Origin: Chloroflexota bacterium
Lineage (GTDB): Bacteria; Chloroflexota; Limnocylindria; P2-11E
DNA: 64,000 nt
Reading direction: 5' to 3'
NCBI GenBank assembly: GCA_005883625.1
Contig: VBDU01000073.1
Coordinates: 42,644-106,643 of the forward strand
The position numbers were made by a program, and so were the translations under genes. Shown in pieces: positions 1 through 64,000 of this stretch; position 1 is the first letter of the stretch, and every line of letters starts with the position of its first letter. The notes beneath the pieces were generated by a model. The model was not told the DNA's origin and ran no database searches. It was given only the letters and a program-made list of their open reading frames with translations.

Positions 1-1412
1 CAGCCCGGCCAGATCCCGACCCGCACGACGCGGAAGCCGCGCGCGCTCGCGATCGGCACGCTCTCCTCGAAGGGGTGGCCCGCGAGCGCCGCGCTCAGCT
101 GCGGGAGGTTAGGCCGCGCGAACTGCTGCGCCCGCACGCTCACGCGCCAGCGCACGCCGTCGTCGCCGACCGTCGGGCCGAGGACGTTCTGGACGACCGC
201 CCCGGTCTCGTCGATGTCGTTCTCGGACGGCGCCGTGGCACGCAGCCGCGCCACGGCGGTGCGCTTGGGCTCCACGGCGACGACCGTGTAGCCGGTCGCC
301 GTGCCCGTGACCGCGAGATCGAACGTCGCGGTCGGCGCGTCCTTACCGACCACGTCGGTCGGCGGCGTGATCCCGGTGCGCCGGGTTGCCGTGCCGTACA
401 CGGCATTGTCCTTCGTGGCCGCCTTGCGCCAGGTCTCGAGCTGCGCCGCGCCCTGGACCTCGAGCTCCTTTTCGGACCGCGCCACCGTCGCGTCGTAGTC
501 GGACTGCGTGACGACGGGGATCTTCTTCGTGTCGCCGCCCACGGTCGCCGCCGGGTTGGTGACGCTGTACTGACTGGACGAGCCACTCGTGATGCGATCC
601 GGGCCGACGTTGCCGCGCGGACCCGGGTCGATGGCCTCGATCGCGACCTGCACCTGGCTGATGAAGAACGGTTGCAGGATGCTGCGCGCCAGCATCTTCT
701 CCTCCGTCGTCTGGAAGAAGATGTTGTCGCTCGTCCGTACGACCGTGCCCTTGGGGATGCGGATCTCAGAGGTCGTGAGGTTCGTGAAGCGCTCGAGCCC
801 AACCGCTTTGGACTCCTCCGTCCGCGAGCCCGTCGCCGGACCGCTGATCCTTCCGTTGATCGGGGCCGTGAGCGTCTGTGCCGCGATGTCGCCGCCCGGC
901 CCGGCGCGGAGGTCGAACTCGACGGGCCCGAGCGGCGACGTCGCGGGCGCCACGACGACGGTCGCGTACGGCGCGACCACCGCGAGGAGGATCGCGCCGG
1001 CGGCGAAGAGGCTGGACGCGACGGCGAGGGTGCGGCGGAGCGAGACTCGCGGGCGCGGGCCCTCCGACGCGATCGTCGCGAGGGCCACGCGCCGCGCCTC
1101 GGTGAGCCGCTCCGTCGGATCGAGCTCGCGCCGCTCCAGCGCGGCGAGGCCGGCGAAGGCCGGGATGTGCACGGACGCGGCGAGCGAGCGCGCGCGGGCG
1201 TCGGAGCTCACGACCATGAGCCGTCGCCGGCCGGCACGCCGCCGGAGGACCTCGAAGAAGACCGGGTTGCGCACGAGCGGCGCGCCGGCCGGCACGACGA
1301 GGACGATGTCCGCGCTCGCGTCCGCGTCGTCGATGCGACGGGCCGCGTCGAGGACGGTCGCGCCCGCGTCGAGGTCGATCACGGTGCGGCTGAGCTGCGC
1401 CGTCGCCGTCAC
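1..1412 (-). CDS. Membrane-anchored baseplate J-like protein (C-terminus outside window)
   Basis: Translated by hand from a GTG at 1412 that overlaps the TGA of the upstream ATPase gene (GTGA overlap); the frame stays open to base 1. The N-terminal ~140 residues are soluble, followed by one transmembrane segment (SSLFAAGAILLAVVAPYA) and a long extracytoplasmic part. That part contains VAIEAIDPGPRGNVGPDRI, which resembles the baseplate J/gp47 fold, in which a Gly-Asn turn follows a beta-rich segment. In this family such TM-anchored proteins are chromosomal envelope proteins rather than phage parts; no other phage gene is near. Exact role is unknown. The last residues cannot be seen. Confidence 0.7.
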   Translation of the reverse strand, partial: MTATAQLSRTVIDLDAGATVLDAARRIDDADASADIVLVVPAGAPLVRNPVFFEVLRRRAGRRRLMVVSSDARARSLAASVHIPAFAGLAALERRELDPTERLTEARRVALATIASEGPRPRVSLRRTLAVASSLFAAGAILLAVVAPYATVVVAPATSPLGPVEFDLRAGPGGDIAAQTLTAPINGRISGPATGSRTEESKAVGLERFTNLTTSEIRIPKGTVVRTSDNIFFQTTEEKMLARSILQPFFISQVQVAIEAIDPGPRGNVGPDRITSGSSSQYSVTNPAATVGGDTKKIPVVTQSDYDATVARSEKELEVQGAAQLETWRKAATKDNAVYGTATRRTGITPPTDVVGKDAPTATFDLAVTGTATGYTVVAVEPKRTAVARLRATAPSENDIDETGAVVQNVLGPTVGDDGVRWRVSVRAQQFARPNLPQLSAALAGHPFEESVPIASARGFRVVRVGIWPG

Positions 1413-2473
1413 GCGTAGGCCCCCGCGCCGAGCGCCGCGGCCCCGACCGCCACCAGGTCGTCCGTCCCCACCGGGACGTCGGCGAAGACCCGGCCCACGC
1501 TCCCCATCGCGAGCGGACCGATCCGCACCGGGCCGCCACGGGCCCCGCCGACGACCTCCGCGAGGCTCGTCGCGAGGGGCTGCAGGGCGTCCGGGACACC
1601 GATGAAGAGCCAGCGCTCCGGCAGCGGGCCGTCGTACCCGGCGAGCGGGGTCGCGACGCATTCGGCCCAGACGCGAGCGTCCGGCGCGAGCGTATCGCCA
1701 CGCGCGGCGAACGCGCCGCGACCGAGCCCGAACGCGCGCGTGCCGACCACGCGGCTGTCGCGGATGATCGCGAGGGACGTGACGTCCGCGCCGAGCCGCA
1801 CCACGCCGGCGTCGGTCGTCCCGGACTCCACGACGAGCCGCGCGAGCGCGTAGCTCCCCGACACCGTCGTCGCGCGGCGCCGCGCGTCGGCGACGGCCGC
1901 GAGCGCCGCGCCCGAGAGCACGAGCGGCGCGACGGACACGTCGGTATGCACCTCGACCGCCCGCCCGCGGTAGCCCACGAGCGAGGCGAGCGGCCGGCCG
2001 TCGAGCGAGAGCGCCGCGACCTCATCCCGCAGCCGCGCGGTCGCGACGCCGCGCAAGGCCGGGTCGTCCTCCACCGCGGCGCGCGCGTGCGCGGCGGCCG
2101 CCTCGTGCGCCTCACGCATCGCGCGAAGCATCTCCGCGGAGACGATCGCCGACGTCGAGTTCGCTCGCTCGAACGTCGTCCGCACGTGGAACGTGCGGAC
2201 GTCGTCGCCGTCGAGCGCGACGATCGCGCGCTCCGCGGCGCCGGAGCGCTCGGCGGCGGCGAACGCCGTCGCGAGCGCCGCCCCGACCGCGGCACGATCG
2301 GTGACGAGCCCGCCGGTCACCGCATCGGGCGCGAGCCCGGTCTCGCCGCGACCGATCACGCGCAGGCGGCCCTCGTCCGCACGGACGACGACCACGCGTG
2401 CGACCCCCGCGGCGATCTCGATCCCAGCGATCGCAGGCCCTCTGGGGGCCGCGCCCCCGCGAGGACTAGCCAC
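1409..2473 (-). CDS. Actin-like ATPase of the FtsA/PilM type
   Basis: 354 aa. The start IAGIEIAAGVARVVVV looks like the phosphate-1 strand-turn-strand of the actin/HSP70 fold and LVVESGTTDAGVVRLGADV like phosphate-2, as in PilM/FtsA. No transmembrane segment. The GTG start overlaps the end of alaS by 8 nt, and the 3' end overlaps the next gene by GTGA, so it is co-transcribed with the baseplate J-like gene; this suggests a cytoplasmic ATPase working with that membrane protein. The first ~15 codons (PRGGAAPRGP) are made by a GC palindrome, so the true start may lie slightly downstream. Function of the pair is inferred only. Confidence 0.65.
   Translation of the reverse strand: MASPRGGAAPRGPAIAGIEIAAGVARVVVVRADEGRLRVIGRGETGLAPDAVTGGLVTDRAAVGAALATAFAAAERSGAAERAIVALDGDDVRTFHVRTTFERANSTSAIVSAEMLRAMREAHEAAAAHARAAVEDDPALRGVATARLRDEVAALSLDGRPLASLVGYRGRAVEVHTDVSVAPLVLSGAALAAVADARRRATTVSGSYALARLVVESGTTDAGVVRLGADVTSLAIIRDSRVVGTRAFGLGRGAFAARGDTLAPDARVWAECVATPLAGYDGPLPERWLFIGVPDALQPLATSLAEVVGGARGGPVRIGPLAMGSVGRVFADVPVGTDDLVAVGAAALGAGAYA
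2444..2458. repeat. GC palindrome gggggccgcgccccc
   Basis: Perfect 6-bp-plus arms; one of nine such palindromes in the window. This copy lies at the alaS/ATPase gene border and is translated as the N-terminus of the ATPase. Confidence 0.6.
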
Positions 2474-5135
2474 GTCTCCCGTTCAATCGGTCGACCACGG
2501 CGCTCCGCGCCGCGGCGATGGCCTCGCCGAGGCGCGCGGCGTTCTTGCCACCCGCCGACGCGCTCTCGGGCCGGCCACCGCCCCGACCCTCGATGATGTG
2601 CGCGACCGTCTTGATGACCTTGTCGGCATCGACGGTGGCCACCAGGTCCCGCGACACGGTCACCAGGAGCGCCGGCTTCCCCGCGCGCGCGCCGCCCAGG
2701 ACGACGACGCCACGGCCGAGCGATCCCCGCAGACGATCGGAGAGCGCCCGCAGCTGTGTGAGATCCGCGTCGCCCACGTCGGCGGCGACGATCTGGGCCC
2801 CGTCGAGCGCTTCGGCCTTGGCGAGCAGCGACGACGCCGCGGCCTCCACGCCGGACCGCTGAACGCTCGCGAGGTCCTTTTCCAGCCGATCCCGCTGCTC
2901 CAGGAGCTGGGTCACCGCTTCGGGCAGCCTCGTCGGCGGGGCGCGGAGCGCGGCCGCGGCGCGGTTCGTGCGCTCGCGCAGCTCCCGGATCTCGCGGAGC
3001 GCGCCGACGCCGGTCACCGCCTCGAGACGCCGCACGCCGGCGCCGATCGACTCCTCCTTCGTGATGAGAAAGATCCCGATGTCCCCGGTGCAGTGGCAAT
3101 GCGTGCCACCGCAGAGCTCGCGGCTCGTCGATCCCGCCTCCACGACGCGTACCTCGTTGTCGTACTTCTCCCCGAAGAGCGCGATCGCCCCGGAGGCGAG
3201 CGCCTCTTTGAGCGGCATCGTCTGGGCGTGGACGTCCTCGTTGGAGAGGATGGCGTCGTTCACCTCGTCCTCGACACGCTGCAGCTCCTCCGGCGAGAGC
3301 GCGCGGTTGAACGTGAAGTCGAACCGGAGGTTCGGGGCGTGCACGAGCGACCCCGCCTGATGCACGTCCTCGCCGAAGAGCCGGCGCAGCGTCGCGTGGA
3401 GCAGGTGCGTCGCGGTGTGGTTGCGCATCGTGTCGCGGCGCAGGTCGGCGTCCACGGCGGCGTGGGCCCTCGCGCCCGCGCGCAAGACGCCGTCGACGAC
3501 CTTCGTGCTCATGACGATCACGCCCGGCGCGGCGGTCTGCGTGTCCGCGACGAGCGCCCTGCCCTCGTCGGTCGTGATCGTGCCCCGGTCGCCGACCTGG
3601 CCCCCGCCCTCCGGATAGAACGGCGTCCGGTCGAGCACGATCTCGACGTCGGTGCCCTCCGTGGCGTCGGTCAACGGCTCGCCGCCGACGACGAGCGAGA
3701 GGATCTTCGCGTCGGTCTCGAGCTCGCCGTAGCCCGTGAACTGGCTCCGCAGCCCCCGCTTCTCGCGGAGGTTCGCGTAGAGCTGCCCAAAGCGCATGAC
3801 GTCCTGGCTGAACTTCGCCGTCGCGCGCGACCGGCTCCGCTGCGCGTCGAGCAGCCGGCGGAAGCCAGGCTCGTCGATGGTGAGCCCCGCTCCGGCGGCG
3901 ATCTCGCGCGTCATCTCGAGCGGGAAGCCGAACGTGTCGTAGAGCCGGAACGTCGTATCGCCGTCGATCCACGTGTAACCGGCGCCCTTCGCGGCCTCGA
4001 TCGCGCCGTTGAGCTGCTCGAGCCCGGTGGTGAGCGTGCGCTCGAACTTCGCTTCCTCCTCGCGGAGGGTCTCGGGGATGCGGTCGCGCGCCCGCGTGAG
4101 CTCCGGGTAGTGCTGCTGCATGTGCTTCACGACCTCGGACCCGATCGCCGCGAGCGCGCCCGCCTTGAGGCCGAGGCGGCGCGCATGGAGCTCGGCGCGC
4201 CGGATGAGGCGGCGCAGGACGTACCCGCGCCACTCGTTGCTCGGCTGGATCCCGTCCGCGACGAGGAACGCGGCCGCCCGCCCATGCTCGACGACGATGC
4301 GGATCGAACGGTCGGCGTCCGGGTCGTCGCCGTAACGCTTCCCGGAGAGCGTCTCTACCTTCTTCACGAGCGGCTGGAAGAGATCGGTCTTGAACGTGTC
4401 GGGGATCGTCTTCTGCAGCACCTGCGCGAGCCGCTCGAGGCCCACGCCGGTGTCGATGTTCCGCTTGGGGAGTGGGTCGAGGGTGCCGTCCGCCTTGCGG
4501 TCGTACTGCTGGAAGACGAAGTTCCAGATCTCGATCCAGCGCCCGCAGTTCTCCGCCGGCGAGCACTCGTGCTCGCCGACCCCGGCCTGCGGTCCGCGAT
4601 CGATGAACACCTCGCTGCACGGGCCGCACAGCCCGGTGGGACCCGGTGACCAGAAGTTGGTCTCGTCGCCCTTGGTGATGTCCCCGAGCCGGTACACGCG
4701 CTCGGGCGGGAGCAGCGCGAGCTCCTTCGTCCAGATGTCGAACGCCTCGTCGTCGTCCTTGTAGATCGTGGCGACGAGCGAGCTCGGATCGAAGCCGAAG
4801 CGGTCGACGAGCAGCTCCCAGCCCCACCCGATGGCTTCCTTCTTCCAGTAGTCGCCGATGGCGAAGTTGCCGAGCATCTCGAAGAACGTCTGATGCCAGG
4901 TGTCGCCGCCGACCTCGTCGATGTCCGAGGTGCGGAAGATCTTCTGGATGCTGACGATCCGCTTCGCCGGCGGCTGCTTCTTGCCCAGGAAGTACGGCAC
5001 GAGCGGCTGCATGCCCGCGCTGGTGAAGAAGACCGAGGGATCGTCTTTCAGGACGAGGGGCGCGCTGGGCAGCCGGTGATGGCCCTTCTCCTCGAAGAAG
5101 GTGATGAACCGCTCGCGTATGGTCGCGCTGTCTAT
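2466..5135 (-). CDS. alaS: Alanyl-tRNA synthetase, apparent ATA start
   Basis: Charges tRNA-Ala. 889 aa from ATA; contains the class II catalytic core (FFTSAGMQPLVPYFLG, RIVSIQKIFRTSDIDEVG), the editing domain zinc motifs (HTATHLLHATLR; SRELCGGTHCHCTGDIG) and a C-terminal DHHA1-like domain (LLVTVSRDLVATVDADKVI, GGRPESASAGG). The ORF track begins at an internal Met inside the conserved N-terminus. Reading upstream, DSATIRERFITFFEEKGHHRLPSAPL is clearly AlaRS, and no ATG, GTG or TTG lies in frame before a TAG stop. The only fitting codon is ATA at 5135-5133, 6 nt after AAGGAGG. A sequencing change from ATG is the alternative. The gene is preceded by a ~113-nt leader. Confidence 0.93.
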   Translation of the reverse strand: MDSATIRERFITFFEEKGHHRLPSAPLVLKDDPSVFFTSAGMQPLVPYFLGKKQPPAKRIVSIQKIFRTSDIDEVGGDTWHQTFFEMLGNFAIGDYWKKEAIGWGWELLVDRFGFDPSSLVATIYKDDDEAFDIWTKELALLPPERVYRLGDITKGDETNFWSPGPTGLCGPCSEVFIDRGPQAGVGEHECSPAENCGRWIEIWNFVFQQYDRKADGTLDPLPKRNIDTGVGLERLAQVLQKTIPDTFKTDLFQPLVKKVETLSGKRYGDDPDADRSIRIVVEHGRAAAFLVADGIQPSNEWRGYVLRRLIRRAELHARRLGLKAGALAAIGSEVVKHMQQHYPELTRARDRIPETLREEEAKFERTLTTGLEQLNGAIEAAKGAGYTWIDGDTTFRLYDTFGFPLEMTREIAAGAGLTIDEPGFRRLLDAQRSRSRATAKFSQDVMRFGQLYANLREKRGLRSQFTGYGELETDAKILSLVVGGEPLTDATEGTDVEIVLDRTPFYPEGGGQVGDRGTITTDEGRALVADTQTAAPGVIVMSTKVVDGVLRAGARAHAAVDADLRRDTMRNHTATHLLHATLRRLFGEDVHQAGSLVHAPNLRFDFTFNRALSPEELQRVEDEVNDAILSNEDVHAQTMPLKEALASGAIALFGEKYDNEVRVVEAGSTSRELCGGTHCHCTGDIGIFLITKEESIGAGVRRLEAVTGVGALREIRELRERTNRAAAALRAPPTRLPEAVTQLLEQRDRLEKDLASVQRSGVEAAASSLLAKAEALDGAQIVAADVGDADLTQLRALSDRLRGSLGRGVVVLGGARAGKPALLVTVSRDLVATVDADKVIKTVAHIIEGRGGGRPESASAGGKNAARLGEAIAAARSAVVDRLNGRRG

Positions 5136-5260
5136 GTACGCCCTCCTTGCGGGGGGTTCCCGGGGGGCTCGCCCCCCGGGCCGCAGCCCCCCGACGTGCT
5201 AAACGAAAACGCGGGTCGCCGTCCTCGGCTCCCCGCGTTCCCCTCGTGGTGAAAAGTCTA
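5136..5260 (-). promoter_or_regulatory. alaS promoter and structured leader
   Basis: A TAGACT -10 box (5260-5255) follows the ytxH-like stop by 3 nt. The leader carries a perfect 9-bp hairpin CCCGGGGGG-CTCG-CCCCCCGGG (5159-5180) just before AAGGAGG (5148-5142) and the ATA start. The stem could limit ribosome access. Promoter and start are seen in sequence; regulation is inference. Confidence 0.55.
5159..5180. repeat. GC hairpin in alaS leader (palindrome family)
   Basis: cccggggggctcgccccccggg, perfect arms of 9 with a 4-nt loop; second copy of the palindrome family, flanked by further G6/C6 runs (5151-5192) that allow alternative pairing. Confidence 0.7.
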
Positions 5261-5263
5261 GCG

Positions 5264-5533
5264 TCAGGACCGCGTGGTGCCGCCTCCGCTGTCGCGCGAT
5301 GCTGCGGACTTCCCGCCGCTCTGGTCCCACTGCCGCTTCGCCTCGTCGACGAGCTCGCGACCCTTCACGGTCGCGTCGTCGGCGAGCTTCTGCGCGATCT
5401 TCTGCAGGTCGTCGGCACGGCGCTTCAGCTCTTCGCTGCGCGCCTTGAGCTCCTCCCGGGTGAGATCCCCGGCCTTCGGCGCGTAGAGGAGCGCGAGCAC
5501 GGCGCCCGCAAGCAGCCCAACAAGGAAACCCAT
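5264..5533 (-). CDS. YtxH-like small membrane protein
   Basis: 89 aa from ATG at 5533, chosen because MGFLVGLLAGAVLALLYAPKAG is the typical YtxH/gas-vesicle-like start: one short membrane or amphipathic segment ending in LYAPK-G, then a charged helical tail (ELKARSEELKRRADDLQKIAQKL) likely to be coiled coil. The longer 153-aa ORF in the track reads through the upstream spacer. GGGAG lies ~10 nt before the ATG. YtxH proteins are linked to general stress in Bacillus; here function is unassigned. Confidence 0.75.
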   Translation of the reverse strand: MGFLVGLLAGAVLALLYAPKAGDLTREELKARSEELKRRADDLQKIAQKLADDATVKGRELVDEAKRQWDQSGGKSAASRDSGGGTTRS

Positions 5534-5553
5534 CTGTCGCTCACTCCCTGGTC

Positions 5554-5571
5554 GAGGGGCCTCTGCCCCTC
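5554..5571. repeat. GC palindrome gaggggcctctgcccctc
   Basis: Third copy of the palindrome family, in the short spacer before the ytxH-like gene. Confidence 0.6.
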
Positions 5572-5603
5572 GCACCCCGATTCGTCGGATTTGCACCTCG
5601 ACC

Positions 5604-5861
5604 TTACCGCTTCGCGGGCGCTTCCGCGACGGCCACCGCCAGCGACGCCAGCGCCGCGGCCGCACTGGCGAGCAAAAGCTGCGTGTCTCCGAGCAGACCG
5701 GCCGTCCAGCCCGCCAGCTCGCCAAGGGCCTGCGCGCAGGCGACCGCGGCGACGGCGAGCACCCAGGCCTGTGCGAGCGCCCTGGGCCGCCCGGCGAGCG
5801 CCCGGACCGCCGCGGGGACGCCGATCGCGACGAGCCCCAGCGTCACCACCGCGGGCGGCAC
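5604..5861 (-). CDS. Small hydrophobic membrane protein
   Basis: 85 aa, almost wholly hydrophobic with about two to three membrane segments (VVTLGLVAIGVPAAV; VLAVAAVACAQALGELAGW; LLASAAAALASLAVAVA). GTG start at 5861 directly abuts the TGA of the upstream GT87-like gene, so the two are translationally coupled. No recognisable family; perhaps an accessory subunit of the glycosyltransferase-like protein. Confidence 0.55.
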   Translation of the reverse strand: MPPAVVTLGLVAIGVPAAVRALAGRPRALAQAWVLAVAAVACAQALGELAGWTAGLLGDTQLLLASAAAALASLAVAVAEAPAKR

Positions 5862-7223
5862 TCAGGCGCCTCGGCTCGGCGAGGCGAAGAGCGTGAGCGC
5901 GCCCAGCGAGCCGGCACGCTCCGGGACGACGTCGCCGAGCGGCATCCGCGCGACCGCGGCGAGGGCGAAGAGCGGCAGCAGGAAGAAATAGGAGAAGAGG
6001 CTGCGCCAGCCGAAGAAGAGCGGGACCACGGCGACGACCGCGCCCAGCTCGGGGTTCGTCCGGCGCAGCCGCCACGCCGCGACGAGGCAGACCGCGTACG
6101 CCCCCACCTCGAGGGCGGTGTACGCGACGGGCGGGAGGAGCGGGAGGCCGCCGCTCGTCGCGAGGAACACGAGGCCGGCGCCTCGCGGGAACATCGGCTC
6201 GACCACCGGCGTGAGCACGCCGAGGAGCCACGACCGCCAGTCCCAGAGAACGAACGGCAGGTTCGTCGCCGCGAAGACGGCGCAGGCGATCAGAAGGCGG
6301 CGCCCGCCCTCGCGCCAGCCGCGATCGCTGACCACCGTGATCAGGTAGAACGGCGCGACGAGCCACGCCACCTGCTTCGTTGCGATGGCCGCACCGAGCG
6401 CGAGGGCGCTCCAGCGCCGCTCGCGCCACAGCCACGCCGCGACGAGCGGGAGCGCGTACAGCAGATCGGCGCTCCCGCCGACGGTGAACGCGACGATCGA
6501 CGCCGCGCCCAAGAGCCCCGTGAGCACGAAGGGGCGTAGCCCGCCTGGCGCGCGCGCGAGGACAAGCCCCATTGCGGCGACGAGGCACGCGACGTACAGG
6601 TAGTTCGTGTCCCAGCCGAGGATCGCGAACGGCACGAGGGGGATGATCGAGAGCGCCGGGTACGACGGACGCCAGACGAACTCCTCGTTCGTCCCCTGCC
6701 CCGACGAGCGGACGGCCCACGCGGCGTCGAGCTCGTCGTCGGTCGGATAGATCACGTCGCCGGCGAAGAGGCCGCGGCGGAGCGGGGTGGTGCGGTCGGG
6801 TCCGATCTGCAGCCGGCCGTAGCACGCGAAGAGGTCGAGGTCGCGGTACGGATCGCGCCCGTCGACGAGCAGGCGCGCCGCGCATTCGTTCAACGCGATC
6901 GCATCGTTGTGGTACGGCGTCCAGTCGAACGACTTCTGCCGCGGGAGGTCCCAGAACCAGCTCATGCCCACGAGCGCCATGAGCGACACGAAGCCCCACG
7001 CCGCGCGGTGCCAGCCGATCCGCCGCGCCGAGGTCGCCGCATCACCGCGGCCGGTGCCGGTCACGGCCGCGACGAGCATCGCGAGGGCCGCGCCGACGGC
7101 GACGACGACCCACGTCGCCCCGGGCCGTGCCGGATCCGTCTGGACGATCGAGTTCACGAGCCCCGCGTAGTAGAGCGTCGCGCCCGCGATGGCGATGGCG
7201 GCGATGCGGGCGAGGGCGCGCAT
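5862..7223 (-). CDS. GT-C/GT87-like polytopic membrane glycosyltransferase
   Basis: 453 aa with about ten membrane segments. After the first TMs comes an extracytoplasmic loop rich in acidic and aromatic residues (KSFDWTPYHNDAIALNECA, LVDGRDPY, VWRPSYPALSIIPL), the pattern of DUF2029/GT87 polyprenyl-phosphate-mannose dependent transferases. ATG at 7223 overlaps the mnmA stop (ATGA). Acceptor and donor cannot be told. No TPR or soluble GT domain. Confidence 0.6.
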   Translation of the reverse strand: MRALARIAAIAIAGATLYYAGLVNSIVQTDPARPGATWVVVAVGAALAMLVAAVTGTGRGDAATSARRIGWHRAAWGFVSLMALVGMSWFWDLPRQKSFDWTPYHNDAIALNECAARLLVDGRDPYRDLDLFACYGRLQIGPDRTTPLRRGLFAGDVIYPTDDELDAAWAVRSSGQGTNEEFVWRPSYPALSIIPLVPFAILGWDTNYLYVACLVAAMGLVLARAPGGLRPFVLTGLLGAASIVAFTVGGSADLLYALPLVAAWLWRERRWSALALGAAIATKQVAWLVAPFYLITVVSDRGWREGGRRLLIACAVFAATNLPFVLWDWRSWLLGVLTPVVEPMFPRGAGLVFLATSGGLPLLPPVAYTALEVGAYAVCLVAAWRLRRTNPELGAVVAVVPLFFGWRSLFSYFFLLPLFALAAVARMPLGDVVPERAGSLGALTLFASPSRGA

Positions 7224-8317
7224 CAGTCGCGGGGGGCGGTGCCCCCCGCGATTCGGCGAACCGTTCCGCCTCCGATCACGTCGTCCCCCTCGTAGAACAC
7301 CGCGGCCTGGCCAGGCGCCACGAGCGCCGGCCGGTCGAGCGTGAGGATCGCTTCGTCACCGTGCACCACGACGCGCGCGGCAAGGGGCGTGCCGCGATAG
7401 CGGAGCACGACGGTCGTCGCGAACTCGGTCGCGGGGGGCGCGTCCGCCACGAACCGCACCTCGCCGAGCGCGTACGTCGTCATCACGATCTCCTCGCGCG
7501 TCCCGACGACCGCCGCGTTCCGCTCCGGCTCGAGGCGCAGCACGTATAGCCGTTCGCCGGTCGCGACCCCGACGCCGGACCGCTGCCCGACCGTGAGCGC
7601 GCCGACACCCGCGTGCACGCCGACGGCCGCGCCGTCGAGACGCTCGACCGGCCCGGGCACGAACGCGTTCGGGGCGCGGTCGCGCACGAGGTCACGGTAG
7701 TCACCGGGGACGAAGCAGATGTCCATGCTCTCGGCTTTCGCCGCGTTCGGCAGGCCGAAGCGAGTCGCAAGCTCGCGGGTCTCGGCCTTGTCGCGGAGCT
7801 CGCCTATAGGGAGCTCGATCCGGCGCAGCTCGCGCTGACCGAGCATATAGAGCGCGTACGACTGGTCCTTGGCGCTGTCGCGCGCGCGACGCAGATGCCG
7901 GCGGCCGTCAGCGCCGGTCGTCACACGGGCGTAGTGCCCGGTCGCCAGACGTGCTCCGCCGAACTTCGCGACGACGTCACGCAGGAGCGCTTCGAATTTC
8001 ACGTGCGCGTTGCACGAGACACACGGGTTGGGGGTCTCGCCCGACGCGTAGGCGTCGACGAAACGGTCGACGACCTGCCGGCCAAAGACGTCGGCGTAGT
8101 CGAGGGCGTAGAACGGGATGCCCACGTGCGCCGCCGCGCGCCGCGCGTCTTCGCCCGCCTCGTCCGTCCCGCAGCAGCGCGGCGCGTTCGCGTCGGTGCC
8201 TTTTGGGACGAGGCGCATCCACACGCCCACCACGTCCTCGCCGCGCTCTTTGAGGAGCGCCGCCGTGAGCGAAGAGTCGACCCCGCCGCTCATCGCCACG
8301 AAGATGCGCCCGCTCAT
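7223..8317 (-). CDS. mnmA: tRNA-specific 2-thiouridylase
   Basis: 364 aa. Makes s2U34 in tRNA-Lys, -Glu and -Gln by adenylating U34 and transferring sulfur. PP-loop FVAMSGGVDSS at residues 6-16; catalytic cysteines Cys102 (NPCVSCN) and Cys201 (MDICFVPG), the counterparts of E. coli Cys102 and Cys199. Residue 99, Asp in E. coli (NPDxxCN), is Cys here, giving a third cysteine. ATG start overlaps the NifU-like stop (ATGA). It ends the cysteine desulfurase - NifU-like - mnmA operon, which would supply sulfur and possibly an Fe-S cluster. The last codons are built by a GC palindrome (7228-7250). Confidence 0.95.
   Translation of the reverse strand: MSGRIFVAMSGGVDSSLTAALLKERGEDVVGVWMRLVPKGTDANAPRCCGTDEAGEDARRAAAHVGIPFYALDYADVFGRQVVDRFVDAYASGETPNPCVSCNAHVKFEALLRDVVAKFGGARLATGHYARVTTGADGRRHLRRARDSAKDQSYALYMLGQRELRRIELPIGELRDKAETRELATRFGLPNAAKAESMDICFVPGDYRDLVRDRAPNAFVPGPVERLDGAAVGVHAGVGALTVGQRSGVGVATGERLYVLRLEPERNAAVVGTREEIVMTTYALGEVRFVADAPPATEFATTVVLRYRGTPLAARVVVHGDEAILTLDRPALVAPGQAAVFYEGDDVIGGGTVRRIAGGTAPRD
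7228..7250. repeat. GC palindrome at mnmA 3' end
   Basis: cgcggggggcggtgccccccgcg; fourth copy of the palindrome family, encoding the C-terminal residues GGTAPRD of MnmA. Confidence 0.65.
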
Positions 8318-8736
8318 CGGATCGTCAGCTTCTTCCGCTCGACCGTGGCCTCGGCCAAAGCGGTGACGTGCGCGTCGATAAGAGCGCTCCGCAGCGCGCC
8401 TATCGCTGTGAGGATGCAGCGCTCGCTCGCCGGGTCGACGTGCGCTTGCGCCTCGAGCGTCCGCAAGAGATCCGTCGCGCTGATCTGCGCGGCCTCGTCA
8501 GCGCTCCGGTGCACCGCGAGGCCCGAGAGCGCCGCCACCGCACGACGTGCTGTCTCGCAGCCGCTGATGCGGCCGGACCTCACGATCGCGCTGCTCACCG
8601 CTGGCAAGGGCTGCTGTGCGATCGGCTGATTGACGCGCGCGTCGAGCCAGGCGACGCGGCCATCTCGCAGCTCGATGCCGACGTAGATGCGACAGCCGTC
8701 CAGGGGATTCGCGTCGCTGCCGCTCCCCCTGGTCAC
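8314..8736 (-). CDS. NifU/IscU-like scaffold protein, divergent
   Basis: 140 aa between a cysteine desulfurase and mnmA, with ATGA-type overlaps on both sides. Three cysteines (Cys15, Cys60 in SGCETAR, Cys107 in SERCILTAIGALRSAL) correspond to the three cluster-ligand cysteines of IscU/NifU-N, and ISATDLLRTLEA matches the IscU helix before the third Cys. Differences: the Asp after the first Cys is missing (CRIYV instead of CGDxM) and ~19 extra residues (QPIAQQPLPAVSSAIVRS) separate Cys1 and Cys2. Assignment rests on cysteine order and context, not on overall identity; it could be a specialised sulfur or cluster carrier for MnmA. Confidence 0.6.
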   Translation of the reverse strand: MTRGSGSDANPLDGCRIYVGIELRDGRVAWLDARVNQPIAQQPLPAVSSAIVRSGRISGCETARRAVAALSGLAVHRSADEAAQISATDLLRTLEAQAHVDPASERCILTAIGALRSALIDAHVTALAEATVERKKLTIR

Positions 8737-9896
8737 ACCGTCACCGTCGCCGCGCTCCGGAGCCTCTCGACGACGCCCGGAAGGGTCGCGAGGAACGCCT
8801 CGACGTCCGCCTCCGTCGTGGCACGGCCCACCGTCACGCGGAGCGAGCCTTTCGCGAGCTCGCGATCGCGGCCGAGCGCGAGGATCACGTACGACGGCTC
8901 CGTCTCACCCGATGTGCACGCGGACCCGCTCGAAACCGCGAACCCTTCGAGGTCGAGCGCGACGATCAGGGACTCGCCCTCGACCCCGGCGATGCAGAAA
9001 TTCGCGTTGTTCGGCAGCCGTTCGGTCCGGTGTCCGTTGAGGACGGCATCCGGCACCCCCCCGAGCACGCCGTCGATGATCCGGTCGCGGAGCTTCGCCT
9101 GCCGAGCGGACTCCGTCCCGCGCCGAGCCGCCGCGAGGCGCATGGCCGCTCCGAGTCCGACGATCCCGGCGACGTTCTCGGTCCCGGTGCGCCGGCCCTT
9201 CTCCTGACCGCCCCCCGTCTGCATCGTCGCGACCGGCGTCCCGCGGCGGACGTACAGGGCGCCCACGCCCTTGGGCCCGTAGAACTTGTGCGCGTTGATC
9301 GACACGAGGTCGACGGCGATGCGCCGCACGTCGAAGTCGAGCGCGCCGACGGTCTGCACCGCGTCGGTGTGGAACGGCACGCCGCGCTCGCGGCAGATCG
9401 GTCCGATCTCCCCGATCGGCTCGATCGTGCCGATCTCGTTGTTCGCATGCATGATCGACACGAGGCCGGTGCGCTCGTCGATCTCGCGCGCGACGTCGGC
9501 GGGATCGACGCGGCCCTCGCCGTCGACACCGACCACGCTCACCCGGACATGCGCGTGCCGCTCGAGGTCGTGCGCCGTATCGAGCACCGCGTGGTGCTCG
9601 ATCGCGCTCACGACGAGGCCGTTCTTTTCGTCGCCCCGGCGAGCCTTGAGGGCACCGCGGAGCGCGAGGTTATCCGCCTCGGTGCCACCGCTCGTGAACA
9701 CGATCTCCGCCGGCTCCGCGCCGATCGCGGCGGCGACCTCCACGCGGGCCTGGTCGACGAGAGCGCGAGCGGCGCGACCCTCGGCGTAGATGCTCGAGGG
9801 GTTCCCGTGGCTCTCGCGGAGGACGCGAGCCATCGCCTCCGCGACCTCGGGGTCGACCGGAGTGGTCGCGGCGTGATCGAGATAGACGCGCTTCAC
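8733..9896 (-). CDS. Cysteine desulfurase (IscS/NifS family)
   Basis: 387 aa PLP enzyme releasing sulfur from L-cysteine as an enzyme persulfide. MKRVYLDHAATTPVDPEV start, PLP-binding Lys in SINAHKFYGPKG, persulfide Cys in SSGSACTSGETEPSYV, GGGQEKGRRTGTENV loop. GTG start at 9896; a TAGACT box lies 6 nt upstream, so the mRNA is probably leaderless. First gene of a three-gene operon with a NifU-like protein and mnmA; the likely product is thiolated tRNA and possibly Fe-S clusters. Confidence 0.95.
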   Translation of the reverse strand: MKRVYLDHAATTPVDPEVAEAMARVLRESHGNPSSIYAEGRAARALVDQARVEVAAAIGAEPAEIVFTSGGTEADNLALRGALKARRGDEKNGLVVSAIEHHAVLDTAHDLERHAHVRVSVVGVDGEGRVDPADVAREIDERTGLVSIMHANNEIGTIEPIGEIGPICRERGVPFHTDAVQTVGALDFDVRRIAVDLVSINAHKFYGPKGVGALYVRRGTPVATMQTGGGQEKGRRTGTENVAGIVGLGAAMRLAAARRGTESARQAKLRDRIIDGVLGGVPDAVLNGHRTERLPNNANFCIAGVEGESLIVALDLEGFAVSSGSACTSGETEPSYVILALGRDRELAKGSLRVTVGRATTEADVEAFLATLPGVVERLRSAATVTV

Positions 9897-9913
9897 GGAT
9901 AGAGTCTAGGTCG
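9897..9913. promoter_or_regulatory. 17-bp divergent promoter region with overlapping -10 boxes
   Basis: TAGACT on the minus strand (9908-9903) is 6 nt from the desulfurase GTG; TAGAGT on the plus strand (9900-9905) is 8 nt from the YcaQ-like GTG. The boxes overlap by 3 bp. Any -35 elements must lie inside the opposite gene. Confidence 0.6.
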
Positions 9914-11125
9914 GTGAGCGCGCGGGAACGGCCCGTCATCACGCTCCGTACCGCGCGCCGCCTGGCGGTGCGCGCGCAGGGCCTCGACCGCGTTCCGAAG
10001 CGCGCCGACGCGAGCGCGATCCACCGCACGGTACAGCGCATCCGGTGGCTGCAGCTCGACCCGACCAGCGCGGTCGCGCCCAGCCACCTCCTCGTCCTCT
10101 GGAGCCGGCTCGGCCGCTACGACGTCGCGACGCTCGAGCGGGCGATCTGGAAGGAGCATCGCCTCTTCGAGCACCGGGCGTTCATCTATCCGACAGCGGA
10201 CCTGCCGCTCTACCGCCACGGCATGCGCACGTACCTGCACCGCCCGACCCCGTGGACGGCTCGCGCCCGGACGTGGGTCGCCGCCAACCCCGCGCTCCGC
10301 CGCCACGTCATCGACCGCCTCCGGCGGGACGGGCCGCTCCCGACGAGCGCGTTCGAAGACCGGTCGGTGATCGGCTGGCATTCGTCCGGCTGGACGCACG
10401 AGCGCAACCCGAGCCAGATGCTCGAGATCCTTTCCGGCACCGGCCGCGTCCTGGTCGCGGGACGAGCGAAGGGCCAGCGTCTCTGGGACCTCGCCGAGCG
10501 CGTCCTGCCGGCCACGGCGCTCGACACCCGCGCCGAGACCGGTCCTCTCGCCGCGAACGCGGCGGCGGAGGCGCTCCGGGCCCTGGGCATCGCGACGCGC
10601 GACCAGATCCGCGACGTCGTCACGTATTGGATGCGGCGGGATCTCGACGCCACGCTCGCGGCGCTCGTTCAGGCCGGGCGGATCAGCGAGGTCGAGGTCC
10701 GCGGCGAGGACGGACCGCTGCCGGGCCAGTGGTTCATCCGCGTCGCGGACCTGCGCACCGCGCGCGCGGTCGATAGACGGTGGCGCGGACGCACGACGCT
10801 GCTCTCGCCGTTCGACAACCTCATCCGCGACCGGGTGCGGACGCAGGCGCTCTTCGGGATGCGCGTCGTTCTCGAGATCTACACGCCCGAGGCCAAGCGC
10901 CGCTGGGGCTACTTCGTCATGCCCGTGCTGCGCGGCGACGCGCTCGTCGGGCGCGTCGACCCGCGCTTCGATCGAGCGCGCGGCGTGCTCGAGGTCCGCG
11001 CGCTCCACCTCGAGCCGGGCGTGCGTCTCGACCCGGCGTTCCGGCGCGACCTCACCGCCGCGCTGAGGGATCTCGCGCGGTTCCTCGGCGGCACCCTCCG
11101 CACGCCCCTCCCCGCGCCGCGTTAA
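9914..11125 (+). CDS. YcaQ-like winged-helix DNA glycosylase family protein
   Basis: 403 aa. Matches the winged-helix family of E. coli YcaQ/AlkX, crosslink-repair glycosylases: ITLRTARRLAVRAQGL start, WLQLDPTSAVAPSHLLVLWSRLG with the QxD motif reported as catalytic in YcaQ, LFEHRAFIYP and the C-terminal LLSPFDNLIRDR...IYTPEAKRRWGYFVMPVL. GTG at 9914. Divergent from the desulfurase gene with a 17-bp gap; the stop overlaps the convergent hydrolase by 4 bp. Substrate is inferred from the family. Confidence 0.8.
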   Translation: MSARERPVITLRTARRLAVRAQGLDRVPKRADASAIHRTVQRIRWLQLDPTSAVAPSHLLVLWSRLGRYDVATLERAIWKEHRLFEHRAFIYPTADLPLYRHGMRTYLHRPTPWTARARTWVAANPALRRHVIDRLRRDGPLPTSAFEDRSVIGWHSSGWTHERNPSQMLEILSGTGRVLVAGRAKGQRLWDLAERVLPATALDTRAETGPLAANAAAEALRALGIATRDQIRDVVTYWMRRDLDATLAALVQAGRISEVEVRGEDGPLPGQWFIRVADLRTARAVDRRWRGRTTLLSPFDNLIRDRVRTQALFGMRVVLEIYTPEAKRRWGYFVMPVLRGDALVGRVDPRFDRARGVLEVRALHLEPGVRLDPAFRRDLTAALRDLARFLGGTLRTPLPAPR

Positions 11126-11994
11126 CCGGCGAGCTCCTCCCACACCGCGAGCGAGAGCTGCGCGAGCGCGCGGTCGTCGTCGACGTTGTCGCGCACGAGC
11201 TCTCGGGCGAAGATCGCGACCGCGTACGCGCCGTTCGGCGCGTACACCACGCCGACGTCGTTGCGGACCCGGCGGTACGACCCGGTCTTGTGCGCGACGA
11301 CGGTGCCCTTCGGCAACAGGCCGGGGAGGCGCGTCCCGCTCTGGATGCGCTCCATGAGCGCGAGGATGGCGTCGCACGACGGCGGATCGAGGATCTCCTT
11401 GCGCGCGAGCAGCTCGAGCAGGCGGCACATGTCGCGCGGCGAGCTGCGATCGGCCTGCGCCGGGATCACCGAGCGCCCGCCGGTGCCGTGGGACGCGCGG
11501 AGCTTCGCGCGCAGCTCGTCGTACCCGCCTGGCTTGGAGTGGTCCATGTCGACGAGCTCCATGAGCATCTCGCGAATCCCGAAAGGGATGCGGATGCTGC
11601 GCAAGCCGTAGCGGCCCATCGCGGCCTCGACGCGTCCCTTCCCGACACGCTCGAGCAGCAGGTCGGTCGCGGTGTTGTCGCTCACCGACATCATGAGGAC
11701 CGCGAGGTCGCGCACCGTCGGGTCAAGCCCGGCGTCGAGGTACTGCAGGACGCCGGACCCGGCGACGCGAGTGCCCGCGTCGTAGCGCACCCGCTCGGTG
11801 AGATCGAGCCGTCCCGCGAGCGATTCCTCGTACATCGTCACGAGGAGCGGCAGCTTGATGACCGAGGCCGTCGGGAACAGCTCGTCCTCGCGGACCCCGA
11901 TGTGTCTCCTGGTCGTCAGGTGCGTCGCCGAGACGCCGACGATGCCGATGTCGCGAGCGAGCGAGTCGAGCCGCCGCGCGGACGCGTCGATCAG
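11122..11994 (-). CDS. Class A beta-lactamase-fold serine hydrolase
   Basis: About 290 aa. Shows the penicillin-recognising triad SxxK (TASVIKLPLL), SDN (SVSDNTATDLLLERVG) and KTG (HKTGSYRR). No ExxLN motif can be seen in the omega-loop region, so the deacylating Glu of true class A enzymes seems absent; antibiotic hydrolysis should not be assumed. No signal peptide or TM is visible. No ATG/GTG/TTG fits the conserved start; a CTG at 11994, overlapping the aspS TGA (CTGA), would give 290 aa. The 439-aa ORF in the track extends into aspS in another frame. Likely translated from the hisS-aspS transcript. Confidence 0.7.
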   Translation of the reverse strand: MIDASARRLDSLARDIGIVGVSATHLTTRRHIGVREDELFPTASVIKLPLLVTMYEESLAGRLDLTERVRYDAGTRVAGSGVLQYLDAGLDPTVRDLAVLMMSVSDNTATDLLLERVGKGRVEAAMGRYGLRSIRIPFGIREMLMELVDMDHSKPGGYDELRAKLRASHGTGGRSVIPAQADRSSPRDMCRLLELLARKEILDPPSCDAILALMERIQSGTRLPGLLPKGTVVAHKTGSYRRVRNDVGVVYAPNGAYAVAIFARELVRDNVDDDRALAQLSLAVWEELAG

Positions 11995-13769
11995 GCGCGC
12001 TTCTCCGGCTGCGCGACCACGCGCAGGCCGAGCTCGTCGAGCAGCTTCGCGTCGACGGCCGCCGGCGCATCGAGGAGCGGGTCGTATCCGGTCTGCGTCT
12101 TGGGGAACGACTGCACCTCGCGGATGTTCTCGGTGCCCGCGAGGGTCATGCAGAGCCGGTCGACCCCCGCCCCGACGCCGCCGCTCGGCGGCGCGCCGTA
12201 CTCGAGCGCGTCGAGCAGCGCGCCGAAGCGCGTCGCGGCGTCCTCCTTCGAGACCCCGAGCTGCGCGAAGACGCGCTCCTGGACGGCGCGCTGATAGATA
12301 CGGACGCTCCCGCCAAAGATCTCCTTCCCGTCGATCACGAAGTCGTACTGCTTCGACTTCGCCTTCTCCGGATCGGTATCCAGGAGCGCGATGTCCTGCT
12401 CCGTCAAGGGTGCGCAGAACGGGTTGTGCGAGAACGTCCACCCGCCCTCGGGGGTGCGCTCGACGAGCGGGAAGTCCGTGATCCAGAGGGCGTAGTGCTT
12501 GGCCGTGTCGGCAAGCCCGAGCTCCGGGCCGAGCCGCTCGCGAACGACGCCGAGGGACACGCTCGCCGTGTGGTACGTGTCGGCCACCGCGAGTGCGAGA
12601 TCACCGTCCCCGGCTTTCGTGGCGGCGCGGATCGCGGCGATCTCGCCAGGGGTGAAGAACTTCGCGACCGGCGAGCGCACCTCGGTGCCCGCGAACGCGA
12701 ACGAGACCAATCCCTTCGCTCCTTTCGTCTTTGCGAGAGCCTGCCAGCCGTCGATGTCCTTCCGCGTCGCGTCCGCCTTGCCGGGTACGACGAGGCCGCG
12801 CACGGCGCCCCCTGAATCGATGACCGAACGGAAGGCGTTGAAGCCCGTGCTCCGGAGCGCGTCGGTGAGGTCGACGAGCTCGATCGCGAAGCGCAGGTCG
12901 GGCCGGTCGATCCCAAAGCGGCGGATCGCCTCTTCGTAGGTCATCCGCGGCACCGGCGTTTTCGCCAGCGGCTTGCGCGCGAACATCCGGAAGATCTCGG
13001 TGTAGAGACCCTCGAGCGTCGCCATGACGTCTTCCCGATCGACGAAGCTCATCTCGAGGTCGAGCTGCGTGTGCTCGTACACGCGGTCGGCGCGCGGGTC
13101 CTCGTCGCGGTAGCAATGGGCGATCTGGAAGTACTTGTCGAGGCCGCCGACCATCAGGATCTGCTTGTATTGCTGCGGGGACTGCGGCAGCGCCCAGAAC
13201 CTCCCGGGGTAGTAGCGGGACGGCACGATGAAGTCGCGCGCGCCGGTCGGGTCGGAGCGGATCAGCGTTGGCGTCTCGATCTCCCAGAAGCCGCGCTCGA
13301 TGAGATGTCGGCGGATGTACGCGACGACCTCGTGGCGCAGGCGCATGAGGTCCTTCGACCGCTCCCGCCGCAGATCGACGTAGCGGTATTTCCAGCGGAG
13401 GTTCTCGTCGACCTCGGTCTCCTCGTTCACGTAGAACGGCGGCGTCTTCGATGCGTTGAGGACCGTCACCTCCGTCGCGACGACCTCGACCTCGCCCGTG
13501 GCCAGCCTCGGATTCTTCGTCCCTTCGGGCCGCGCCCGCACCGTCCCGCGGACCCGCAGCACCCACTCGTTGCGGGCGTCGCCGAGAGCTGCGTGCGCCG
13601 CGGCGTTCTCTTTTTCGTGCGCGACGACCTGCGTCAGGCCATAGCGGTCGCGCAGGTCGATGAACGTGAGCTGGCCATGATCGCGCCGCCGGTGGACCCA
13701 GCCGCAAAGCGTGACCTCCTTGCCCGCGAGCGACGCGCTCGCCTCCCCGCAGGTGTGCGTGCGCAGCAT
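11991..13769 (-). CDS. aspS: Aspartyl-tRNA synthetase, predicted non-discriminating
   Basis: 592 aa, bacterial type with the GAD insertion. OB domain WVHRRRDHG, motif 2 YRDEDPRADR...QLDLEMSF, motif 3 GGVGAGVDRLCM. Residues 31 and 83 are His and Gly, the pair associated with non-discriminating AspRS in Pseudomonas aeruginosa, so it may also charge tRNA-Asn for amidation by GatCAB (not in the window). ATG at 13769 directly follows the hisS TAG; GAGAAGGAA within the end of hisS can serve as ribosome binding site. Confidence 0.96.
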   Translation of the reverse strand: MLRTHTCGEASASLAGKEVTLCGWVHRRRDHGQLTFIDLRDRYGLTQVVAHEKENAAAHAALGDARNEWVLRVRGTVRARPEGTKNPRLATGEVEVVATEVTVLNASKTPPFYVNEETEVDENLRWKYRYVDLRRERSKDLMRLRHEVVAYIRRHLIERGFWEIETPTLIRSDPTGARDFIVPSRYYPGRFWALPQSPQQYKQILMVGGLDKYFQIAHCYRDEDPRADRVYEHTQLDLEMSFVDREDVMATLEGLYTEIFRMFARKPLAKTPVPRMTYEEAIRRFGIDRPDLRFAIELVDLTDALRSTGFNAFRSVIDSGGAVRGLVVPGKADATRKDIDGWQALAKTKGAKGLVSFAFAGTEVRSPVAKFFTPGEIAAIRAATKAGDGDLALAVADTYHTASVSLGVVRERLGPELGLADTAKHYALWITDFPLVERTPEGGWTFSHNPFCAPLTEQDIALLDTDPEKAKSKQYDFVIDGKEIFGGSVRIYQRAVQERVFAQLGVSKEDAATRFGALLDALEYGAPPSGGVGAGVDRLCMTLAGTENIREVQSFPKTQTGYDPLLDAPAAVDAKLLDELGLRVVAQPEKRA

Positions 13770-15146
13770 CTATTCCTTCTCACCGTCTCCCAGGTACGGG
13801 CCCTCGCCGGCCGCGCCGGGCTCGTGCTCGTCCGGGTTCGGGCCGGACTCCAGGCGCGGCTTGGGGCGCTTGGGCACGTGGCGGCCGACCTCGACCACGA
13901 CCGCGGCGAGCCGCGTGACGCGCTGCACCTTCTTGGCGAGGTCGCGCACGATCACGTTCCCCCCGCGCGCCTCGGGCGTGCCTCGGATGACCGCGACCTT
14001 CGCGCCGTGCTTCACCGCGCTCTCGAGCTGGCGCTCGAGCGAGCGAGTCGAGTAATCGATCGCCACGCTGAAGCCCGCCTCGCGGAGTGGCCCCGCGAGC
14101 TGAAGGCGGTCGGCGCCGTCGTCGGACTGCGCCGAGAGGACGTAGACGTCCGCGCGAGGCTCCTCGGCCACGGCCACCCCCTGCTCCTTGAGCGCGTAGT
14201 ACAGGACATCGACCCCGCCCGCGATACCCACCCCGGCCGTGTCCGGGCCGCCCATCGTCCGCACGAGCCCGTCATAGCGGCCGCCCCCGGCGACGGCGAT
14301 CTCGCCCGCCTTCGTGAACGCCGGGTTCGTGAGGTGGCACTCGAAGACCGTGCGGGTGTAGTAGTCGAACCCTCGGGCGAGGCGCTCGTCGACCTCGTAG
14401 GCCACACCGAGCCGGTCGAGCCCGTCGACGACCGCGGCGAAATGCGTCTTGTCCGCGTCGCTCACGAGATCCCGGAGCTTCGGCGCTCCCTGCGCGATCT
14501 TGCGGTCGTTCGGGTTCTTGCAGTCGAAGATCCGCAGCACGTTCGAGTCGAGCCGCGCCTTGCAGTCGTCGTCGAGCTCCGCGCGGTACCGCTCGAAGTA
14601 TTCCTTGAGAGCCTGGCGGATCTTCGGCTGGGCGGCGGTCTCGCCGACCGTGTTCACCTTGAGCGTGTACTCGGTGAGCCCGACCTCGGCGAGCAGGGCC
14701 GCGGTGAACTCGATCTGCTCGAGGTCCGCCCCCGGCTCGGCCGCGCCGTAGCATTCGAGGCCCCATTGCCAGAACTGCCGATAGCGCAGGAGCTGCGGCC
14801 GCTGCCCGCGGAACATCGGCTCGAAGTAGAAGAAGCGCTGGGGCTGCGGGGAGCGGTGCAGCCCGTGCTCGAGGTAGGCGCGCGTGACGGCGGCCGTGCC
14901 CTCCGGCCGCAGCACGAGCCCCCCGGCACCGTGCAGCGACACCTCGAGCATCTCCTTGGTGGCGACGTCGCTCGTCTCGCCGACGGCCCGCAGGAACACC
15001 TGCGCGTCCTCGACGATCGGCGTGCCCAGTCGCGGGTAACCGTACCGGAGAGCACGCGCCTGTATGACGGCCTGGAGAGCGTCGAAGGCGGCCGCCTCCG
15101 CGGGAAGCAGGTCCCGCATCCCGCGCGGGGCCTGGTAGGTGGGCAT
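13770..15146 (-). CDS. hisS: Histidyl-tRNA synthetase
   Basis: 458 aa from ATG at 15146 (MPTYQAPRGMRDLLPAEA); the ORF track start at 15332 runs into the promoter region and the divergent gene. Class II motif 2 FRGQRPQLLRYRQFWQ near residues 112-127, HisA motifs ARGFDYYTRTVFE and GGGRYDGL, C-terminal anticodon-binding domain. A ~30-residue Pro/Glu/Gly tail (RPKPRLESGPNPDEHEPGAAG) extends past the usual end. First gene of hisS-aspS; -10 TATCGT lies 9 nt before the ATG. Confidence 0.96.
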   Translation of the reverse strand: MPTYQAPRGMRDLLPAEAAAFDALQAVIQARALRYGYPRLGTPIVEDAQVFLRAVGETSDVATKEMLEVSLHGAGGLVLRPEGTAAVTRAYLEHGLHRSPQPQRFFYFEPMFRGQRPQLLRYRQFWQWGLECYGAAEPGADLEQIEFTAALLAEVGLTEYTLKVNTVGETAAQPKIRQALKEYFERYRAELDDDCKARLDSNVLRIFDCKNPNDRKIAQGAPKLRDLVSDADKTHFAAVVDGLDRLGVAYEVDERLARGFDYYTRTVFECHLTNPAFTKAGEIAVAGGGRYDGLVRTMGGPDTAGVGIAGGVDVLYYALKEQGVAVAEEPRADVYVLSAQSDDGADRLQLAGPLREAGFSVAIDYSTRSLERQLESAVKHGAKVAVIRGTPEARGGNVIVRDLAKKVQRVTRLAAVVVEVGRHVPKRPKPRLESGPNPDEHEPGAAGEGPYLGDGEKE

Positions 15147-15214
15147 GGGACGCTGACGATAGCGTCGGGGGTCCGAGGGGGCAGCGCCCCCTCGATCACC
15201 GCTATCGTCATCGC
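15147..15214. promoter_or_regulatory. Symmetric divergent promoter hisS / cyclophilin
   Basis: gacgatagcg (15155-15164) and cgctatcgtc (15202-15211) are perfect inverted copies, each carrying TATCGT pointing outward, 9 nt from the hisS ATG and 6 nt from the cyclophilin ATG. A GC palindrome gagggggcagcgccccctc (15175-15193) lies in the middle. Confidence 0.6.
15175..15193. repeat. GC palindrome between hisS and cyclophilin gene
   Basis: gagggggcagcgccccctc; fifth palindrome copy, at the axis of the symmetric promoter region. Confidence 0.7.
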
Positions 15215-15763
15215 ATGAACCGTCGCTCGTTCCTCGCGACCCTTGCGACGTCCTGCGTGGCCGTCGCCTGCGGCGGGAGCGCGGCGCCGACAGGAGGTAC
15301 CGCCACGAAGTCACCGAGTCCGAGCCCCACACCCGGCCCCGCCGCGAACAAGGCGACCGTCGAGCTCGCGAAGGGCGGCTCGTTCACGTTCACGCTGCGG
15401 CCCGACAAGGCGCCGCAGACCGTCGCGCGCTTCGCGCAGAAGTCGCGCGCCAGCTTCTACGACAACCTCACGTTCCATCGGGTCGAAGACTGGGTCGTCC
15501 AGGGCGGCGACCCGCTCGGCAACGGGACCGGGGGCGGCAAGGTGCCCTCGGAGTACAACGACCTGCCGTTCGTCCTCGGCGCCGTCGGGATCGCGCGCGG
15601 TCAGGACCCCGCGATCAACAACGATTCGCAGTGGTTCGTCGTGAAGAAGGACTCGTCGTTCTTGAACAACCAGTACACGAACTTCGGGCTCGTGACCGCC
15701 GGGATGGACGTGATCATGGGCATCAAGATCGGCGACCGCATCAAGTCGATCAAGATCGAGTGA
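15215..15763 (+). CDS. Cyclophilin-type peptidyl-prolyl isomerase lipoprotein
   Basis: 182 aa. MNRRSFLATLATSCVAVACGGS is a lipoprotein signal with lipobox VAVAC, followed by a Pro/Ser/Thr linker (SPSPSPTPGPA) and a short cyclophilin domain (FYDNLTFHRVEDWVVQGGDPLGNGTGGG, NNDSQWFVVKKD). It should act outside the membrane on folding proteins. ATG probably leaderless. The stop overlaps the next gene by GTGA. Confidence 0.9.
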   Translation: MNRRSFLATLATSCVAVACGGSAAPTGGTATKSPSPSPTPGPAANKATVELAKGGSFTFTLRPDKAPQTVARFAQKSRASFYDNLTFHRVEDWVVQGGDPLGNGTGGGKVPSEYNDLPFVLGAVGIARGQDPAINNDSQWFVVKKDSSFLNNQYTNFGLVTAGMDVIMGIKIGDRIKSIKIE

Positions 15764-16536
15764 CCGAGGGCGGCCCGCCGCTGACGACGCGCGGCTCGCT
15801 CGCCATCGTCGGCGCGTTCGCCTCGTTCGTCGCGCTCGCGCTGCCGCTCGACCGCGCGACCACTCCCGAGCAGCAGCTGCTCCTCTCGTTCGCGGCATGG
15901 ACCTTCCTCGCGATCGCGCTCGCGCTTCAGCCGGCCGCGATCCGCGCGCAGGTCCTCGCCCTCGTCGCGCTCGCCACCGTGCTCGAGTGCGTCGGCTCGC
16001 TCCTCTGGGGCGCGTACGCGTACCGCCTCGGCAACCTTCCGCTCTACGTCCCTGCGGGCCATGGCCTCTTCTACCTGTCCGCGCTCCGCGCGGCGTCGCT
16101 GCCGTTCCTCGCGCGCCACTCGCGCGTGGTCGTCGTGACGGTGACCATGGGCGCGACGGCCTGGATGCTTCGCGGGCTCGTCGCCGGGCCGCTGCCCGAC
16201 CTGCTCGGCTTCGTCACCTGGGCGATCTTCGTCCGCTTCATCGTCCGCGGCCGTTACCCGCTGCTCTACGCCGTGAGCTTTGCCATGACGACCGCCCTCG
16301 AGCTCTACGGCACCGCGCTCGGCATCTGGCGCTGGGCGCCGGTCCTGCCCGGGCTCATGCTCCCCGCCGGCAACCCGCCCACCGGCATCGGCGCGGGCTA
16401 CGCGGCGATGGACGCGCTCACGCGACGGCTCGTCGCACGCGCGCGAGCGGCACGGCGCGCGCCGACGACCGCAGATACAGCGGATGGCGTGGCGCGCCCG
16501 CTCGCGTCACTCCAAGACAGCGCAGCCGTCGACTGA
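15760..16536 (+). CDS. Conserved integral membrane protein, unknown function
   Basis: 258 aa from GTG at 15760, chosen for the GTGA overlap with the cyclophilin stop. About seven to eight membrane segments (LAIVGAFASFVALALPL, LLLSFAAWTFLAIALAL, ALVALATVLECVGSLLWGAYAY and others), then WRWAPVLPGLMLPAGNPPTGIGAGYAAMDALTRRL, a W/NPP motif at the membrane edge. No family recognised. The last ~40 codons overlap the convergent DUF1643 gene by 119 bp and are low in hydrophobicity. Confidence 0.6.
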   Translation: MTEGGPPLTTRGSLAIVGAFASFVALALPLDRATTPEQQLLLSFAAWTFLAIALALQPAAIRAQVLALVALATVLECVGSLLWGAYAYRLGNLPLYVPAGHGLFYLSALRAASLPFLARHSRVVVVTVTMGATAWMLRGLVAGPLPDLLGFVTWAIFVRFIVRGRYPLLYAVSFAMTTALELYGTALGIWRWAPVLPGLMLPAGNPPTGIGAGYAAMDALTRRLVARARAARRAPTTADTADGVARPLASLQDSAAVD

Positions 16537-16906
16537 GGCGGCGCGCGAGCTCAGTGCCCCGCGAGCCGACCGCGGGATCAGCGCCCCAGGCGGCGACGAC
16601 CAGCGACGCGCGGCCCGCGGCCCGCGCCAGGTGCGCGACGTTCTCCGGACCGACGGGGTCGCGCGTGTACCGCAGGCGGCGGGGGTCCGTCGCACGGAGC
16701 GCGAACAGGTTCACGACCTCGATCCCGCCGTAGCCCCAGCGCCGGGCGAAGCCGATGCAGCGGCGGATCGTCGGGTCGTCGCGCCGCGCGTCGGCCGTCG
16801 AGGGATTGAGCATCACGAACGCGACGACCGGCAGGGAGCGCTCCCAGCGCCGCCAGAGCCGATAGCGGTACCGACCATCGCGGCTGAAGACCGCGCCCCC
16901 GGTCAC
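16418..16906 (-). CDS. DUF1643 family protein
   Basis: 162 aa from GTG at 16906 overlapping the M20 stop (GTGA). FSRDGRYRYRLWRRWE, VVAFVMLNPSTADARRDDPTIRRCIGFARRWGYGGIEVVNLFALRATDP is the DUF1643 signature; such proteins are small, soluble and uncharacterised. The 3' part runs under the convergent membrane-protein gene (16418-16536). Confidence 0.85.
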   Translation of the reverse strand: MTGGAVFSRDGRYRYRLWRRWERSLPVVAFVMLNPSTADARRDDPTIRRCIGFARRWGYGGIEVVNLFALRATDPRRLRYTRDPVGPENVAHLARAAGRASLVVAAWGADPAVGSRGTELARRLSRRLRCLGVTRAGAPRHPLYLRSSARAVPLARVRRAVA

Positions 16907-18246
16907 GCGAGGAAGCCTCGCGCGATCTGCACCCAGAGCTCGGTCGAGAGGCGCAGCGACTCCTGGTCGACGTGCTCGTCGTTGCCGTGGAACATGCTGA
17001 AGAGCTTGTCGAACGGGATTCGTTCGCTCATGAGCCCGAACCCGTACCCGACCACCCCCTCCGGCCGTAGGAAGCGCGCGTCGGTCGCCGCCGGGAAGAT
17101 GTAGGGGACGAGCCGCGCGTCCGGCACGAGCTTCGCGGAGACCTGGGCGATGACCTCGTAGAGCGGCGTGTTCGTCGGCGAGACGGTCGCCGCGCGGTCG
17201 ATCTCGCGGACGATCTCGCACTCGCGCCAGAGGTCTCCGATCGCGTGCGCGAGCATCCGGTGCACGTCGTCCCGCGACTCTCCGGGCAGCTTGCGGATGT
17301 CCACCTGGATCTCCGCGGTGTCCGCGATGACGTTGATCTTCACGCCGCCGTGCAGCACCGTAGGCGCGATCGTCGTGTGGGTACAGCCGTGGATGAAGCG
17401 CGCGATCCCGACCGGCAGCGTCGGAAGCACACGCTCGAGCACGCGCGCGCTCGTGAGTGCGCGCCGCGCCGGCCAGGAGAGCCCGGCGCCCTCCACGAAG
17501 AGTCGCCACACCTCGTGGATCCGCGCCGGGGGCCGGAAGATCGCAAGCCGGTGGACGATCTCTGCCGCCTTGACGACGGCGTTGTCCGTGCCGTAGGGCA
17601 TCGACGCGTGCGCTGGCGAGCCCTTCACGCGAAGCAGGAGCCCCGCGCCGCCCTTCTCCGCGACCATGATCGGCAGTCGCGGCCCGCCGCGACCGAACGG
17701 CAGGCGCGCGCCGCCCATCTCCGTGATCACGTAGTCGGTCTTGATCGCGTCCGGCTCGTGCGCGACGAGCCACTCCACGCCGTACACGCCGGCCGCCTCC
17801 TCGTCGGCGACCGCGGCGTACACGAGCGTCCCGCGCGGCCGGAAACCGCTCGCCAGCAGCCGTCGCAGCGCGACGGCCATGGAAGCGGTGAGATTCAGCA
17901 TGTCCACGGCGCCGCGTCCCCAGACGACGCCGTCCTCGAGCGTCGCCGCGAACGGATCGTGCGTCCACCCGTCCGGGTTCACCGGCACCACGTCGGTATG
18001 TCCCATGAGGAGCAGGCTCGGCGCCTTCGGGTCGCTCCCCTCGAGCCGCACGACCAGGCTTTCGCGGCCGGGCAGCGCGGCGAACCGGCGCAGCGTGACG
18101 CCCGGCGCGTGGAGGTAGTCCTCGAGAAGATCCGCGCTGCGGGACTCGTGGCCGGACTCGGGCGTCCCGTCGTTCACGCATTCGTTGCGGATGAGCCGCT
18201 GGAGAAGGTCGGTGACCTCGGCGGTGGGATCGGCGGCCACCATCAC
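16903..18246 (-). CDS. M20 family metallopeptidase
   Basis: 447 aa zinc peptidase/deacylase. Ligand motifs: GHTDVVPV, WGRGAVDMLN, VADEEAAGVYG (Glu pair), EMGGARLP region and a C-terminal FHGNDEHVD; a lid/dimerisation domain begins near VAEKGGAGLLLRVKGSPAHASMPYGTDN. The extra ~60-residue segment with WRLFVEGAGLSWPARRAL is typical of the longer CPG70/PepV-like members. ATG at 18246 has CAGGAG within the end of the upstream lyase gene. Substrate unknown. Confidence 0.88.
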   Translation of the reverse strand: MMVAADPTAEVTDLLQRLIRNECVNDGTPESGHESRSADLLEDYLHAPGVTLRRFAALPGRESLVVRLEGSDPKAPSLLLMGHTDVVPVNPDGWTHDPFAATLEDGVVWGRGAVDMLNLTASMAVALRRLLASGFRPRGTLVYAAVADEEAAGVYGVEWLVAHEPDAIKTDYVITEMGGARLPFGRGGPRLPIMVAEKGGAGLLLRVKGSPAHASMPYGTDNAVVKAAEIVHRLAIFRPPARIHEVWRLFVEGAGLSWPARRALTSARVLERVLPTLPVGIARFIHGCTHTTIAPTVLHGGVKINVIADTAEIQVDIRKLPGESRDDVHRMLAHAIGDLWRECEIVREIDRAATVSPTNTPLYEVIAQVSAKLVPDARLVPYIFPAATDARFLRPEGVVGYGFGLMSERIPFDKLFSMFHGNDEHVDQESLRLSTELWVQIARGFLA

Positions 18247-18256
18247 GCGGCCGCGG

Positions 18257-19696
18257 TCACTCCTGCACGCCGCCTTTCGTCATCGGGAGCGGATCGAGGA
18301 TGCGTCGCAGGTCCGCCTCCGGCATGACCTTCTCCTCGAGCGCGACGTCGAGGAGCGAGCGCCGCTCCCCGAGGGCGCGCTTCGCGAGCGCGGCGGCCCG
18401 CGCGTAGGTGATGTGCGGCGACAGCGCCGTGACGAGGAGCGACGGGCTCGCGTCGATCAGCTCCTTCGCGCGATGCTCGTCCACGCGCATCCCCTCGACG
18501 CACTTTGTGCGCAGCTGCCGCACCGCGTTCGTGAGGATCGTCGCCGAGAAGCAGACCGCGTAGTTGATCCCCGGCATCATCACGTTGAGCTCGAGCTGTC
18601 CGGCCTGCGCGCCCCACGCGACCGTCGTGTCGTTCCCGATGACCTGGAAACAGACCTGGTTCACCATCTCCGCGATCGCGGGGTTCACCTTGCCCGGCAT
18701 GATCGAGGAGCCCGGCTGGACCGCCGGAATCGAGATCTCGCCGAAGCCGGTCCGCGGGCCCGACACGAGCAGCCGGATGTCGTTGCAGATGCTCGACACC
18801 TCGATCGCCGCGGTGCGCATCCCGCTCGAGATGCGGACGAACGGCGCCATCGACTGCATCGCGTAGAAGAGGTTCTTCGCCGGGGCGATCGGTTCGCCGT
18901 ACTCGTGCGCGAGCAGCTCGCACACGCGCTTGCTGAACGCCGGATCGACGTTCAGGCCCGTCCCCACCGCGCTCCCGCCGATGCCGAGCTCCATGAGCTC
19001 GGTCCGCCCTGCCCGCAGCCGTGCGGACGCGCCGCGCACGCGGTCCGCCCATCCCGAGAACTCCTGCCCGAACGTGACCGGCACCGCGTCCTGCAGGTGC
19101 GTGCGGCCCGGCTTCACGACACCGGCGTACTGCTTCGCCTTCTCGTCGATCGCGCTCGCGAGCTTGTCCAGCTCCTCGCAGAGCGGCTTCGTCAGCTCGA
19201 GCGCGGCGAGGCGCATTGCCGTCGGCGTTGCGTCGTTCGTCGACTGCGCCATGTTCACGTCATCGTTCGGGTTCACGTGCTCGTACGTGCCGAGCCCCCC
19301 GCCGCAGATCTGGTTAGCGCGATTGGCGATGACCTCGTTCACGTTCATGTGGAACGAGACACCGGCACCCGAGTGGAAGACATCGACAACGAATTGATCC
19401 ACGTGCTTCCCCTCGAGGATCTCGTTGCACGCTCGGATGATCGCGTCGCGTTTCTTCGCGTCCAAACGTCCGCTGACGCCGCCGTTCGCGACCGCGGCGA
19501 CGCGTTTGATGCGAACGAACGCCCGTATGAACGCGGGAAAGGCGCGATACCCGCTGATCGGATAGTTCTCGATCGCTCGCTGGGTCTGCGCGCCCCACAG
19601 GGCGTCGGCGGGGACGTCGATCTCGCCGAGCGTGTCACGCTCCCTCCGAGTGCTCCGTCCGGGGGGCTGCGCCCCCCGAGGACCCCCCCCGATCAC
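18257..19696 (-). CDS. Aspartate ammonia-lyase / class II fumarase family lyase
   Basis: About 460-479 aa. Signature GSSIMPGKVNPAIAEMV, catalytic region GRTHLQDAVPVTFGQEF, substrate loops HSGAGVSFHMNVNEVIANRA and HVNPNDDVNMAQSTND. LGEIDVPADALWGAQTQRAIENYPISG is shared by both enzymes; the STND loop and VNPND leans to aspartase but His in GRTHLQD is fumarase-like, so the reaction (fumarate with ammonia or with water) is not settled. Only a GTG at 19696 is in frame upstream; homologues start ~17 residues later, and the extra codons come from a GC palindrome and the first tandem repeat. Confidence 0.88.
   Translation of the reverse strand: MIGGGPRGAQPPGRSTRRERDTLGEIDVPADALWGAQTQRAIENYPISGYRAFPAFIRAFVRIKRVAAVANGGVSGRLDAKKRDAIIRACNEILEGKHVDQFVVDVFHSGAGVSFHMNVNEVIANRANQICGGGLGTYEHVNPNDDVNMAQSTNDATPTAMRLAALELTKPLCEELDKLASAIDEKAKQYAGVVKPGRTHLQDAVPVTFGQEFSGWADRVRGASARLRAGRTELMELGIGGSAVGTGLNVDPAFSKRVCELLAHEYGEPIAPAKNLFYAMQSMAPFVRISSGMRTAAIEVSSICNDIRLLVSGPRTGFGEISIPAVQPGSSIMPGKVNPAIAEMVNQVCFQVIGNDTTVAWGAQAGQLELNVMMPGINYAVCFSATILTNAVRQLRTKCVEGMRVDEHRAKELIDASPSLLVTALSPHITYARAAALAKRALGERRSLLDVALEEKVMPEADLRRILDPLPMTKGGVQE
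19661..19677. repeat. GC palindrome upstream of lyase gene
   Basis: ggggggctgcgcccccc; sixth palindrome copy, next to the 20-bp tandem repeats. Confidence 0.65.
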
Positions 19697-19740
19697 CCAG
19701 GACCCCCCGCGATCACCCAGGACCCGCCCCGATCACGAAG
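19681..19740. repeat. Three tandem 20-bp repeats
   Basis: Units gaccccccccgatcacccag, gaccccccgcgatcacccag and gacccgccccgatcacgaag follow each other without gaps between the divergent lyase and korA genes, ending one base before the korA -10 box. Confidence 0.8.
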
Positions 19741-19741
19741 T

Positions 19742-19747
19742 TACAAT
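19742..19747 (+). promoter_or_regulatory. korA -10 element TACAAT
   Basis: TACAAT is 12 nt before the korA GTG; the transcript would have a leader of only a few bases. The 20-bp tandem repeats occupy the -35 and upstream region. Confidence 0.5.
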
Positions 19748-19759
19748 AGTCATTCCGAC

Positions 19760-21697
19760 GTGCAGAAGAACCAGTTGACTTGGATGATCGGAGAACCCCA
19801 GGGAAGCGGCATCAACGCATCCGCCGAAGTGTTCGCGAAGGCCTGCTCGCGCGCCGGGCTGCGCATCTACGCGAACATCGAGTACCACTCGAACATCATG
19901 GGGAAGCACTCCTTTTATCGCGTTCGCGTGGGCGACGAGGACGTGCGCTCGTACCGGGACAAGACCGACATCCTCGTCGCGCTCGATCACGAGACGCTCG
20001 CCGGCGACGGCGATCACCGCCGCTGGCCGACGCACTACGGCCACCTCCACGAGGTGAACGAGGGCGGCGGCGTCATCTACGACGGCGAGATCGGCTTCGA
20101 CATCGCCGGGGGGCGGACTGATCTCCATTTCCGCGCCGTCCCCTTCATGGAGCTCATCAAGAAGGCCCTCGAGGAGGTCGGCAAGGGCGAGCAGGCGCGG
20201 CGCTACGAGGTCATGAAGAACACCGTCGGCCTCGGCGCGTCCCTGGCGCTCTGCGATTACCCGTTCGACCTCGTCGCCGAGGTCATCCGCTCGCAGTTCA
20301 AGGGCAAGCGCTCCGAGGTCGGCGAGCTCAACGTGCGCGCCGCGCGCCTCGCGTTCGAGTACGTGAAGGAGCACTTCGACACCTCGAAATTTCCCTACAC
20401 GCTGAAGCCGTATCCGGAGCCCAAGGCGCGGATCGTCGCGAAGGGCTACGAGATCCACGCGATCGCGAAGCTCAAGGCGGGCTGCGCGTTCCAGACCTAC
20501 TACCCCATCTCTCCGGCGACGGACGAGAGCGTCTTCCTCGAGCGGCAGCAGCGCGACTACAACCTCCTCGTCGTGCAGTGCGAGGACGAGATCAGCTCGA
20601 TCAACATGGCCGTGGGTGCGGCGCACATGGGCGTGCGCGCCTCGACCGCGACGAGCGGTCCGGGCTTCGCGCTCATGGTCGAGGGCATCGGCTTCGCCTC
20701 GATCACGGAGGCGCCCGGGCCCGTGCTCATCCTCTACCAGCGCGGTGGCCCGTCGACGGGCATGCCGACGCGCCAGGAGCAGGGCGACCTCCAGTTCGCG
20801 CTGCACCCCGCCCAGGGGGACTTCCCGCACCTCGTCATCGCCCCCGGCGACCTGCGCGAGTGCTACCAGGACACCTTCTCCGCCTTCAACTGGGCGGAGC
20901 GCTACCAGATGCCGATCATCGTGCTCTCGGACAAGAAGCTCGCATCGGTCTACACGACGATCGACAAGCTCGAGCTCATGTACGACCAGATCGACCGTGG
21001 CGAGATCTTCACGGGGAGCGAGTGGACGCCGGTCGCGGCGAAGGGCCCGAACGACCAGGGGACCCAGGCGCCCGGCCACAACGGGAACGGACACAAGCTC
21101 GACCTCGCGAACGTGAAGGAGTACCTCCGCTACGCGCTCACCGACGACGGCATCTCGCCGCGCTCGCGGCCGGGCGTGAAGGGCGGCCGCTTCTGGGCGA
21201 CGACCGACGAGCACGACCCCGACGGGCACATCACCGAAGGCGTCGAGATGCGCATGGCGATGATGGAAAAGCGGATGGGCAAGCTCGCGCTCGTGGCGAA
21301 GGCCATCCCGCGGGACCAGCAGTACTTCCTCCACGGGCCGAAGGACGCCGAGCTCACCGTGCTCGCGTGGGGCTCCACGAAGGGCACGGTCCTGGACGCG
21401 CTGAAGGTCCTCGAGGCGCAGGGGAAGAGGATCAACTACCTGCAGTGCCGGCTCATGAAGCCGTTCCCCGCGGAGGCCGTGGGCAGGATCCTCCGCGAGG
21501 CGAAGCGCATCGTCTCGGTCGAAGAAAATTACTCGGGGCAGCTCGCGCAGCTGGTGCAGGAGCACACCGGCGTGATGATCACGGAGCGCGCGAACAAGTT
21601 CGACGGGCGCCCGTTCAGCGAGGACGAGATGGTGCGCGCGCTCTCGCGGGTGTACGACGGCGCGAAGGCCGAGCCGGTGGTGACGCATGTCCGTTAG
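19760..21697 (+). CDS. korA: 2-oxoacid:ferredoxin oxidoreductase, fused gamma-alpha subunit
   Basis: 645 aa from GTG at 19760; the 1170-aa ORF in the track is the same frame extended back through the lyase antisense. N-terminal gamma domain with TWMIGEPQGSGINASAEVFAKACSR; alpha (pyrimidine-binding) domain with KAGCAFQTYYPISPATDESVFLE, CEDEISSINMAVGAAHMGVRASTATSGPGFALM; C-terminal transketolase-like domain (VLAWGSTKGTVLDALKVLEAQG). Forms 2-oxoglutarate- or pyruvate-type synthase with KorB, linking a 2-oxoacid, CoA and ferredoxin. The insert TQAPGHNGNGHKLDL looks like a linker. korB starts 11 nt before its stop. Confidence 0.92.
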   Translation: MQKNQLTWMIGEPQGSGINASAEVFAKACSRAGLRIYANIEYHSNIMGKHSFYRVRVGDEDVRSYRDKTDILVALDHETLAGDGDHRRWPTHYGHLHEVNEGGGVIYDGEIGFDIAGGRTDLHFRAVPFMELIKKALEEVGKGEQARRYEVMKNTVGLGASLALCDYPFDLVAEVIRSQFKGKRSEVGELNVRAARLAFEYVKEHFDTSKFPYTLKPYPEPKARIVAKGYEIHAIAKLKAGCAFQTYYPISPATDESVFLERQQRDYNLLVVQCEDEISSINMAVGAAHMGVRASTATSGPGFALMVEGIGFASITEAPGPVLILYQRGGPSTGMPTRQEQGDLQFALHPAQGDFPHLVIAPGDLRECYQDTFSAFNWAERYQMPIIVLSDKKLASVYTTIDKLELMYDQIDRGEIFTGSEWTPVAAKGPNDQGTQAPGHNGNGHKLDLANVKEYLRYALTDDGISPRSRPGVKGGRFWATTDEHDPDGHITEGVEMRMAMMEKRMGKLALVAKAIPRDQQYFLHGPKDAELTVLAWGSTKGTVLDALKVLEAQGKRINYLQCRLMKPFPAEAVGRILREAKRIVSVEENYSGQLAQLVQEHTGVMITERANKFDGRPFSEDEMVRALSRVYDGAKAEPVVTHVR

Positions 21698-22634
21698 CGC
21701 GCCGGCCAAGCTCACACTGAAGGATTACAAGAGCGACCTCCACAATGACTGGTGTCCTGGCTGCGGGGACTTCGGCATCCTCACCGGCATCCAGATGGCC
21801 ATCCAGCAGATGCAGATCGACCCCGACAAGCTCGCGGTGTTCAGCGGCATCGGCTGCAGCGGCAAGACCCCGCACTACATCAACGCGTACGGCTTCCACA
21901 CGCTCCACGGCCGCGTCCTCACGGTCGCGACCGGCGGTCGTCTCGCGAACACCGACCTCACCGTCATCGCGCTCGGCGGCGACGGTGACGGCTACGGGAT
22001 CGGCGCGGGCTACTTCGTCGGCACCGGCCGGCGCAACGTCGACTTCACGTACATCGTCCACAACAACAACGTGTACGGCCTCACGAAGGGGCAGGCCTCA
22101 CCCACCCTCTCGAAAGGCAAGAAGACGAAGTCCATGCCCGAGCAGGCGATCCAGGACGGCATCAACCCGGTCGCTATGGCGGTCGCCTCGGGCTACACGT
22201 TCATCGCGCGCGCCTACGCGCTCGAGCCCAAGTACCTCGCCTCGATCATCGTGAAGGCGGTCGAGCACAAGGGCTCCGCGCTCGTCGACGTGCTCCAGAC
22301 GTGCCCGACGTACAACGACCTCTACACGAAGGAGTGGTACGAGGGCGCGGACCTGCCCGAGAAGCGCTCGCGCCTCTACAAGCTCGAGGAGCGCGGCTAT
22401 GACGGGAAGGTGTCCGATCCGAACGACCGCGAGGAGATCGTCGCCAAAAAGGCGGCCGCGGTCGCGCGCAGCTACGAGGACGACCCGATCCCGATCGGCA
22501 TCTACTACCAGGCCGAGCTCCCGACCTACGAGGACGCGGTCATGCAGCGGATCCCCGCGCTCGGCGAGAAGCCGCTCGTCGAACAGGACGTCTTCCATCG
22601 AGACGTCCAGCCGCTCCTCGAGGCGATGCGCTAG
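21687..22634 (+). CDS. korB: 2-oxoacid:ferredoxin oxidoreductase, beta subunit
   Basis: 315 aa. Binds thiamine diphosphate (GDGDGYGIGAGYF, residues ~98-110) and one 4Fe-4S cluster through Cys23, Cys26 (WCPGCGDFG), Cys57 (GIGCSGK) and Cys206 (TCPTYNDL). No separate ferredoxin-like delta subunit is nearby, so the complex is the two-subunit type. ATG overlaps korA by 11 nt. The 3' end lies 15 bp from the convergent secreted-protein gene. Confidence 0.94.
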   Translation: MSVSAPAKLTLKDYKSDLHNDWCPGCGDFGILTGIQMAIQQMQIDPDKLAVFSGIGCSGKTPHYINAYGFHTLHGRVLTVATGGRLANTDLTVIALGGDGDGYGIGAGYFVGTGRRNVDFTYIVHNNNVYGLTKGQASPTLSKGKKTKSMPEQAIQDGINPVAMAVASGYTFIARAYALEPKYLASIIVKAVEHKGSALVDVLQTCPTYNDLYTKEWYEGADLPEKRSRLYKLEERGYDGKVSDPNDREEIVAKKAAAVARSYEDDPIPIGIYYQAELPTYEDAVMQRIPALGEKPLVEQDVFHRDVQPLLEAMR

Positions 22635-22649
22635 CCCAGGTTCCGCCGG

Positions 22650-23135
22650 CTACCTAGAGATCCAGAGAACGACACAGTCGCCCACCGCTCCGCCAACGAG
22701 CGAGACCTTCCAGCACCCCGACTCCGTGATGACCGGGTCCCGCTTCGCGGCGAGGTAGACATAGCCGAGGCCGCCGGTCGGCCAGACCAGCGGCGCCCTC
22801 GTCGTCCCCGCGCGAAGGATCTCGAACTCGACCGCACCTGCGCCGTCGACTCGCTCCGCGCGGAGCCGCGCGAGAAGCGGTGGAGCGGGCGTGTGGAGGA
22901 CCCAAGCCCAGCCTTTCGTCCCGCTGCGCGCGCTCCACGGCTCCACGGGACCGGCCAGATCGCCGCCGACGCCGAGGACCACCGGGTACCGTCCACCATC
23001 GAGGGTGAGCAGACGGCGGCCGGGCTCGCTGACCGCGCAAGCGGCTGACTGATCAGCATTGTCAGCGGTCCGTCCCGCGGGAGCTCCGCCGCTCGCGATC
23101 GCGAAACACAGGACCAGGGGCAGCGCGCGACGCAT
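22650..23135 (-). CDS. Secreted protein, unknown function
   Basis: 161 aa with an N-terminal signal peptide (MRRALPLVLCFAIASGGAPAG). The mature part is beta-rich with Cys pairs (AACAVSE, ESGCWKV, VGDCVVL) that may form disulfides; SGCWKVSLVGGAVGDCVVLWI near the end resembles short secreted beta-sandwich proteins. Last gene of a four-gene operon of exported proteins; starts 3 nt after the upstream stop. Confidence 0.65.
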   Translation of the reverse strand: MRRALPLVLCFAIASGGAPAGRTADNADQSAACAVSEPGRRLLTLDGGRYPVVLGVGGDLAGPVEPWSARSGTKGWAWVLHTPAPPLLARLRAERVDGAGAVEFEILRAGTTRAPLVWPTGGLGYVYLAAKRDPVITESGCWKVSLVGGAVGDCVVLWISR

Positions 23136-23138
23136 CGT

Positions 23139-24194
23139 TCAGCGGTCCGCGACAGCTCCGGGGAACACCGGACCGGTGAAGCTCGTCATGGCCTCGCCGA
23201 AGCCTTGCTGGACGTCCACGTGCCGCGCCTGCGCGCCGACGGTGTAGTAGAGGAACGGCGGCTGGAAGAGGACACCGCCGCTCGGCGGCGTCGACTCGGG
23301 GAAGAGCACGAGCGTGAAGCCGCCGGTCACGATCCGCACCTGCGTGTTCGCCACGCGGTCGAGGAGCGCGACGACGAGACAGCAGTCGGCCTGCGCGACG
23401 ATGCCGTCGGGGACGACGCGCGAGCCGCGCTCGCGCAGAGCGTCGTTGGTCTCGAGCCCGGGCGCGCCCGGCGCGAGGCGGACGATCTGGCCGTCGGCCG
23501 CGGCGCCGAAGAGGGCTCCGTTGGGCGCCATCGTGATGCCGACGAGCGCCGTCGTCGCTCCAAATTTCACGCTCGTCGTCTTGTCGCTCACCACGAGACC
23601 GCCTTCGCCGAGGCAGGCCATGGCGACGCGCCCGGCCGCGGCGACGATCCGGTCGCCGCAGCGAAGATCGCCGAGAACGCGGCGCACCGGGTGCAGCGTG
23701 GCCCCGTCGAACTCCTCGAGCGTCGCGAGCGGACCCTCGCGGAGCAGCGCGAAGACCGCGCCGGTCGAGCGATCGACCGCGAGCGTGCCGTGACCGATGC
23801 CCGTCGGCGCGGGTTTGGTGTTCGGGATGAGCCGCGACGCCTGCTCGGCGCCGCTCGCGACGTCGAACGAGCGAAGGCGCGCGCCGGCGTCCGTGCCGTC
23901 GAGCACGTAGAGCCGGCCGGCCTCGGGCCACGTCGCGACCTGCGTGTCGCCGAGGTCGGTCGCGATCCGGTACTTCGTCGCGTGGTTGAGGAGCGCGAGC
24001 GCGGCGACGCCGCCGGGGCCGACGACGAAGAACGTCGCCGCCGGGAACGCGCCCATCATGTCGGTGACGTCGATCTGCGAGACCGGCGTCGCGGTGGCGG
24101 TCGCCGTCGTGGACGGCGCCGGGGAGGAGCGCGTCGCCCCTCCCGCGCAGGCCGCGCTCACCACGAGGACGAGCGCGAGCAGGGAGCGCGTCAC
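23139..24194 (-). CDS. Beta-propeller-like lipoprotein
   Basis: 351 aa from GTG at 24194 (GTGA overlap with the upstream gene); the 872-aa ORF in the track is an over-extension. MTRSLLALVLVVSAACAGG is a lipoprotein signal (lipobox VSAAC). A Ser/Thr/Ala linker (TTATATATPV) leads to repeated segments such as GRLYVLDGTDAGARLRSFDVASG and GHGTLAVDRSTGAVFALLREG, an outward-facing propeller-like fold. Ligand unknown. Confidence 0.65.
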   Translation of the reverse strand: MTRSLLALVLVVSAACAGGATRSSPAPSTTATATATPVSQIDVTDMMGAFPAATFFVVGPGGVAALALLNHATKYRIATDLGDTQVATWPEAGRLYVLDGTDAGARLRSFDVASGAEQASRLIPNTKPAPTGIGHGTLAVDRSTGAVFALLREGPLATLEEFDGATLHPVRRVLGDLRCGDRIVAAAGRVAMACLGEGGLVVSDKTTSVKFGATTALVGITMAPNGALFGAAADGQIVRLAPGAPGLETNDALRERGSRVVPDGIVAQADCCLVVALLDRVANTQVRIVTGGFTLVLFPESTPPSGGVLFQPPFLYYTVGAQARHVDVQQGFGEAMTSFTGPVFPGAVADR

Positions 24195-24754
24195 GCCGGC
24201 ACCGGCGCCGTGCGGCGGTAGAGGAGCACGCCGATCCCGAGGAAGAGGAGCGCGGCGCCGAGCGCCGCGACGCGACCGACGTCCGCCGGGATCGCGAAGG
24301 CGTCGGGCTCTTCGACCGTGCCGACCGGAAGATCGGCCTGCGGCGCGACCGGCGCGGTCGCGGCGAGGCGGCGCACGTCGAAGCTGATGTCGCTCGTCTC
24401 GTCGCCGAGGCGGAGCTTGCCGTCGTATGCGGCGGCGCGGAACGGGTAGAAGATGCCCGCGTAGGTCGCGCCGGCGCCGTCGGAGCGGACGAGCTTGAGC
24501 GGGACCTCGAGGCACTTCGTGCGGTCGCCGTCGGTGCGCATGACGACGACGAGCCCGGTCGGCGGGAGCGCGACGGCCTCCGGTCGCTGCGCCGAGACGA
24601 CGACGGTCACGGGCTTTCCGTCCGACCAGGGCCGGCCGTCGGGCGTCTGAAGGGAGACCTGCGGGTCGAAACAGGTGGGACAGGCCGCCGCGGGCGTCGC
24701 GAGGGAGAGGGAGGCGAGCGCGGCCACGGCGAGCGCGAGGACGATGCGCCGCAT
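24191..24754 (-). CDS. Secreted, C-terminally TM-anchored protein
   Basis: 187 aa. Signal peptide (MRRIVLALAVAALASLSLATPAAA), then CPTC, a beta-sandwich-like domain with KPVTVVVSAQRPEAV and YAGIFYPFRAAAYDGKLRLG (weakly like YtkA/CopC-type domains), and one C-terminal membrane helix (VAALGAALLFLGIGVLLYRR). GGAGGTGCC precedes the ATG. Role unknown; CPTC could bind metal or be redox-active. Confidence 0.65.
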   Translation of the reverse strand: MRRIVLALAVAALASLSLATPAAACPTCFDPQVSLQTPDGRPWSDGKPVTVVVSAQRPEAVALPPTGLVVVMRTDGDRTKCLEVPLKLVRSDGAGATYAGIFYPFRAAAYDGKLRLGDETSDISFDVRRLAATAPVAPQADLPVGTVEEPDAFAIPADVGRVAALGAALLFLGIGVLLYRRTAPVPA

Positions 24755-24787
24755 GAAGGCACCTCCTGGGTGCGCGTTCTGCCCTCC

Positions 24788-25726
24788 CTACAACGCCTCT
24801 CCGGGGCCGGTTCCCGAGGCCCGCGAGGCCCGCAGCTCGTGGCTGCCGTCGGGCCGCGTGTACTCGTAGAAGAACAGCGTCCCGCCGGGCGTGGCGAGGC
24901 TCTCGACGTAGCGCACGGTCCCGGGGCCGCCCGCCGCCCCGACCGCGGGCCCGTCGCCGAGCCGCTCCCAGCGGCGCAGGTCCGGGCTGCGCGCGAGCCC
25001 GCAGCGCTCCTCGTAGTTCTCCTCGAGCGACGCGCTCCCGTCGTACAGCCCGAGCCAGCCACCCTCGGGGTCGGACACGGCGGTCGTGAGGCGCGCGGTG
25101 AAGCGATCCCAACCCTTGCCCGCGGCGAGCACGCGACCGCGCCACGTCCAGCGAAGTCCGTCCGCGCTCTCGGCGAGACCCGTCTCCGAGCGGGTAAGAC
25201 CCGTCGAGAGCGCGTCCTCGCCCGCATGGATGCCGCGGAGGTCGTCCGGCATCGTTCCGTACGAGACGAACATGAGCCAGCGGCCGCCGACGCGTCGCAG
25301 CCACGGATCCTTCACCGCCACCGCGTCCGCGTTTTCGGCGGCGAACGTGGCGGTCCGCGTCGCGGGATCGAACCGATCGGGAGCGTCGGCCTCGAGCAGA
25401 TCGACGCGCCATCGACCGCTCCGCCCATCGACGTAGCTCACGTAGAGCCGCCAACGATCGTTCTCGCGCACGATCGCGCACCGCTCGATCGACGGGCTCG
25501 CGAAGTCGTCGCGCGTCGCACGCCAGATCGGTACGAACGCCGTGCCGTCGCCGCGCGCGACCACGAGCTCGGCGCCGCGGACCGGTCGTGGCCAGCGGAG
25601 CCGGTACACGAGGTAGACGACGTCCCCGTCGGCGTAGGCCCCGGGAGCGCCGGCCCAGTGGCCGGATCCGGCGCCTGGCGGCGCGACGAGCAGGGTGCCG
25701 CGCGCGGGGTCGAACGGTGGTCGCAC
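24788..25726 (-). CDS. GH43/GH32-like five-bladed propeller protein
   Basis: 312 aa without signal peptide. Repeated blades such as DGDVVYLVYRLRWPRPVRGAELVVARG, WRLYVSYVDGRSGRWRVDLLEA, GRWLMFVSYGTMPDD, GGWLGLYDGSASLEENYEERCGLARSPDLRRWERLG are typical of the glycosidase-like furanosidase propeller fold. Catalytic acids cannot be assigned from sequence alone. First gene of the operon; -10 TACTTT (25741-25736) is 9 nt before the GTG. Confidence 0.65.
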   Translation of the reverse strand: MRPPFDPARGTLLVAPPGAGSGHWAGAPGAYADGDVVYLVYRLRWPRPVRGAELVVARGDGTAFVPIWRATRDDFASPSIERCAIVRENDRWRLYVSYVDGRSGRWRVDLLEADAPDRFDPATRTATFAAENADAVAVKDPWLRRVGGRWLMFVSYGTMPDDLRGIHAGEDALSTGLTRSETGLAESADGLRWTWRGRVLAAGKGWDRFTARLTTAVSDPEGGWLGLYDGSASLEENYEERCGLARSPDLRRWERLGDGPAVGAAGGPGTVRYVESLATPGGTLFFYEYTRPDGSHELRASRASGTGPGEAL

Positions 25727-25756
25727 GAGCAGCCGAAAGTACTAGCCGGTCATGCA

Positions 25757-25801
25757 AGCAGGCGCGCTCCTGCCCGCCGTCCTAACTACCCGGCGCCTGC
25801 T
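25757..25801. repeat. Inverted repeat in divergent intergenic region
   Basis: agcaggcgc and gcgcctgct, perfect 9-bp arms 27 nt apart, between the GH43-like gene and the plus-strand secreted-protein gene; a candidate operator. Confidence 0.4.
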
Positions 25802-25835
25802 CCGTTTGAACTAGCGGACGGGAGGTTCTCCTTAA

Positions 25836-26621
25836 ATGAAGCTGCGAACGCTTGCCGCGTCCATCGCTCTCCTCGCGGTCATGTCCGGCGTCGCGTATGC
25901 CGCGGGTAACTTCCGCCAGGTGAAGCCCGGCGAGTTCGACCCCGGCAAGACGTTCCTGGTCCAAGCGCAGTGGCTCACGGGCATCGGGTGCCCGACGAAC
26001 GCGAAGCAGTTCGACGGCACCACGACCACGACGTACTCGGATCCCGCCTGCCTCACGGGCGACAGCGGCGACAAACGCAACGAAGGCTTGCTCCTCGCGA
26101 AGACCGGCCCGACGACGAACGACGCCTCGGCCGGCGCGGAGCTCAAAGAGGTCAAGGGCCTCACGCTCACCGAGCTCGGCTACGACCTCCGCAAGCCGCG
26201 CTCCGCGGCCGACGCGAGCGGCTCGCACTGCGGCGCGGGCGCCCCTCGCTTCAACATCGAGCTGAAGGACGGCACCCTCGTCTTCGTCGGCTGCAACTCA
26301 AGCGCGACTCCCGTGACGACGACGACCGTCGGGAACGGCTGGCTCCGCCTCCGCTGGGGTGGTGGCAGCAACCCGATCATCGCGGCCCCGCAGCTCGGCG
26401 GAACGCCAATCAACATCCAGGGCAAAGAGGTCAAGAGCATCGAGATCGTGTTCGACGAGGGTCAGGACACCGGGCCGGACAACTTCGGCCTCGCCGTCCT
26501 CGACAACATCGACGTGAACGGCATGCTCGTGGGCAGCCACGAGGATCGCTCGGATCACGACAAGGACAAGGACAAGCACAAGAACCACCACCGTGGTGAG
26601 GACAGCGACGACGGCGACTAG
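25836..26621 (+). CDS. Secreted protein with charged His/Asp/Lys tail
   Basis: 261 aa. Signal peptide MKLRTLAASIALLAVMSGVAYA, then a beta-rich domain with Cys pairs (GIGCPTNA, DPACLTG, SHCGAGA, VGCNSS) and a C-terminal tail DRSDHDKDKDKHKNHHRGED of alternating acidic, basic and His residues, a possible metal- or polymer-binding end. GGGAGG lies 10 nt before the ATG. Followed by a strong terminator. No family recognised. Confidence 0.7.
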   Translation: MKLRTLAASIALLAVMSGVAYAAGNFRQVKPGEFDPGKTFLVQAQWLTGIGCPTNAKQFDGTTTTTYSDPACLTGDSGDKRNEGLLLAKTGPTTNDASAGAELKEVKGLTLTELGYDLRKPRSAADASGSHCGAGAPRFNIELKDGTLVFVGCNSSATPVTTTTVGNGWLRLRWGGGSNPIIAAPQLGGTPINIQGKEVKSIEIVFDEGQDTGPDNFGLAVLDNIDVNGMLVGSHEDRSDHDKDKDKHKNHHRGEDSDDGD

Positions 26622-26656
26622 AACACCCTAGACGTATCGCGAGACAGATCCCGATC

Positions 26657-26693
26657 GAGGCGGCCCGCGCCAGCGGGCCGCCTCCTTCGTTCT
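26657..26693 (+). terminator. Rho-independent-type terminator
   Basis: gaggcggcccgc-gcca-gcgggccgcctc (12-bp perfect arms) then cttcgttct, after the secreted-protein gene; it also separates it from the convergent S9 peptidase end. Confidence 0.75.
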
Positions 26694-28488
26694 AGGCGAT
26701 CGGCGCCTTCGTCCCGAGGTGCTTCGCGGCGAACGCGATCTGCCGCTCGAGCTGACGGATCTGCTCTTCGACGACGAGCGAGCCGTGGCCCGCGTCATAA
26801 CGGTAGGTCTCGAAGGTCTTGCCAAGCGCGCGGAGGCGCTCCTCGTAGACGTCGACGCCACGCGCCGGGCAGCGCGGGTCGTTCAGGCCGACGAGCATGA
26901 GGACCGGCACGCGCACCCGCTCGACGTAGGTGATCGGGTTGCGCTCCCGGTAACGCTCGGGGAGGGCCTCGGGGGTCCCACCGAAGAGCGCGGCGTCGTA
27001 CTTCTTGAGCGGCTCCATCTCGTCCTCGTACGCGGCGACGTAGTCGCCGATCGGAACGCTGGCGAGCCCGAGCGCCCACCGTTCGGGCTGCGTCCCGAGC
27101 GCGAGCAGCGTGAGGTAGCCGCCCCACGAGCCGCCGCCGAACAGGCATCGCCGCGGGTCGGCGAGGCCGCTCGCGATCGCCCAGTCCTGAACCTTCGCGA
27201 TGTCGGCGAGCTCGGTCAGGCCGGGGTTCCCGACGATCGCGTCGCGCCACGCCTTTCCGTATCCCGACGACCCGCGGTAGTTCACGAGCACGACCGCGAA
27301 GCCGTGGTCGACCCAGGCCTGGACTACGGCGCTGAACGTGTCGCGGTCGTGCGCGCCTGGGCCGCCGTGGATTAGGAAGTACGTCGGATGCGGGCCCGCC
27401 CCCGTCCCCGCGGGCCGCGCGACGTAGCCATGGATGCCGTCCACGTCGTACTCCGTGTAGCCCACGCTTCTCGGGATCTCGCCCTCGGGCCGCAGAAGCA
27501 CGCCGTGGCGCAGCGATCTGATCTCGGCCGGCGTCGCCGCATTCGACCACTGGTACCAGACGTCGCCGTCCGGGTGCGCGCGGGCGGAACCGATGGTCCC
27601 GGGCTCGACGTCAAGGCGGTCGAGCGCGCGCGTGGCGAGCGCGTAGCGGTACAGCTCCACGCGCCCGCGGTGGTCGTGCCCGACGAGGAGCGCGCTCGCG
27701 TCGGGGTACCAGTCCGCAAAAGTCTCGCCGGGGAGGTCGAGCGTGATCTCCGTGTCGTTTCCCGTCGCTGCGTCGAAGATGAGCGGCCGCGCGAGCCCCG
27801 CGCGTTCGTGCATGACAAGGAGGCGCGGGTCGCCGGCGAGCGGCGACCAGCGGTGCGGGTGAAGCCCCTTCCCGGGACCGTCCCAGAGCTCCGCGACACC
27901 CTCGCCAGAGAGGTCGATCACGCGCACCGCCGGGTTCCGGCTGTCGCCGTGCTCGCTGTGCGCGATCGCGACGAGCGTCTCGTCGCGCGAGAGGTCGGCG
28001 ACGTGCGCGCTCTGTGGGTGTGCGTAGATTCGCCGCGGCGGAGCGCCGTCCTGCAGGACGTAGATCGTCGAGCCCTCGTCGCTGCGCGAGCGACCGAGGA
28101 CGGCGACCGATCGACCGACGGCGAGCCAGCCGCTGTACGCCGGGGCGAGGTCAACGGCGAGCGCGGTGCTCGCGCCGCCCGCGAACGGCTCGCGCCGCCA
28201 ATGGCCGAGCTCGTTCCCCTTCGCGTCGTCGAACCAGAAGACGTGCTCCCCGCTCGGGTCGAGCCGCGGTGGAACTCGGAAGCCGGTGCCCTCGGGCCGG
28301 TCGGTCAGCTGGCGGCGTGCCCCGGCACGGCGATCCCAGGTGTAGACCTCGAACTTCCCGCTCTCGTTGGAGATGTACACGATGCGGTCAGGGTGATCGC
28401 GGGCCCACGACGGGAATCCGAGACGTGTCGTGTGGAACCGCTGGCGCCACGGCGCCTCGGTCGCGACGCGCGGCCGCGTCATGGTCAT
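26692..28488 (-). CDS. S9 family (prolyl oligopeptidase-type) serine peptidase
   Basis: 598 aa from ATG at 28488 (MTMTRPRVATEAP), which overlaps the stop of the upstream hydrolase (ATGA). N-terminal propeller (repeats such as DRIVYISNESGKFEVYTWDRRAG) and C-terminal alpha/beta hydrolase with nucleophile GGGSWGGYL, Asp in GLNDPRCP and His in DAGHGSL; oxyanion region IHGGPGAHD. No signal peptide, so probably cytoplasmic, cleaving short peptides. Confidence 0.88.
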   Translation of the reverse strand: MTMTRPRVATEAPWRQRFHTTRLGFPSWARDHPDRIVYISNESGKFEVYTWDRRAGARRQLTDRPEGTGFRVPPRLDPSGEHVFWFDDAKGNELGHWRREPFAGGASTALAVDLAPAYSGWLAVGRSVAVLGRSRSDEGSTIYVLQDGAPPRRIYAHPQSAHVADLSRDETLVAIAHSEHGDSRNPAVRVIDLSGEGVAELWDGPGKGLHPHRWSPLAGDPRLLVMHERAGLARPLIFDAATGNDTEITLDLPGETFADWYPDASALLVGHDHRGRVELYRYALATRALDRLDVEPGTIGSARAHPDGDVWYQWSNAATPAEIRSLRHGVLLRPEGEIPRSVGYTEYDVDGIHGYVARPAGTGAGPHPTYFLIHGGPGAHDRDTFSAVVQAWVDHGFAVVLVNYRGSSGYGKAWRDAIVGNPGLTELADIAKVQDWAIASGLADPRRCLFGGGSWGGYLTLLALGTQPERWALGLASVPIGDYVAAYEDEMEPLKKYDAALFGGTPEALPERYRERNPITYVERVRVPVLMLVGLNDPRCPARGVDVYEERLRALGKTFETYRYDAGHGSLVVEEQIRQLERQIAFAAKHLGTKAPIA

Positions 28489-29396
28489 CGCGACCGAGTG
28501 TAGGTTCGCGCGCCGGTGCGGTCGTCCAGCCATGCGGTCAGGGTCCGCTCGTACTCCGGCGCGATCGGATGATCCGTGCCGCCTCCCAGCGTCGGGTGAT
28601 GCTTCGTTCCCGCGAGCCGAACGATCGTGAGGTCGGGGATGCTCGCGCCTCGCAAGGCCGCGATGCTTTCATCGATCGGGACCCACTCGTCCTCGTCGCC
28701 GTAGAACGCGAGCACCGGCACGCGAACACGCGCGAGCATCGGCGCGGGATCGAAGTCCATCGTCGGCCAGCGACCCGGCGCCGGCGGGAGAACAGGCGGG
28801 ACGAACGCGAGCGGGAACCACGGCTCCCGCACCACGTCGCCGATGATCTTCTGGGCGGAGTCTCGTGCCAGCGCGCCCCGCTCGAAGCTCTCCCAGGCCC
28901 GGCGCGCCGCGAGCATTCGTTCCACGTCGGCGGCGTAGCCCTCCCGTCGGAGCTGGACGGAGGTGCCCCAGCGCATCTGCGCCGCCGGCGTCACGCCGCA
29001 CGCGGCGACGAGGATGAGGAACGCGACGTTCCTGGACCGCGACGCCGCGAGCGGCGCCACCCAAGCGCCCTGGCTGAAGCCCCAGAGGCCGATCCGCTTC
29101 GCGTCGATCTCCGGGCGCGCTGCGAGCGTCGCTACGGCGGCGAGCGCATCGGCGCTCTGCTCGTCGAAACGATCGGCCGCGCCGGCCCGCCGGTCGAACC
29201 GAAGTACGGCGACGCCCCGCGGCGGCAGCACGCGCGCGAGGTGGAGGAAGAGGAAGTGATCGCGAGACGGACCGCCGGCCGGATGCAGGGCGACGACCGC
29301 CGGAGCGGGGCCGCCGACGCCGGGGAGATGCAGCTCGCCGGTCAGCCCCGCGAAGCGCAGCTCCTCCCCCCTCACCGCCTGCCGCGACGCGCCCAC
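28485..29396 (-). CDS. Alpha/beta hydrolase (dienelactone hydrolase-like)
   Basis: About 303 aa. Nucleophile elbow WGFSQGAW, Asp in FYGDEDEWVPID and His in GTKHHPTLGGG; the core begins at EELRFAGLTGELHLPG. GTG at 29396 is chosen; GTG at 29375 is possible. The track ORF (479 aa) extends into antisense. TAGACT (29421-29416) lies 19 nt before the start. Substrate unknown; an esterase or peptidase-like role beside the S9 peptidase is plausible. Confidence 0.78.
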   Translation of the reverse strand: MGASRQAVRGEELRFAGLTGELHLPGVGGPAPAVVALHPAGGPSRDHFLFLHLARVLPPRGVAVLRFDRRAGAADRFDEQSADALAAVATLAARPEIDAKRIGLWGFSQGAWVAPLAASRSRNVAFLILVAACGVTPAAQMRWGTSVQLRREGYAADVERMLAARRAWESFERGALARDSAQKIIGDVVREPWFPLAFVPPVLPPAPGRWPTMDFDPAPMLARVRVPVLAFYGDEDEWVPIDESIAALRGASIPDLTIVRLAGTKHHPTLGGGTDHPIAPEYERTLTAWLDDRTGARTYTRSR

Positions 29397-29431
29397 CTGA
29401 GCGCCACCGCGGCCGAGTCTAGGTAGCCCGG

Positions 29432-30136
29432 CTAACCGCGCCGCATCGCGCTTCCGGCAGGACCGCGCCGTCCGACCGGAACGCGTGGCCGGCCGCGGCC
29501 GCCGTACCAGATGACGAAGCCAAGGAGCGCGGCGGGCGCGGTGATCCACACGGGCGAGCTGGCCGGAAGAGCAGCGCAGCAACCTGCCGGCGCGCCGAAG
29601 ACCACCGGCGCCGCGACCACGATCCAGGGCCATTGGAGCGGGCGTGCCGAGAGCCACGAGGGGATCGTCAGCGGGTCGATCGGGGCGAACCCGCGGAGCC
29701 ACCAGGGGAACGGCACGATCTGGGCGATCCACGGCGCCGCGACGACCAACGCGAGATTCAACACGACGAAGGCCAGCCCCCGCCGTGAGGGCGGGAACGC
29801 GAGCGCGGGCCATGGAGCAAGTGCGCCGGCGATCGTCGCCGCGAGCGCGAGAGTCCGCGGAACGCTGAGCGGGTTGAACGACGCGCCCGTGACCACGACC
29901 GCCGCGGCGAACGCGGCGACCCACGCATCGACCGGCCGACGTGCGAGCCGAGCCGCCGCGAGGAGGAAGAGCGCGGCGCCGACGGTCCAGCCGGCGGCGT
30001 CGTGGAGCCAGAGCCCGATACGGAGGTCGTTGGGGCTCGGAAGCTCGTGGGCCGTGGCGAAACCGGCGGCCGCGACCGCGAGGACGCTCGCGAGAACGAG
30101 TGAGCCGAACGCCGCGAGATAGAACGGTCCGCGCAC
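29432..30136 (-). CDS. Integral membrane protein, unknown function
   Basis: 234 aa with about six membrane segments (FYLAAFGSLVLASVLAVAAAGFA, GWTVGAALFLLAAARLA, WVAAFAAAVVVTGASF, LAFVVLNLALVVAAPWI and others) and a Cys pair (AGCCAAL). A short basic C-terminal tail (GGRGRPRVPVGRRG). It starts 16 nt after the rel stop and is probably co-transcribed. Confidence 0.55.
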   Translation of the reverse strand: MRGPFYLAAFGSLVLASVLAVAAAGFATAHELPSPNDLRIGLWLHDAAGWTVGAALFLLAAARLARRPVDAWVAAFAAAVVVTGASFNPLSVPRTLALAATIAGALAPWPALAFPPSRRGLAFVVLNLALVVAAPWIAQIVPFPWWLRGFAPIDPLTIPSWLSARPLQWPWIVVAAPVVFGAPAGCCAALPASSPVWITAPAALLGFVIWYGGRGRPRVPVGRRGPAGSAMRRG

Positions 30137-30152
30137 GACCTCGGCCGGCGGG

Positions 30153-32363
30153 CTAACGCCCGTCGCGATGCACGCTGTACACGTCGCGGATGCCCTCGAG
30201 CTTCGCGAGCACCCGCGAGAGCTGCTCGACGCTCGTCACCTGGAGCGTCGCGTTCACGGTCGCCGTCTTGTCGGGGTTGGCCTGCGCCGAGAGCGCGAGC
30301 AGGTTCACCTGGTTCTCGCTGATGACCCCCGCCACGTCGCGCAGGAAGCCCTCCCGGTCCCAGCCCTCGATGCGGATCGCCACCGGGTAGGTGCGCGCCG
30401 CGCTGCGCTCCCACTCGACCTCGACGAGCCGCTCGCGGTCGGCGGTGCCCTTCACGTTCGAGCAATCCGCGCGATGCACGGTGACGCCGCGACCGCGCGT
30501 GATGTAGCCCACGATCGCCTCGCCCGGCACCGGGTTGCAGCACACGCCGAAGCGGATGAGCAGGTCGCCGACGCCCTTTACGCGCACGCCGCCACGCGAG
30601 GTCGGCGGGAGCGGCGGCGCGACCTCGGGAATGGCGAGCTGGGTATCGTCGACGATCCCGAGGCGCATGACGACCTGCGGTCCCGTCAGCGCGCCGTAGC
30701 CGAGCGAGGCGAACAGCGTGTCAACGTCGTGCAGGTTCAGCTCCTCGGTGACGCGCCGCAGGTCCTCGTCCGAGATGTCGCCGAGCGAGCGCTGCGCGAT
30801 CCGCTTCAGCTCGCGGTCGAGGAGCTCCTTGCCATGCGTGACGTTCTCCTCGCGCTGGGCGCGCTTGAACCATTGGCGGATCTTCTCGCGGGCACCGGGC
30901 GTGCGGACCATCGTGAGCCAGTCGCGCGACGGCCCGCGCGCGGCCTTGCTCGTGACGATCTCGACGATGTCGCCGGACTGCAGGCGGTGGTCGAGCGGGA
31001 CGATGCGCCCATTCACCTTCGCGCCGATCGTGCGGTGGCCCACGTCCGTGTGGATCCGATAGGCGAAGTCGATGGGCGTCGACGCGGCCGGCAGCGCCTT
31101 CACCTCGCCCTTGGGCGTGAAGACGAACACCTCGTCCTGGAAGACGTCGACCTTGAGCGACTCGACGAACTCCTGCGCGTCGGTGACGTCGTGCTGCCAC
31201 TCGAGGAGCTGCCGCACCCAGGCCAGCTTCGACTCGTAGTCCCGGTCGGACTTGCCGCCTTCCTTGTACCGCCAGTGGGCCGCGATGCCGTACTCCGCGA
31301 GCGCGTGCATGTCGGCGGTGCGCACCTGGATCTCCACGGGCTGCCCGCCCGGGCCCATGACCGCGGTATGGAGCGACCGGTACATGTTCGCCTTGGGCAC
31401 GGCGATGTAGTCATCGAACTGCCCGGGGATCGGCGGCCAGAGCGTGTGGACGATCCCGAGCGCGGCGTAGCAGCCGGGGACGTCCTGGACGATGACCCGG
31501 ATGGCGAGGACGTCGTACACCTCCTCGAAGCTCACCCCCTTGCGCTCCATCTTTTGCGCGATCGACCAGAGGTGCTTCGCGCGGCCGGAGAGCTCGGCAC
31601 GGACACCGGCCTTGTCGAGCTCGCTCGCCAGCGTCTTCATCGTCTCGTTGATGTAGCGCTCGCGGACCTGTCGCCGCGCCGCGAGCTGCTCGGCGATCTC
31701 CTTGTAATGCTCGGGCTCGAGGTATTTGAACGCGAGATCCTCGAGCTCCCACTTGATCTGCCAGATCCCCAGGCGGTGCGCGAGCGGCGCGTAGATGTCC
31801 ATGGTCTGCCGCGCGATGCGCCGCTGCTTCTCGGGCGGGAGCGGCGCGAGCGTCCGCATGTTATGGAGGCGGTCGCAGAGCTTCACGATGACGACCCGCA
31901 GGTCGTCGGCCATCGCGAGGAGCATCTTGCGGATGTTCTCGGCCTGGTGCTCGTCCCGCGACTGCCCGGAGAGACGCGACAGCTTGGTGACGCCATCGAC
32001 GAGTCGGCCGATCTCCTCGCCGAAGTCGCGTCGCACGTCCTCGGTCGTGCGCTCGGTGTCCTCGGGGACGTCGTGGAGGAGCGCGGCCGCGACGGTCGCG
32101 GAGTCCATCCCGAGCTCGGCGACGAGCATCGCCACCGCGGCGGGGTGCGTGATGTACGGCTCGCCCGAGACCCGACGCTGCGTGCCGTGCGCCTCGGCGG
32201 CGTAGGCATGGGCGCGCTTCACGAGCTCGGTGTCGCCGTCCGGATAGTGGCGCAGCAGCTCCTTCGTGAGCCCGTCGATGTCGACGCTGGCGTGCCGCTG
32301 CGGCCGTAGGCGGTCGGTGATCCCGATGATCCGCGAGGTGATCGCCGAGGTCCGTTGCGCCAT
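30153..32363 (-). CDS. rel: (p)ppGpp synthetase/hydrolase, Rel-type
   Basis: 736 aa from ATG at 32363, overlapping the recJ stop (TAATG). HD hydrolase domain intact (HDVPEDT near residues 97-103), synthetase with GRAKHLWSIAQKM and FDDYIAVPKANMYRSLHTAV, TGS domain (DEVFVFTPKGEVKALPAASTPIDFAY), zinc-finger-like CCNPVPGEAIVGYITRGRGVTVHRADC, ACT domain at the end. The catalytic-loop motif reads QFDD, acidic like the ExDD of monofunctional RelA rather than RxKD of bifunctional Rel/SpoT. The 1086-aa ORF in the track is an extension into recJ antisense. Confidence 0.95.
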   Translation of the reverse strand: MAQRTSAITSRIIGITDRLRPQRHASVDIDGLTKELLRHYPDGDTELVKRAHAYAAEAHGTQRRVSGEPYITHPAAVAMLVAELGMDSATVAAALLHDVPEDTERTTEDVRRDFGEEIGRLVDGVTKLSRLSGQSRDEHQAENIRKMLLAMADDLRVVIVKLCDRLHNMRTLAPLPPEKQRRIARQTMDIYAPLAHRLGIWQIKWELEDLAFKYLEPEHYKEIAEQLAARRQVRERYINETMKTLASELDKAGVRAELSGRAKHLWSIAQKMERKGVSFEEVYDVLAIRVIVQDVPGCYAALGIVHTLWPPIPGQFDDYIAVPKANMYRSLHTAVMGPGGQPVEIQVRTADMHALAEYGIAAHWRYKEGGKSDRDYESKLAWVRQLLEWQHDVTDAQEFVESLKVDVFQDEVFVFTPKGEVKALPAASTPIDFAYRIHTDVGHRTIGAKVNGRIVPLDHRLQSGDIVEIVTSKAARGPSRDWLTMVRTPGAREKIRQWFKRAQREENVTHGKELLDRELKRIAQRSLGDISDEDLRRVTEELNLHDVDTLFASLGYGALTGPQVVMRLGIVDDTQLAIPEVAPPLPPTSRGGVRVKGVGDLLIRFGVCCNPVPGEAIVGYITRGRGVTVHRADCSNVKGTADRERLVEVEWERSAARTYPVAIRIEGWDREGFLRDVAGVISENQVNLLALSAQANPDKTATVNATLQVTSVEQLSRVLAKLEGIRDVYSVHRDGR

Positions 32364-34072
32364 TACGCGAGCACCGGTTCCTGCAGCATCCGCGCGGCGG
32401 TCCCGACCGGGCCAAAGTCGCGGAGCTCGAGCTCCACGAACCCGCGCAGGCCGGTGCCCACCGAGACCACCGCGTCCACGCGGCCGGCATCGGTCATGTC
32501 GGCGGCGTGTCCCCCGCGGCGGAACGCCATCGCGTCGAACGTGAAGCGGCCGACGGTGATCTTGCAGCGCAGGTGGTCGCTGTCGGCGCCGACCTGGCGG
32601 ATGTCGTACACGCGGACGTCGCGCACGAGAAGGTATGGCCGAGGGTTCCCGGCGCCGCACGGCTCGAGCGTCGCCAGCTCGAGCGCGAGCCGCGAGGTGA
32701 GCGCCTCGGCCGCGATCTCGGCGTCGACGCGGAGCGACGGCACGGGCCGGACCCCGGCGAGCCGGCGGCGCACGACCTCGTCGAGGCGCTCGCTGAGCTC
32801 TCCGATCCGCTCGACCGGGACGGAGAAGCCCGCCGCCATGGCGTGTCCCCCATGCTTTGACAGGATGTCGTCGCATTCGTCGAGCGCTTCGGCGATGTGC
32901 ACCCCCGCGATCGACCGGCACGAGCCTTTGCCTTCCGCGCCGTCGACCGCGATGACGACCGCGGGCCGGCCGTAGTCCTCGACGAGGCGCGAGGCGGCGA
33001 GGCCGACGATCCCCGCCGACCAGCCGGGATCGGCGACGACGGTCGCCCACGCGTCCGGCCGCTCGGCGGCGCGCTCGCGGGCCGCTGCGACCACCAGGCG
33101 CGTCAGCTCCTGCCGGTCCGCGTTGCGGACCTCGAGCGTCTCCGCAAGATCCTTCGCCTCCGCGGGATCCTCGGTGAGCAGCAGACGCAGCGCGTCTTCG
33201 GCATCCGCGATCCGGCCCGCGGCGTTGAGGCGCGGTCCGAGCACGAAGCCGATCTCCTGCGCGCCGACGCCACCGAGCTTCAACCCGGCGCGCTCGACGA
33301 GCGCGCGGACCCCCGTGAGTGGGGCCTTGTTCAGCGCGTCGAGGCCGGCGCGCGTGAGCGCGCGGTTCGCCCCGCGCAGCGGCACGACGTCGGCGACGGT
33401 CGCGAGGGCGCACAGCTGCAGGAGCTCCGACTCGCGGAGCGCGTAGCCGAGCTCGCCGAGGAGGTGTCTCGCGAGGACGAGCGCGACGCCGGCGCCGGCG
33501 AGATCCTTGTCGGGTGACGGGTCGCCCGCGCGGCGCGGGTTCACGAGCGCGTATGGCTCGGGCAGGACCGCCGGCGGATGGTGGTGGTCGGTGATGATGA
33601 GATCGATGCCGAGCTCGCGCGCGAGCGAGGCCTCGCGCACGGCGGTGACGCCGCAGTCGACGGACACGACGACGCGCGCCCCATCCGCGGCGAGCTTGCG
33701 GAGCGCCTCGCCGTTGAGGCCGTACCCCTCCTCGTAGCGGTTCGGGATGTACGCGCCGACGACCGCGCCGAGCTGGCGGAACGAACGGACGAGGATCGCC
33801 GAGCCGGCGATGCCGTCGACGTCGTAGTCCCCGTAGACGACGATGCGCTCGCGAGCCGCGAGCGCACGGTGGAGGCGCTCGACCGCCCGGTCCAGATCGC
33901 GCATCGGCGGGCCCTCATCCGTCGCGACCCGGGCCGCCAGGAAGTCCGCCATCTCCCTCGCGCCGATGCCCCGCCCCGCGAGGATCCGCGCGACGAGCGC
34001 GGGGATACCATCGGGGACATCCCCGATCCGCTGTGCGGGCATGATCCAGCGACGCTGCGCCACGAGGCCCAT
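32363..34072 (-). CDS. recJ: Single-stranded-DNA exonuclease RecJ
   Basis: 569 aa from ATG at 34072 (MGLVAQRRWIMPAQ; GTG at 34063 is possible). DHH phosphoesterase motifs GDYDVDGIAGSAIL, SVDCGVTA, DHHHPPAVLPE, DVVPLRGANR and the DHHA1 motif GGHAMAAGF; C-terminal OB domain. Degrades ssDNA 5' to 3' in repair. AAGG lies ~5 nt before the ATG. Directly upstream of rel with overlapping codons. Confidence 0.94.
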   Translation of the reverse strand: MGLVAQRRWIMPAQRIGDVPDGIPALVARILAGRGIGAREMADFLAARVATDEGPPMRDLDRAVERLHRALAARERIVVYGDYDVDGIAGSAILVRSFRQLGAVVGAYIPNRYEEGYGLNGEALRKLAADGARVVVSVDCGVTAVREASLARELGIDLIITDHHHPPAVLPEPYALVNPRRAGDPSPDKDLAGAGVALVLARHLLGELGYALRESELLQLCALATVADVVPLRGANRALTRAGLDALNKAPLTGVRALVERAGLKLGGVGAQEIGFVLGPRLNAAGRIADAEDALRLLLTEDPAEAKDLAETLEVRNADRQELTRLVVAAARERAAERPDAWATVVADPGWSAGIVGLAASRLVEDYGRPAVVIAVDGAEGKGSCRSIAGVHIAEALDECDDILSKHGGHAMAAGFSVPVERIGELSERLDEVVRRRLAGVRPVPSLRVDAEIAAEALTSRLALELATLEPCGAGNPRPYLLVRDVRVYDIRQVGADSDHLRCKITVGRFTFDAMAFRRGGHAADMTDAGRVDAVVSVGTGLRGFVELELRDFGPVGTAARMLQEPVLA

Positions 34073-35407
34073 CTGACCTTCAAGTATCCCGCACTCGTGC
34101 TCGCGATCGGGCTCGCTCTGGCCTCCTGCGTCCCGCCCGCCACGCTGCCGGCCGCGTCGACGCCGGCGGCCGGGGGCCAGAACCCCCCGACCGCGACCGC
34201 CAACCCCACGATCCCCGGGCTCGCGCAGGCGCCCCACGCGATCTTCGGACCGCTCCGGGCCTGGTACCTCGTGCCAGATCCCGCCTTCCGCCAGGATGTC
34301 CACGTCGCCGTGACGTTCCCGGACGGCGACCCGACCGACGGGCGCCCGCGCGCGCGCCTGCGCTCGAACGGCCGCCTCGTCGACCTCGTCAGAAGCCGCG
34401 ACCTTCCCGCCTCGTGGCAGGCGGAGCTGCCCCTGGACGGGGCGCCGCCGGGCGATCAGCGGATCGAGATCCTCGTACGGCTGCGCGACGGGACCGACGC
34501 GTCGCTCGCCACGCGCGACTTCGTGCTCTCGGCGCCGGAATACGTCGTGTGGACGCTCGACTTCGAAGGCGATGCGTCGGGCGACGCCGAGCTCGCGAAC
34601 ACCGCCGCGATCGCCGACGGGCTGCGCGTCCCGATGACGATCATGTGGAACCCCCGCGTCTGGACCACCACGCAGGTGAGTCCCGCCCGCGCCGAGGCGA
34701 TGCTCGCCTGGACGAAGGCCCGCGGGTCGGCCGGCGACGAGATCGCGCTCCACCTGCACATGTGGACCGACTACGTCCGCGCGGCCGGCCTGGTGCCGCG
34801 CACCGTGCCGAGCTGGGCGGGGCGCCTCGACGGGTACGACGTGCCGATGACCGCGTACAACGAGATCGAGACGCGGACGCTCCTCGACCACGCGCTGCGG
34901 CTGATGGCCGACCACGGCCTCTCGCGACCGCTCACCTTCCGTGCGGGCGGCGACTTCGCGAACGCCGAGAACCTCCGCGCGGTCGCGGCCGCCGGGTTCG
35001 TCGCCGACTGCACGGCGGTGCCGGCGGGGACGTTCGGCAGGCTCACCTGGCCGTGGACGCTCGCTCCGGACGCGCAGCCCTACCGGCCGTCACGCGACGA
35101 CGCGAACAAGCCCGGCGACCTCCCGCTCCTCGAGGCGCCGACGATCGGCGGCAACACGTACGGCTACGACGCGCGCACGATCCAGCCGATCGCGCGCACC
35201 GACCTGTCGAATCTCGCCGCCGCGGGCCAGCCCGCGAAGGAGCGGCGCGCGATCACGGTCGTCTCCCACCCGGGGACGATCGACGCGAGCGAGCGCGCCG
35301 CGATCGAGGCGCTTCTCGGAGCGTTCGCGCCGCTCCGCTACGACCGGGACACCGGCCCGCTGCGCTTCGTCACGCTCGCGCAGCTCGCGAAGGCATACGG
35401 GCTCTAG
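34073..35407 (+). CDS. Polysaccharide deacetylase-like lipoprotein
   Basis: About 444 aa. Starts are unclear: CTG at 34073 gives TFKYPALVLAIGLALASC, a full lipoprotein signal; GTG at 34097 has TATCCC 6 nt upstream but leaves only 11 residues before the Cys. After a Pro/Thr/Ala linker and a beta domain comes a NodB-like region: WTLDFEGDASGD (Asp-rich first motif), EIALHLHMWTDYV (second), LTFRAGGDFANAENLRAVAAAGFVADC (third). May act on cell-wall or surface glycans; activity is inferred. The 3' flank carries repeat copy A. Confidence 0.6.
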   Translation: MTFKYPALVLAIGLALASCVPPATLPAASTPAAGGQNPPTATANPTIPGLAQAPHAIFGPLRAWYLVPDPAFRQDVHVAVTFPDGDPTDGRPRARLRSNGRLVDLVRSRDLPASWQAELPLDGAPPGDQRIEILVRLRDGTDASLATRDFVLSAPEYVVWTLDFEGDASGDAELANTAAIADGLRVPMTIMWNPRVWTTTQVSPARAEAMLAWTKARGSAGDEIALHLHMWTDYVRAAGLVPRTVPSWAGRLDGYDVPMTAYNEIETRTLLDHALRLMADHGLSRPLTFRAGGDFANAENLRAVAAAGFVADCTAVPAGTFGRLTWPWTLAPDAQPYRPSRDDANKPGDLPLLEAPTIGGNTYGYDARTIQPIARTDLSNLAAAGQPAKERRAITVVSHPGTIDASERAAIEALLGAFAPLRYDRDTGPLRFVTLAQLAKAYGL

Positions 35408-35418
35408 CGAGCGAGGCT

Positions 35419-35562
35419 GAGCGAGGAGCGGCTCAGGGGCAGGGGCCCGAGGGGCAGGGGCCCTCTCAGCGAAGCGTGCAGCGAGCCGGCAGCGAGCGTG
35501 CGCGACGAGCGAATCCGCCAGCCCTGAGCGTGTCTCCAGCGCGCAGCGCTGAGATCGATCAG
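35419..35562 (+). repeat. 3'-flank structured repeat, copy A
   Basis: Begins 11 nt after the deacetylase-like stop, same orientation. Shares GAGCGAGGAGCGGCT, CGACGAGCGA, CCAGCCCTGAGCGTGTCTCC and GAGATCGATCAG with copies B and C; a G-rich expansion (ggggcaggggccc) enlarges the first hairpin. Second hairpin CAGCGC-GCA-GCGCTG. Confidence 0.65.
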
Positions 35563-37373
35563 ATGAGCTCGGCGGTCTTCGTCGCCGACAGCGACCCGTT
35601 CATCGACGGCTCCTCTTCGAAGAGCTTCGGAAGCTCCACGGGCCTGCGCAGGAACGGCGCCGACTTCTCCGGGTTGGCCTCGTCGGCGTACACGAAGATG
35701 TCGTCGAGCTCGGGGCCGATCAGCTCGCCCCGCTGGATGAGGGCCTGCGCGACGGCGTGTACGGCGTACTCCTTCTCCCGCATCAGGCGCTTCGTGTCGT
35801 CGTAGAGCGAGTCGAGGAGAGCGTCCGCGAGCCTGAGGACCTGCGGCGACGGCCCGCCCAGGGGACCCATCGGCACGGCGAGGAGCGTCGGGCCCATGCC
35901 GAACTGGCCGACGTAGGCCATCGCGATGCTGGTCGCGCTCTGCAGGTCGTGCGATGCGTTCGCAGTCTTCGTCCCGAGGATGTTCTCCTCGACGGCGCGC
36001 GAGCCGAGCGAGATCATGATCCGCTCTTCCATCTCCTGCGCGTGGAGCTGGTAGCGCTCTTCGCGCGGGGACCACTGCACCACGCCCAGCGCGTCGCCCA
36101 TGCGGATGATCGACGCTTTGTTGATGCGGTCTTCCTTGCCCAGGTACCGGGCCGCGACCGCGTGGCCGGCCTCGTGGTACGCGATCGTGCGCTTGTCCTT
36201 CGCGGAGAGACTCGCGATGGGCTGCTTCAGGCCGAGCATCCGGACGTCGCGCGCGTTCAGCCAGTCCTTGTAGGTGATGAAGTCACGCCCCTGGTCGTGG
36301 GCGACGATGAGCGCCTCGTTGATGATCGTCTTGATCTCGACCGGGGTCCAGCCGATCGAGTCCGTGACCATCAGGCCGAGGTCGATCTCGGGATCATGCG
36401 CCTTCGCCTTGAGGTAGTGCTGGATGATGTCGCGGCGGCCGTCGCCGTCGGGCTCGTAGACCTGGAGCTTGCGGTCGAGCCGGCCGGGCCGCACGAGGGC
36501 CGGGTCCAGGACGTCCGGACGGTTCGTCGCGCCGATGACGAAGACGACGGGCTTCGGCGGCACCGGGCCGCGGATGAAGCCGAGCCAGCGCCCGAGCTTG
36601 TGGCGCCAGCGGTCTTCGACATGCTGGCCGAGCGAGTCCATCTGGTTGAGCATCGTGTTCAGACCCATCCGGCCCATGCCCATCATGCCGCCCATCATTC
36701 CCTGCTGCTGTCCGCCGCCCTGCACGCCGCCGCGCGACATGCCGATGGAGTCAAGCTCGTCGACGAACAGGATCGTCGCGCCCGGCGTCCCCGGCAGCGC
36801 GTACTTGCGCGCGAGCCCACGCGCTCTGCGGAAGAGCGACATAACGATGAGCGCGTCGACGCCGAACCACATGCTCGACAGGCTCGAGGCGTCGACGTAG
36901 ATGAACGGCAGGTTCGCCTCCGCCGCGATCACGCCCGCGAGGAACGTCTTGCCCGTCCCCGGCTTCCCTGACAGCAGCATCCCCCGCGGCATCTCACCGC
37001 CGAGCTGCACGAATTTCTGCACGCCACGGAGGATCCGCACCGTGCTCTTCGCATGCTCGAGCAGGTCCGGCTGGCCGCGGTAGTTCTCGAACGTCAGACC
37101 GATCTGCGGGCTGTCCGGCGTGACCGTGTAGGTACGCGGCCGCGAGAGGAACCACATGAGGCCGGCGAACTGCGCGATGCCGGCGATCAGCAGGAAGAGG
37201 AGCTGGATGACCAGCTGCGGCGCGGATCCGATGAACTCGCCGACGCCTTCCCAGAGGCTTCGCAGTCCGTAGAAGACGACCAGGAGCAGGACGATCACGA
37301 AGAGGATGACGAGCCGCCGCAGGTTGTGGTGCAGCACGTACGCCGTCGTGCCCACGAATGAGTTGACCGTCAA
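35559..37373 (-). CDS. FtsH-like AAA+ membrane metalloprotease, divergent
   Basis: 604 aa from TTG at 37373. Two N-terminal TMs (residues ~20-36 and ~53-76). AAA: Walker A GKPGTGKT (136-143), Walker B ILFVDELDSIG (201-211), SRH ATNRPDVLDPALVRPGRLDR (282-301). Zinc site HEAGH (400-404) and Asp in NASHDLQSAT. Unlike canonical FtsH the pore region is MWFGVDALIVMSL, a Gly/Gln/Met-rich insert follows Walker B (GGVQGGGQQQGMMGGMMGMG, ~215-234), and a ~25-residue insert precedes the SRH. Should extract and degrade membrane proteins. Transcribed after two small TM proteins. Confidence 0.88.
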   Translation of the reverse strand: MTVNSFVGTTAYVLHHNLRRLVILFVIVLLLVVFYGLRSLWEGVGEFIGSAPQLVIQLLFLLIAGIAQFAGLMWFLSRPRTYTVTPDSPQIGLTFENYRGQPDLLEHAKSTVRILRGVQKFVQLGGEMPRGMLLSGKPGTGKTFLAGVIAAEANLPFIYVDASSLSSMWFGVDALIVMSLFRRARGLARKYALPGTPGATILFVDELDSIGMSRGGVQGGGQQQGMMGGMMGMGRMGLNTMLNQMDSLGQHVEDRWRHKLGRWLGFIRGPVPPKPVVFVIGATNRPDVLDPALVRPGRLDRKLQVYEPDGDGRRDIIQHYLKAKAHDPEIDLGLMVTDSIGWTPVEIKTIINEALIVAHDQGRDFITYKDWLNARDVRMLGLKQPIASLSAKDKRTIAYHEAGHAVAARYLGKEDRINKASIIRMGDALGVVQWSPREERYQLHAQEMEERIMISLGSRAVEENILGTKTANASHDLQSATSIAMAYVGQFGMGPTLLAVPMGPLGGPSPQVLRLADALLDSLYDDTKRLMREKEYAVHAVAQALIQRGELIGPELDDIFVYADEANPEKSAPFLRRPVELPKLFEEEPSMNGSLSATKTAELI

Positions 37374-37807
37374 TTCACACCTACTACCTGGTCGGCCCGC
37401 ACCTGCAACACGAAGCCGACGATGAGCTCTTGACCCTGCGTGCTCTTGCCTTGCGCGACGTACGCGGACAGTACCCTTCCCTGGTCTTCGACCGCGCCGA
37501 CGAACTGGACCTTGCGGACGTCGGCGATCGGGGTGAGCGCTTCACCGAGCTGCTTGAGCAAATCGCTCGAGAGCTGTGTCGACAGCGTCCGCGCGTCGTC
37601 GTTGAGGACCGCCGCGGCAACGTCGTGAGCGATCTGCGGCTCGTCCGTCTTCTGGATGGAGGGATACGGGCTCGCCGCCGGGCCTTGATCCGTCACCGCG
37701 TGCACGACCACGCCCAGGACGAGCCCTACGAGGAGGCAGAGGATCGTCCCCCACGCTCGGGCGTGACTCACGGTCTGCTGCGCGGCGATGGCGGCGGTGC
37801 TACTCAC
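37370..37807 (-). CDS. Small membrane-anchored protein, operon with FtsH-like protease
   Basis: 145 aa from GTG at 37807 (8-nt overlap with the upstream gene). One TM (WGTILCLLVGLVLGVVVHAV), then an outer domain: helical DVAAAVLNDDARTLSTQLSSDLLKQLGEAL and a beta sheet KVQFVGAVEDQGRVLSAYVAQGKSTQGQELIVGFVLQV, NTF2/cystatin-like in pattern. Resembles the next upstream gene in layout. Stop and protease start share TTGA. Possible modulator of the protease. Confidence 0.65.
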   Translation of the reverse strand: MSSTAAIAAQQTVSHARAWGTILCLLVGLVLGVVVHAVTDQGPAASPYPSIQKTDEPQIAHDVAAAVLNDDARTLSTQLSSDLLKQLGEALTPIADVRKVQFVGAVEDQGRVLSAYVAQGKSTQGQELIVGFVLQVRADQVVGVN

Positions 37808-38216
37808 TCCGCACCACCTTGCCGCCGACGAGCGTGAGCGCGAGCGGGAAGAACTGATCGCGGCCGTTCGAAGCCCGCATCCCCACCGCGTAGATGTGCA
37901 CGCTGAGCCGACCGAGCGTTCCGCCCCCAAGGTAGGTGAGCGACAACGGTCGCATGGTGGCCTGCCTGCTCTGCTCTGCGCTCTGGAACTCGATCGCCCG
38001 CTGGACGACGTCGCCGTGCGGCCGCAGCGCGGCGATGGAGTCCGGGTCGCGCTGCAGCAGGCCGAGCATGTAGGCCCGGGCCGCGGACGACTCGCCGCTT
38101 CCGAACAGCCCGTTGTCCTGGAGGACGATGCCGATCACGGCCGCCATGACATAGCCCGCGAGCGCTCCGACCAGGAGGATGCTGATGAACGGCGAGAGCC
38201 TACGCAGCGATCCCAC
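37800..38216 (-). CDS. Small membrane-anchored protein, first gene of FtsH-like operon
   Basis: 138 aa from GTG at 38216. One TM (ISILLVGALAGYVMAAVIGIVL), then AARAYMLGLLQRDPDSIAALRPHGDVVQRA helices and a beta region LSLTYLGGGTLGRLSVHIYAVGM...FFPLALTLVGGKVV, the same order as its neighbour, so the two are probably distant paralogues. TAGACT (38229-38224) is 7 nt before the GTG, so the mRNA is leaderless. Confidence 0.65.
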   Translation of the reverse strand: MGSLRRLSPFISILLVGALAGYVMAAVIGIVLQDNGLFGSGESSAARAYMLGLLQRDPDSIAALRPHGDVVQRAIEFQSAEQSRQATMRPLSLTYLGGGTLGRLSVHIYAVGMRASNGRDQFFPLALTLVGGKVVRSE

Positions 38217-38223
38217 GCGAAAA

Positions 38224-38229
38224 GTCTAT
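38224..38229 (-). promoter_or_regulatory. -10 TAGACT of FtsH-like operon
   Basis: TAGACT 7 nt before the GTG of the first gene; leaderless layout. Confidence 0.55.
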
Positions 38230-38234
38230 GCCCT

Positions 38235-39377
38235 CTATCCCCCGGCACTGAGGACGGCGGCTGAGAATCCGATAAGACCGGCGAGCTCGCCCACCCAGAA
38301 CCCGGCATCCCGCGCCCGCGCGCGCTCGTCGAGGGCCGCCGCATGGGAGAGCAGGCCGGTGACCTGCAATCGCATCGGGCGACCTCGCGTGGCCGCGGCT
38401 TCGGCGGCGAAGGCCTCGCTCACCGGCTCGAAGCGGTCGCCGACGTCGTGCAGCCAGAAGATCCGCGGAACGATCGCGGCCCAGCGCGCCCGAGGCGAGA
38501 GATCGTCGAGGACCTCGCGGAGGGACGGCGGAAGCTCTCGGATGCGGTCGAGCGCGTCCGAGTACGAGGTCGCCGCGAGCGCGCGCCAAAGCGATACGGC
38601 CTCGCCACCGAGCCCGGGCGGCGGCGGTCCAGCGAGGGTGCCACCGGTGGCGTTCAGAGCGTCGACCACGCGCGCGCGATCGCCCGCGTCGGCGAGCGCT
38701 TCCGCGGCGGCGACCGGAAGGCGCACGCGCGCCTCCGCGTCCGGCTCCCACGGGGTGAGCGCGCCCGGAGCGCCCTGGCTCCGCGAGAGGACGCTCGCGA
38801 GATACGTGTCGAGATCGAAATACCCGCCGAGCGCGCCGAGGTATGCCGCGCCCGCGAGCGCGCCGCCGCGCGACGCCGCCGCGAGCAGCATGCCCCCGCC
38901 GACCGAGAAGCCGAACGCGCCGATCCCGTGACCGCGCGTCTCCGACAACGCGGCCAGGCGCGCGAAGGCCGCGTCGATGATGTCGGGCGCGTGCCGCTCG
39001 AGGTGGCCTTCTTTGATGAACGGGAACTCGGGAAGCATGACGAGGTAGCCGGCGCGGGCGAGCGCGTCCGAGAGGCGGCGCGTCTCGGAGTCATCGTTGC
39101 CGACCGGCGTGGCGCCGTTCACGAGCATGACCGCCGGGTGCCGCTCGCCCCACCCGGGGCGCCACCAGGTCACCCGCATGTCGACGCCCCCGAAGCTCTC
39201 ACGCGTGTCGCTCACGCGCGGCTCCGGCGTAAGCAGCGCGGCGACGTTCCCGCCGTAGAGCGCGCTCGTGTAGATGTCGAGGACGATGACCGCGCCCGCG
39301 CCGGCGGGACGGACGACCGGCCGCCAGAGGATCGCGAGCGTGAGGAGGAGTCCGGCGACGATGATGCGCTGCGCCAC
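38235..39377 (-). CDS. Membrane-anchored alpha/beta hydrolase
   Basis: 380 aa. N-terminal TM (IIVAGLLLTLAILWRPVV), then a hydrolase domain: VMLVNGATPVGNDD, nucleophile GAFGFSVGGGMLLAAA, Asp/His region WLHDVGDRFEPVSEAF and VTGLLSHAAALD. A second membrane segment may exist at the C-terminus (WVGELAGLIGFSAAVL). GTG at 39377 with TATCGT (39392-39387) 9 nt upstream. Substrate unknown; the outward domain suggests lipid or envelope chemistry. Confidence 0.75.
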   Translation of the reverse strand: MAQRIIVAGLLLTLAILWRPVVRPAGAGAVIVLDIYTSALYGGNVAALLTPEPRVSDTRESFGGVDMRVTWWRPGWGERHPAVMLVNGATPVGNDDSETRRLSDALARAGYLVMLPEFPFIKEGHLERHAPDIIDAAFARLAALSETRGHGIGAFGFSVGGGMLLAAASRGGALAGAAYLGALGGYFDLDTYLASVLSRSQGAPGALTPWEPDAEARVRLPVAAAEALADAGDRARVVDALNATGGTLAGPPPPGLGGEAVSLWRALAATSYSDALDRIRELPPSLREVLDDLSPRARWAAIVPRIFWLHDVGDRFEPVSEAFAAEAAATRGRPMRLQVTGLLSHAAALDERARARDAGFWVGELAGLIGFSAAVLSAGG

Positions 39378-39386
39378 GCGACGACG

Positions 39387-39392
39387 ACGATA
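39387..39392 (-). promoter_or_regulatory. -10 TATCGT of hydrolase gene
   Basis: TATCGT 9 nt before the GTG at 39377; same hexamer as at hisS and the cyclophilin gene. Confidence 0.45.
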
Positions 39393-39416
39393 GGGCCGGC
39401 GTGCGGCCCGCCGGCG

Positions 39417-40337
39417 CTAGGCCGTGCCGGCCGCCAGCGCGCGATGGCGGATGCGATCCTCGAGCTCCTGCCAGAGCGAGACGATCTGGCTCGCGTTGAA
39501 GATGGACGAATACGTCCCGGAGACGATCCCGATGAGGAGCGCGAGCGCGAAGTTCCGCATCGAGTAGCCGCCGAACAGGTACAGCGCGAGCAGCGTGAGG
39601 ACCACCGTGAGTGAGGTGATGACCGACCGCGCGAGCGTCTGCATGATCGAGTAATTGATGACCGGATTGAGCGCCTCGCCCGGGTTCAGCCGGAGGTTTT
39701 CCCGGATGCGGTCGAAGACGACGATCGTGTCGTGGACCGAGAAGCCGATGATCGTGAGCACCGCGGTCACGAAGAGGCTGTCGACCTCGATGTTCAGGAA
39801 GAACCCGAGGATGGCGAAGATCCCCAGGACGACCGCCGCGTCGTGGAGCAGCGCGATGATGGCGGCGATCCCGTAGCGGAACGCGGCCCAGCCGAAGTTC
39901 CGGAAGGCCCACGCGATGAGCAGGACGATGAGCACGCTCGCGAGCGCGATCGACTTCACCGCGTTCTGGACGAGCTCGGCCGAGAACGACGGGCTCACGA
40001 CCGAAGTCGACATGTCCTTGAAGTTGGCGCCGTACCGGTCCTGCAGCGCCTTCTGCACCTTGGCCTGCTCGTCGGGCAGCATCTCGACGGTCCGCACGTC
40101 CACGCGCTCGCCGGCCGCGCCCTGCACGACCGCTTCGGGATGTCCGAGCCCGCTGAAGAAGTCGTGGACCTCGGTCGTCGCCGGGGCCGTCTGGAAGCCG
40201 ATGTCGAGGAGCGAGCCGCCCTTGAACTCGATGCCCGGCCGGAGGCCGCCGATCGAGAGAAAGATGACGCCGGGCACGATGAGCAGCGCGCTCGCGAGGA
40301 AGTACCACCACTTGCGCTCGACGACCTTGAAGAGCAC
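39417..40337 (-). CDS. secF: Protein translocase subunit SecF
   Basis: 306 aa, six TMs. PGIEFKGGSLLDIGFQ, large periplasmic-type loop, GFSVHDTIVVFDRIRENLR and ARSVITSLTVVLTLLALYLFGG. With SecD uses the proton motive force to aid Sec export. GTG start 3 nt after the secD stop. Confidence 0.95.
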   Translation of the reverse strand: MLFKVVERKWWYFLASALLIVPGVIFLSIGGLRPGIEFKGGSLLDIGFQTAPATTEVHDFFSGLGHPEAVVQGAAGERVDVRTVEMLPDEQAKVQKALQDRYGANFKDMSTSVVSPSFSAELVQNAVKSIALASVLIVLLIAWAFRNFGWAAFRYGIAAIIALLHDAAVVLGIFAILGFFLNIEVDSLFVTAVLTIIGFSVHDTIVVFDRIRENLRLNPGEALNPVINYSIMQTLARSVITSLTVVLTLLALYLFGGYSMRNFALALLIGIVSGTYSSIFNASQIVSLWQELEDRIRHRALAAGTA

Positions 40338-40340
40338 CGG

Positions 40341-41693
40341 CTAGACCGCCGCCGCGGCGCGGGGCTCGCGGCCCTCGCGCGCCTCGGTCGGACGCTCCTC
40401 GACGCCGTAGAGCGTCCGCCGCCGGAGCCGCGCGAACTCGATCGCGCCGTGCAGGAGCATCTGCGTGACGATGACCGCCGTGAAGAAGGAGACCGCCACA
40501 CCGATGCCGAGCGTCAAGGCGAAGCCCTTCACCGTCCCGGTGCCGAAGTAGAAGAGGATCGCGGCCGTGAGGATCGTCGCCGCGTTCGAGTAGGCGATGG
40601 ACGGGAAGGCCCGCCGGCGGCCTTCCTCGACCGCCGCCCGCAGGGACTTCCCGGCGCGGAGCTCCTCCTTGAGGCGCTCGAACGTGAGCACGTTCGCGTC
40701 GACCGCCATGCCGATCGAGAGGATGAAGCCGGCCACGCCCGCGAGGGTGAGCGTCACCGGGACGAGCCGGAAGAGCGCGTACGTGAGGGCGGTGTAGTAA
40801 AGGAGCGCGATCACCGCGATGGCTCCGGGAAGCCGGTAGTAGACCACCATGAAGAAGGCGACAAGGAGGAGCCCGATCGCGCCCGCGAGCAAGCTCCGCT
40901 TCACCGAATCCTGCCCGAGCGTCGGCTCGACGCGCGAGGACTGCACGACGTCGAGCGACACCGGGAGGGCGCCGGAGTTGATGAGGAGCGAGAGCTCCTT
41001 GGCGGACTGCGTGGTGAAGTTGCCCTCGATGATCCCGCGGCCCGAGGTGAACACGGTGTTCACCCGCGGCGCCGAGATCTCCTTCCCGTCGAGCGAGATC
41101 TGGACCTGCTGGTTGAGGTAGTCCTTGGAGAGCTGCACCCACCGGTCGGAGTCGGGTCCGGTGAACTCGAAGTTCACGACGGGTCGGCTCGCCTGGTCGA
41201 AGGTGACGAACGTCGGATTGAGGTGCTCACCGGTGAGCGGCGGCTCGAGCGACTTGTACTGCGCCGGCTTGTCCTTGTCCGGGACCTTGATCTCGAGCTT
41301 CGCCTGCCGCGTCGCGATCTCGTTCGCCTGCTGGATGTCGTCGATGCCGGGCAGCTCGAGGAGGATCTTGTCGTCGCCGAGCGCCTGGATGACGGGCTCG
41401 GACACGCCGAGGCCGTTGATGCGCCGATCGATGACGCGCCGCGCGCGGTCGTTGTAGTCGACCACGTTCCCCCCGGCCGGGATCTCCTCGGTCCGCAGGC
41501 GCAGGATCAGCTGCGTGCCGCCCTGGAGGTCGAGCCCCAGGTGGGTCTTGATCTCCTGGTTGTACGAGTTGTCGCCGAGGCGGAAGCAGATCCCGGGGCA
41601 GTTGAACGGGAACGAGAACTGGTGCTTCGGGATGTCGATGAACACCGCGAAGAACGCGATGAGCGCGATGAGCCACGGACCGAGTCGGGGCAT
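40341..41693 (-). CDS. secD: Protein translocase subunit SecD
   Basis: 450 aa. HLGLDLQGGTQLILRL, P1 domain (RRINGLGVSEPVIQALGDDKILLELPGI), six TMs with SIGMAVDANVLTFERLKEELRAGKS. ATG at 41693 is preferred over TTG 41699 because TAGAAT (41705-41700) sits 6 nt before it. A Cys pair in the first loop (FNCPGICF) is unusual. A basic/acidic C-terminal tail (ERPTEAREGREP). Confidence 0.95.
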   Translation of the reverse strand: MPRLGPWLIALIAFFAVFIDIPKHQFSFPFNCPGICFRLGDNSYNQEIKTHLGLDLQGGTQLILRLRTEEIPAGGNVVDYNDRARRVIDRRINGLGVSEPVIQALGDDKILLELPGIDDIQQANEIATRQAKLEIKVPDKDKPAQYKSLEPPLTGEHLNPTFVTFDQASRPVVNFEFTGPDSDRWVQLSKDYLNQQVQISLDGKEISAPRVNTVFTSGRGIIEGNFTTQSAKELSLLINSGALPVSLDVVQSSRVEPTLGQDSVKRSLLAGAIGLLLVAFFMVVYYRLPGAIAVIALLYYTALTYALFRLVPVTLTLAGVAGFILSIGMAVDANVLTFERLKEELRAGKSLRAAVEEGRRRAFPSIAYSNAATILTAAILFYFGTGTVKGFALTLGIGVAVSFFTAVIVTQMLLHGAIEFARLRRRTLYGVEERPTEAREGREPRAAAAV

Positions 41694-41699
41694 GGGCAA

Positions 41700-41705
41700 A
41701 TTCTA
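41700..41705 (-). promoter_or_regulatory. -10 TAGAAT of secD
   Basis: TAGAAT 6 nt before the secD ATG, in the 20-bp gap after the Tat gene; predicts a leaderless secD-secF message. Confidence 0.5.
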
Positions 41706-41713
41706 GGTGCGGG

Positions 41714-42070
41714 CTACGACGACTGCTGCGACTTGATCCGTTCGCGCGCCTCGCGCATCTCCCGGTCGAAGGCCGTCTCCCCCTCACTCGCAGGGGGAGA
41801 ACCCCCTGCACCCCCCCCGGTTGCAGCGGGCGAGGACACGCCCGCTGCCGGGGGCTGCGCCCCCGAGCCCACGGACGGTGTCTGCTTCGCTGCGGCGTCG
41901 ATCAGCTTGTCGGCGTTCAGGAACTCCTCGCGCAGCTCGTCGGAGGTCCGGCGGAGGTCGCCGACCATGCGCCCGAGGTCGCGCGCGACCTTCGGCATGC
42001 GCTCCGGTCCGAGCACGATGAGCGCGATGACGAGCAGCAAGAGCAGCTCGCCAGTCCCGATGCCGAACAT
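41714..42070 (-). CDS. Twin-arginine translocase TatA/TatB-type subunit
   Basis: 118 aa. N-terminal TM GTGELLLLLVIALIVLGPERMP; GPERMP is closer to TatB than TatA (GPKKLP). Amphipathic helix RDLGRMVGDLRRTSDELREEF, then a low-complexity linker (GSGAQPPAAGVSSPAATGGGAGGSPPASEG) and a charged end FDREMREARERIKSQ. The linker is encoded by two GC palindromes. ATG overlaps the pyrF stop (ATGA). Confidence 0.88.
   Translation of the reverse strand: MFGIGTGELLLLLVIALIVLGPERMPKVARDLGRMVGDLRRTSDELREEFLNADKLIDAAAKQTPSVGSGAQPPAAGVSSPAATGGGAGGSPPASEGETAFDREMREARERIKSQQSS
41790..41809. repeat. GC palindrome inside Tat linker
   Basis: gcagggggagaaccccctgc; seventh palindrome copy, in frame inside the Tat gene. 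Confidence 0.6.
41850..41864. repeat. GC palindrome inside Tat linker
   Basis: gggggctgcgccccc; eighth palindrome copy, same core as at 19661. Confidence 0.65.
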
Positions 42071-42921
42071 CAGCTGTCGAGGGGGCTCCGCCCCCCCATA
42101 CCTCCGGCGGCGATCTGCTCTCGGGCGGCGTTCGCGGCGTCGCGGAACGCCTTTGCTGCCTGCGCGGCGGCGCGCTCGAAGTCGCTATCACGCGCCGCGT
42201 ACGTCACCGACCGCGATGCGGACGGCAGCACGCCACCGCCGCGCTCGTCCAGAGCCGCGCGGATCGCGATGGCGACGTCCGCGCCCTGCGTTCCCACGCC
42301 GGGCATGAGGAAGAGCCGGTCCGGCGCGAGCGCGCGCAGGCGCTTTGCCTCGTCGGGATAGGTCGCGCCGACGACGAAGCCGCAGCTCTCGGCCGGGAAA
42401 CGCGCGACGCATCGCTCCACGACGCGCTCGTACAGCGGCCGGCCGCCCGTCTCGAGGTCCTGGAAGTCGCCGGCGCCGGGGTTGCTCGTCCGCGCGAGCA
42501 CGAGCGCGTAGCGGCCGCCGGAGCAGAACGGCTCGATCGAGTCGAGCCCGACGTACGGCGCGACCGTGGCCGCGTCGGCCCGGAAGCTGTCGAACAGGGC
42601 GCTCGCGTAGGCGGCCGCGGTGTTCGGGACGTCGCCGCGCTTGGCGTCGAGGATCACCGGGATGTCGTCGGGGATCGTCTGCAGTGTGAGCGTGAGCACG
42701 TCCATCGCCGCGCTGCCGTAGCGCTCGTAGAACGCGAGGTTCGGCTTGTACGCGCAGACGTAATCGGAGGTGGCGCGGACGATCCGGCGCAGGAAGCGCA
42801 CCGCCGCCTGGGGTCCGCGGCCGAGCGACTCGGGGATGAGCTCGGCCTCTGGATCGAGGCCCACGCAGACGATGCTGTCCCGCGACCGCGAGGCCGCGGT
42901 CAGCTTGGGGATGAAGGTCAC
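42070..42921 (-). CDS. pyrF: Orotidine 5'-phosphate decarboxylase
   Basis: 283 aa, long (type 2) form. Converts OMP to UMP. DSIVCVGLDPEAELIPESL start, catalytic VILDAKRGDVPNTAAAYA, phosphate-binding FLMPGVGTQGADV. The last residues GGMGGRSPLDS are contributed by a GC palindrome (42081-42095). GTG at 42921 with TATCAT 9 nt upstream. Confidence 0.95.
   Translation of the reverse strand: MTFIPKLTAASRSRDSIVCVGLDPEAELIPESLGRGPQAAVRFLRRIVRATSDYVCAYKPNLAFYERYGSAAMDVLTLTLQTIPDDIPVILDAKRGDVPNTAAAYASALFDSFRADAATVAPYVGLDSIEPFCSGGRYALVLARTSNPGAGDFQDLETGGRPLYERVVERCVARFPAESCGFVVGATYPDEAKRLRALAPDRLFLMPGVGTQGADVAIAIRAALDERGGGVLPSASRSVTYAARDSDFERAAAQAAKAFRDAANAAREQIAAGGMGGRSPLDS
42081..42095. repeat. GC palindrome at pyrF 3' end
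   Basis: gggggctccgccccc; ninth palindrome copy, encoding the end of PyrF. Confidence 0.65.
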
Positions 42922-42964
42922 GCGCGTCCTATGATACGAACGCTTTCACGCTAAGGAGGGGACC
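42922..42964. promoter_or_regulatory. Divergent pyrF / phnD promoter with shared -10
   Basis: tatgata at 42930-42936 reads TATGAT toward phnD and TATCAT toward pyrF. pyrF would be leaderless; phnD has a leader with AAGGAGGGG before its ATG. Confidence 0.55.
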
Positions 42965-43993
42965 ATGGGAAGGACGCAGCGTGCCACGCTCGGGCTCGCG
43001 CTCGTGGCGGGGCTGCTCATCGCCGCTTGTGGGGGCGGCGGCACGACCACGGCTTCCGGCGCACCACGGGCGAGCGGCGGCCCGCGACTGGGCTCGTTCG
43101 ATCGTCCGATCGTCCTCGCGTTCACGCCGTCGGTGGAGGCCGCGACCATCTCGACCAACGGCGCGGCCATCAAGGCGGCGCTCGAGCGCGCGACCGGCCT
43201 CGCCTGGAAAGTGACCGCGATGACGAGCTATGCGGCAGAGGTCGAAGGCATGTGCTCGGGCGCGATCGACATCGGTTTCTTCGCACCCCTCCAGATGACC
43301 CTCCTGCTCAACAAGCAGTGCGGCACGCCCGTGCTCGCGGCGCTCCGTCGACCCGATCAGACCAAGCCCGAGTCGGCTACGAATCAGCTCAGCCCGACGT
43401 ACGAGTCGCAGATCGTCGTGCGGGTCGACAGCGGCATCAACGACCTGAACGGGCTCAAGGGCAAGAAGTTCGCCTTCGTCGACACCCTCTCGGCGTCCGG
43501 TTACGTCTTCCCGACGCTCACCATCAAGAACAAGACCGGTCAGGATCCCAAGACCTTCTTCGCGTCGAACGGGATCATCTTCGCCGGTGGCCACCCGCAG
43601 GCGGCGCTGGCCGTCTACAACAAGCAGGTCGACGGGGCGGCGATGTACATCGACGCACGCGACCTGGTGGCGGCCGCTAACCCCGACATCAAGACCGCGA
43701 CCAAGGTCATCGAGAAGGCGGGGCCGATCCCGAACGACGGCGTCGCCCTCCGCAAGGGCTTCCCCGACGACCTCGGGAAGCAGGTCACGGGCGCGCTGAC
43801 GGACTACGTCAAGAGCGACGATGGAAAGAAGGTCGTCTACACGCTCTACCAGTGGGACGGCCTGCAGACGGTGGACGCGAAATTCTTCGACCCGATGAAC
43901 GAGGCGGCAAAGCTCGCGGGCGTCGACGTCGAGAAGCTCGCGCAGAACACGCCGCGACCGGCGGCCACGCCGACACCGACGAAGAGCCCCTAG
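42965..43993 (+). CDS. phnD: Phosphonate/phosphite-type ABC transporter substrate-binding lipoprotein
   Basis: 342 aa. Lipoprotein signal MGRTQRATLGLALVAGLLIAAC, then PhnD fold: PIVLAFTPSVEAATI, AEVEGMCSGAIDIGFFAPLQ, YESQIVVRVDSGINDLNGLKGKKFAFVDTLSASGYVFP. Captures a phosphorus oxyanion outside the cell. Ends in a Thr/Pro tail. Strong ribosome site AAGGAGGGG. No C-P lyase genes nearby, so phosphonate, phosphite or phosphate cannot be told apart. Confidence 0.9.
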   Translation: MGRTQRATLGLALVAGLLIAACGGGGTTTASGAPRASGGPRLGSFDRPIVLAFTPSVEAATISTNGAAIKAALERATGLAWKVTAMTSYAAEVEGMCSGAIDIGFFAPLQMTLLLNKQCGTPVLAALRRPDQTKPESATNQLSPTYESQIVVRVDSGINDLNGLKGKKFAFVDTLSASGYVFPTLTIKNKTGQDPKTFFASNGIIFAGGHPQAALAVYNKQVDGAAMYIDARDLVAAANPDIKTATKVIEKAGPIPNDGVALRKGFPDDLGKQVTGALTDYVKSDDGKKVVYTLYQWDGLQTVDAKFFDPMNEAAKLAGVDVEKLAQNTPRPAATPTPTKSP

Positions 43994-44020
43994 CGACGAT
44001 CCCTTAGGTCGCGAGGAAGA

Positions 44021-44046
44021 GGCCGCCGCGCGAGCGGCGGCCTTTT
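44021..44046 (+). terminator. Terminator after phnD
   Basis: ggccgccgc-gcga-gcggcggcc followed by tttt; perfect 9-bp stem 27 nt after the phnD stop. It separates phnD from the phnC promoter. Confidence 0.85.
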
Positions 44047-44055
44047 GCTCGTCCC

Positions 44056-44061
44056 TAGACT
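44056..44061 (+). promoter_or_regulatory. -10 TAGACT of phnC-phnE
   Basis: TAGACT 9 nt before the phnC GTG; phnC-phnE can be transcribed apart from phnD. Confidence 0.6.
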
Positions 44062-44070
44062 CGCTCGCCA

Positions 44071-44940
44071 GTGACCGCGTTCCTGCGGCTCGAGGAGATC
44101 ACGAAGACCTACCCGAGCGGCACGCGCGCGCTGGATGGGATCTCGCTCGACGTCCAGCGCGGCGAGTTCGTCGTCCTCATCGGCCTCTCCGGCTCGGGGA
44201 AGTCGACGCTCCTCCGCTGTATCAACAAGCTGGTCGAGCCGTCGGGCGGGCGCGTGATCCTGGACGGCATCGACGTGACCGCGGCAAAAGGGGCGGAGCT
44301 CCGGCGGATCCGTCGCCGGATCGGGATGATCTTCCAGCAGTTCAACCTCGTCCGGCGCATGTCGGTATTCAGCAACGTCATCGCGGGCCGTCTCGGATAT
44401 CGCTCGATCTGGCGCACCGTTGCCGGGCGCCCCACGCGCACCGATGTCGCCCTTGCCTTCGAGAACCTCGGCCGCGTGGGCATCGCGGATCGCGCGTTCC
44501 AGCGCGCCGACGCCCTCTCCGGCGGCCAGCAGCAGCGCGTCGGTATCGCGCGCGCGTTGATGCAGGAGCCCGACCTCATGCTCGCCGACGAGCCGGTCGC
44601 CAGCCTCGACCCGGCCACGAGCCACTCCGTCATGAAGTACCTCGAGGAGATCAATAAGAAGGACCGGATCACGGTCATCTGCTCGCTCCACTTCCTCTCG
44701 CTCGCGCGCCGCTACGGCAGCCGGGTCATCGCGCTGAAAGCCGGCAAGGTCGCATTCGACGGCCTGCCCGCCGAGATCGACGAGCGCCGCTTCAAGGAGA
44801 TCTACGGCGAGGACGCGGTCGAGGTCGAGATCGGCCCGACGAGCGAAAGCGAGCGAGGAGCGGCTTCGCCGCGACAAGCGAGTCCTCCAGCCTTGAGCGC
44901 GTCTCCTGAGCGCAGCGCAGAGATTGAGCAGGAGCGCTGA
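44071..44940 (+). CDS. phnC: Phosphonate-type ABC transporter ATP-binding protein
   Basis: 289 aa. Walker [11 protein letters not shown]-loop IFQQFNLV, signature [35 protein letters not shown]-loop as [10 protein letters not shown]. Energises uptake with PhnE. The final ~30 residues ([20 protein letters not shown]...) do not belong to the family; they are translated from repeat copy B. GTG start; the stop overlaps phnE ATG by one base. Confidence 0.93.
44851..44931 (+). repeat. 3'-flank structured repeat, copy B (inside phnC 3' end)
   Basis: gagcgaggagcggcttcgcc ... ccagccttgagcgcgtctcc ... gagattgagcag. First hairpin GCGGC-TTC-GCCGC at 44860-44872. Read in frame as the PhnC tail. Confidence 0.7.
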
Positions 44941-45791
44941 TGGCCGAGTACTTCGTCGCGCGCGGGCTGCCGGTCCCGAGCGAGCTCTCGGCCAATCCGC
45001 TCACGAGGTGGCGCCGCTGGCTCGCCGTGGCGATCGGGCTCCTTGTCATCTACGTCGGCCTGCGCATCACCGACATCGACCTCACCTACGCCAACCCGGA
45101 ATACGCGGGTCGCCAGATCGCGCAGCTCTTCAAGTGGGACTTCTCGATCCTCACGCCGCAGAACGAGTACGAGACCTTCTGGGACACGGCCGAGGGCAAG
45201 ATGATCGAGACGATCTTTCTCGGGATCATCGCGACCGCCTTCTCGATCATCGTCGCCATCCCGCTCTCGTTCCTCGGGGCGCGCAACATCATGGCGGGAC
45301 ATCCCGTCACGGCGGCGATCTACGCGATCGTGCGGCTCATCTTCACGGTGATCCGGTCGATCGACGTGCTCATCGTCGTGATCGTCTTCGCGATCCTCCT
45401 CGGCATCGGCAGCGCGGCGGGCGTGTTCGCGCTCGCGTTCCACAACGTCGGCGTGCTCGGGAAGCTCTACTCGGAGGCGATCGAGGGCATCGACGCCGGG
45501 CCGATGGAAGCGATCAGCGCGACCGGCGCGAACCGATTCCAGGTCGTCTGGACCGCGGTGCTCCCGCAGATCACCAATCCGTACATCTCGTTCACGATCT
45601 ACCGCCTCGACGCGAACGTGCGGCTCGCGCCGATCCTTGGCCTCGTCGGCGGGGGCGGGATCGGGATCCTCCTCTTCCAGTCGATCAACCTGTTCCACTA
45701 CGGCGCGGCGGGGCTGATCATCTTCATGATCGTCGTCACCGTCGCCGCGATGGACTTCTTCAGCGCGCAGGTGCGGAAGCGGCTCGTGTAG
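44940..45791 (+). CDS. phnE: Phosphonate-type ABC transporter permease
   Basis: 283 aa, about six TMs, with the permease EAA motif EAISATGANRFQVVWTAVLPQI that docks PhnC. FSIIVAIPLSFLGARNIM is typical PhnE. ATG shares one base with the phnC stop. Last gene of the transporter. Confidence 0.93.
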   Translation: MAEYFVARGLPVPSELSANPLTRWRRWLAVAIGLLVIYVGLRITDIDLTYANPEYAGRQIAQLFKWDFSILTPQNEYETFWDTAEGKMIETIFLGIIATAFSIIVAIPLSFLGARNIMAGHPVTAAIYAIVRLIFTVIRSIDVLIVVIVFAILLGIGSAAGVFALAFHNVGVLGKLYSEAIEGIDAGPMEAISATGANRFQVVWTAVLPQITNPYISFTIYRLDANVRLAPILGLVGGGGIGILLFQSINLFHYGAAGLIIFMIVVTVAAMDFFSAQVRKRLV

Positions 45792-45798
45792 CGGGCGC

Positions 45799-46245
45799 CT
45801 AGCCTGGCCGCTCGCGCGAGAGGTGCTCCGCGAGCTCGTCGGCGCTTCGCAGCCGCCGCGACAGCGTCCGCAGGAGGTCCGCAGCCACGGCCGGATACTG
45901 GATGAGCACGACCGCGATCACGGTGCGATGAAGCTCGAGCGTCCGCGTCGGCGCGAGCGCCGTGACGGTCGCGGTCCGAGCGCCGCCGTCCAGGATGCCG
46001 ACCTCGCCGACGATCTCGTTGGGGCCGAGCTCGGCGAGGACGAGCGGGCCCTCGCGGCCCTCGCCGGCGCGCTCGACGCGCACCCGGCCCGAGAGGATGA
46101 CCTGCATCGTGTCGGAGGGATCGCCCTGGCGCATGAGCGTTTCGCCGGCGGCGAACGTACGCACCTGTCCCCGCTCGACGAGCGCGCGCCGCGCCTCGTC
46201 GCTGACGGTCCGGAACAGCGCGACGCCATCGAGCTCGCGCGCCAC
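45799..46245 (-). CDS. Cyclic-nucleotide-binding domain protein
   Basis: 148 aa from GTG at 46245, sharing a base with the upstream TAG. cNMP-binding beta-roll: LVERGQVRTFAAGETLMRQGDPSDTMQVILSGRVRVE and PNEIVGEVGILDGGARTATVTAL. The phosphate cassette lacks the conserved Arg-Ala pair in clear form. No helix-turn-helix, so it is a stand-alone sensor domain at the end of the propeller operon. Confidence 0.78.
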   Translation of the reverse strand: MARELDGVALFRTVSDEARRALVERGQVRTFAAGETLMRQGDPSDTMQVILSGRVRVERAGEGREGPLVLAELGPNEIVGEVGILDGGARTATVTALAPTRTLELHRTVIAVVLIQYPAVAADLLRTLSRRLRSADELAEHLSRERPG

Positions 46246-47279
46246 TAGGGCCCCCACGCCGGACGGCTCTCGCCGTCCAGGCCCTCGCCGCGTGTGAGCT
46301 TCACCGGTTGCCTGGGCAGGCCGCCGCTCAGCACCTCGCCGAGGTCCATCGCGAACAGGTCGATGGAGCCGTTCTGCTCCCGCAGAAAGGCGACCTGGCG
46401 GCCATCCGGCGAGAAGACGCCGTTCCAGCTGCGTCCGTCGGTCGTGAGCGCGATGTCGCGCGCCCGGCTCAGCTGCGCGAGGTGCAGGTCGTTGTTCCCG
46501 CCGTGACGCAGCGTGTAGAGGATCCAGTCGCCGTCGGGCGAGTACGCGGGCCGGTAGGGCTCTCCGTTCGGCACGATCTTGAACGGGTTCGCGGCGCGGC
46601 CGTCGGCGGCCACGAGCAGCAGCCGGGGCGCGCCGAGCGTGTACGAGGTGACGGCGATGGTCTTCCCATCGGGCGACCACGCCGGGTCCGAGAGGTTGGA
46701 GCCCTGGGAGAGCGTCGTCATGCGCCGGCCGCTCTGGGCGTCGTAGAGCGCGAGGTCGGAGACGCCGTCGCCGACGTCGAACGTCACCGCGATCCGCTTT
46801 CCGTCCGGCGACAGCGCCGGGGCGTTGAACCAGGTCACCTCGTGGAACCCGCTCTGCGCGCGGACCAGCCCGCTCACGACGACCGTCTCGGGTCCGCCGG
46901 CCGCGTCCTTCCGCACGATGTTCGTGAACCGTAGGAGCGCCGGCACGACCTGGCCGTCGACCACGCGCCTCCCGTCGATCTGCTCGGTCCGCGAGAAGAC
47001 GACGGTCTTCCCGTCCGTGGAGACGTTTGGTTGCAGCGATCGTCCCTCGGAAGTGAGCGGGACGTAGCCGCCGCCGGAGAGCACGTACACGTCGCCGCGC
47101 AGGACGAACGCGATCGTACCGCTGACGCGCGGTGCTTCGACGCGCTCGACGGGCTTCGTCGGCGTCGGCGTCGGGCTCGCAGCCGGGACGAGCAGCGGCG
47201 CCACGCGCGATCCGAGCGACGCGTAGATCACGACGAGGCCGAGCGCGACGAGCACGTACACGGCCTCGCGGAGCTTCAT
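46245..47279 (-). CDS. Membrane-anchored TolB-like beta-propeller protein
   Basis: 344 aa. N-terminal TM (AVYVLVALGLVVIYASLG), Pro/Thr linker (ASPTPTPTKPV), then PD40/TolB blades: LQPNVSTDGKTVVFS, APALSPDGKRIAVTFDV, DPAWSPDGKTIAVTSY, RPAYSPDGDWILYTLRHGG, NGVFSPDGRQVAFLRE. Faces outside. Overlaps the upstream kinase-like gene by 4 nt (ATGA). Confidence 0.8.
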   Translation of the reverse strand: MKLREAVYVLVALGLVVIYASLGSRVAPLLVPAASPTPTPTKPVERVEAPRVSGTIAFVLRGDVYVLSGGGYVPLTSEGRSLQPNVSTDGKTVVFSRTEQIDGRRVVDGQVVPALLRFTNIVRKDAAGGPETVVVSGLVRAQSGFHEVTWFNAPALSPDGKRIAVTFDVGDGVSDLALYDAQSGRRMTTLSQGSNLSDPAWSPDGKTIAVTSYTLGAPRLLLVAADGRAANPFKIVPNGEPYRPAYSPDGDWILYTLRHGGNNDLHLAQLSRARDIALTTDGRSWNGVFSPDGRQVAFLREQNGSIDLFAMDLGEVLSGGLPRQPVKLTRGEGLDGESRPAWGP

Positions 47280-47818
47280 CGGGTCGCCGCCTCGACGGCC
47301 TCGGCCACGCGCGCGACGTCACGCGCGAGGTCGGCACCGTTCGCGACCTCGAGATGTCCCTCCTTCGGAGGCTCGAACGCCCGGTCCCGCATCCGCTCGT
47401 AGACGCGCTCGTCGGCGTCGGAGTGATCCTCCGGGGCGAGGAGGTTTGTCGCATCGACGACGACACGATGGCCCTCGCCGAGCAGCACCTCGACGAGCGC
47501 CTGGCTTGTCGCGAAGACGGCGCGATTCTCCGCATCGGTGTACGCCGCCGCGATGAAGAGACGGCTCCTCAGCTCATCGGTCGCGACGTGTGCCGCGCCG
47601 AGCCGCGCGCAGAGGAGCCGCGCGACGTGCGACTTCCCCACCCCCGGCAGGCCCATGAGCATGACGACCGCCGGCCGACCGTGCGGACGGTCCGGCACCT
47701 CGGCGACCTCGCGGCGGAGCTGCTCGGCGAGGGCCGCGGCGCGCGCGGCGTACGCCCGGGTCTGCGCCAGCGTGCCGGCGCCGGAGGGACGCTGGATGCG
47801 TGCACGCGCGGATGGCAC
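47276..47818 (-). CDS. P-loop kinase-like protein lacking the lid segment
   Basis: 180 aa. Walker A VVMLMGLPGVGKSHVARLL, DELRSRLF and HRVVVDATNL are those of zeta-toxin/AAA_33-type small kinases. In such kinases ~30-40 residues with lid arginines separate DATN from the SDADxxVYxRMR helix; here LLAPEDHSDADERVYERMRD follows at once. So the protein is a natural deletion variant or has lost phosphotransfer. GTG start with TACGAT 6 nt upstream. Confidence 0.65.
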   Translation of the reverse strand: MPSARARIQRPSGAGTLAQTRAYAARAAALAEQLRREVAEVPDRPHGRPAVVMLMGLPGVGKSHVARLLCARLGAAHVATDELRSRLFIAAAYTDAENRAVFATSQALVEVLLGEGHRVVVDATNLLAPEDHSDADERVYERMRDRAFEPPKEGHLEVANGADLARDVARVAEAVEAATR

Positions 47819-47824
47819 GGACCG

Positions 47825-47830
47825 ATCGTA
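47825..47830 (-). promoter_or_regulatory. -10 TACGAT of kinase-like gene
   Basis: TACGAT 6 nt before the GTG at 47818, in the 18-bp gap after the TolB-like lipoprotein gene. Confidence 0.5.
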
Positions 47831-47836
47831 GGGCGC

Positions 47837-48841
47837 TCAGTGGAGGAAGATCGGGTCCCCGTAGTTGAAGCCCGCCGTCTGCGCCTTCACGACGACCGCG
47901 GCATCCTGGACGGAGACGACGAAGAAGGTGCCCATCGCGATGAACGCGATCCTCGTGCTGTCGGGCGACCACGCCGGGGTGACGTCGTCCATCGTCGTCG
48001 TGATCGATCGCAGGCTCGTCCCGTCGAGCGGCGCGACGTAGAGCTCCGACGGGATGTCGAGATGCGCGAGCCGGCCCCCGTTGCCGCCCGCGACGGGGGG
48101 GCCGACGGGAACTGCAGACGTCCGGCCCGCGGACGACCAGGTGAGCTCACGACCGTCCGGGGAGACGCGCGGCGCCTGCAGCCACCAGAATCGATCGCCG
48201 GTCTTCAGCAGAGGCTGTGGCTTCGATCCGTCGGTGCCGATCGTGTAGAGGCCGGCCTGCTGGCCGCGGTCGATCCGCACGTAGACGAGGGTCTTGCCGT
48301 CCGGGAGGACCGCGGGCTCGGCGCCGTCCGACAGCACCTTCTGGCGCTCGCCCGTGCGCAGGTCGAGGCGCTCGATCCGGTCCTCGGTCTCGAGGTAGAC
48401 GCCCGGGTTGTTCGCCTCCTGCTTCGCGGCGCGGCGGTGCACGTACATCACGTTGCCCGACGCCTCGAAGGATGGACTGGCGTAGAAGACGTCCGGCCCC
48501 TCACGAGTGATGACAGCCCGCAGGTCCGTGCCGTCGACGTTCACGCTGTAGATATCGGACCCGAAGCCGAGTCCCTCGAGCGTCTGCGAGAGCGCGAAGA
48601 AGATCCTGCCGCTCGGATGGAGCACCGGCGCGCTCGGGACGGCGCCTTTCGGCAAGGTCGCGATGCGTCCGATGATCTTTCCCGCCGCGTCGAGGCCGAC
48701 GAGTCCCGCCGGCGTCGCGATCGCGAACGTCGAGCGCGTGCCGATGCCGACCTCGTTCGGGATCGCGGACTGGGGTCCGTTCTGCGGCGCGCTCTGGCAT
48801 CCCGCGAGGCCAAGCGCGAGCAGGACCGCGAGTGCTCTCAT
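47837..48841 (-). CDS. TolB-like beta-propeller lipoprotein
   Basis: 334 aa from ATG at 48841 (GAGGTG upstream). Lipoprotein signal MRALAVLLALGLAGCQS. Blades include APVLHPSGRIFFALSQ, SDIYSVNVDGTDLRAVI, EPAVLPDGKTLVYVRIDRG, APRVSPDGRELTWSSAG, TPAWSPDSTRIAFIAMG. Probable surface propeller; partner unknown. It follows the LVIVD lipoprotein genes. Confidence 0.8.
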   Translation of the reverse strand: MRALAVLLALGLAGCQSAPQNGPQSAIPNEVGIGTRSTFAIATPAGLVGLDAAGKIIGRIATLPKGAVPSAPVLHPSGRIFFALSQTLEGLGFGSDIYSVNVDGTDLRAVITREGPDVFYASPSFEASGNVMYVHRRAAKQEANNPGVYLETEDRIERLDLRTGERQKVLSDGAEPAVLPDGKTLVYVRIDRGQQAGLYTIGTDGSKPQPLLKTGDRFWWLQAPRVSPDGRELTWSSAGRTSAVPVGPPVAGGNGGRLAHLDIPSELYVAPLDGTSLRSITTTMDDVTPAWSPDSTRIAFIAMGTFFVVSVQDAAVVVKAQTAGFNYGDPIFLH

Positions 48842-48860
48842 GCACACCTCACTTGCGAAT

Positions 48861-48885
48861 GGGGCCGGCGACGGGCGCCGGCCCC
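48861..48885 (-). terminator. Hairpin terminator after LVIVD lipoprotein 1
   Basis: ggggccggcg-acggg-cgccggcccc, perfect 10-bp stem 15 nt past the stop at 48900, without a long T run on the minus strand. Confidence 0.55.
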
Positions 48886-48899
48886 TTCTCGCTGTCAGC

Positions 48900-50642
48900 T
48901 CACCTGTACGGCGCACAGGGCTCGTAGCCGGGTGCGGTGACGCTCGGATTGTGCGAGATGCAAAGGCCCTTGGCGGGGATCTCGTTCGCGTGGGGCCCGG
49001 TGTACTTGAGCACGTACACGCCCATGTTCTCGTCCGAGTACACGATGTGGCCGTTCATGGCGATCGGGTAGCTCCGGGCGAAGACGTCGGGCGGAAGCAG
49101 CTGCTTGGTGCGGACCGGCACGCCTTCGGCGTCGACCTCCGGATCCGCGCACGGACCGGCGGCGCCTTCGGCGCACCATTTCACCTCGGGGGCCGGCCGG
49201 TTGAAGAAGAAGCCGAGCTCGAACGGACTCTGCGGGTTCGTGATGTCGACGGCACGGAGGCCGCCTCCGTACCACGTCGCGAAGAGGACGCTCGGCAGTG
49301 CGAGCGCGTTGTGGACGGTCTTGGAGCTGCGCATGATGTCGGTCCCGTAGATCCCCGTCGCCGCCGTCGTGGGCGGGATCTGGTCACCCTGCTTCGGGCA
49401 GCGGTCGGGGTTCTGCTCGGGGAGCGCGAACGTGCCGGCGTTCCTGGGGAAGAGATCCCCGCGGAACGAGCCGACCGAGCCGGCGCCGCCGGGAGCGACG
49501 AGCTGCCCCGTGGCGCGGTCGTACGTCGAGAAGCCGTCGGTGCCGATGTACGCGAAGGTGATGCCGCCGAACGGGCAGGCGTGTCCTTCGTGCTGGAGCG
49601 CGACGTACGGCCGGCCCGGGATCTTCACCACACCGTGCACGTTCGCCACCTCGGTGCCGAACGCCGCGAGCGGCTTGAAGTCCGGGAAGACCGAGAGGCA
49701 GTGACCCGCCTCGTTCTTGCTCTTCGCCGGAGACACGTCGCACGAGCGGCCCTCGGCGATCGCCGAGCTGTCGATCTGCAGGTAGCCGTACTTGGTCTGC
49801 GCGAGATGCATGCGCTTGCCGTCGAGCGACCACGTCACGTCGTGGGTCTGCGTGTTGTCGACGCGCGTGCCGCCCTCGTACTTGGTCGTGACGTTCGCGG
49901 GGACGCCGAGCTGCGCGCGCAGGCCCCACTCGCCGGCGAGCTTCGGGTTACAGCTCTTGGGGCAGCCCGTGAGGTCGTACACGCGGATGTCGACGCCGTC
50001 CTCCGGCACGCCGCTGTTGAAGGTCACCGAGGCGAACACGCGGTCCGCCTTGTTCGGGTCGCGCCACAGCGTCATGTAGTGGAGGAAGTCGTTCTGCGGG
50101 ATGTTGATCTTGGAGACGATCTGCGGCTTCTGGCAGTCGGTCGCGTCGTAGACGACGAGGCCGACGTTCTTGTCCTCGGCCGAGACGATCGGCTTCCATT
50201 TCCCGATGCCGAACGGCGCGCGGACCGAGTTCACGAGAAGGTTGAGGTCGCCGACCGCCTCGATCGCCTCGATCCCCATGCCCTTCCCCTTGATGCCGGG
50301 CACCTCACCCACGATGGTCGGCTTGCTCATGTCCTTCATGTCGAGGATGAGCGTGGGCTGAAGGTCGATGTTGCTCCCGACGTACAGGCAATCACGGATG
50401 GCGGTGATGCCGCCGTTCATGCCGCGCGGCAGGTTGAGCTTCGGGTCGATCAGCGGGTTCGAGCCGACCAGCGTGAAGTTCTTCATCTGGCCGCCGGACG
50501 GGATCTTGTCGACCGCGGTGCGCGGCTGGACGCCGGTGTATTCGGTGCTGGGCTGCGAGCAGGCGGCCGCGACGAGAAGCGCGACCGGTGCGAGAAGCAG
50601 CCATCTCCCAAGACGTGAGGGCGCGCGCGGACGCTCGGCCAT
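48900..50642 (-). CDS. LVIVD-like propeller lipoprotein 1
   Basis: 580 aa from ATG at 50642. Lipobox LLVAAC. Repeated LVIVD-like blades: CLYVGSN...LILDMKDMSKPTIVGEVPG, NVGLVVYDATDCQKPQIVSK, VDIRVYDLTGCPKSCNPKLAGEWG, VLFATWYGGGLRAVDITNPQSPFELGFFF, GVYVLKYTGP. Many cysteines are shared with paralogues 2 and 3 and end in CISHNPSV...EPCAPY, suggesting disulfides. HDVTWSLDGKRMHLAQ and VHGVVKIPGRPYVALQHEGHACPFGG are the most conserved blocks and could hold an active or metal site. Function unknown. Confidence 0.8.
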   Translation of the reverse strand: MAERPRAPSRLGRWLLLAPVALLVAAACSQPSTEYTGVQPRTAVDKIPSGGQMKNFTLVGSNPLIDPKLNLPRGMNGGITAIRDCLYVGSNIDLQPTLILDMKDMSKPTIVGEVPGIKGKGMGIEAIEAVGDLNLLVNSVRAPFGIGKWKPIVSAEDKNVGLVVYDATDCQKPQIVSKINIPQNDFLHYMTLWRDPNKADRVFASVTFNSGVPEDGVDIRVYDLTGCPKSCNPKLAGEWGLRAQLGVPANVTTKYEGGTRVDNTQTHDVTWSLDGKRMHLAQTKYGYLQIDSSAIAEGRSCDVSPAKSKNEAGHCLSVFPDFKPLAAFGTEVANVHGVVKIPGRPYVALQHEGHACPFGGITFAYIGTDGFSTYDRATGQLVAPGGAGSVGSFRGDLFPRNAGTFALPEQNPDRCPKQGDQIPPTTAATGIYGTDIMRSSKTVHNALALPSVLFATWYGGGLRAVDITNPQSPFELGFFFNRPAPEVKWCAEGAAGPCADPEVDAEGVPVRTKQLLPPDVFARSYPIAMNGHIVYSDENMGVYVLKYTGPHANEIPAKGLCISHNPSVTAPGYEPCAPYR

Positions 50643-50707
50643 GCCTTTCCCCTCTCCTGTGAAAAGGTGACGGGTCGCCCCCGCCACCCTCTCACATCAC
50701 GTGCGGT

Positions 50708-52456
50708 CTACGGAGACCAGGTCTTGTACGGCGCGCACGGCTCGAAGCCGGGCGTGACGACGTTCGGGTTGTGCGAGATGCAGAGGCCCGTCTGCGGGAG
50801 CTCGTTCGCGTGGGGACCGGTGTACTTGAGCACGTAGATCCCCGAGTTCTCGTCGTAGTAGACGATGTGGCCGTTCATGAGGATCGGATAGCTCCGTGCG
50901 AAGACGTCGGGCGGAAGCAGCTGCTTCACACGGACCGGCACGCCTTCGGCGTCCAGCTCGGGCTTGTCGCACGGGCCGGCCGACCCCTCGGAGCAGTAGC
51001 GGACCTCGGGCACCGGCTTGTTGAAGAAGTAGCCGAGCTCGAACGGCGAGGATGGGTTGGTGATGTCGATGGCCCGAAGACCGGCGCCGTACCAGGTCGC
51101 GAAGAGCACGCTTGGGAACGCGAGCGCGTTGTGGACGGTCTTGGAGCTGCGCATGACGTCGGCGCCGTAGATGCCGGTCGCCGCCGTCGTCGGCGGGATC
51201 TGGTCACCCTGCCTGGGGCAACGGTCGGGGTTCTGCTCGGGGATCGCGAACGTCCCGACGTTGCGCGGATAGAGATCTCCACGGAACACGCCGACCGAAC
51301 CGGCGCCGCCGGGAGCGACGAGCTGGCCGGTCTGGCGGTCGTAGGTCGAGAACGTGTCCTTGTCGCCGATGTACGCGAACGTGATCCCGCCGAACGGGCA
51401 GGCGTGCCCTTCGTGCTGGATGGCCACGTACGGCCGGCCGGGGATGCTCACCACTCCGTGGACGTTCGCCACTTCCGTGCCGAACGCCGCGAGCGGCTTG
51501 AAGTCCGGAAGAACGCTCAGGCAGTGACCCGCCTCGGTCTTGCTCTTCGCCGGCGAGGGGTCGCACGAGCGGCCCTCGGCGAGCGCCGAGCTGTCGATCT
51601 GCAGGTAGCCGTATTTGGTCTGCGCGAGGTGCATCCGGCGACCGTCAAGCGACCAGGTCACGTCGTGGGTCTGGGTGTTGTCGACCCGGGTGCCGCCCTC
51701 GTACTTGGTCGTGACGTTCGCGGGGATGCCGAGCTGGGCGCGCAGGCCCCACTCGCCCGCGAGCTTGGGGTTGCACGACTTCGGGCAGCCGGTGAGGTCC
51801 CAGACGCGGACGTCGACGCCGTCCTCGGGGACACCGCTGTTGTAGGTCACCGAGACGAAGACGCGGTCCGGCTTGTTTGGATCGCGCCAGAGGGTCATGT
51901 AGTGGAGGAACGTGTTCTTGACGTCGATCTTGGAGACGATCGTGGGCTTCTTGCAGTCGGTCGCGTCATAGACGACGAGCCCGACGTTCGTGTCGGCCGG
52001 CGCCACCTTGGGAGGCGCTTCGGTCCAGCCCTTGGAGTTGCGGGCCGTGTTGACGAGGAGGTTGAGGTCGCCGACCGCCTCGATCGCCTCGATCCCCATG
52101 CCCTTCCCCGCGATGCCGGGCACCTCGCCCACCACGGTCGGCTTGGTCAGGTCCTTCATGTCGAGAATCAAGGTCGGCTGGTACGCGATGCTGCTGCCGG
52201 CATAGAGGCAGTCACGGATCGCCGTGATGCCGCCGCCCATGCCGCGCGGAAGATTGAACTTCGGATCCAGCAGCTGGTTCTGGCCGACCAGCTGGAAGTT
52301 CTTCATCTCGCCGCCCGAGGGGATCTTCTCGATCGGCGTGCGGGGCTGCGAGCCGGTGTACGTCACGGGTCCCTGGGAACACGCGGAGACGACGAGCAAC
52401 GCGAGTGGCGCGAGCGACAGGAGCCTTGACCAACGCGGGACATGCACAACCTGCAT
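50708..52456 (-). CDS. LVIVD-like propeller lipoprotein 2
   Basis: 582 aa from ATG at 52456, behind GAAGAGGAGGAAGC. Lipobox VVSAC. Very close to lipoprotein 1 along its length (shared GGITAIRDCLY, GKGMGIEAIEAVGDLNLLVN, NVTTKYEGGTRVDNTQTHDV), less close to 3, so copies 1 and 2 are the younger duplication. Differs mainly in the loop RNSKGWTEAPPKVAPADTN. 65 bp before the next gene. Confidence 0.8.
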   Translation of the reverse strand: MQVVHVPRWSRLLSLAPLALLVVSACSQGPVTYTGSQPRTPIEKIPSGGEMKNFQLVGQNQLLDPKFNLPRGMGGGITAIRDCLYAGSSIAYQPTLILDMKDLTKPTVVGEVPGIAGKGMGIEAIEAVGDLNLLVNTARNSKGWTEAPPKVAPADTNVGLVVYDATDCKKPTIVSKIDVKNTFLHYMTLWRDPNKPDRVFVSVTYNSGVPEDGVDVRVWDLTGCPKSCNPKLAGEWGLRAQLGIPANVTTKYEGGTRVDNTQTHDVTWSLDGRRMHLAQTKYGYLQIDSSALAEGRSCDPSPAKSKTEAGHCLSVLPDFKPLAAFGTEVANVHGVVSIPGRPYVAIQHEGHACPFGGITFAYIGDKDTFSTYDRQTGQLVAPGGAGSVGVFRGDLYPRNVGTFAIPEQNPDRCPRQGDQIPPTTAATGIYGADVMRSSKTVHNALAFPSVLFATWYGAGLRAIDITNPSSPFELGYFFNKPVPEVRYCSEGSAGPCDKPELDAEGVPVRVKQLLPPDVFARSYPILMNGHIVYYDENSGIYVLKYTGPHANELPQTGLCISHNPNVVTPGFEPCAPYKTWSP

Positions 52457-52471
52457 GCTTCCTCCTCTTCC

Positions 52472-52509
52472 TTCCGGCCGGACGCCAAGCAAAGGTTTTC
52501 CGACCGGAC
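52472..52509 (-). repeat. Paired 12-bp direct repeats in leader of lipoprotein 2
   Basis: ttccggccggac (52472-52483) and ttccgaccggac (52498-52509), 11 of 12 identical, starts 26 bp apart. A similar tccggtccggcc lies before lipoprotein 3. A perfect TTGACA occurs further upstream (minus strand, near 52540). Possible regulator site. Confidence 0.35.
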
Positions 52510-52630
52510 CCCAAACGCTCGACGCCATACTGCTCTGACCTGTCAATGCGCGCCCACCGGGCGTTGGTCTTCCAGCGGCGGGCAGGTGAACAGGGCTTGA
52601 TCCATCCCGGGACAGGACAAAGCGCGGCCG

Positions 52631-52655
52631 GGCTGGCGGGCCGATCCCGCCAGCC
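52631..52655 (-). terminator. Hairpin terminator after LVIVD lipoprotein 3
   Basis: ggctggcggg-ccgat-cccgccagcc, perfect 10-bp stem 15 nt past the stop at 52670; followed on the minus strand by CGGCCGCGCTTTGTC. Confidence 0.6.
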
Positions 52656-52669
52656 CCGGCCGGATCAGA

Positions 52670-54334
52670 TCACTTGTACGGTGCGCACGGCTCGTAGCCG
52701 ACGCTCACGACGCTCGGGTTGTGCGCGATGCAGATGCCCTGCTTCGGGATCTCGCTCGCGTGCGGACCCGTGTACTTCAGGACATAGACGCCGTTGTTCG
52801 AATCCGCGTACACGAGGTAGCCGTTCATCGCGATCGGGTAGCTCCGCGCGATGATCTCGGGCGGGAGCGTTCCCTGCTGCCGGATGGGGATCCCTTCACC
52901 GTCGACCTCCGCGTCCTTGCAGCCCGCACCCTGACACCAGCGGACCTCCTGCGGCGGCTTGTTGAAGAAGTAGCCGAGCTCGAAGGGCATGTACGGGTTC
53001 GTGATGTCGATAGCCCGCAGGCCGCCGGAGTACCACGTCGCGAACATGACGTTCGGGAACGCCATGAGGTTGTGGATGCCGCCGTTGAAGTTCGGGTTGA
53101 GACCGCTCGCGGCATCGGGGTCGCCGTTCTGACCGCACCGGTCCACCTGATCTTCGGGCAGGCCGAATTCCGAGACAACCTTGGGAAAGAGATCTCCGCG
53201 GAGCTGGCCCTGACCGGGCGCGATCGCTCCGGGCGCGTACGTCTCGGTCGTTCCGACGTACACCATCTGGATGCCGCCATACGGGCAGCCACTCGAGGGC
53301 TCGTGCTGGACGGCCACGTACGGCCGGCCGGGGACCTTGACGATGCCGTGCGTGTGCGCGGCGCCGATCCCGTACGGTTGCACGCGGGCCGACAGGTCAG
53401 GATTCAGCACGCTGAGGCAGTAGCCGGTCGCTACCGCGGTCGTCGGCGATTTCGGGTTGCACGACTGGCCTCTCGCGAGCGCGCTGCTGTCGAGCTGGAA
53501 GTAGCCGAAGTGCATCTGCGCGACGTGCAGCCGTGTCCCGTCGATCGACCACGTCGCGTCGTGGGTGACGGTCGTCTTCGTGATCTTCCCGCCTTCGTAC
53601 GCCACTTCGAGCCGTTGCGGGATCCCGAACTGGGCACGAAGGCCCCATTCCGCGACCTGCTTGGGGCTGCAGCTCTTCGGGCAGCCGGTCAGGTCGAAGA
53701 CGCGGAGGTCGATCCCGTCGGCGGTGCCGTTGCAGCAGTAGTTCACGTCGACGAGGACGCGGTCGGGCTTGGCCGGATCGCGCCACAGCGTCATGTAGTG
53801 GATCAGGTCGCTCCCCACGTCGACCTTGGCGACGATCGTGGGCTTGCGGCAGTCGGTCGCGTCGTAGACGACGAGACCGATGTTCTTGTCCGCCGTGGCG
53901 ATCCGCTTCGCGTCGCCCCCGCGCGCCGTGACGACGAGCAGGTTCAGATCGGCGACGCCTTCGATCGCTTCCACGCCCATTCCTTTGAAGGCGATGCCGG
54001 GTACCTCGCCGACCACCGTCGGCTTCGTCATGTCCTTCATGTCGACGATCAAGGCCGGCTGGTAGCCAATGTTCGAGCCGACGTAGAGGCAATCGCGGAT
54101 CGCGGTGATGCCGCCGTTCTGTCCCCGCGGCAGGTTGTACTTCGGATCGAGCAGCGGGTTGTTCGCGATGAGCTCGAAGTTCTTCAGCTGACCGCTCGCC
54201 GGGATGTCCTTGACGGGCGTCCGCGGCTGCGGCCCGTTGTAGGCCGTGGGTTGCGAACATGCCGTTGCCACAAGGATCGCGATCGGTAGGAGCAGCCAGA
54301 TCGTGCGGTGCGCAGGATGAACGAAAGCAGCCAA
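52670..54334 (-). CDS. LVIVD-like propeller lipoprotein 3
   Basis: 554 aa from TTG at 54334, behind GAAGGAGGGGGAA. Lipobox VATAC. Same block order as 1 and 2 (CLYVGSN, DATDCRKPTIV, DLTGCPKSCSPK, HDATWSIDGTRLHVAQ, HTHGIVKVPGRPYVAVQHE, MFATWYSGGLRAIDITNP, CIAHNPSVVSVGYEPCAPYK) but with its own loops, notably DVNYCCNGTADG and SSGCPYGG. First gene of the cluster and separated from 2 by a hairpin terminator, so it may be expressed alone. Confidence 0.8.
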   Translation of the reverse strand: MAAFVHPAHRTIWLLLPIAILVATACSQPTAYNGPQPRTPVKDIPASGQLKNFELIANNPLLDPKYNLPRGQNGGITAIRDCLYVGSNIGYQPALIVDMKDMTKPTVVGEVPGIAFKGMGVEAIEGVADLNLLVVTARGGDAKRIATADKNIGLVVYDATDCRKPTIVAKVDVGSDLIHYMTLWRDPAKPDRVLVDVNYCCNGTADGIDLRVFDLTGCPKSCSPKQVAEWGLRAQFGIPQRLEVAYEGGKITKTTVTHDATWSIDGTRLHVAQMHFGYFQLDSSALARGQSCNPKSPTTAVATGYCLSVLNPDLSARVQPYGIGAAHTHGIVKVPGRPYVAVQHEPSSGCPYGGIQMVYVGTTETYAPGAIAPGQGQLRGDLFPKVVSEFGLPEDQVDRCGQNGDPDAASGLNPNFNGGIHNLMAFPNVMFATWYSGGLRAIDITNPYMPFELGYFFNKPPQEVRWCQGAGCKDAEVDGEGIPIRQQGTLPPEIIARSYPIAMNGYLVYADSNNGVYVLKYTGPHASEIPKQGICIAHNPSVVSVGYEPCAPYK

Positions 54335-54418
54335 TTCCCCCTCCTTCGGCCTGCCGGGTGCGTTCAGACCACCGGCGCGTCCGGTCCGGCCGATTCTGTT
54401 CCTGCGGTCAAATCCCCG

Positions 54419-55462
54419 TCAGGGGAGCCGCGCGAACCAGAGAAGCGAGGCGCATGCGGCGCCGAGCAGGAGCGCCGCGGCGAGCGCCGCGAACGCGACC
54501 GTGATCTCGGACCGCTCGTCGCGAAGGACGAGCTCGGTCGCGAGGTTCGTGTAGATCTGCTGAAGGTCCGACTCGCTCTGCGCGTTGAAGTACTTCGCGC
54601 CCGACGCCTCGGCGATCTTCCGGAGCGTCGCCTCGTCGAGCTCGGAGCGCGCCGACCGCCCCTCGTTCTTGACGAGCGCGCCCTCCGGCGTCCCCACGCC
54701 CACCGTGTACACACGGATGCCCAGGTTCGCCGCCCGATCGATGACGCTGAGCGGCGGCGGGCTCTGGTTGTTCTCGCCATCTGTGAGCAGGACGATGCTC
54801 GCGGTCGCGAACTGACCCTTCGCGAGCGGCTTTGGCGTCGGCTTCGGCGTGCGTCCGGGCAGGGTCTGCTGGCTCGTGGACTGCTGATCGTCCGGGTCGC
54901 CGGGCGCGACGTCCTGGCCCTCGTAGATCGCGTCGAGCGAGACGATGATCGCCTTGCCGAGCGCGGTCGATCGCTGCGGCTTGAGGCGATCGATGGCATC
55001 GATGAGCGCCGTCCGGTCGAGCGTCGGACCCATGACGACCTGCGCGTTGTCGGAGAACGTGACCACGCCGATGCGAACGTTGTTCTTCGCCAGGCGCTGC
55101 TGCTCGACGAAGGTCTTCGCGGCCTCCTTCGCCGCTTCCATGCGGTTGGGCTTGACGTCGTCGGCGGCCATGCTCCCCGAGACGTCGATCGCCAGGATCA
55201 CGGTCCCCTCGACGCCGGGGACCTTCACGAGCATGGCCGGGCGCGCGATCGCGAGGACGAGCGCGGTGAACCCGAGGAGGAACAGAGCGGGCGGGACGTG
55301 GCGGCGGATGCCCGGTCCCGGCCCGACCGCCGTCCGGACCATCTGCAGGCTCGCGTAGCGCAGCGCGTAGCGCCGGCGCCGACGCTGGACGAAGACGTAC
55401 GCGAAGAGGAGCGCGGCCACAACGGCGAGCAGCCAGAGGTTGCCCGGCCACTGGAATTCCAT
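54419..55462 (-). CDS. VWA-domain membrane protein (BatA-like)
   Basis: 347 aa. Two N-terminal TMs (WLLAVVAALLFAYVFV, ALFLLGFTALVLAIARPAML), VWA domain with intact MIDAS (DVSGSMAADD, Thr/Asp in VLLTDGENN) and a C-terminal TM (VAFAALAAALLLGAACASLLWF). Layout as in BatA of aerotolerance operons, but the usual MoxR ATPase and DUF58 genes are not adjacent. A Pro/Lys/Gln insert (SQQTLPGRTPKPTPKP) splits the domain. Binds an unknown partner outside the membrane. Confidence 0.85.
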   Translation of the reverse strand: MEFQWPGNLWLLAVVAALLFAYVFVQRRRRRYALRYASLQMVRTAVGPGPGIRRHVPPALFLLGFTALVLAIARPAMLVKVPGVEGTVILAIDVSGSMAADDVKPNRMEAAKEAAKTFVEQQRLAKNNVRIGVVTFSDNAQVVMGPTLDRTALIDAIDRLKPQRSTALGKAIIVSLDAIYEGQDVAPGDPDDQQSTSQQTLPGRTPKPTPKPLAKGQFATASIVLLTDGENNQSPPPLSVIDRAANLGIRVYTVGVGTPEGALVKNEGRSARSELDEATLRKIAEASGAKYFNAQSESDLQQIYTNLATELVLRDERSEITVAFAALAAALLLGAACASLLWFARLP

Positions 55463-55475
55463 CGCTACCGCTCGC

Positions 55476-56357
55476 TCAGAACGGCGCCGCGCCGGCGGCG
55501 GATGCGGCGGCGTCGATCGGCACGGCGAAGCCGAGGCCCGAGACGCCGTTGAGGCTGGGGCCTCCGGTCACGATCGCGACGACCTCGCCTTTGCTGTTGA
55601 CGAGCGCGCCGCCGGAGCTCTCCGGATAGAGCGTCGCGTCGAACTGGATGAGGCCGCCGAGCCGCTGCCCGGGCCACGGGGGCTCGAAGGTGCTGCCGAG
55701 CTTCGAGATCACCCCGACCGTGAGAGAGTTCTGCTGGCCGAGCGGGCTGCCGACCACGATCGCTTGATCGCCGACCTTGAGATCCTTCGCGCTCGCGAGC
55801 GTCGCGGGCTTGCGCCCGAACGATCCGAGCTCGAGCACCGCGACGTCGAACTCCGCTTGGGAGTCGCCGAGCACCGCGGCCCACTCCTCACCATCGAAGA
55901 ACACGACTTTGATCTCCGCCGCGTCGCGCAGGATGTGCAGGCTCGTGAGGATCCGGCCCCCCGAGTCGAGAAGGACGCCGGAGCCGCGCGCTCGAACCGC
56001 CGTCTCGTCGGCGGAGCGTGTCTTCACGAGCACCATCGACTCCTTGACCGCCTGGTACGCGGCGATCGCGACGTTCGGCTTGGGCGTCGCCGACGCCAGC
56101 GCCGTCTTGATGGCGTCGTTGACCTCTCGCTCGGTGATCCGTTGTGGCGCGGGCACGAGCGCGTTCGTGATGCCGATGACGGCGAGCGTCCCGAGGATGC
56201 TCACGAGGACGAGCTGCGCGTTTCGAGTCCGGCCGGCGAGCCGTCGGAGCGTGCCGCGGACGTCGAGGCGGCGCCGCGCTGGATCTGGTGCCTCCTCCGG
56301 CGCATCGCCGTGAAAGAAGGTGCCATACGGGCGATCGGCCTTGGATCGGCGCACCAT
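55476..56357 (-). CDS. Membrane-anchored trypsin-like (S1C) serine protease
   Basis: 293 aa. Cytoplasmic basic N-terminus, one TM (AQLVLVSILGTLAVIGITNAL), protease domain with His (ILTSLHIL), Asp (EFDVAVLELG) and Ser (TLYPESSGGALVN; the usual GNSGG reads ESSGG). No PDZ domain, unlike DegP/HtrA. Should cut envelope proteins. ATG with TAGACT 7 nt upstream. Followed 13 nt later by the VWA gene. Confidence 0.88.
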   Translation of the reverse strand: MVRRSKADRPYGTFFHGDAPEEAPDPARRRLDVRGTLRRLAGRTRNAQLVLVSILGTLAVIGITNALVPAPQRITEREVNDAIKTALASATPKPNVAIAAYQAVKESMVLVKTRSADETAVRARGSGVLLDSGGRILTSLHILRDAAEIKVVFFDGEEWAAVLGDSQAEFDVAVLELGSFGRKPATLASAKDLKVGDQAIVVGSPLGQQNSLTVGVISKLGSTFEPPWPGQRLGGLIQFDATLYPESSGGALVNSKGEVVAIVTGGPSLNGVSGLGFAVPIDAAASAAGAAPF

Positions 56358-56364
56358 CGCGGTG

Positions 56365-56370
56365 AGTCTA
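56365..56370 (-). promoter_or_regulatory. -10 TAGACT of S1 protease gene
   Basis: TAGACT 7 nt before the ATG at 56357; leaderless layout. Confidence 0.55.
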
Positions 56371-56387
56371 GGCGGCGACCAAAAGCA

Positions 56388-57887
56388 TCAAGGCGCGAAA
56401 CCGGCGGCACGAAGCGCATCGCGCGCGGTGGCCGCCTCGTCGTAGGGGCGCTTCGTCTCGCCGACGATGATCGAGCTTTCGTGCCCCTTGCCTGCGAGAA
56501 GCACCGTGTCGTCGGGCTGGGCGCGGCGGATCGCCTCGGCGACGGCCTCGCGTCGGTCGTCGATGACGAGGTAATCGCTTCCGCGCTTCTTCCCGGCCGA
56601 GACCGCGCCCGCCTCGATCTCCGCGAGGATGGTCGCCGGGTCCTCGAGCCGCGGATCTTCCTGCGTGAGCACGAACAGGTCGGCGTGCCTCGCCGCGATC
56701 TCCGCGAGCGCGGGTCGCTTCGCTCGGTCGCGCTCGCCGGCGCTCCCGAAGACCGCGATGAGCTTGCCGCGCGTGAGCGGCCGCAGCAGGCCGAGCACCT
56801 TGTCGAGCGACTCCGGCGTGTGCGCGTAGTCGACGATCACGCTGAACGGCTGTCCGCAGTCGACGCGCTCCATGCGGCCGCGGACCGCCTTCGCGCGAGC
56901 GAGCGCGTCGCGCGCCTGCGCCAGCGTCGCGCCCGCCGCGAGGCCCGCCGCGGCGGCGGCGAGTGCGTTGTGCACGTTGAAGCGGCCGACGAGCGGCAGC
57001 GGCACCTCGACCGAGGCTCCCGCCGAGGCGATGCGGACCCGCGAGCCGGACGCATCCGACGCGAGGATCGTCCCCTGCACGTCCGCGTGCGCGTCGATCG
57101 CGTACGTGAGGACTCGGGCGCCGCCGGCGCGGTCCGCCAGGTACCGCCAGCGCGGGTCGTCGGCGTTGAGGACGGCGGTCTTCGGCACGCCCTTGTCGGC
57201 GGAGCGCGCGAGCATGCTGAAGAGCTCCGCCTTCGTCTCGAGGTAGCGCTGGAGCGTCCCGTGGAAGTCGAGGTGCTCCGGCGAGAGGTTCGTGAAGACG
57301 GCGACGTCGACCTCGCAGCCGCGCAGCTTCCGCAGCGCGAGCGCGTGGCTCGTGGCCTCGAGCACGCCCCACGTCCCCCCGGCCACGAGGAGCTCGGCGA
57401 AGAACTCCTGCACCTCGACGGCCTCCTGGGTGCTCTGCCGCGTCTCGTTCTCCCAGACGTGCCCGACCTGCTTGAAGTCGACTGTCGTGGCGAAGCCGGT
57501 ACGTTCGCCGGCGGCCTCGAGGACATCCGACACGAGATGCACCGTCGTCGTCTTACCGTCGGTCCCCGTGACGGCTGCGAGCTTGAGCCGCCGGGTCGGG
57601 TGGTCGAAGAACTCGCTCGCGAGGTCGGCGAGCGCGATGCGCGAGTCCGCGACGACCGCCACCGGGACGCCCACGGGCACGTCGCGCTGGGCGACGACCG
57701 CGACGGCGCCGCGCGCGGCCGCGTCGGCGGCGAAGTCGTGTCCGTCCCGATGGAAGCCCTCGACCGCGACGAAGAGGCCGCCCTCGCGGACCCGACGCGA
57801 GTCGTACGCGATCGAGCGGACGTCGCGTTCGCCGGCCCCCTCGGGCACGGGGATCCGCGCCGCACGGAACAGCGCCTCGAGCCTCAT
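56388..57887 (-). CDS. murE: UDP-MurNAc-tripeptide synthetase MurE
   Basis: 499 aa from ATG at 57887 (ATGA overlap with the upstream Fem gene). Adds the third residue to the peptidoglycan stem peptide. P-loop VTGTDGKTTTVHL, TNLSPEHLDFHGT, carbamate Lys region, MERVDCGQPFSVIVDYAHTPESL. The specificity motif reads EDPR (QEDPRLEDP) where DAP enzymes have DNPR and Lys enzymes lack the Arg; so DAP or a diamino acid such as ornithine is likely, not lysine. Together with two Fem proteins it implies a cross-bridge. Confidence 0.93.
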   Translation of the reverse strand: MRLEALFRAARIPVPEGAGERDVRSIAYDSRRVREGGLFVAVEGFHRDGHDFAADAAARGAVAVVAQRDVPVGVPVAVVADSRIALADLASEFFDHPTRRLKLAAVTGTDGKTTTVHLVSDVLEAAGERTGFATTVDFKQVGHVWENETRQSTQEAVEVQEFFAELLVAGGTWGVLEATSHALALRKLRGCEVDVAVFTNLSPEHLDFHGTLQRYLETKAELFSMLARSADKGVPKTAVLNADDPRWRYLADRAGGARVLTYAIDAHADVQGTILASDASGSRVRIASAGASVEVPLPLVGRFNVHNALAAAAAGLAAGATLAQARDALARAKAVRGRMERVDCGQPFSVIVDYAHTPESLDKVLGLLRPLTRGKLIAVFGSAGERDRAKRPALAEIAARHADLFVLTQEDPRLEDPATILAEIEAGAVSAGKKRGSDYLVIDDRREAVAEAIRRAQPDDTVLLAGKGHESSIIVGETKRPYDEAATARDALRAAGFAP

Positions 57888-58900
57888 CCGGCGGCCCGGC
57901 CCCGAAGCCGGAGGGCGGCGGTGTAGACCGGCTCGGCGAGGCGATACGCGCGGTAGGCGAGCTCGTTCGCAACGGCGTCGTGCGCCCCGACGAAACGCCG
58001 GGGCGCGCCGCCGAAGCCCTTCTTGAAGTGGTAGGGCCCCTGCATCGGGTCGTCCTTTCGCGACAGGTCCGCCGGGATGCCGCCGAAGTCGAACCGCTTC
58101 GCGCCGCTCGTCTTCGCCTCGATGATGCAGCGCCACAGGAGCGCGTATGCCGCGTACGCCGACCGGCCCTCGGCGTTCGTCGCCGCCGTCTGGTAGACCT
58201 CGCGCTCGCCGCAGCGCCAGGTCATCGCCGCCGCGACCGCCCGGCCTTCGCGGACGCCCAGCCGCACGCGCGCGTGCCCGGCGCCCACCAGCGTCCCCCA
58301 CATCGCGCGGTAGTACTCCCAGGTCCGCGTGATGAACCCCGCGCGCGCGCCGGTCTGCGCGTAGAGGTCGTAGAACGCGCGCAGGTCCGTGTCGCCGTCG
58401 GCGTCGCGGATGCCGACGCCGCGCTTCTCCGCGTGGCGCACGCTCCAGCGCGTGTCCTTGTCGAGGCCACGCAGGAGCGCGTCCTCGTCCGCCGACAGAT
58501 CGAGCTCGAGCGTCGCGACCACCGGCTGCACGTCCGGCGCGCGCCGAAAGCCCGCCGCCCGGAGCGCGCCGCCGGCCTCCTCGGCCGTGAGCTCGGGGTC
58601 GGCCTTCACGAAGAGTGCCCCGCGCTCGCGCGCGAGCGTCGCGAGGCCGGCGAGGGCGGTGCGCAGCGCCGCCGCGTCGCCGGGCGGCGCGATCGGTCCG
58701 CGCGGGACGTACGCGAGGGCGCGCCCGGCCGGAAGCGGACGCCAGAGCACGAGCGCGCACGGGAGCGCATCGCCGAAGCGCAGGAACTCGGCCCGCCAGC
58801 CCTGCGCCTCGCGGATCTCGGCCCACGCCGCCGACTGGAGCACGTGGCCCGTGGGAGATCTCACCGCGGCGTCATCCCAGCTCGCCGGTGCGGCGCTCAA
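57884..58900 (-). CDS. FemABX-type aminoacyltransferase 2
   Basis: 338 aa from TTG at 58900, overlapping the upstream stop (TTGA). Two GNAT-like halves: QSAAWAEIREAQGWRAEFLRF, LAYVPRGPIAPP, ALLRGLDKDTRWSVRHAEKRGV (typical FemX: RKRxxRxAEKxGV), KTSGAKRFDFGGIP and HFKKGFGG. Transfers an amino acid from aminoacyl-tRNA to a lipid-linked muropeptide. Next to murE. Confidence 0.88.
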   Translation of the reverse strand: MSAAPASWDDAAVRSPTGHVLQSAAWAEIREAQGWRAEFLRFGDALPCALVLWRPLPAGRALAYVPRGPIAPPGDAAALRTALAGLATLARERGALFVKADPELTAEEAGGALRAAGFRRAPDVQPVVATLELDLSADEDALLRGLDKDTRWSVRHAEKRGVGIRDADGDTDLRAFYDLYAQTGARAGFITRTWEYYRAMWGTLVGAGHARVRLGVREGRAVAAAMTWRCGEREVYQTAATNAEGRSAYAAYALLWRCIIEAKTSGAKRFDFGGIPADLSRKDDPMQGPYHFKKGFGGAPRRFVGAHDAVANELAYRAYRLAEPVYTAALRLRGRAAG

Positions 58901-59880
58901 AGCCGCGCGGCCGCGAGGCGCCGGCGCGCACCGAGCTGCCACAGCGGGAACAGCGGACGCACGACCGGCGTCTCGAGGAGGCCGATCCATTCGACGATCT
59001 CGCCGCCGAACCCGAGCTTGAAGTTCTCCACGCCGGCGAGGGCATCCTCCGGGCCTTCCGCCAGCCCCCACATGTCGTAGCGCCGCACGCCGAGCTGTCG
59101 CATCCGCAGCAGCGAGCGCCACTTCAAGAGATAGAACGGCCGCGACTCGGCGTGCGCGCCGCTCCAGCCGCCGAAGAGCTCCCACGCGCGATCGGCGATG
59201 CGCACCACGAGGAGGGTGCCGGCGTCCTCGTCGCCGACGCGCGCGACGAGCAGGTGCATGCGCTCGCCGAACGCGTCACGCAGCGTCCGGAAATATCCGA
59301 GGTCGTGGATCGCGAAGCGGTCGCGCTCCCCGACGATGCGCAGGATCCGGTGGAAGCGCTCGAGGTCCGTCGTCTCCTCGGTGGCGACGCCCTCACGCTC
59401 CGCCTTGCGGATGTACTGCCGCGTCTTTCGGCGCATCGCCGCAAGCAGCTCGTCCGGCTCGCGCGAGGGATCGAGGAGAAGCGTGCGGCGCGGCTGCACG
59501 AACACGGAAGACCGCGAGACGCCGGCCTCGGCCAGCGCCGCACGGAGCGTGGGATCGTCGGGCTGTTCGGGATCGCAGATGAGGGCCAGCGTGCGATGCC
59601 GCGCGGCGACGGTGCGGAGCGCGCCGATCGCCGCGGGCAGGTCGGCGGGCTCGCAGATCGGACCGCGCGACGCGTAGGCCACGGCGAGCCCGCCCGCGCC
59701 GCGCCGGACGAGGAGCTGCGCCAGGCCACGACGGCCCCGGTCGTCCTCAAGGACGTAGCGCTCGGCGATCCAGCCGGTGGCCTCCTTGAGCCGCGCCCAG
59801 CCCGACGATTGGAGGAGGTGCGGGCGGCCCGTCGCTTCCACGAGCGCGTCCCATTCCCGCGCCCCCTCGGGCGCGGGCAC
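58897..59880 (-). CDS. FemABX-type aminoacyltransferase 1
   Basis: 327 aa, GTG at 59880. QSSGWARLKEATGW, VAYASRGPICEP, ELLAAMRRKTRQYIRKAEREGV, GVRRYDMWGLAEGPEDALAGVENFKLGFGG: same family as its neighbour but clearly diverged, so the two may add different residues of an interpeptide bridge. Lies after topA and repeat copy C; no own promoter recognised. Confidence 0.88.
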   Translation of the reverse strand: MPAPEGAREWDALVEATGRPHLLQSSGWARLKEATGWIAERYVLEDDRGRRGLAQLLVRRGAGGLAVAYASRGPICEPADLPAAIGALRTVAARHRTLALICDPEQPDDPTLRAALAEAGVSRSSVFVQPRRTLLLDPSREPDELLAAMRRKTRQYIRKAEREGVATEETTDLERFHRILRIVGERDRFAIHDLGYFRTLRDAFGERMHLLVARVGDEDAGTLLVVRIADRAWELFGGWSGAHAESRPFYLLKWRSLLRMRQLGVRRYDMWGLAEGPEDALAGVENFKLGFGGEIVEWIGLLETPVVRPLFPLWQLGARRRLAAARL

Positions 59881-59896
59881 GGCTCTCAGGCCGCGT

Positions 59897-59977
59897 CCTT
59901 TCTCAATCTCGGGCTCCGCCCGAAGACACGCTCAGGGCTGGTCGAGTTCGGTCGTCGCGGCAAAGCCGCTCCTCCTC
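59897..59977 (-). repeat. 3'-flank structured repeat, copy C
   Basis: Begins inside the topA stop codon, same orientation as topA: GAGGAGGAGCGGCTTTGCCGC, CCAGCCCTGAGCGTGTCTTC, GAGATTGAG. Hairpins GCGGC-TTT-GCCGC (59969-59957) and CGGGC-GGA-GCCCG. Confidence 0.7.
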
Positions 59978-62162
59978 ACGCCGCGTCCTTTCCCGGCGTC
60001 GCTTCGTCCTTCCCGGGCAGCTCCCGGGCGGTGAAGGTGCACTCGGGGTAGCGCTCGCACCCGTAGAACATGGACCGTCCGCGGCCGCGGCGTCGGACGA
60101 GCTCTCCCTTGCCGCACTCGGGGCAGGTGACCCCCGTCTTCTGCTGGGTCTTCTTGATGTACTTGCAGTCCGGGTAGCCGGTGCACCCGATGAACGGGCC
60201 GAAGCGCCCGCGCCGGCGCGCCAGCGGCTTGCCGCACTCCGGGCACATCTCGCCCTCGATGATCTCGAGCTGTGGCTCACGCTGTCCCTCGAGCGGCTCG
60301 GAGTAATCGCACGCGCCCGGCGGGACCGGCTGGCCCTTCTTGCCCTTCGCGAACCCGGTGCACGAGTAGAACCGACCGTACCGTCCGAGCTTGATGACGA
60401 CCGGGCGGCCGCACTTGGGACAGATGCGGTCCGTCGGCTCCTCGGTGACGTCCGACTTCTTCACCGACTTCGTCTTCTCTTCGACGCGCTTGCTGAACGG
60501 CGTGAAGAATTGGCGGACGACGGGGGCCCACTCGACCGTGCCGGACGCGATCTTGTCGAGGTCCTCCTCCATGCGCGCCGTGAAGCCGGTGTCGACGATG
60601 TCCGGGAAGTGCTCCCGCAGGAAGTCGGTGACGACGAAGCCGACGTCCTCCGGCACGAGCGCGCGGGCGTCCTTGCGGACGTACTTGCGATCGATGAGCG
60701 TCGAGATCGTCGGCGCGTACGTCGACGGACGCCCGATCCCATGCTCCTCGAGCGTCTTCACGAGCGACGCCTCGGTGAAGCGGGCGGGCGGCTGCGTGAA
60801 GTGCTGCGACGCGTCGAGGCCGAGGAGCTTGAGCTCCTCCCCCGCCGCGACATCGGGGAGCGGCGAGATCTCCTTCTCGGGCTCGTCGCTCGATTCGAAG
60901 TACGCCCGGAGGAATCCGTCGAAGAGGACCTTCCGGCCGTTCGCGCGCAGGACGTAGCCCGCGGCGTCGACGTCGAGGCGCGTGTTCTCGAAACGCGCCG
61001 ACGCCATCTGCGACGCGATCGTCCGCTGCCAGATGAGCGTGTAGAGCTTCAGCTGGTCCGGCTTGAGGAACCGCTTCACGCGGTCGGGCGTCCGCGCGAG
61101 GTCGGTCGGGCGGATCGCCTCGTGCGCCTCCTGTGCGCCTTTGCTCCGCGTCTTGTAGTGGCGCGGTCGCTCGAGCGCGTAGGGCACGCCGAACTCCGAG
61201 GCGATCACGTCGTGCGCCTGCCGCAACGCTCCCTCGGCCACGTGCAGCGAGTCGGTCCGCATGTAGGTGATGAGGCCGACGGGGGCCTCGCCGAGGGAGA
61301 CGCCCTCGTACTGCTGTTGCGCGAGGACCATCGTCCGTTTCACGGAGTAGCCGAGCTTGCGCGATGCCTCCTGCTGAAGCGTCGACGTCGTGAACGGCGG
61401 CGCCGCGTTGCGCGAGCTCTCGCGCGTGTCGACGCTCTTGACCGTGTAGCGCGCGTCCGCGAGGGCGGCGCGGTGTTTCTCGGCGGTCCCACCGTCGTGG
61501 ACCTCTAGCTTGTGACCTTTGTGCTGGATGACCTCGGCGGTGAAGGTGTGGCCGGCGTGATCCTCGAGCGCGGCCTCGAGCGTCCAGTACTCCTGCGCGA
61601 CGAACGCCTGGATCTCGCGCTCCCGATCGACGATGAGCCGGAGGGCGACGGACTGGACGCGACCGGCCGAGAGCCCGTACCGGATCTTCTTCCAGAGGAG
61701 CGGCGACATCGTGTAGCCGACGAGCCGATCCACGACGCGGCGAGCCTGCTGCGCGTTCACGAGATCCTGGTCGATCTCGCGCGGGTGCTTGAACGCCTGC
61801 TGGATCGCCGCGGGCGTGATCTCGTGGAAGGTCACGCGCTTCAACTTCGACTTCGGGACGTTGATGATGTCCGCCAGGTGCCAGGCGATCGCCTCGCCCT
61901 CGCGGTCGAGGTCCGTCGCGAGCCACACGTGCGGCGCCGACTTGGCCTCCCGGCGGAGGAGGCGGGCCTGCTTCTCGGAGTCCTCGGGGACGATGTACTC
62001 CGGCTCGAAGGTCTTGAGGTCGACGCCGAGCTTGGACTTGGGCAGATCCCGGATGTGGCCGAACGAGGCCTCCACTTTGTACCTGGGACCGAGCATCCGT
62101 TCTAGAGTTCTTGCCTTGGTCGGTGATTCGACGACGACCAGGTCGCGAGCCGCTTCTGCCAT
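59976..62162 (-). CDS. topA: DNA topoisomerase I
   Basis: 728 aa. Toprim DLVVVESPTKARTLERML and ATDLDREGEAIAWHL, AGRVQSVALRLIVDRE, active-site Tyr in LITYMRTDSLHVAE. Three C-terminal zinc ribbons (CPKCGRPVVIKLGRYGRFYSC, CPECGKPLARRRGRFGPFIGC, CPECGKGELVRRRGRGRSMFYGC). Relaxes negative supercoils. AAAGGA before the ATG; its leader contains a terminator-like hairpin. Confidence 0.97.
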   Translation of the reverse strand: MAEAARDLVVVESPTKARTLERMLGPRYKVEASFGHIRDLPKSKLGVDLKTFEPEYIVPEDSEKQARLLRREAKSAPHVWLATDLDREGEAIAWHLADIINVPKSKLKRVTFHEITPAAIQQAFKHPREIDQDLVNAQQARRVVDRLVGYTMSPLLWKKIRYGLSAGRVQSVALRLIVDREREIQAFVAQEYWTLEAALEDHAGHTFTAEVIQHKGHKLEVHDGGTAEKHRAALADARYTVKSVDTRESSRNAAPPFTTSTLQQEASRKLGYSVKRTMVLAQQQYEGVSLGEAPVGLITYMRTDSLHVAEGALRQAHDVIASEFGVPYALERPRHYKTRSKGAQEAHEAIRPTDLARTPDRVKRFLKPDQLKLYTLIWQRTIASQMASARFENTRLDVDAAGYVLRANGRKVLFDGFLRAYFESSDEPEKEISPLPDVAAGEELKLLGLDASQHFTQPPARFTEASLVKTLEEHGIGRPSTYAPTISTLIDRKYVRKDARALVPEDVGFVVTDFLREHFPDIVDTGFTARMEEDLDKIASGTVEWAPVVRQFFTPFSKRVEEKTKSVKKSDVTEEPTDRICPKCGRPVVIKLGRYGRFYSCTGFAKGKKGQPVPPGACDYSEPLEGQREPQLEIIEGEMCPECGKPLARRRGRFGPFIGCTGYPDCKYIKKTQQKTGVTCPECGKGELVRRRGRGRSMFYGCERYPECTFTARELPGKDEATPGKDAA

Positions 62163-62407
62163 CTGTTCCTTTCGAGCCGAGAAAAAAGCGCCCTTTCGGG
62201 CGCCCCTTCCTCCTTAACTTTAACTGGCCCGTCTACAAAGGCCTTCCCGCAAGCTAGCAAGCAGGCGTGGCGGGGGTCAAACGGAGCGCCGCCGGCGCTA
62301 CCGAGGGCCCCCGCGCGGCGGAGGGGTCCCCGGGCGGCCGAGCCCGGGGATACCGCCGCGTAGAGAGGGTTTCGGTTGCGCCGGCGGGCACCGGGATCGA
62401 CTCACGC
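62163..62407 (-). promoter_or_regulatory. topA leader with terminator-like hairpin; manC 3' spacer
   Basis: Longest gene-free stretch (245 bp). On the minus strand: GC-rich stems just after manC (CCCCGGGCTCGGCCGCCCGGGG), a possible -10 TAGACG (62235-62230), AAGGAGG (62215-62209), then the hairpin GCGCCC-GAAA-GGGCGC followed by TTTTTT (62203-62182), and 19 nt later the topA ATG. No -10-like hexamer lies between hairpin and ATG, so topA RNA probably crosses the hairpin. No tRNA found. Confidence 0.5.
62182..62203 (-). terminator. Rho-independent hairpin before topA (terminator or attenuator)
   Basis: GCGCCC-GAAA-GGGCGC with six T on the minus strand; the most canonical terminator in the window, only 19 nt from the topA start. 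Confidence 0.85.
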
Positions 62408-63478
62408 CTAGAGAAGATCGTCACGCGCTTCACGCTTCAGGCGATCGACGACCTTCTTGACGTCCTCCGCGCGATCTTTCGGCGTGATCAGCAGGGCATC
62501 GGGCGTGTCGACCACCACCAAGTCCTCGACGCCGACGAGCGCCACGAGCTTGCCGGGCGCCCAGACGTAATTCCCGTGCGCGTCCTCGGCGACCTGTTCG
62601 TCGCTTGCCCAGTTGTCCGTCTTTTGGACAAGCTCCGCCAGGCGCGCCCACGAGCCGATGTCCTGCCACGCGATGTCGGCAGGTACGACCGCGACGTTCT
62701 TCGCCTTCTCCGCGATCCCGTAATCGACGGTCGTCCGGTCCGTCTCCTCCCAGACTTCGGCGAGCACCGATTCGTAGCGCGGCGAGCCGATGGCCTCGCG
62801 CAGCGCGTGGATCGCGCTCGCGGTCTGCGGGAGATGCTCGTCGTACGCGCGGAGGATCTCCTCGACCCGCCAGACGAACATGCCGGCGTTCCAGTAATGA
62901 CCGCCCTCGGCGAGCATCCGCTCGGCGGCGTCGCGCTTTGGCTTTTCCACGAACCGCCGCACCGCACGGACCTCGACCGGCGCGTCGATCGCGAGCGCGT
63001 CGCCGGCCTCGATCCAGCCGAAGCCGGTGTCGGGACGCGTCGGTGTGATGCCGAGCGTCACGAGGTGCCCGTGCTCGGCCGCGGCCGTCGCCGAGATGAG
63101 CACCTTGCGGAACTGGTCACGCCGCTCGACGACGTGGTCCGACGGCAGGACCGCGACGACGGCCTCCGGGTCGAACGCGGCGAGCGCCGCCATGGCCAGG
63201 CCGATCGCGGCGGCGTTGCCACGCGGGTACGGCTCGACCACGAGGTGGTCGGTCCGCAGCTCGGGAAGCTGCTCGTACACCAGCCCGCGGTGCTCCGGCG
63301 GCGCGACGACGAAGATGCGCTCGTCCGGGACGAGCTCGCTCACCCGATCCACGGTGTCCTGCAGCAGGCTGCGCTCGCCGAGGAGGCCGAGGAACTGCTT
63401 GGGTCGCGCCTTGCGCGAGAGCGGCCAGAGTCGGGTTCCGGCGCCGCCGGAGAGCACGAGGACGTAGAGCCTTGGCAC
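62408..63478 (-). CDS. manC: Mannose-1-phosphate guanylyltransferase
   Basis: 356 aa. Makes GDP-mannose from mannose-1-P and GTP. LVLSGGAGTRLWPLSRKARPKQFL, VLPSDHVV, RFVEKPKRDAAERML, YWNAGMFVWRVEEIL, IAWQDIGSWARL. Lacks the C-terminal isomerase domain of type II enzymes. GTG with TAGGAG 3 nt upstream. Supplies mannose for glycans, fitting the GT87-like protein at 5862. Confidence 0.93.
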   Translation of the reverse strand: MPRLYVLVLSGGAGTRLWPLSRKARPKQFLGLLGERSLLQDTVDRVSELVPDERIFVVAPPEHRGLVYEQLPELRTDHLVVEPYPRGNAAAIGLAMAALAAFDPEAVVAVLPSDHVVERRDQFRKVLISATAAAEHGHLVTLGITPTRPDTGFGWIEAGDALAIDAPVEVRAVRRFVEKPKRDAAERMLAEGGHYWNAGMFVWRVEEILRAYDEHLPQTASAIHALREAIGSPRYESVLAEVWEETDRTTVDYGIAEKAKNVAVVPADIAWQDIGSWARLAELVQKTDNWASDEQVAEDAHGNYVWAPGKLVALVGVEDLVVVDTPDALLITPKDRAEDVKKVVDRLKREARDDLL

Positions 63479-63558
63479 GCGCTCCTACAGCCGAGCGAGG
63501 AGGAGGAGCGAAGCCGAACCTTCGGCACGAGGACGAGCGACGACTGTATTGCGAGGCA

Positions 63559-64000
63559 TTAGAGCCCAAAGTAGTCGAGGTGCATGGCTTCGCGGACCTC
63601 GTGCAGGGTGGCAGCCGCCTCGCGCCGCGCGCGCTCGCTGCCCGCGGCGATGATCTCCTCGACCAGACCGGGACGCGCCTCGATCTCCGCGCGGCGCTCG
63701 CGGATCGGTCGCAGGAACTCGTCGAGAGCCTCGAACAGCCGGCGCTTGACCTCGACGTCGCCCACCTGGCCGAGCCGGTAGCGGCGCTTCAGCTCCTCGA
63801 CCTCGGCCGTGTCGCGGTTGAAGCTGTCGTGGTAGGCGAAGACCGGGTTCCCTTCGACGCGGCCCGGGTCGGTGGGGCGGATCCGGTTCGGATCCGTGTA
63901 CATGCTCATGACCTTCTTCTCGAGCGTCTTGGTGTCGTCGCTGAGGTTGATTGCGTTTGCCAGGCTCTTCCCCATCTTCTCGCGGCCGTCGATACCTGGC
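63559..64000 (-). CDS. trpS: Tryptophanyl-tRNA synthetase, C-terminal part (5' end outside window)
   Basis: About 147 residues visible, open to base 64000. PGIDGREKMGKSLANAINLSDD holds the class I KMSKS motif as KMGKS, followed by TLEKKVMSMYTDPNRIRPTDPG and the C-terminal helical domain ending MHLDYFGL. The N-terminal HIGH part lies beyond the window. Confidence 0.9.
   Translation of the reverse strand, partial: PGIDGREKMGKSLANAINLSDDTKTLEKKVMSMYTDPNRIRPTDPGRVEGNPVFAYHDSFNRDTAEVEELKRRYRLGQVGDVEVKRRLFEALDEFLRPIRERRAEIEARPGLVEEIIAAGSERARREAAATLHEVREAMHLDYFGL

Follow-up and report, generated by a model that had tools for sequence, protein, structure and literature searches.

A G-tract-headed hairpin family that probably disperses like repetitive extragenic palindromes in Chloroflexota

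The spread of repetitive extragenic palindromes (REPs) is usually attributed to RAYT transposases. In general, REPs are mobile palindromes of 20–40 bp that occur in many copies, mostly outside genes and near gene 3′ ends. Published REPs mostly fall into GTAG- and CGTC-tagged superfamilies, and for the CGTC-tagged class no transposase is known (PMC3733652). Both classes lie mostly downstream of genes, and their in-gene members include copies in replication, repair and tRNA-synthetase genes (PMC3733652). A hairpin family described here from a Chloroflexota bacterium agrees with the general picture in the size of the unit (about 25–35 bp), in number (136 copies), in its placement largely between genes or close to stop codons, and in its mobility, which is seen at the species level as empty sites. 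The family is probably a dispersing miniature DNA element with REP-like behaviour and is spread by a trans-acting enzyme other than a recognisable Y1 transposase. This reading is based on the copy count relative to a control, patchy counts among congeners, a covarying stem, a GGGG head, species-specific tails, empty sites in relatives, in-frame inserts and enrichment at gene borders. A literature search found no description of the present hairpin family.

The window (the whole stretch of DNA that was analysed, 64,000 nucleotides) has a G/C hairpin at all nine places for which the preliminary description had claimed GGGGGC-NNN-GCCCCC copies (Table 1). Only six of these fit exactly; the remaining three are more loosely related and have a 4-nt loop. 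Dinucleotide shuffling predicts 0.02 exact GGGGGCNNNGCCCCC matches, whereas six are present, at 2444, 7232, 15177, 19662, 41850 and 42081; a count that high did not arise in any of 100 shuffled sequences. Across the 3.19-Mb genome, GGGGGCNNNGCCCCC occurs exactly 136 times, as opposed to once for a reversed control pattern. The proposed repeated GC palindrome family is thus borne out by the genome-wide count that had been suggested, which lies far above chance. Chance base composition was ruled out by the dinucleotide shuffles together with the reversed control. The exact search imposes a 3-nt loop and undercounts degenerate copies; variants with a 4-nt loop exist beside the exact copies. Head/tail asymmetry, species-specific copy number, empty sites in relatives and copies within genes had been missed in the preliminary description. 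In the secD–pyrF gap, a separate perfect hairpin (GCAGCGGGCG-AGGACA-CGCCCGCTGC, 41823–41848) is flanked by two family copies. Elsewhere in the window (48900–54334), three tandem paralogous genes of ~1.8 kb each share 66–88% identity in parts.

Table 1 Copies of the hairpin family in the window
Feature	Position	Strand	Structure and context
Exact copy	2444..2458	not assigned	Intergenic, flanked by the alaS stop (2466) and a gene of unknown function; aligned relatives without hairpin
Variant copy, 4-nt loop	5159..5180	+	CCCGGGGGG-CTCG-CCCCCCGGG; immediately 5′ of alaS ribosome-binding site
Variant copy, 4-nt loop	5553..5572	not assigned	CGAGGGGC-CTCT-GCCCCTCG; immediately 5′ of YtxH-like gene; aligned relatives without it
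Copy within last mnmA codons	7227..7251	-	11-bp stem; missing in relatives
Element copy	15167..15194	+	Head GGGGG 15167–15171; stem-loop 15174–15194 = CGAGGGGGC-AGC-GCCCCCTCG; between hisS and cyclophilin-type isomerase gene
Copy with 8-G head	19660..19691	-	Near annotated N-terminus of AspA/FumC-type lyase
Variant copy with G-run head, 4-nt loop	41790..41809	-	GCAGGGGG-AGAA-CCCCCTGC; secD–pyrF gap
Exact copy	41849..41865	-	secD–pyrF gap
Exact copy within last pyrF codons	42081..42096	-	11 nt before gene end

Oriented alignment of the copies reveals an asymmetric unit composed of an unpaired 5′ G-tract, a stem-loop and a short 3′ tail. The head is an unpaired cGGGGG followed by YC or similar, and the first stem arm ends in GGGGGC; a loop that is mostly R-N-A or R-N-C and the GCCCCC arm come next. 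The head contains GGGG in 92/118 copies, as opposed to ~4% of random positions, a chance level that is roughly doubled by the use of the head in setting the orientation. At the foot of the stem, two base pairs vary among GC, CG, AT and TA; they form pairs in ~80% of copies, compared with 37–45% when partners are shuffled (z 9–11), and compensatory changes preserve the stem. The tail differs between species. In this genome, GAC falls within the first six bases in 36/49 copies, while a RAYYGCT-like tail is found in 22/39 copies of the congener G007 and 14/41 of G005, the latter also having a AGTTCTTGG-like tail in 7/41. Tails in other species are CARCTCG-like (G002) or contain TGCGA (G023). The presence of common sequence outside the palindrome, in head, loop and tail, indicates that the copies derive from one another. 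It is highly improbable that each hairpin instead arose on its own, by local mutation (template switching or slippage) in a genome of 70% GC, rather than by copying. The high GC content and the tandem hairpins in priA described below, with changed stem bases, suggest that some local remodelling does take place, but such an origin does not fit the motifs held in common outside the palindrome. It is also at odds with the density of G-hairpins, which reaches 178 per Mb in G007 and shows no marked excess in the sampled congeners G001, G004 and G008, and with tail motifs that are common to unrelated loci of one species and missing in its sister, which is largely what is seen. Copies also occur in tandem and inverted groups. 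In G007 (L209, ~7849–7905), an element and ~27 nt of flank are duplicated in tandem with a 42-nt period, and in G005 (L131) two copies with identical flanks lie 352 nt apart.

Like the GTAG REPs and REPINs that accompany RAYT in E. coli and Pseudomonas (PMC3733652, PMC3116915, PMC2817692), the present units are asymmetric hairpins of 20–40 bp in many copies, patchily distributed and close to gene ends, with some in genes. In contrast to those repeats, which have an unpaired GTAG (or GYRG-type) motif at one end, GTAG is absent from the head side of all 151 copies, which carry the G-tract head instead. An exact GTAG adjoins the stem in 0/49 copies of this genome; in the tail, GTAG was seen in 3/10 copies from G014 and G023, which belong to two other genera. 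The CGTC REPs (dRS3, RPE-4/RPE-6; PMC3733652) are similar in having no known dedicated transposase, short unpaired tails, and copies inside genes for replication/repair and for tRNA synthetases. Their unpaired end motif is CGTC (TGTC, CCTC); here, however, GACG (CGTC reversed) is found in the tail of only 14/49 copies of this genome, 2/41 of G005 and 5/39 of G007. The stem differs as well: the CGTC class has an 8–9-bp stem, AT foot pairs and a 4–5-nt loop, whereas the foot pairs here are mostly GC and the loop is 3 nt, a length imposed by the search pattern beside which 4-nt variants exist. The GTAG-23 repeats of Thermomicrobium roseum (PMC3733652) are GC-rich palindromes from the same phylum (Chloroflexi), but they are GTAG-tagged and clustered at few loci, whereas the present family is dispersed and has a G-tract tag. 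Since its tags, loop and stem rules differ from those of the GTAG and CGTC classes, the family is placed in neither superfamily, despite its like behaviour and location.

Placement relative to genes was assessed on 758 kb of the genome with home-made gene calls from a simple 3-periodic Markov model (706 genes, 89% coding). In this sample, 28 of the 49 exact copies fall between genes, compared with 10.6% of bases (binomial p 2e-15), and these copies lie a median of 16 nt from the nearest gene border, compared with 101 nt for random intergenic positions. The stop codon is at most 45 nt away for 12 of the 21 in-gene copies. The preliminary placement of nearly all window copies within ~30 bp of a start or stop agrees with this enrichment, except for the copies at 41790 and 41850, which lie more than 30 bp from any gene end. 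The further statement that the palindromes add codons to gene ends is correct for mnmA and pyrF, which are extended at their C-termini, and wrong for the supposed ATPase N-terminus, as the gene at 19661 encodes an aspartate ammonia-lyase/fumarase-type lyase. Several proteins end in element-encoded tails such as SGGSAPRPP. Strong hairpins near stop codons, with the G-head pointing along transcription in 28 of 43 direction-defined copies (a weak bias), are also in keeping with transcription terminators or mRNA-stabilising 3′ hairpins, that is, host elements kept at gene ends through their action in RNA. This explanation is unlikely, given that copies are also found near start codons and inside the PriA and IleS reading frames, that the same genes in sister species lack the hairpins, and that some congeners have 0–1 copies. 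In addition, the T-tract terminator matches found in positions 1–20000 include none of the window copies at 2444–19678, and the aligned copies have no T-run. An Rfam search for known RNAs gave no match.

Copy number varies widely among the eleven species of the genus, with 136 copies in this genome, 68, 49, 48, 9 and 1 in five others, and 0 in the remaining five. The 68 copies of G007 stand against 0–1 in each of G004, G006, G008 and G009, which are ~82% identical to it over the compared syntenic stretch, and the 49 copies of G005 against 9 in G003 at 87% identity over the stretch compared. Another genus of the same family has 53 copies. Within the class, searches with the asymmetric-loop pattern gave more than one copy per genome only in this family, and other families had none or a single copy. 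The relatives are fragmented assemblies throughout. Among ~85,000 species genomes, a set that may not include the present genome, the exact head, stem and tail variant CGGGGGCCGGGGGGCNNNGCCCCCCGAC was matched in three Chloroflexi MAGs and one Roseovarius MAG. The Roseovarius match (NZ_JAGPVV010000356.1, L044 2057–2084) is the sole exact match outside the Chloroflexi MAGs; it may represent a related family in Alphaproteobacteria, a wrongly binned contig or coincidence.

Orthologous sites are mostly empty in sister species. Four window copies (2444, 5159, 5553 and 7227) lie in a 6.4-kb stretch whose synteny is kept throughout the genus, and the inserts at 2444, 5553 and 7227 are missing from aligned relatives. 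G005 has an insertion of its own, of ~34 nt between gtcta and cgtcagg, at a position where four other species have none. Site 5159 is mixed: a different family member is present in G005 and a GCAGGGG-type hairpin in G004, G007 and G009, and none is evident in G001. A by-eye count from alignments of 14 G005 copies with an orthologous G003 site gave 12 sites without a comparable hairpin, one with a different hairpin and one common degenerate copy. No target-site duplication is visible at these 14 paired sites. The junctions are usually sharp on the tail side and blurred on the head side; because of this blurring at 73–87% identity, movement is seen between species rather than between strains.

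Some of the in-gene copies alter conserved proteins. Three tandem hairpins give PriA, the replication-restart helicase, 24 extra residues in this genome (the RGAKPPDMGAKPPSTRGAKPPD region), located between the cysteine motifs CPAC and CHRC. At the same place, PriA of G007, from a different clade, has a single-copy insert of seven residues (RGAEPPD), and seven other species have no insert in that loop. Because these other species are empty there, the preferred reading is that the two genomes gained copies in parallel in a loop that tolerates them. IleS has a 10-residue N-terminal insert in this genome only among the species compared, and a thrS-like gene of G005, identified by eye, shows an in-frame 27-nt difference (L130 site). 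Together, the PriA, IleS and congener thrS-like inserts illustrate the toleration of such insertions by essential proteins.

A search for the mobilising enzyme yielded no candidate. The Y1_Tnp (RAYT/TnpA-type) profile matched in 0/28 genomes of the family, while the same search was positive in 5/14 control genomes. For Y2 (IS91-type) transposases there was no match, the control genomes being likewise silent. No transposase gene enclosed by a close pair of copies, as in a REPtron-like arrangement, was evident when translations were read by eye. Ordinary REPs spread by a RAYT transposase that was recently lost or lies in unassembled sequence would account for the REP-like size, asymmetry, placement and tandem or inverted groups, and the assemblies are indeed incomplete. 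This account is quite unlikely in view of the Y1_Tnp result and the lack of a GTAG tag. The four Y1-negative genomes G000, G002, G005 and G007 are 92.5, 87, 91 and 76% complete, and the chance that random incompleteness explains the absence from all four is ~0.0002.

The relatedness of the copies, the conservation of the hairpin and its presence or absence between species are observations, from which we infer transposition of a dispersing REP-like element. Its copies would arise by duplicative transposition of the single-stranded hairpin. In the most likely route, an enzyme acting in trans, and not a recognisable Y1 (RAYT/TnpA) transposase, would recognise the hairpin with its G-tract and insert it without target duplication. 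Copies would then persist chiefly at positions where the damage is small: immediately after stop codons, in narrow gaps between genes, and in loops of proteins, to which they add Gly/Ala/Pro-rich residues in frame. The bias toward gene ends may reflect survival, target choice or both. The lack of a transposase candidate and the local remodelling of hairpins into tandem arrays are counterpoints to dispersal. We also put forward, tentatively, that a REP-like family has been expanding without any Y1/RAYT, moved by an unrecognised enzyme or by a host replication/repair route, and inserting repeatedly at the same PriA site. With 0 to 136 copies between congeners and no RAYT in 28 genomes, the spread of the transposase-less, CGTC-like class becomes directly testable. 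Sister species at 82–87% identity (in one syntenic region) that differ by 68 versus 0–1 and 49 versus 9 copies are natural experiments.

A separate observation concerns alaS (2466–5135, minus strand), which has an apparent non-standard start codon at 5133–5135. The match to the profile TIGR00344 begins at profile position 2, at a point of the gene far 5′ of the first ATG (5012). The codon at ribosome-binding-site spacing is ATA here and in G005, ATC in G001, ACG in G010 and CTG in G004, G006, G007, G008 and G009. Possibly, this is a regulated, IF3-sensitive start by analogy with the AUU of infC; a literature search found nothing on such an alaS start. Immediately 5′ of the alaS ribosome-binding site (~5140–5190; L104, L105, L106), several species have a hairpin of differing type, which in G000 and G005 is a copy of the G-tract element.
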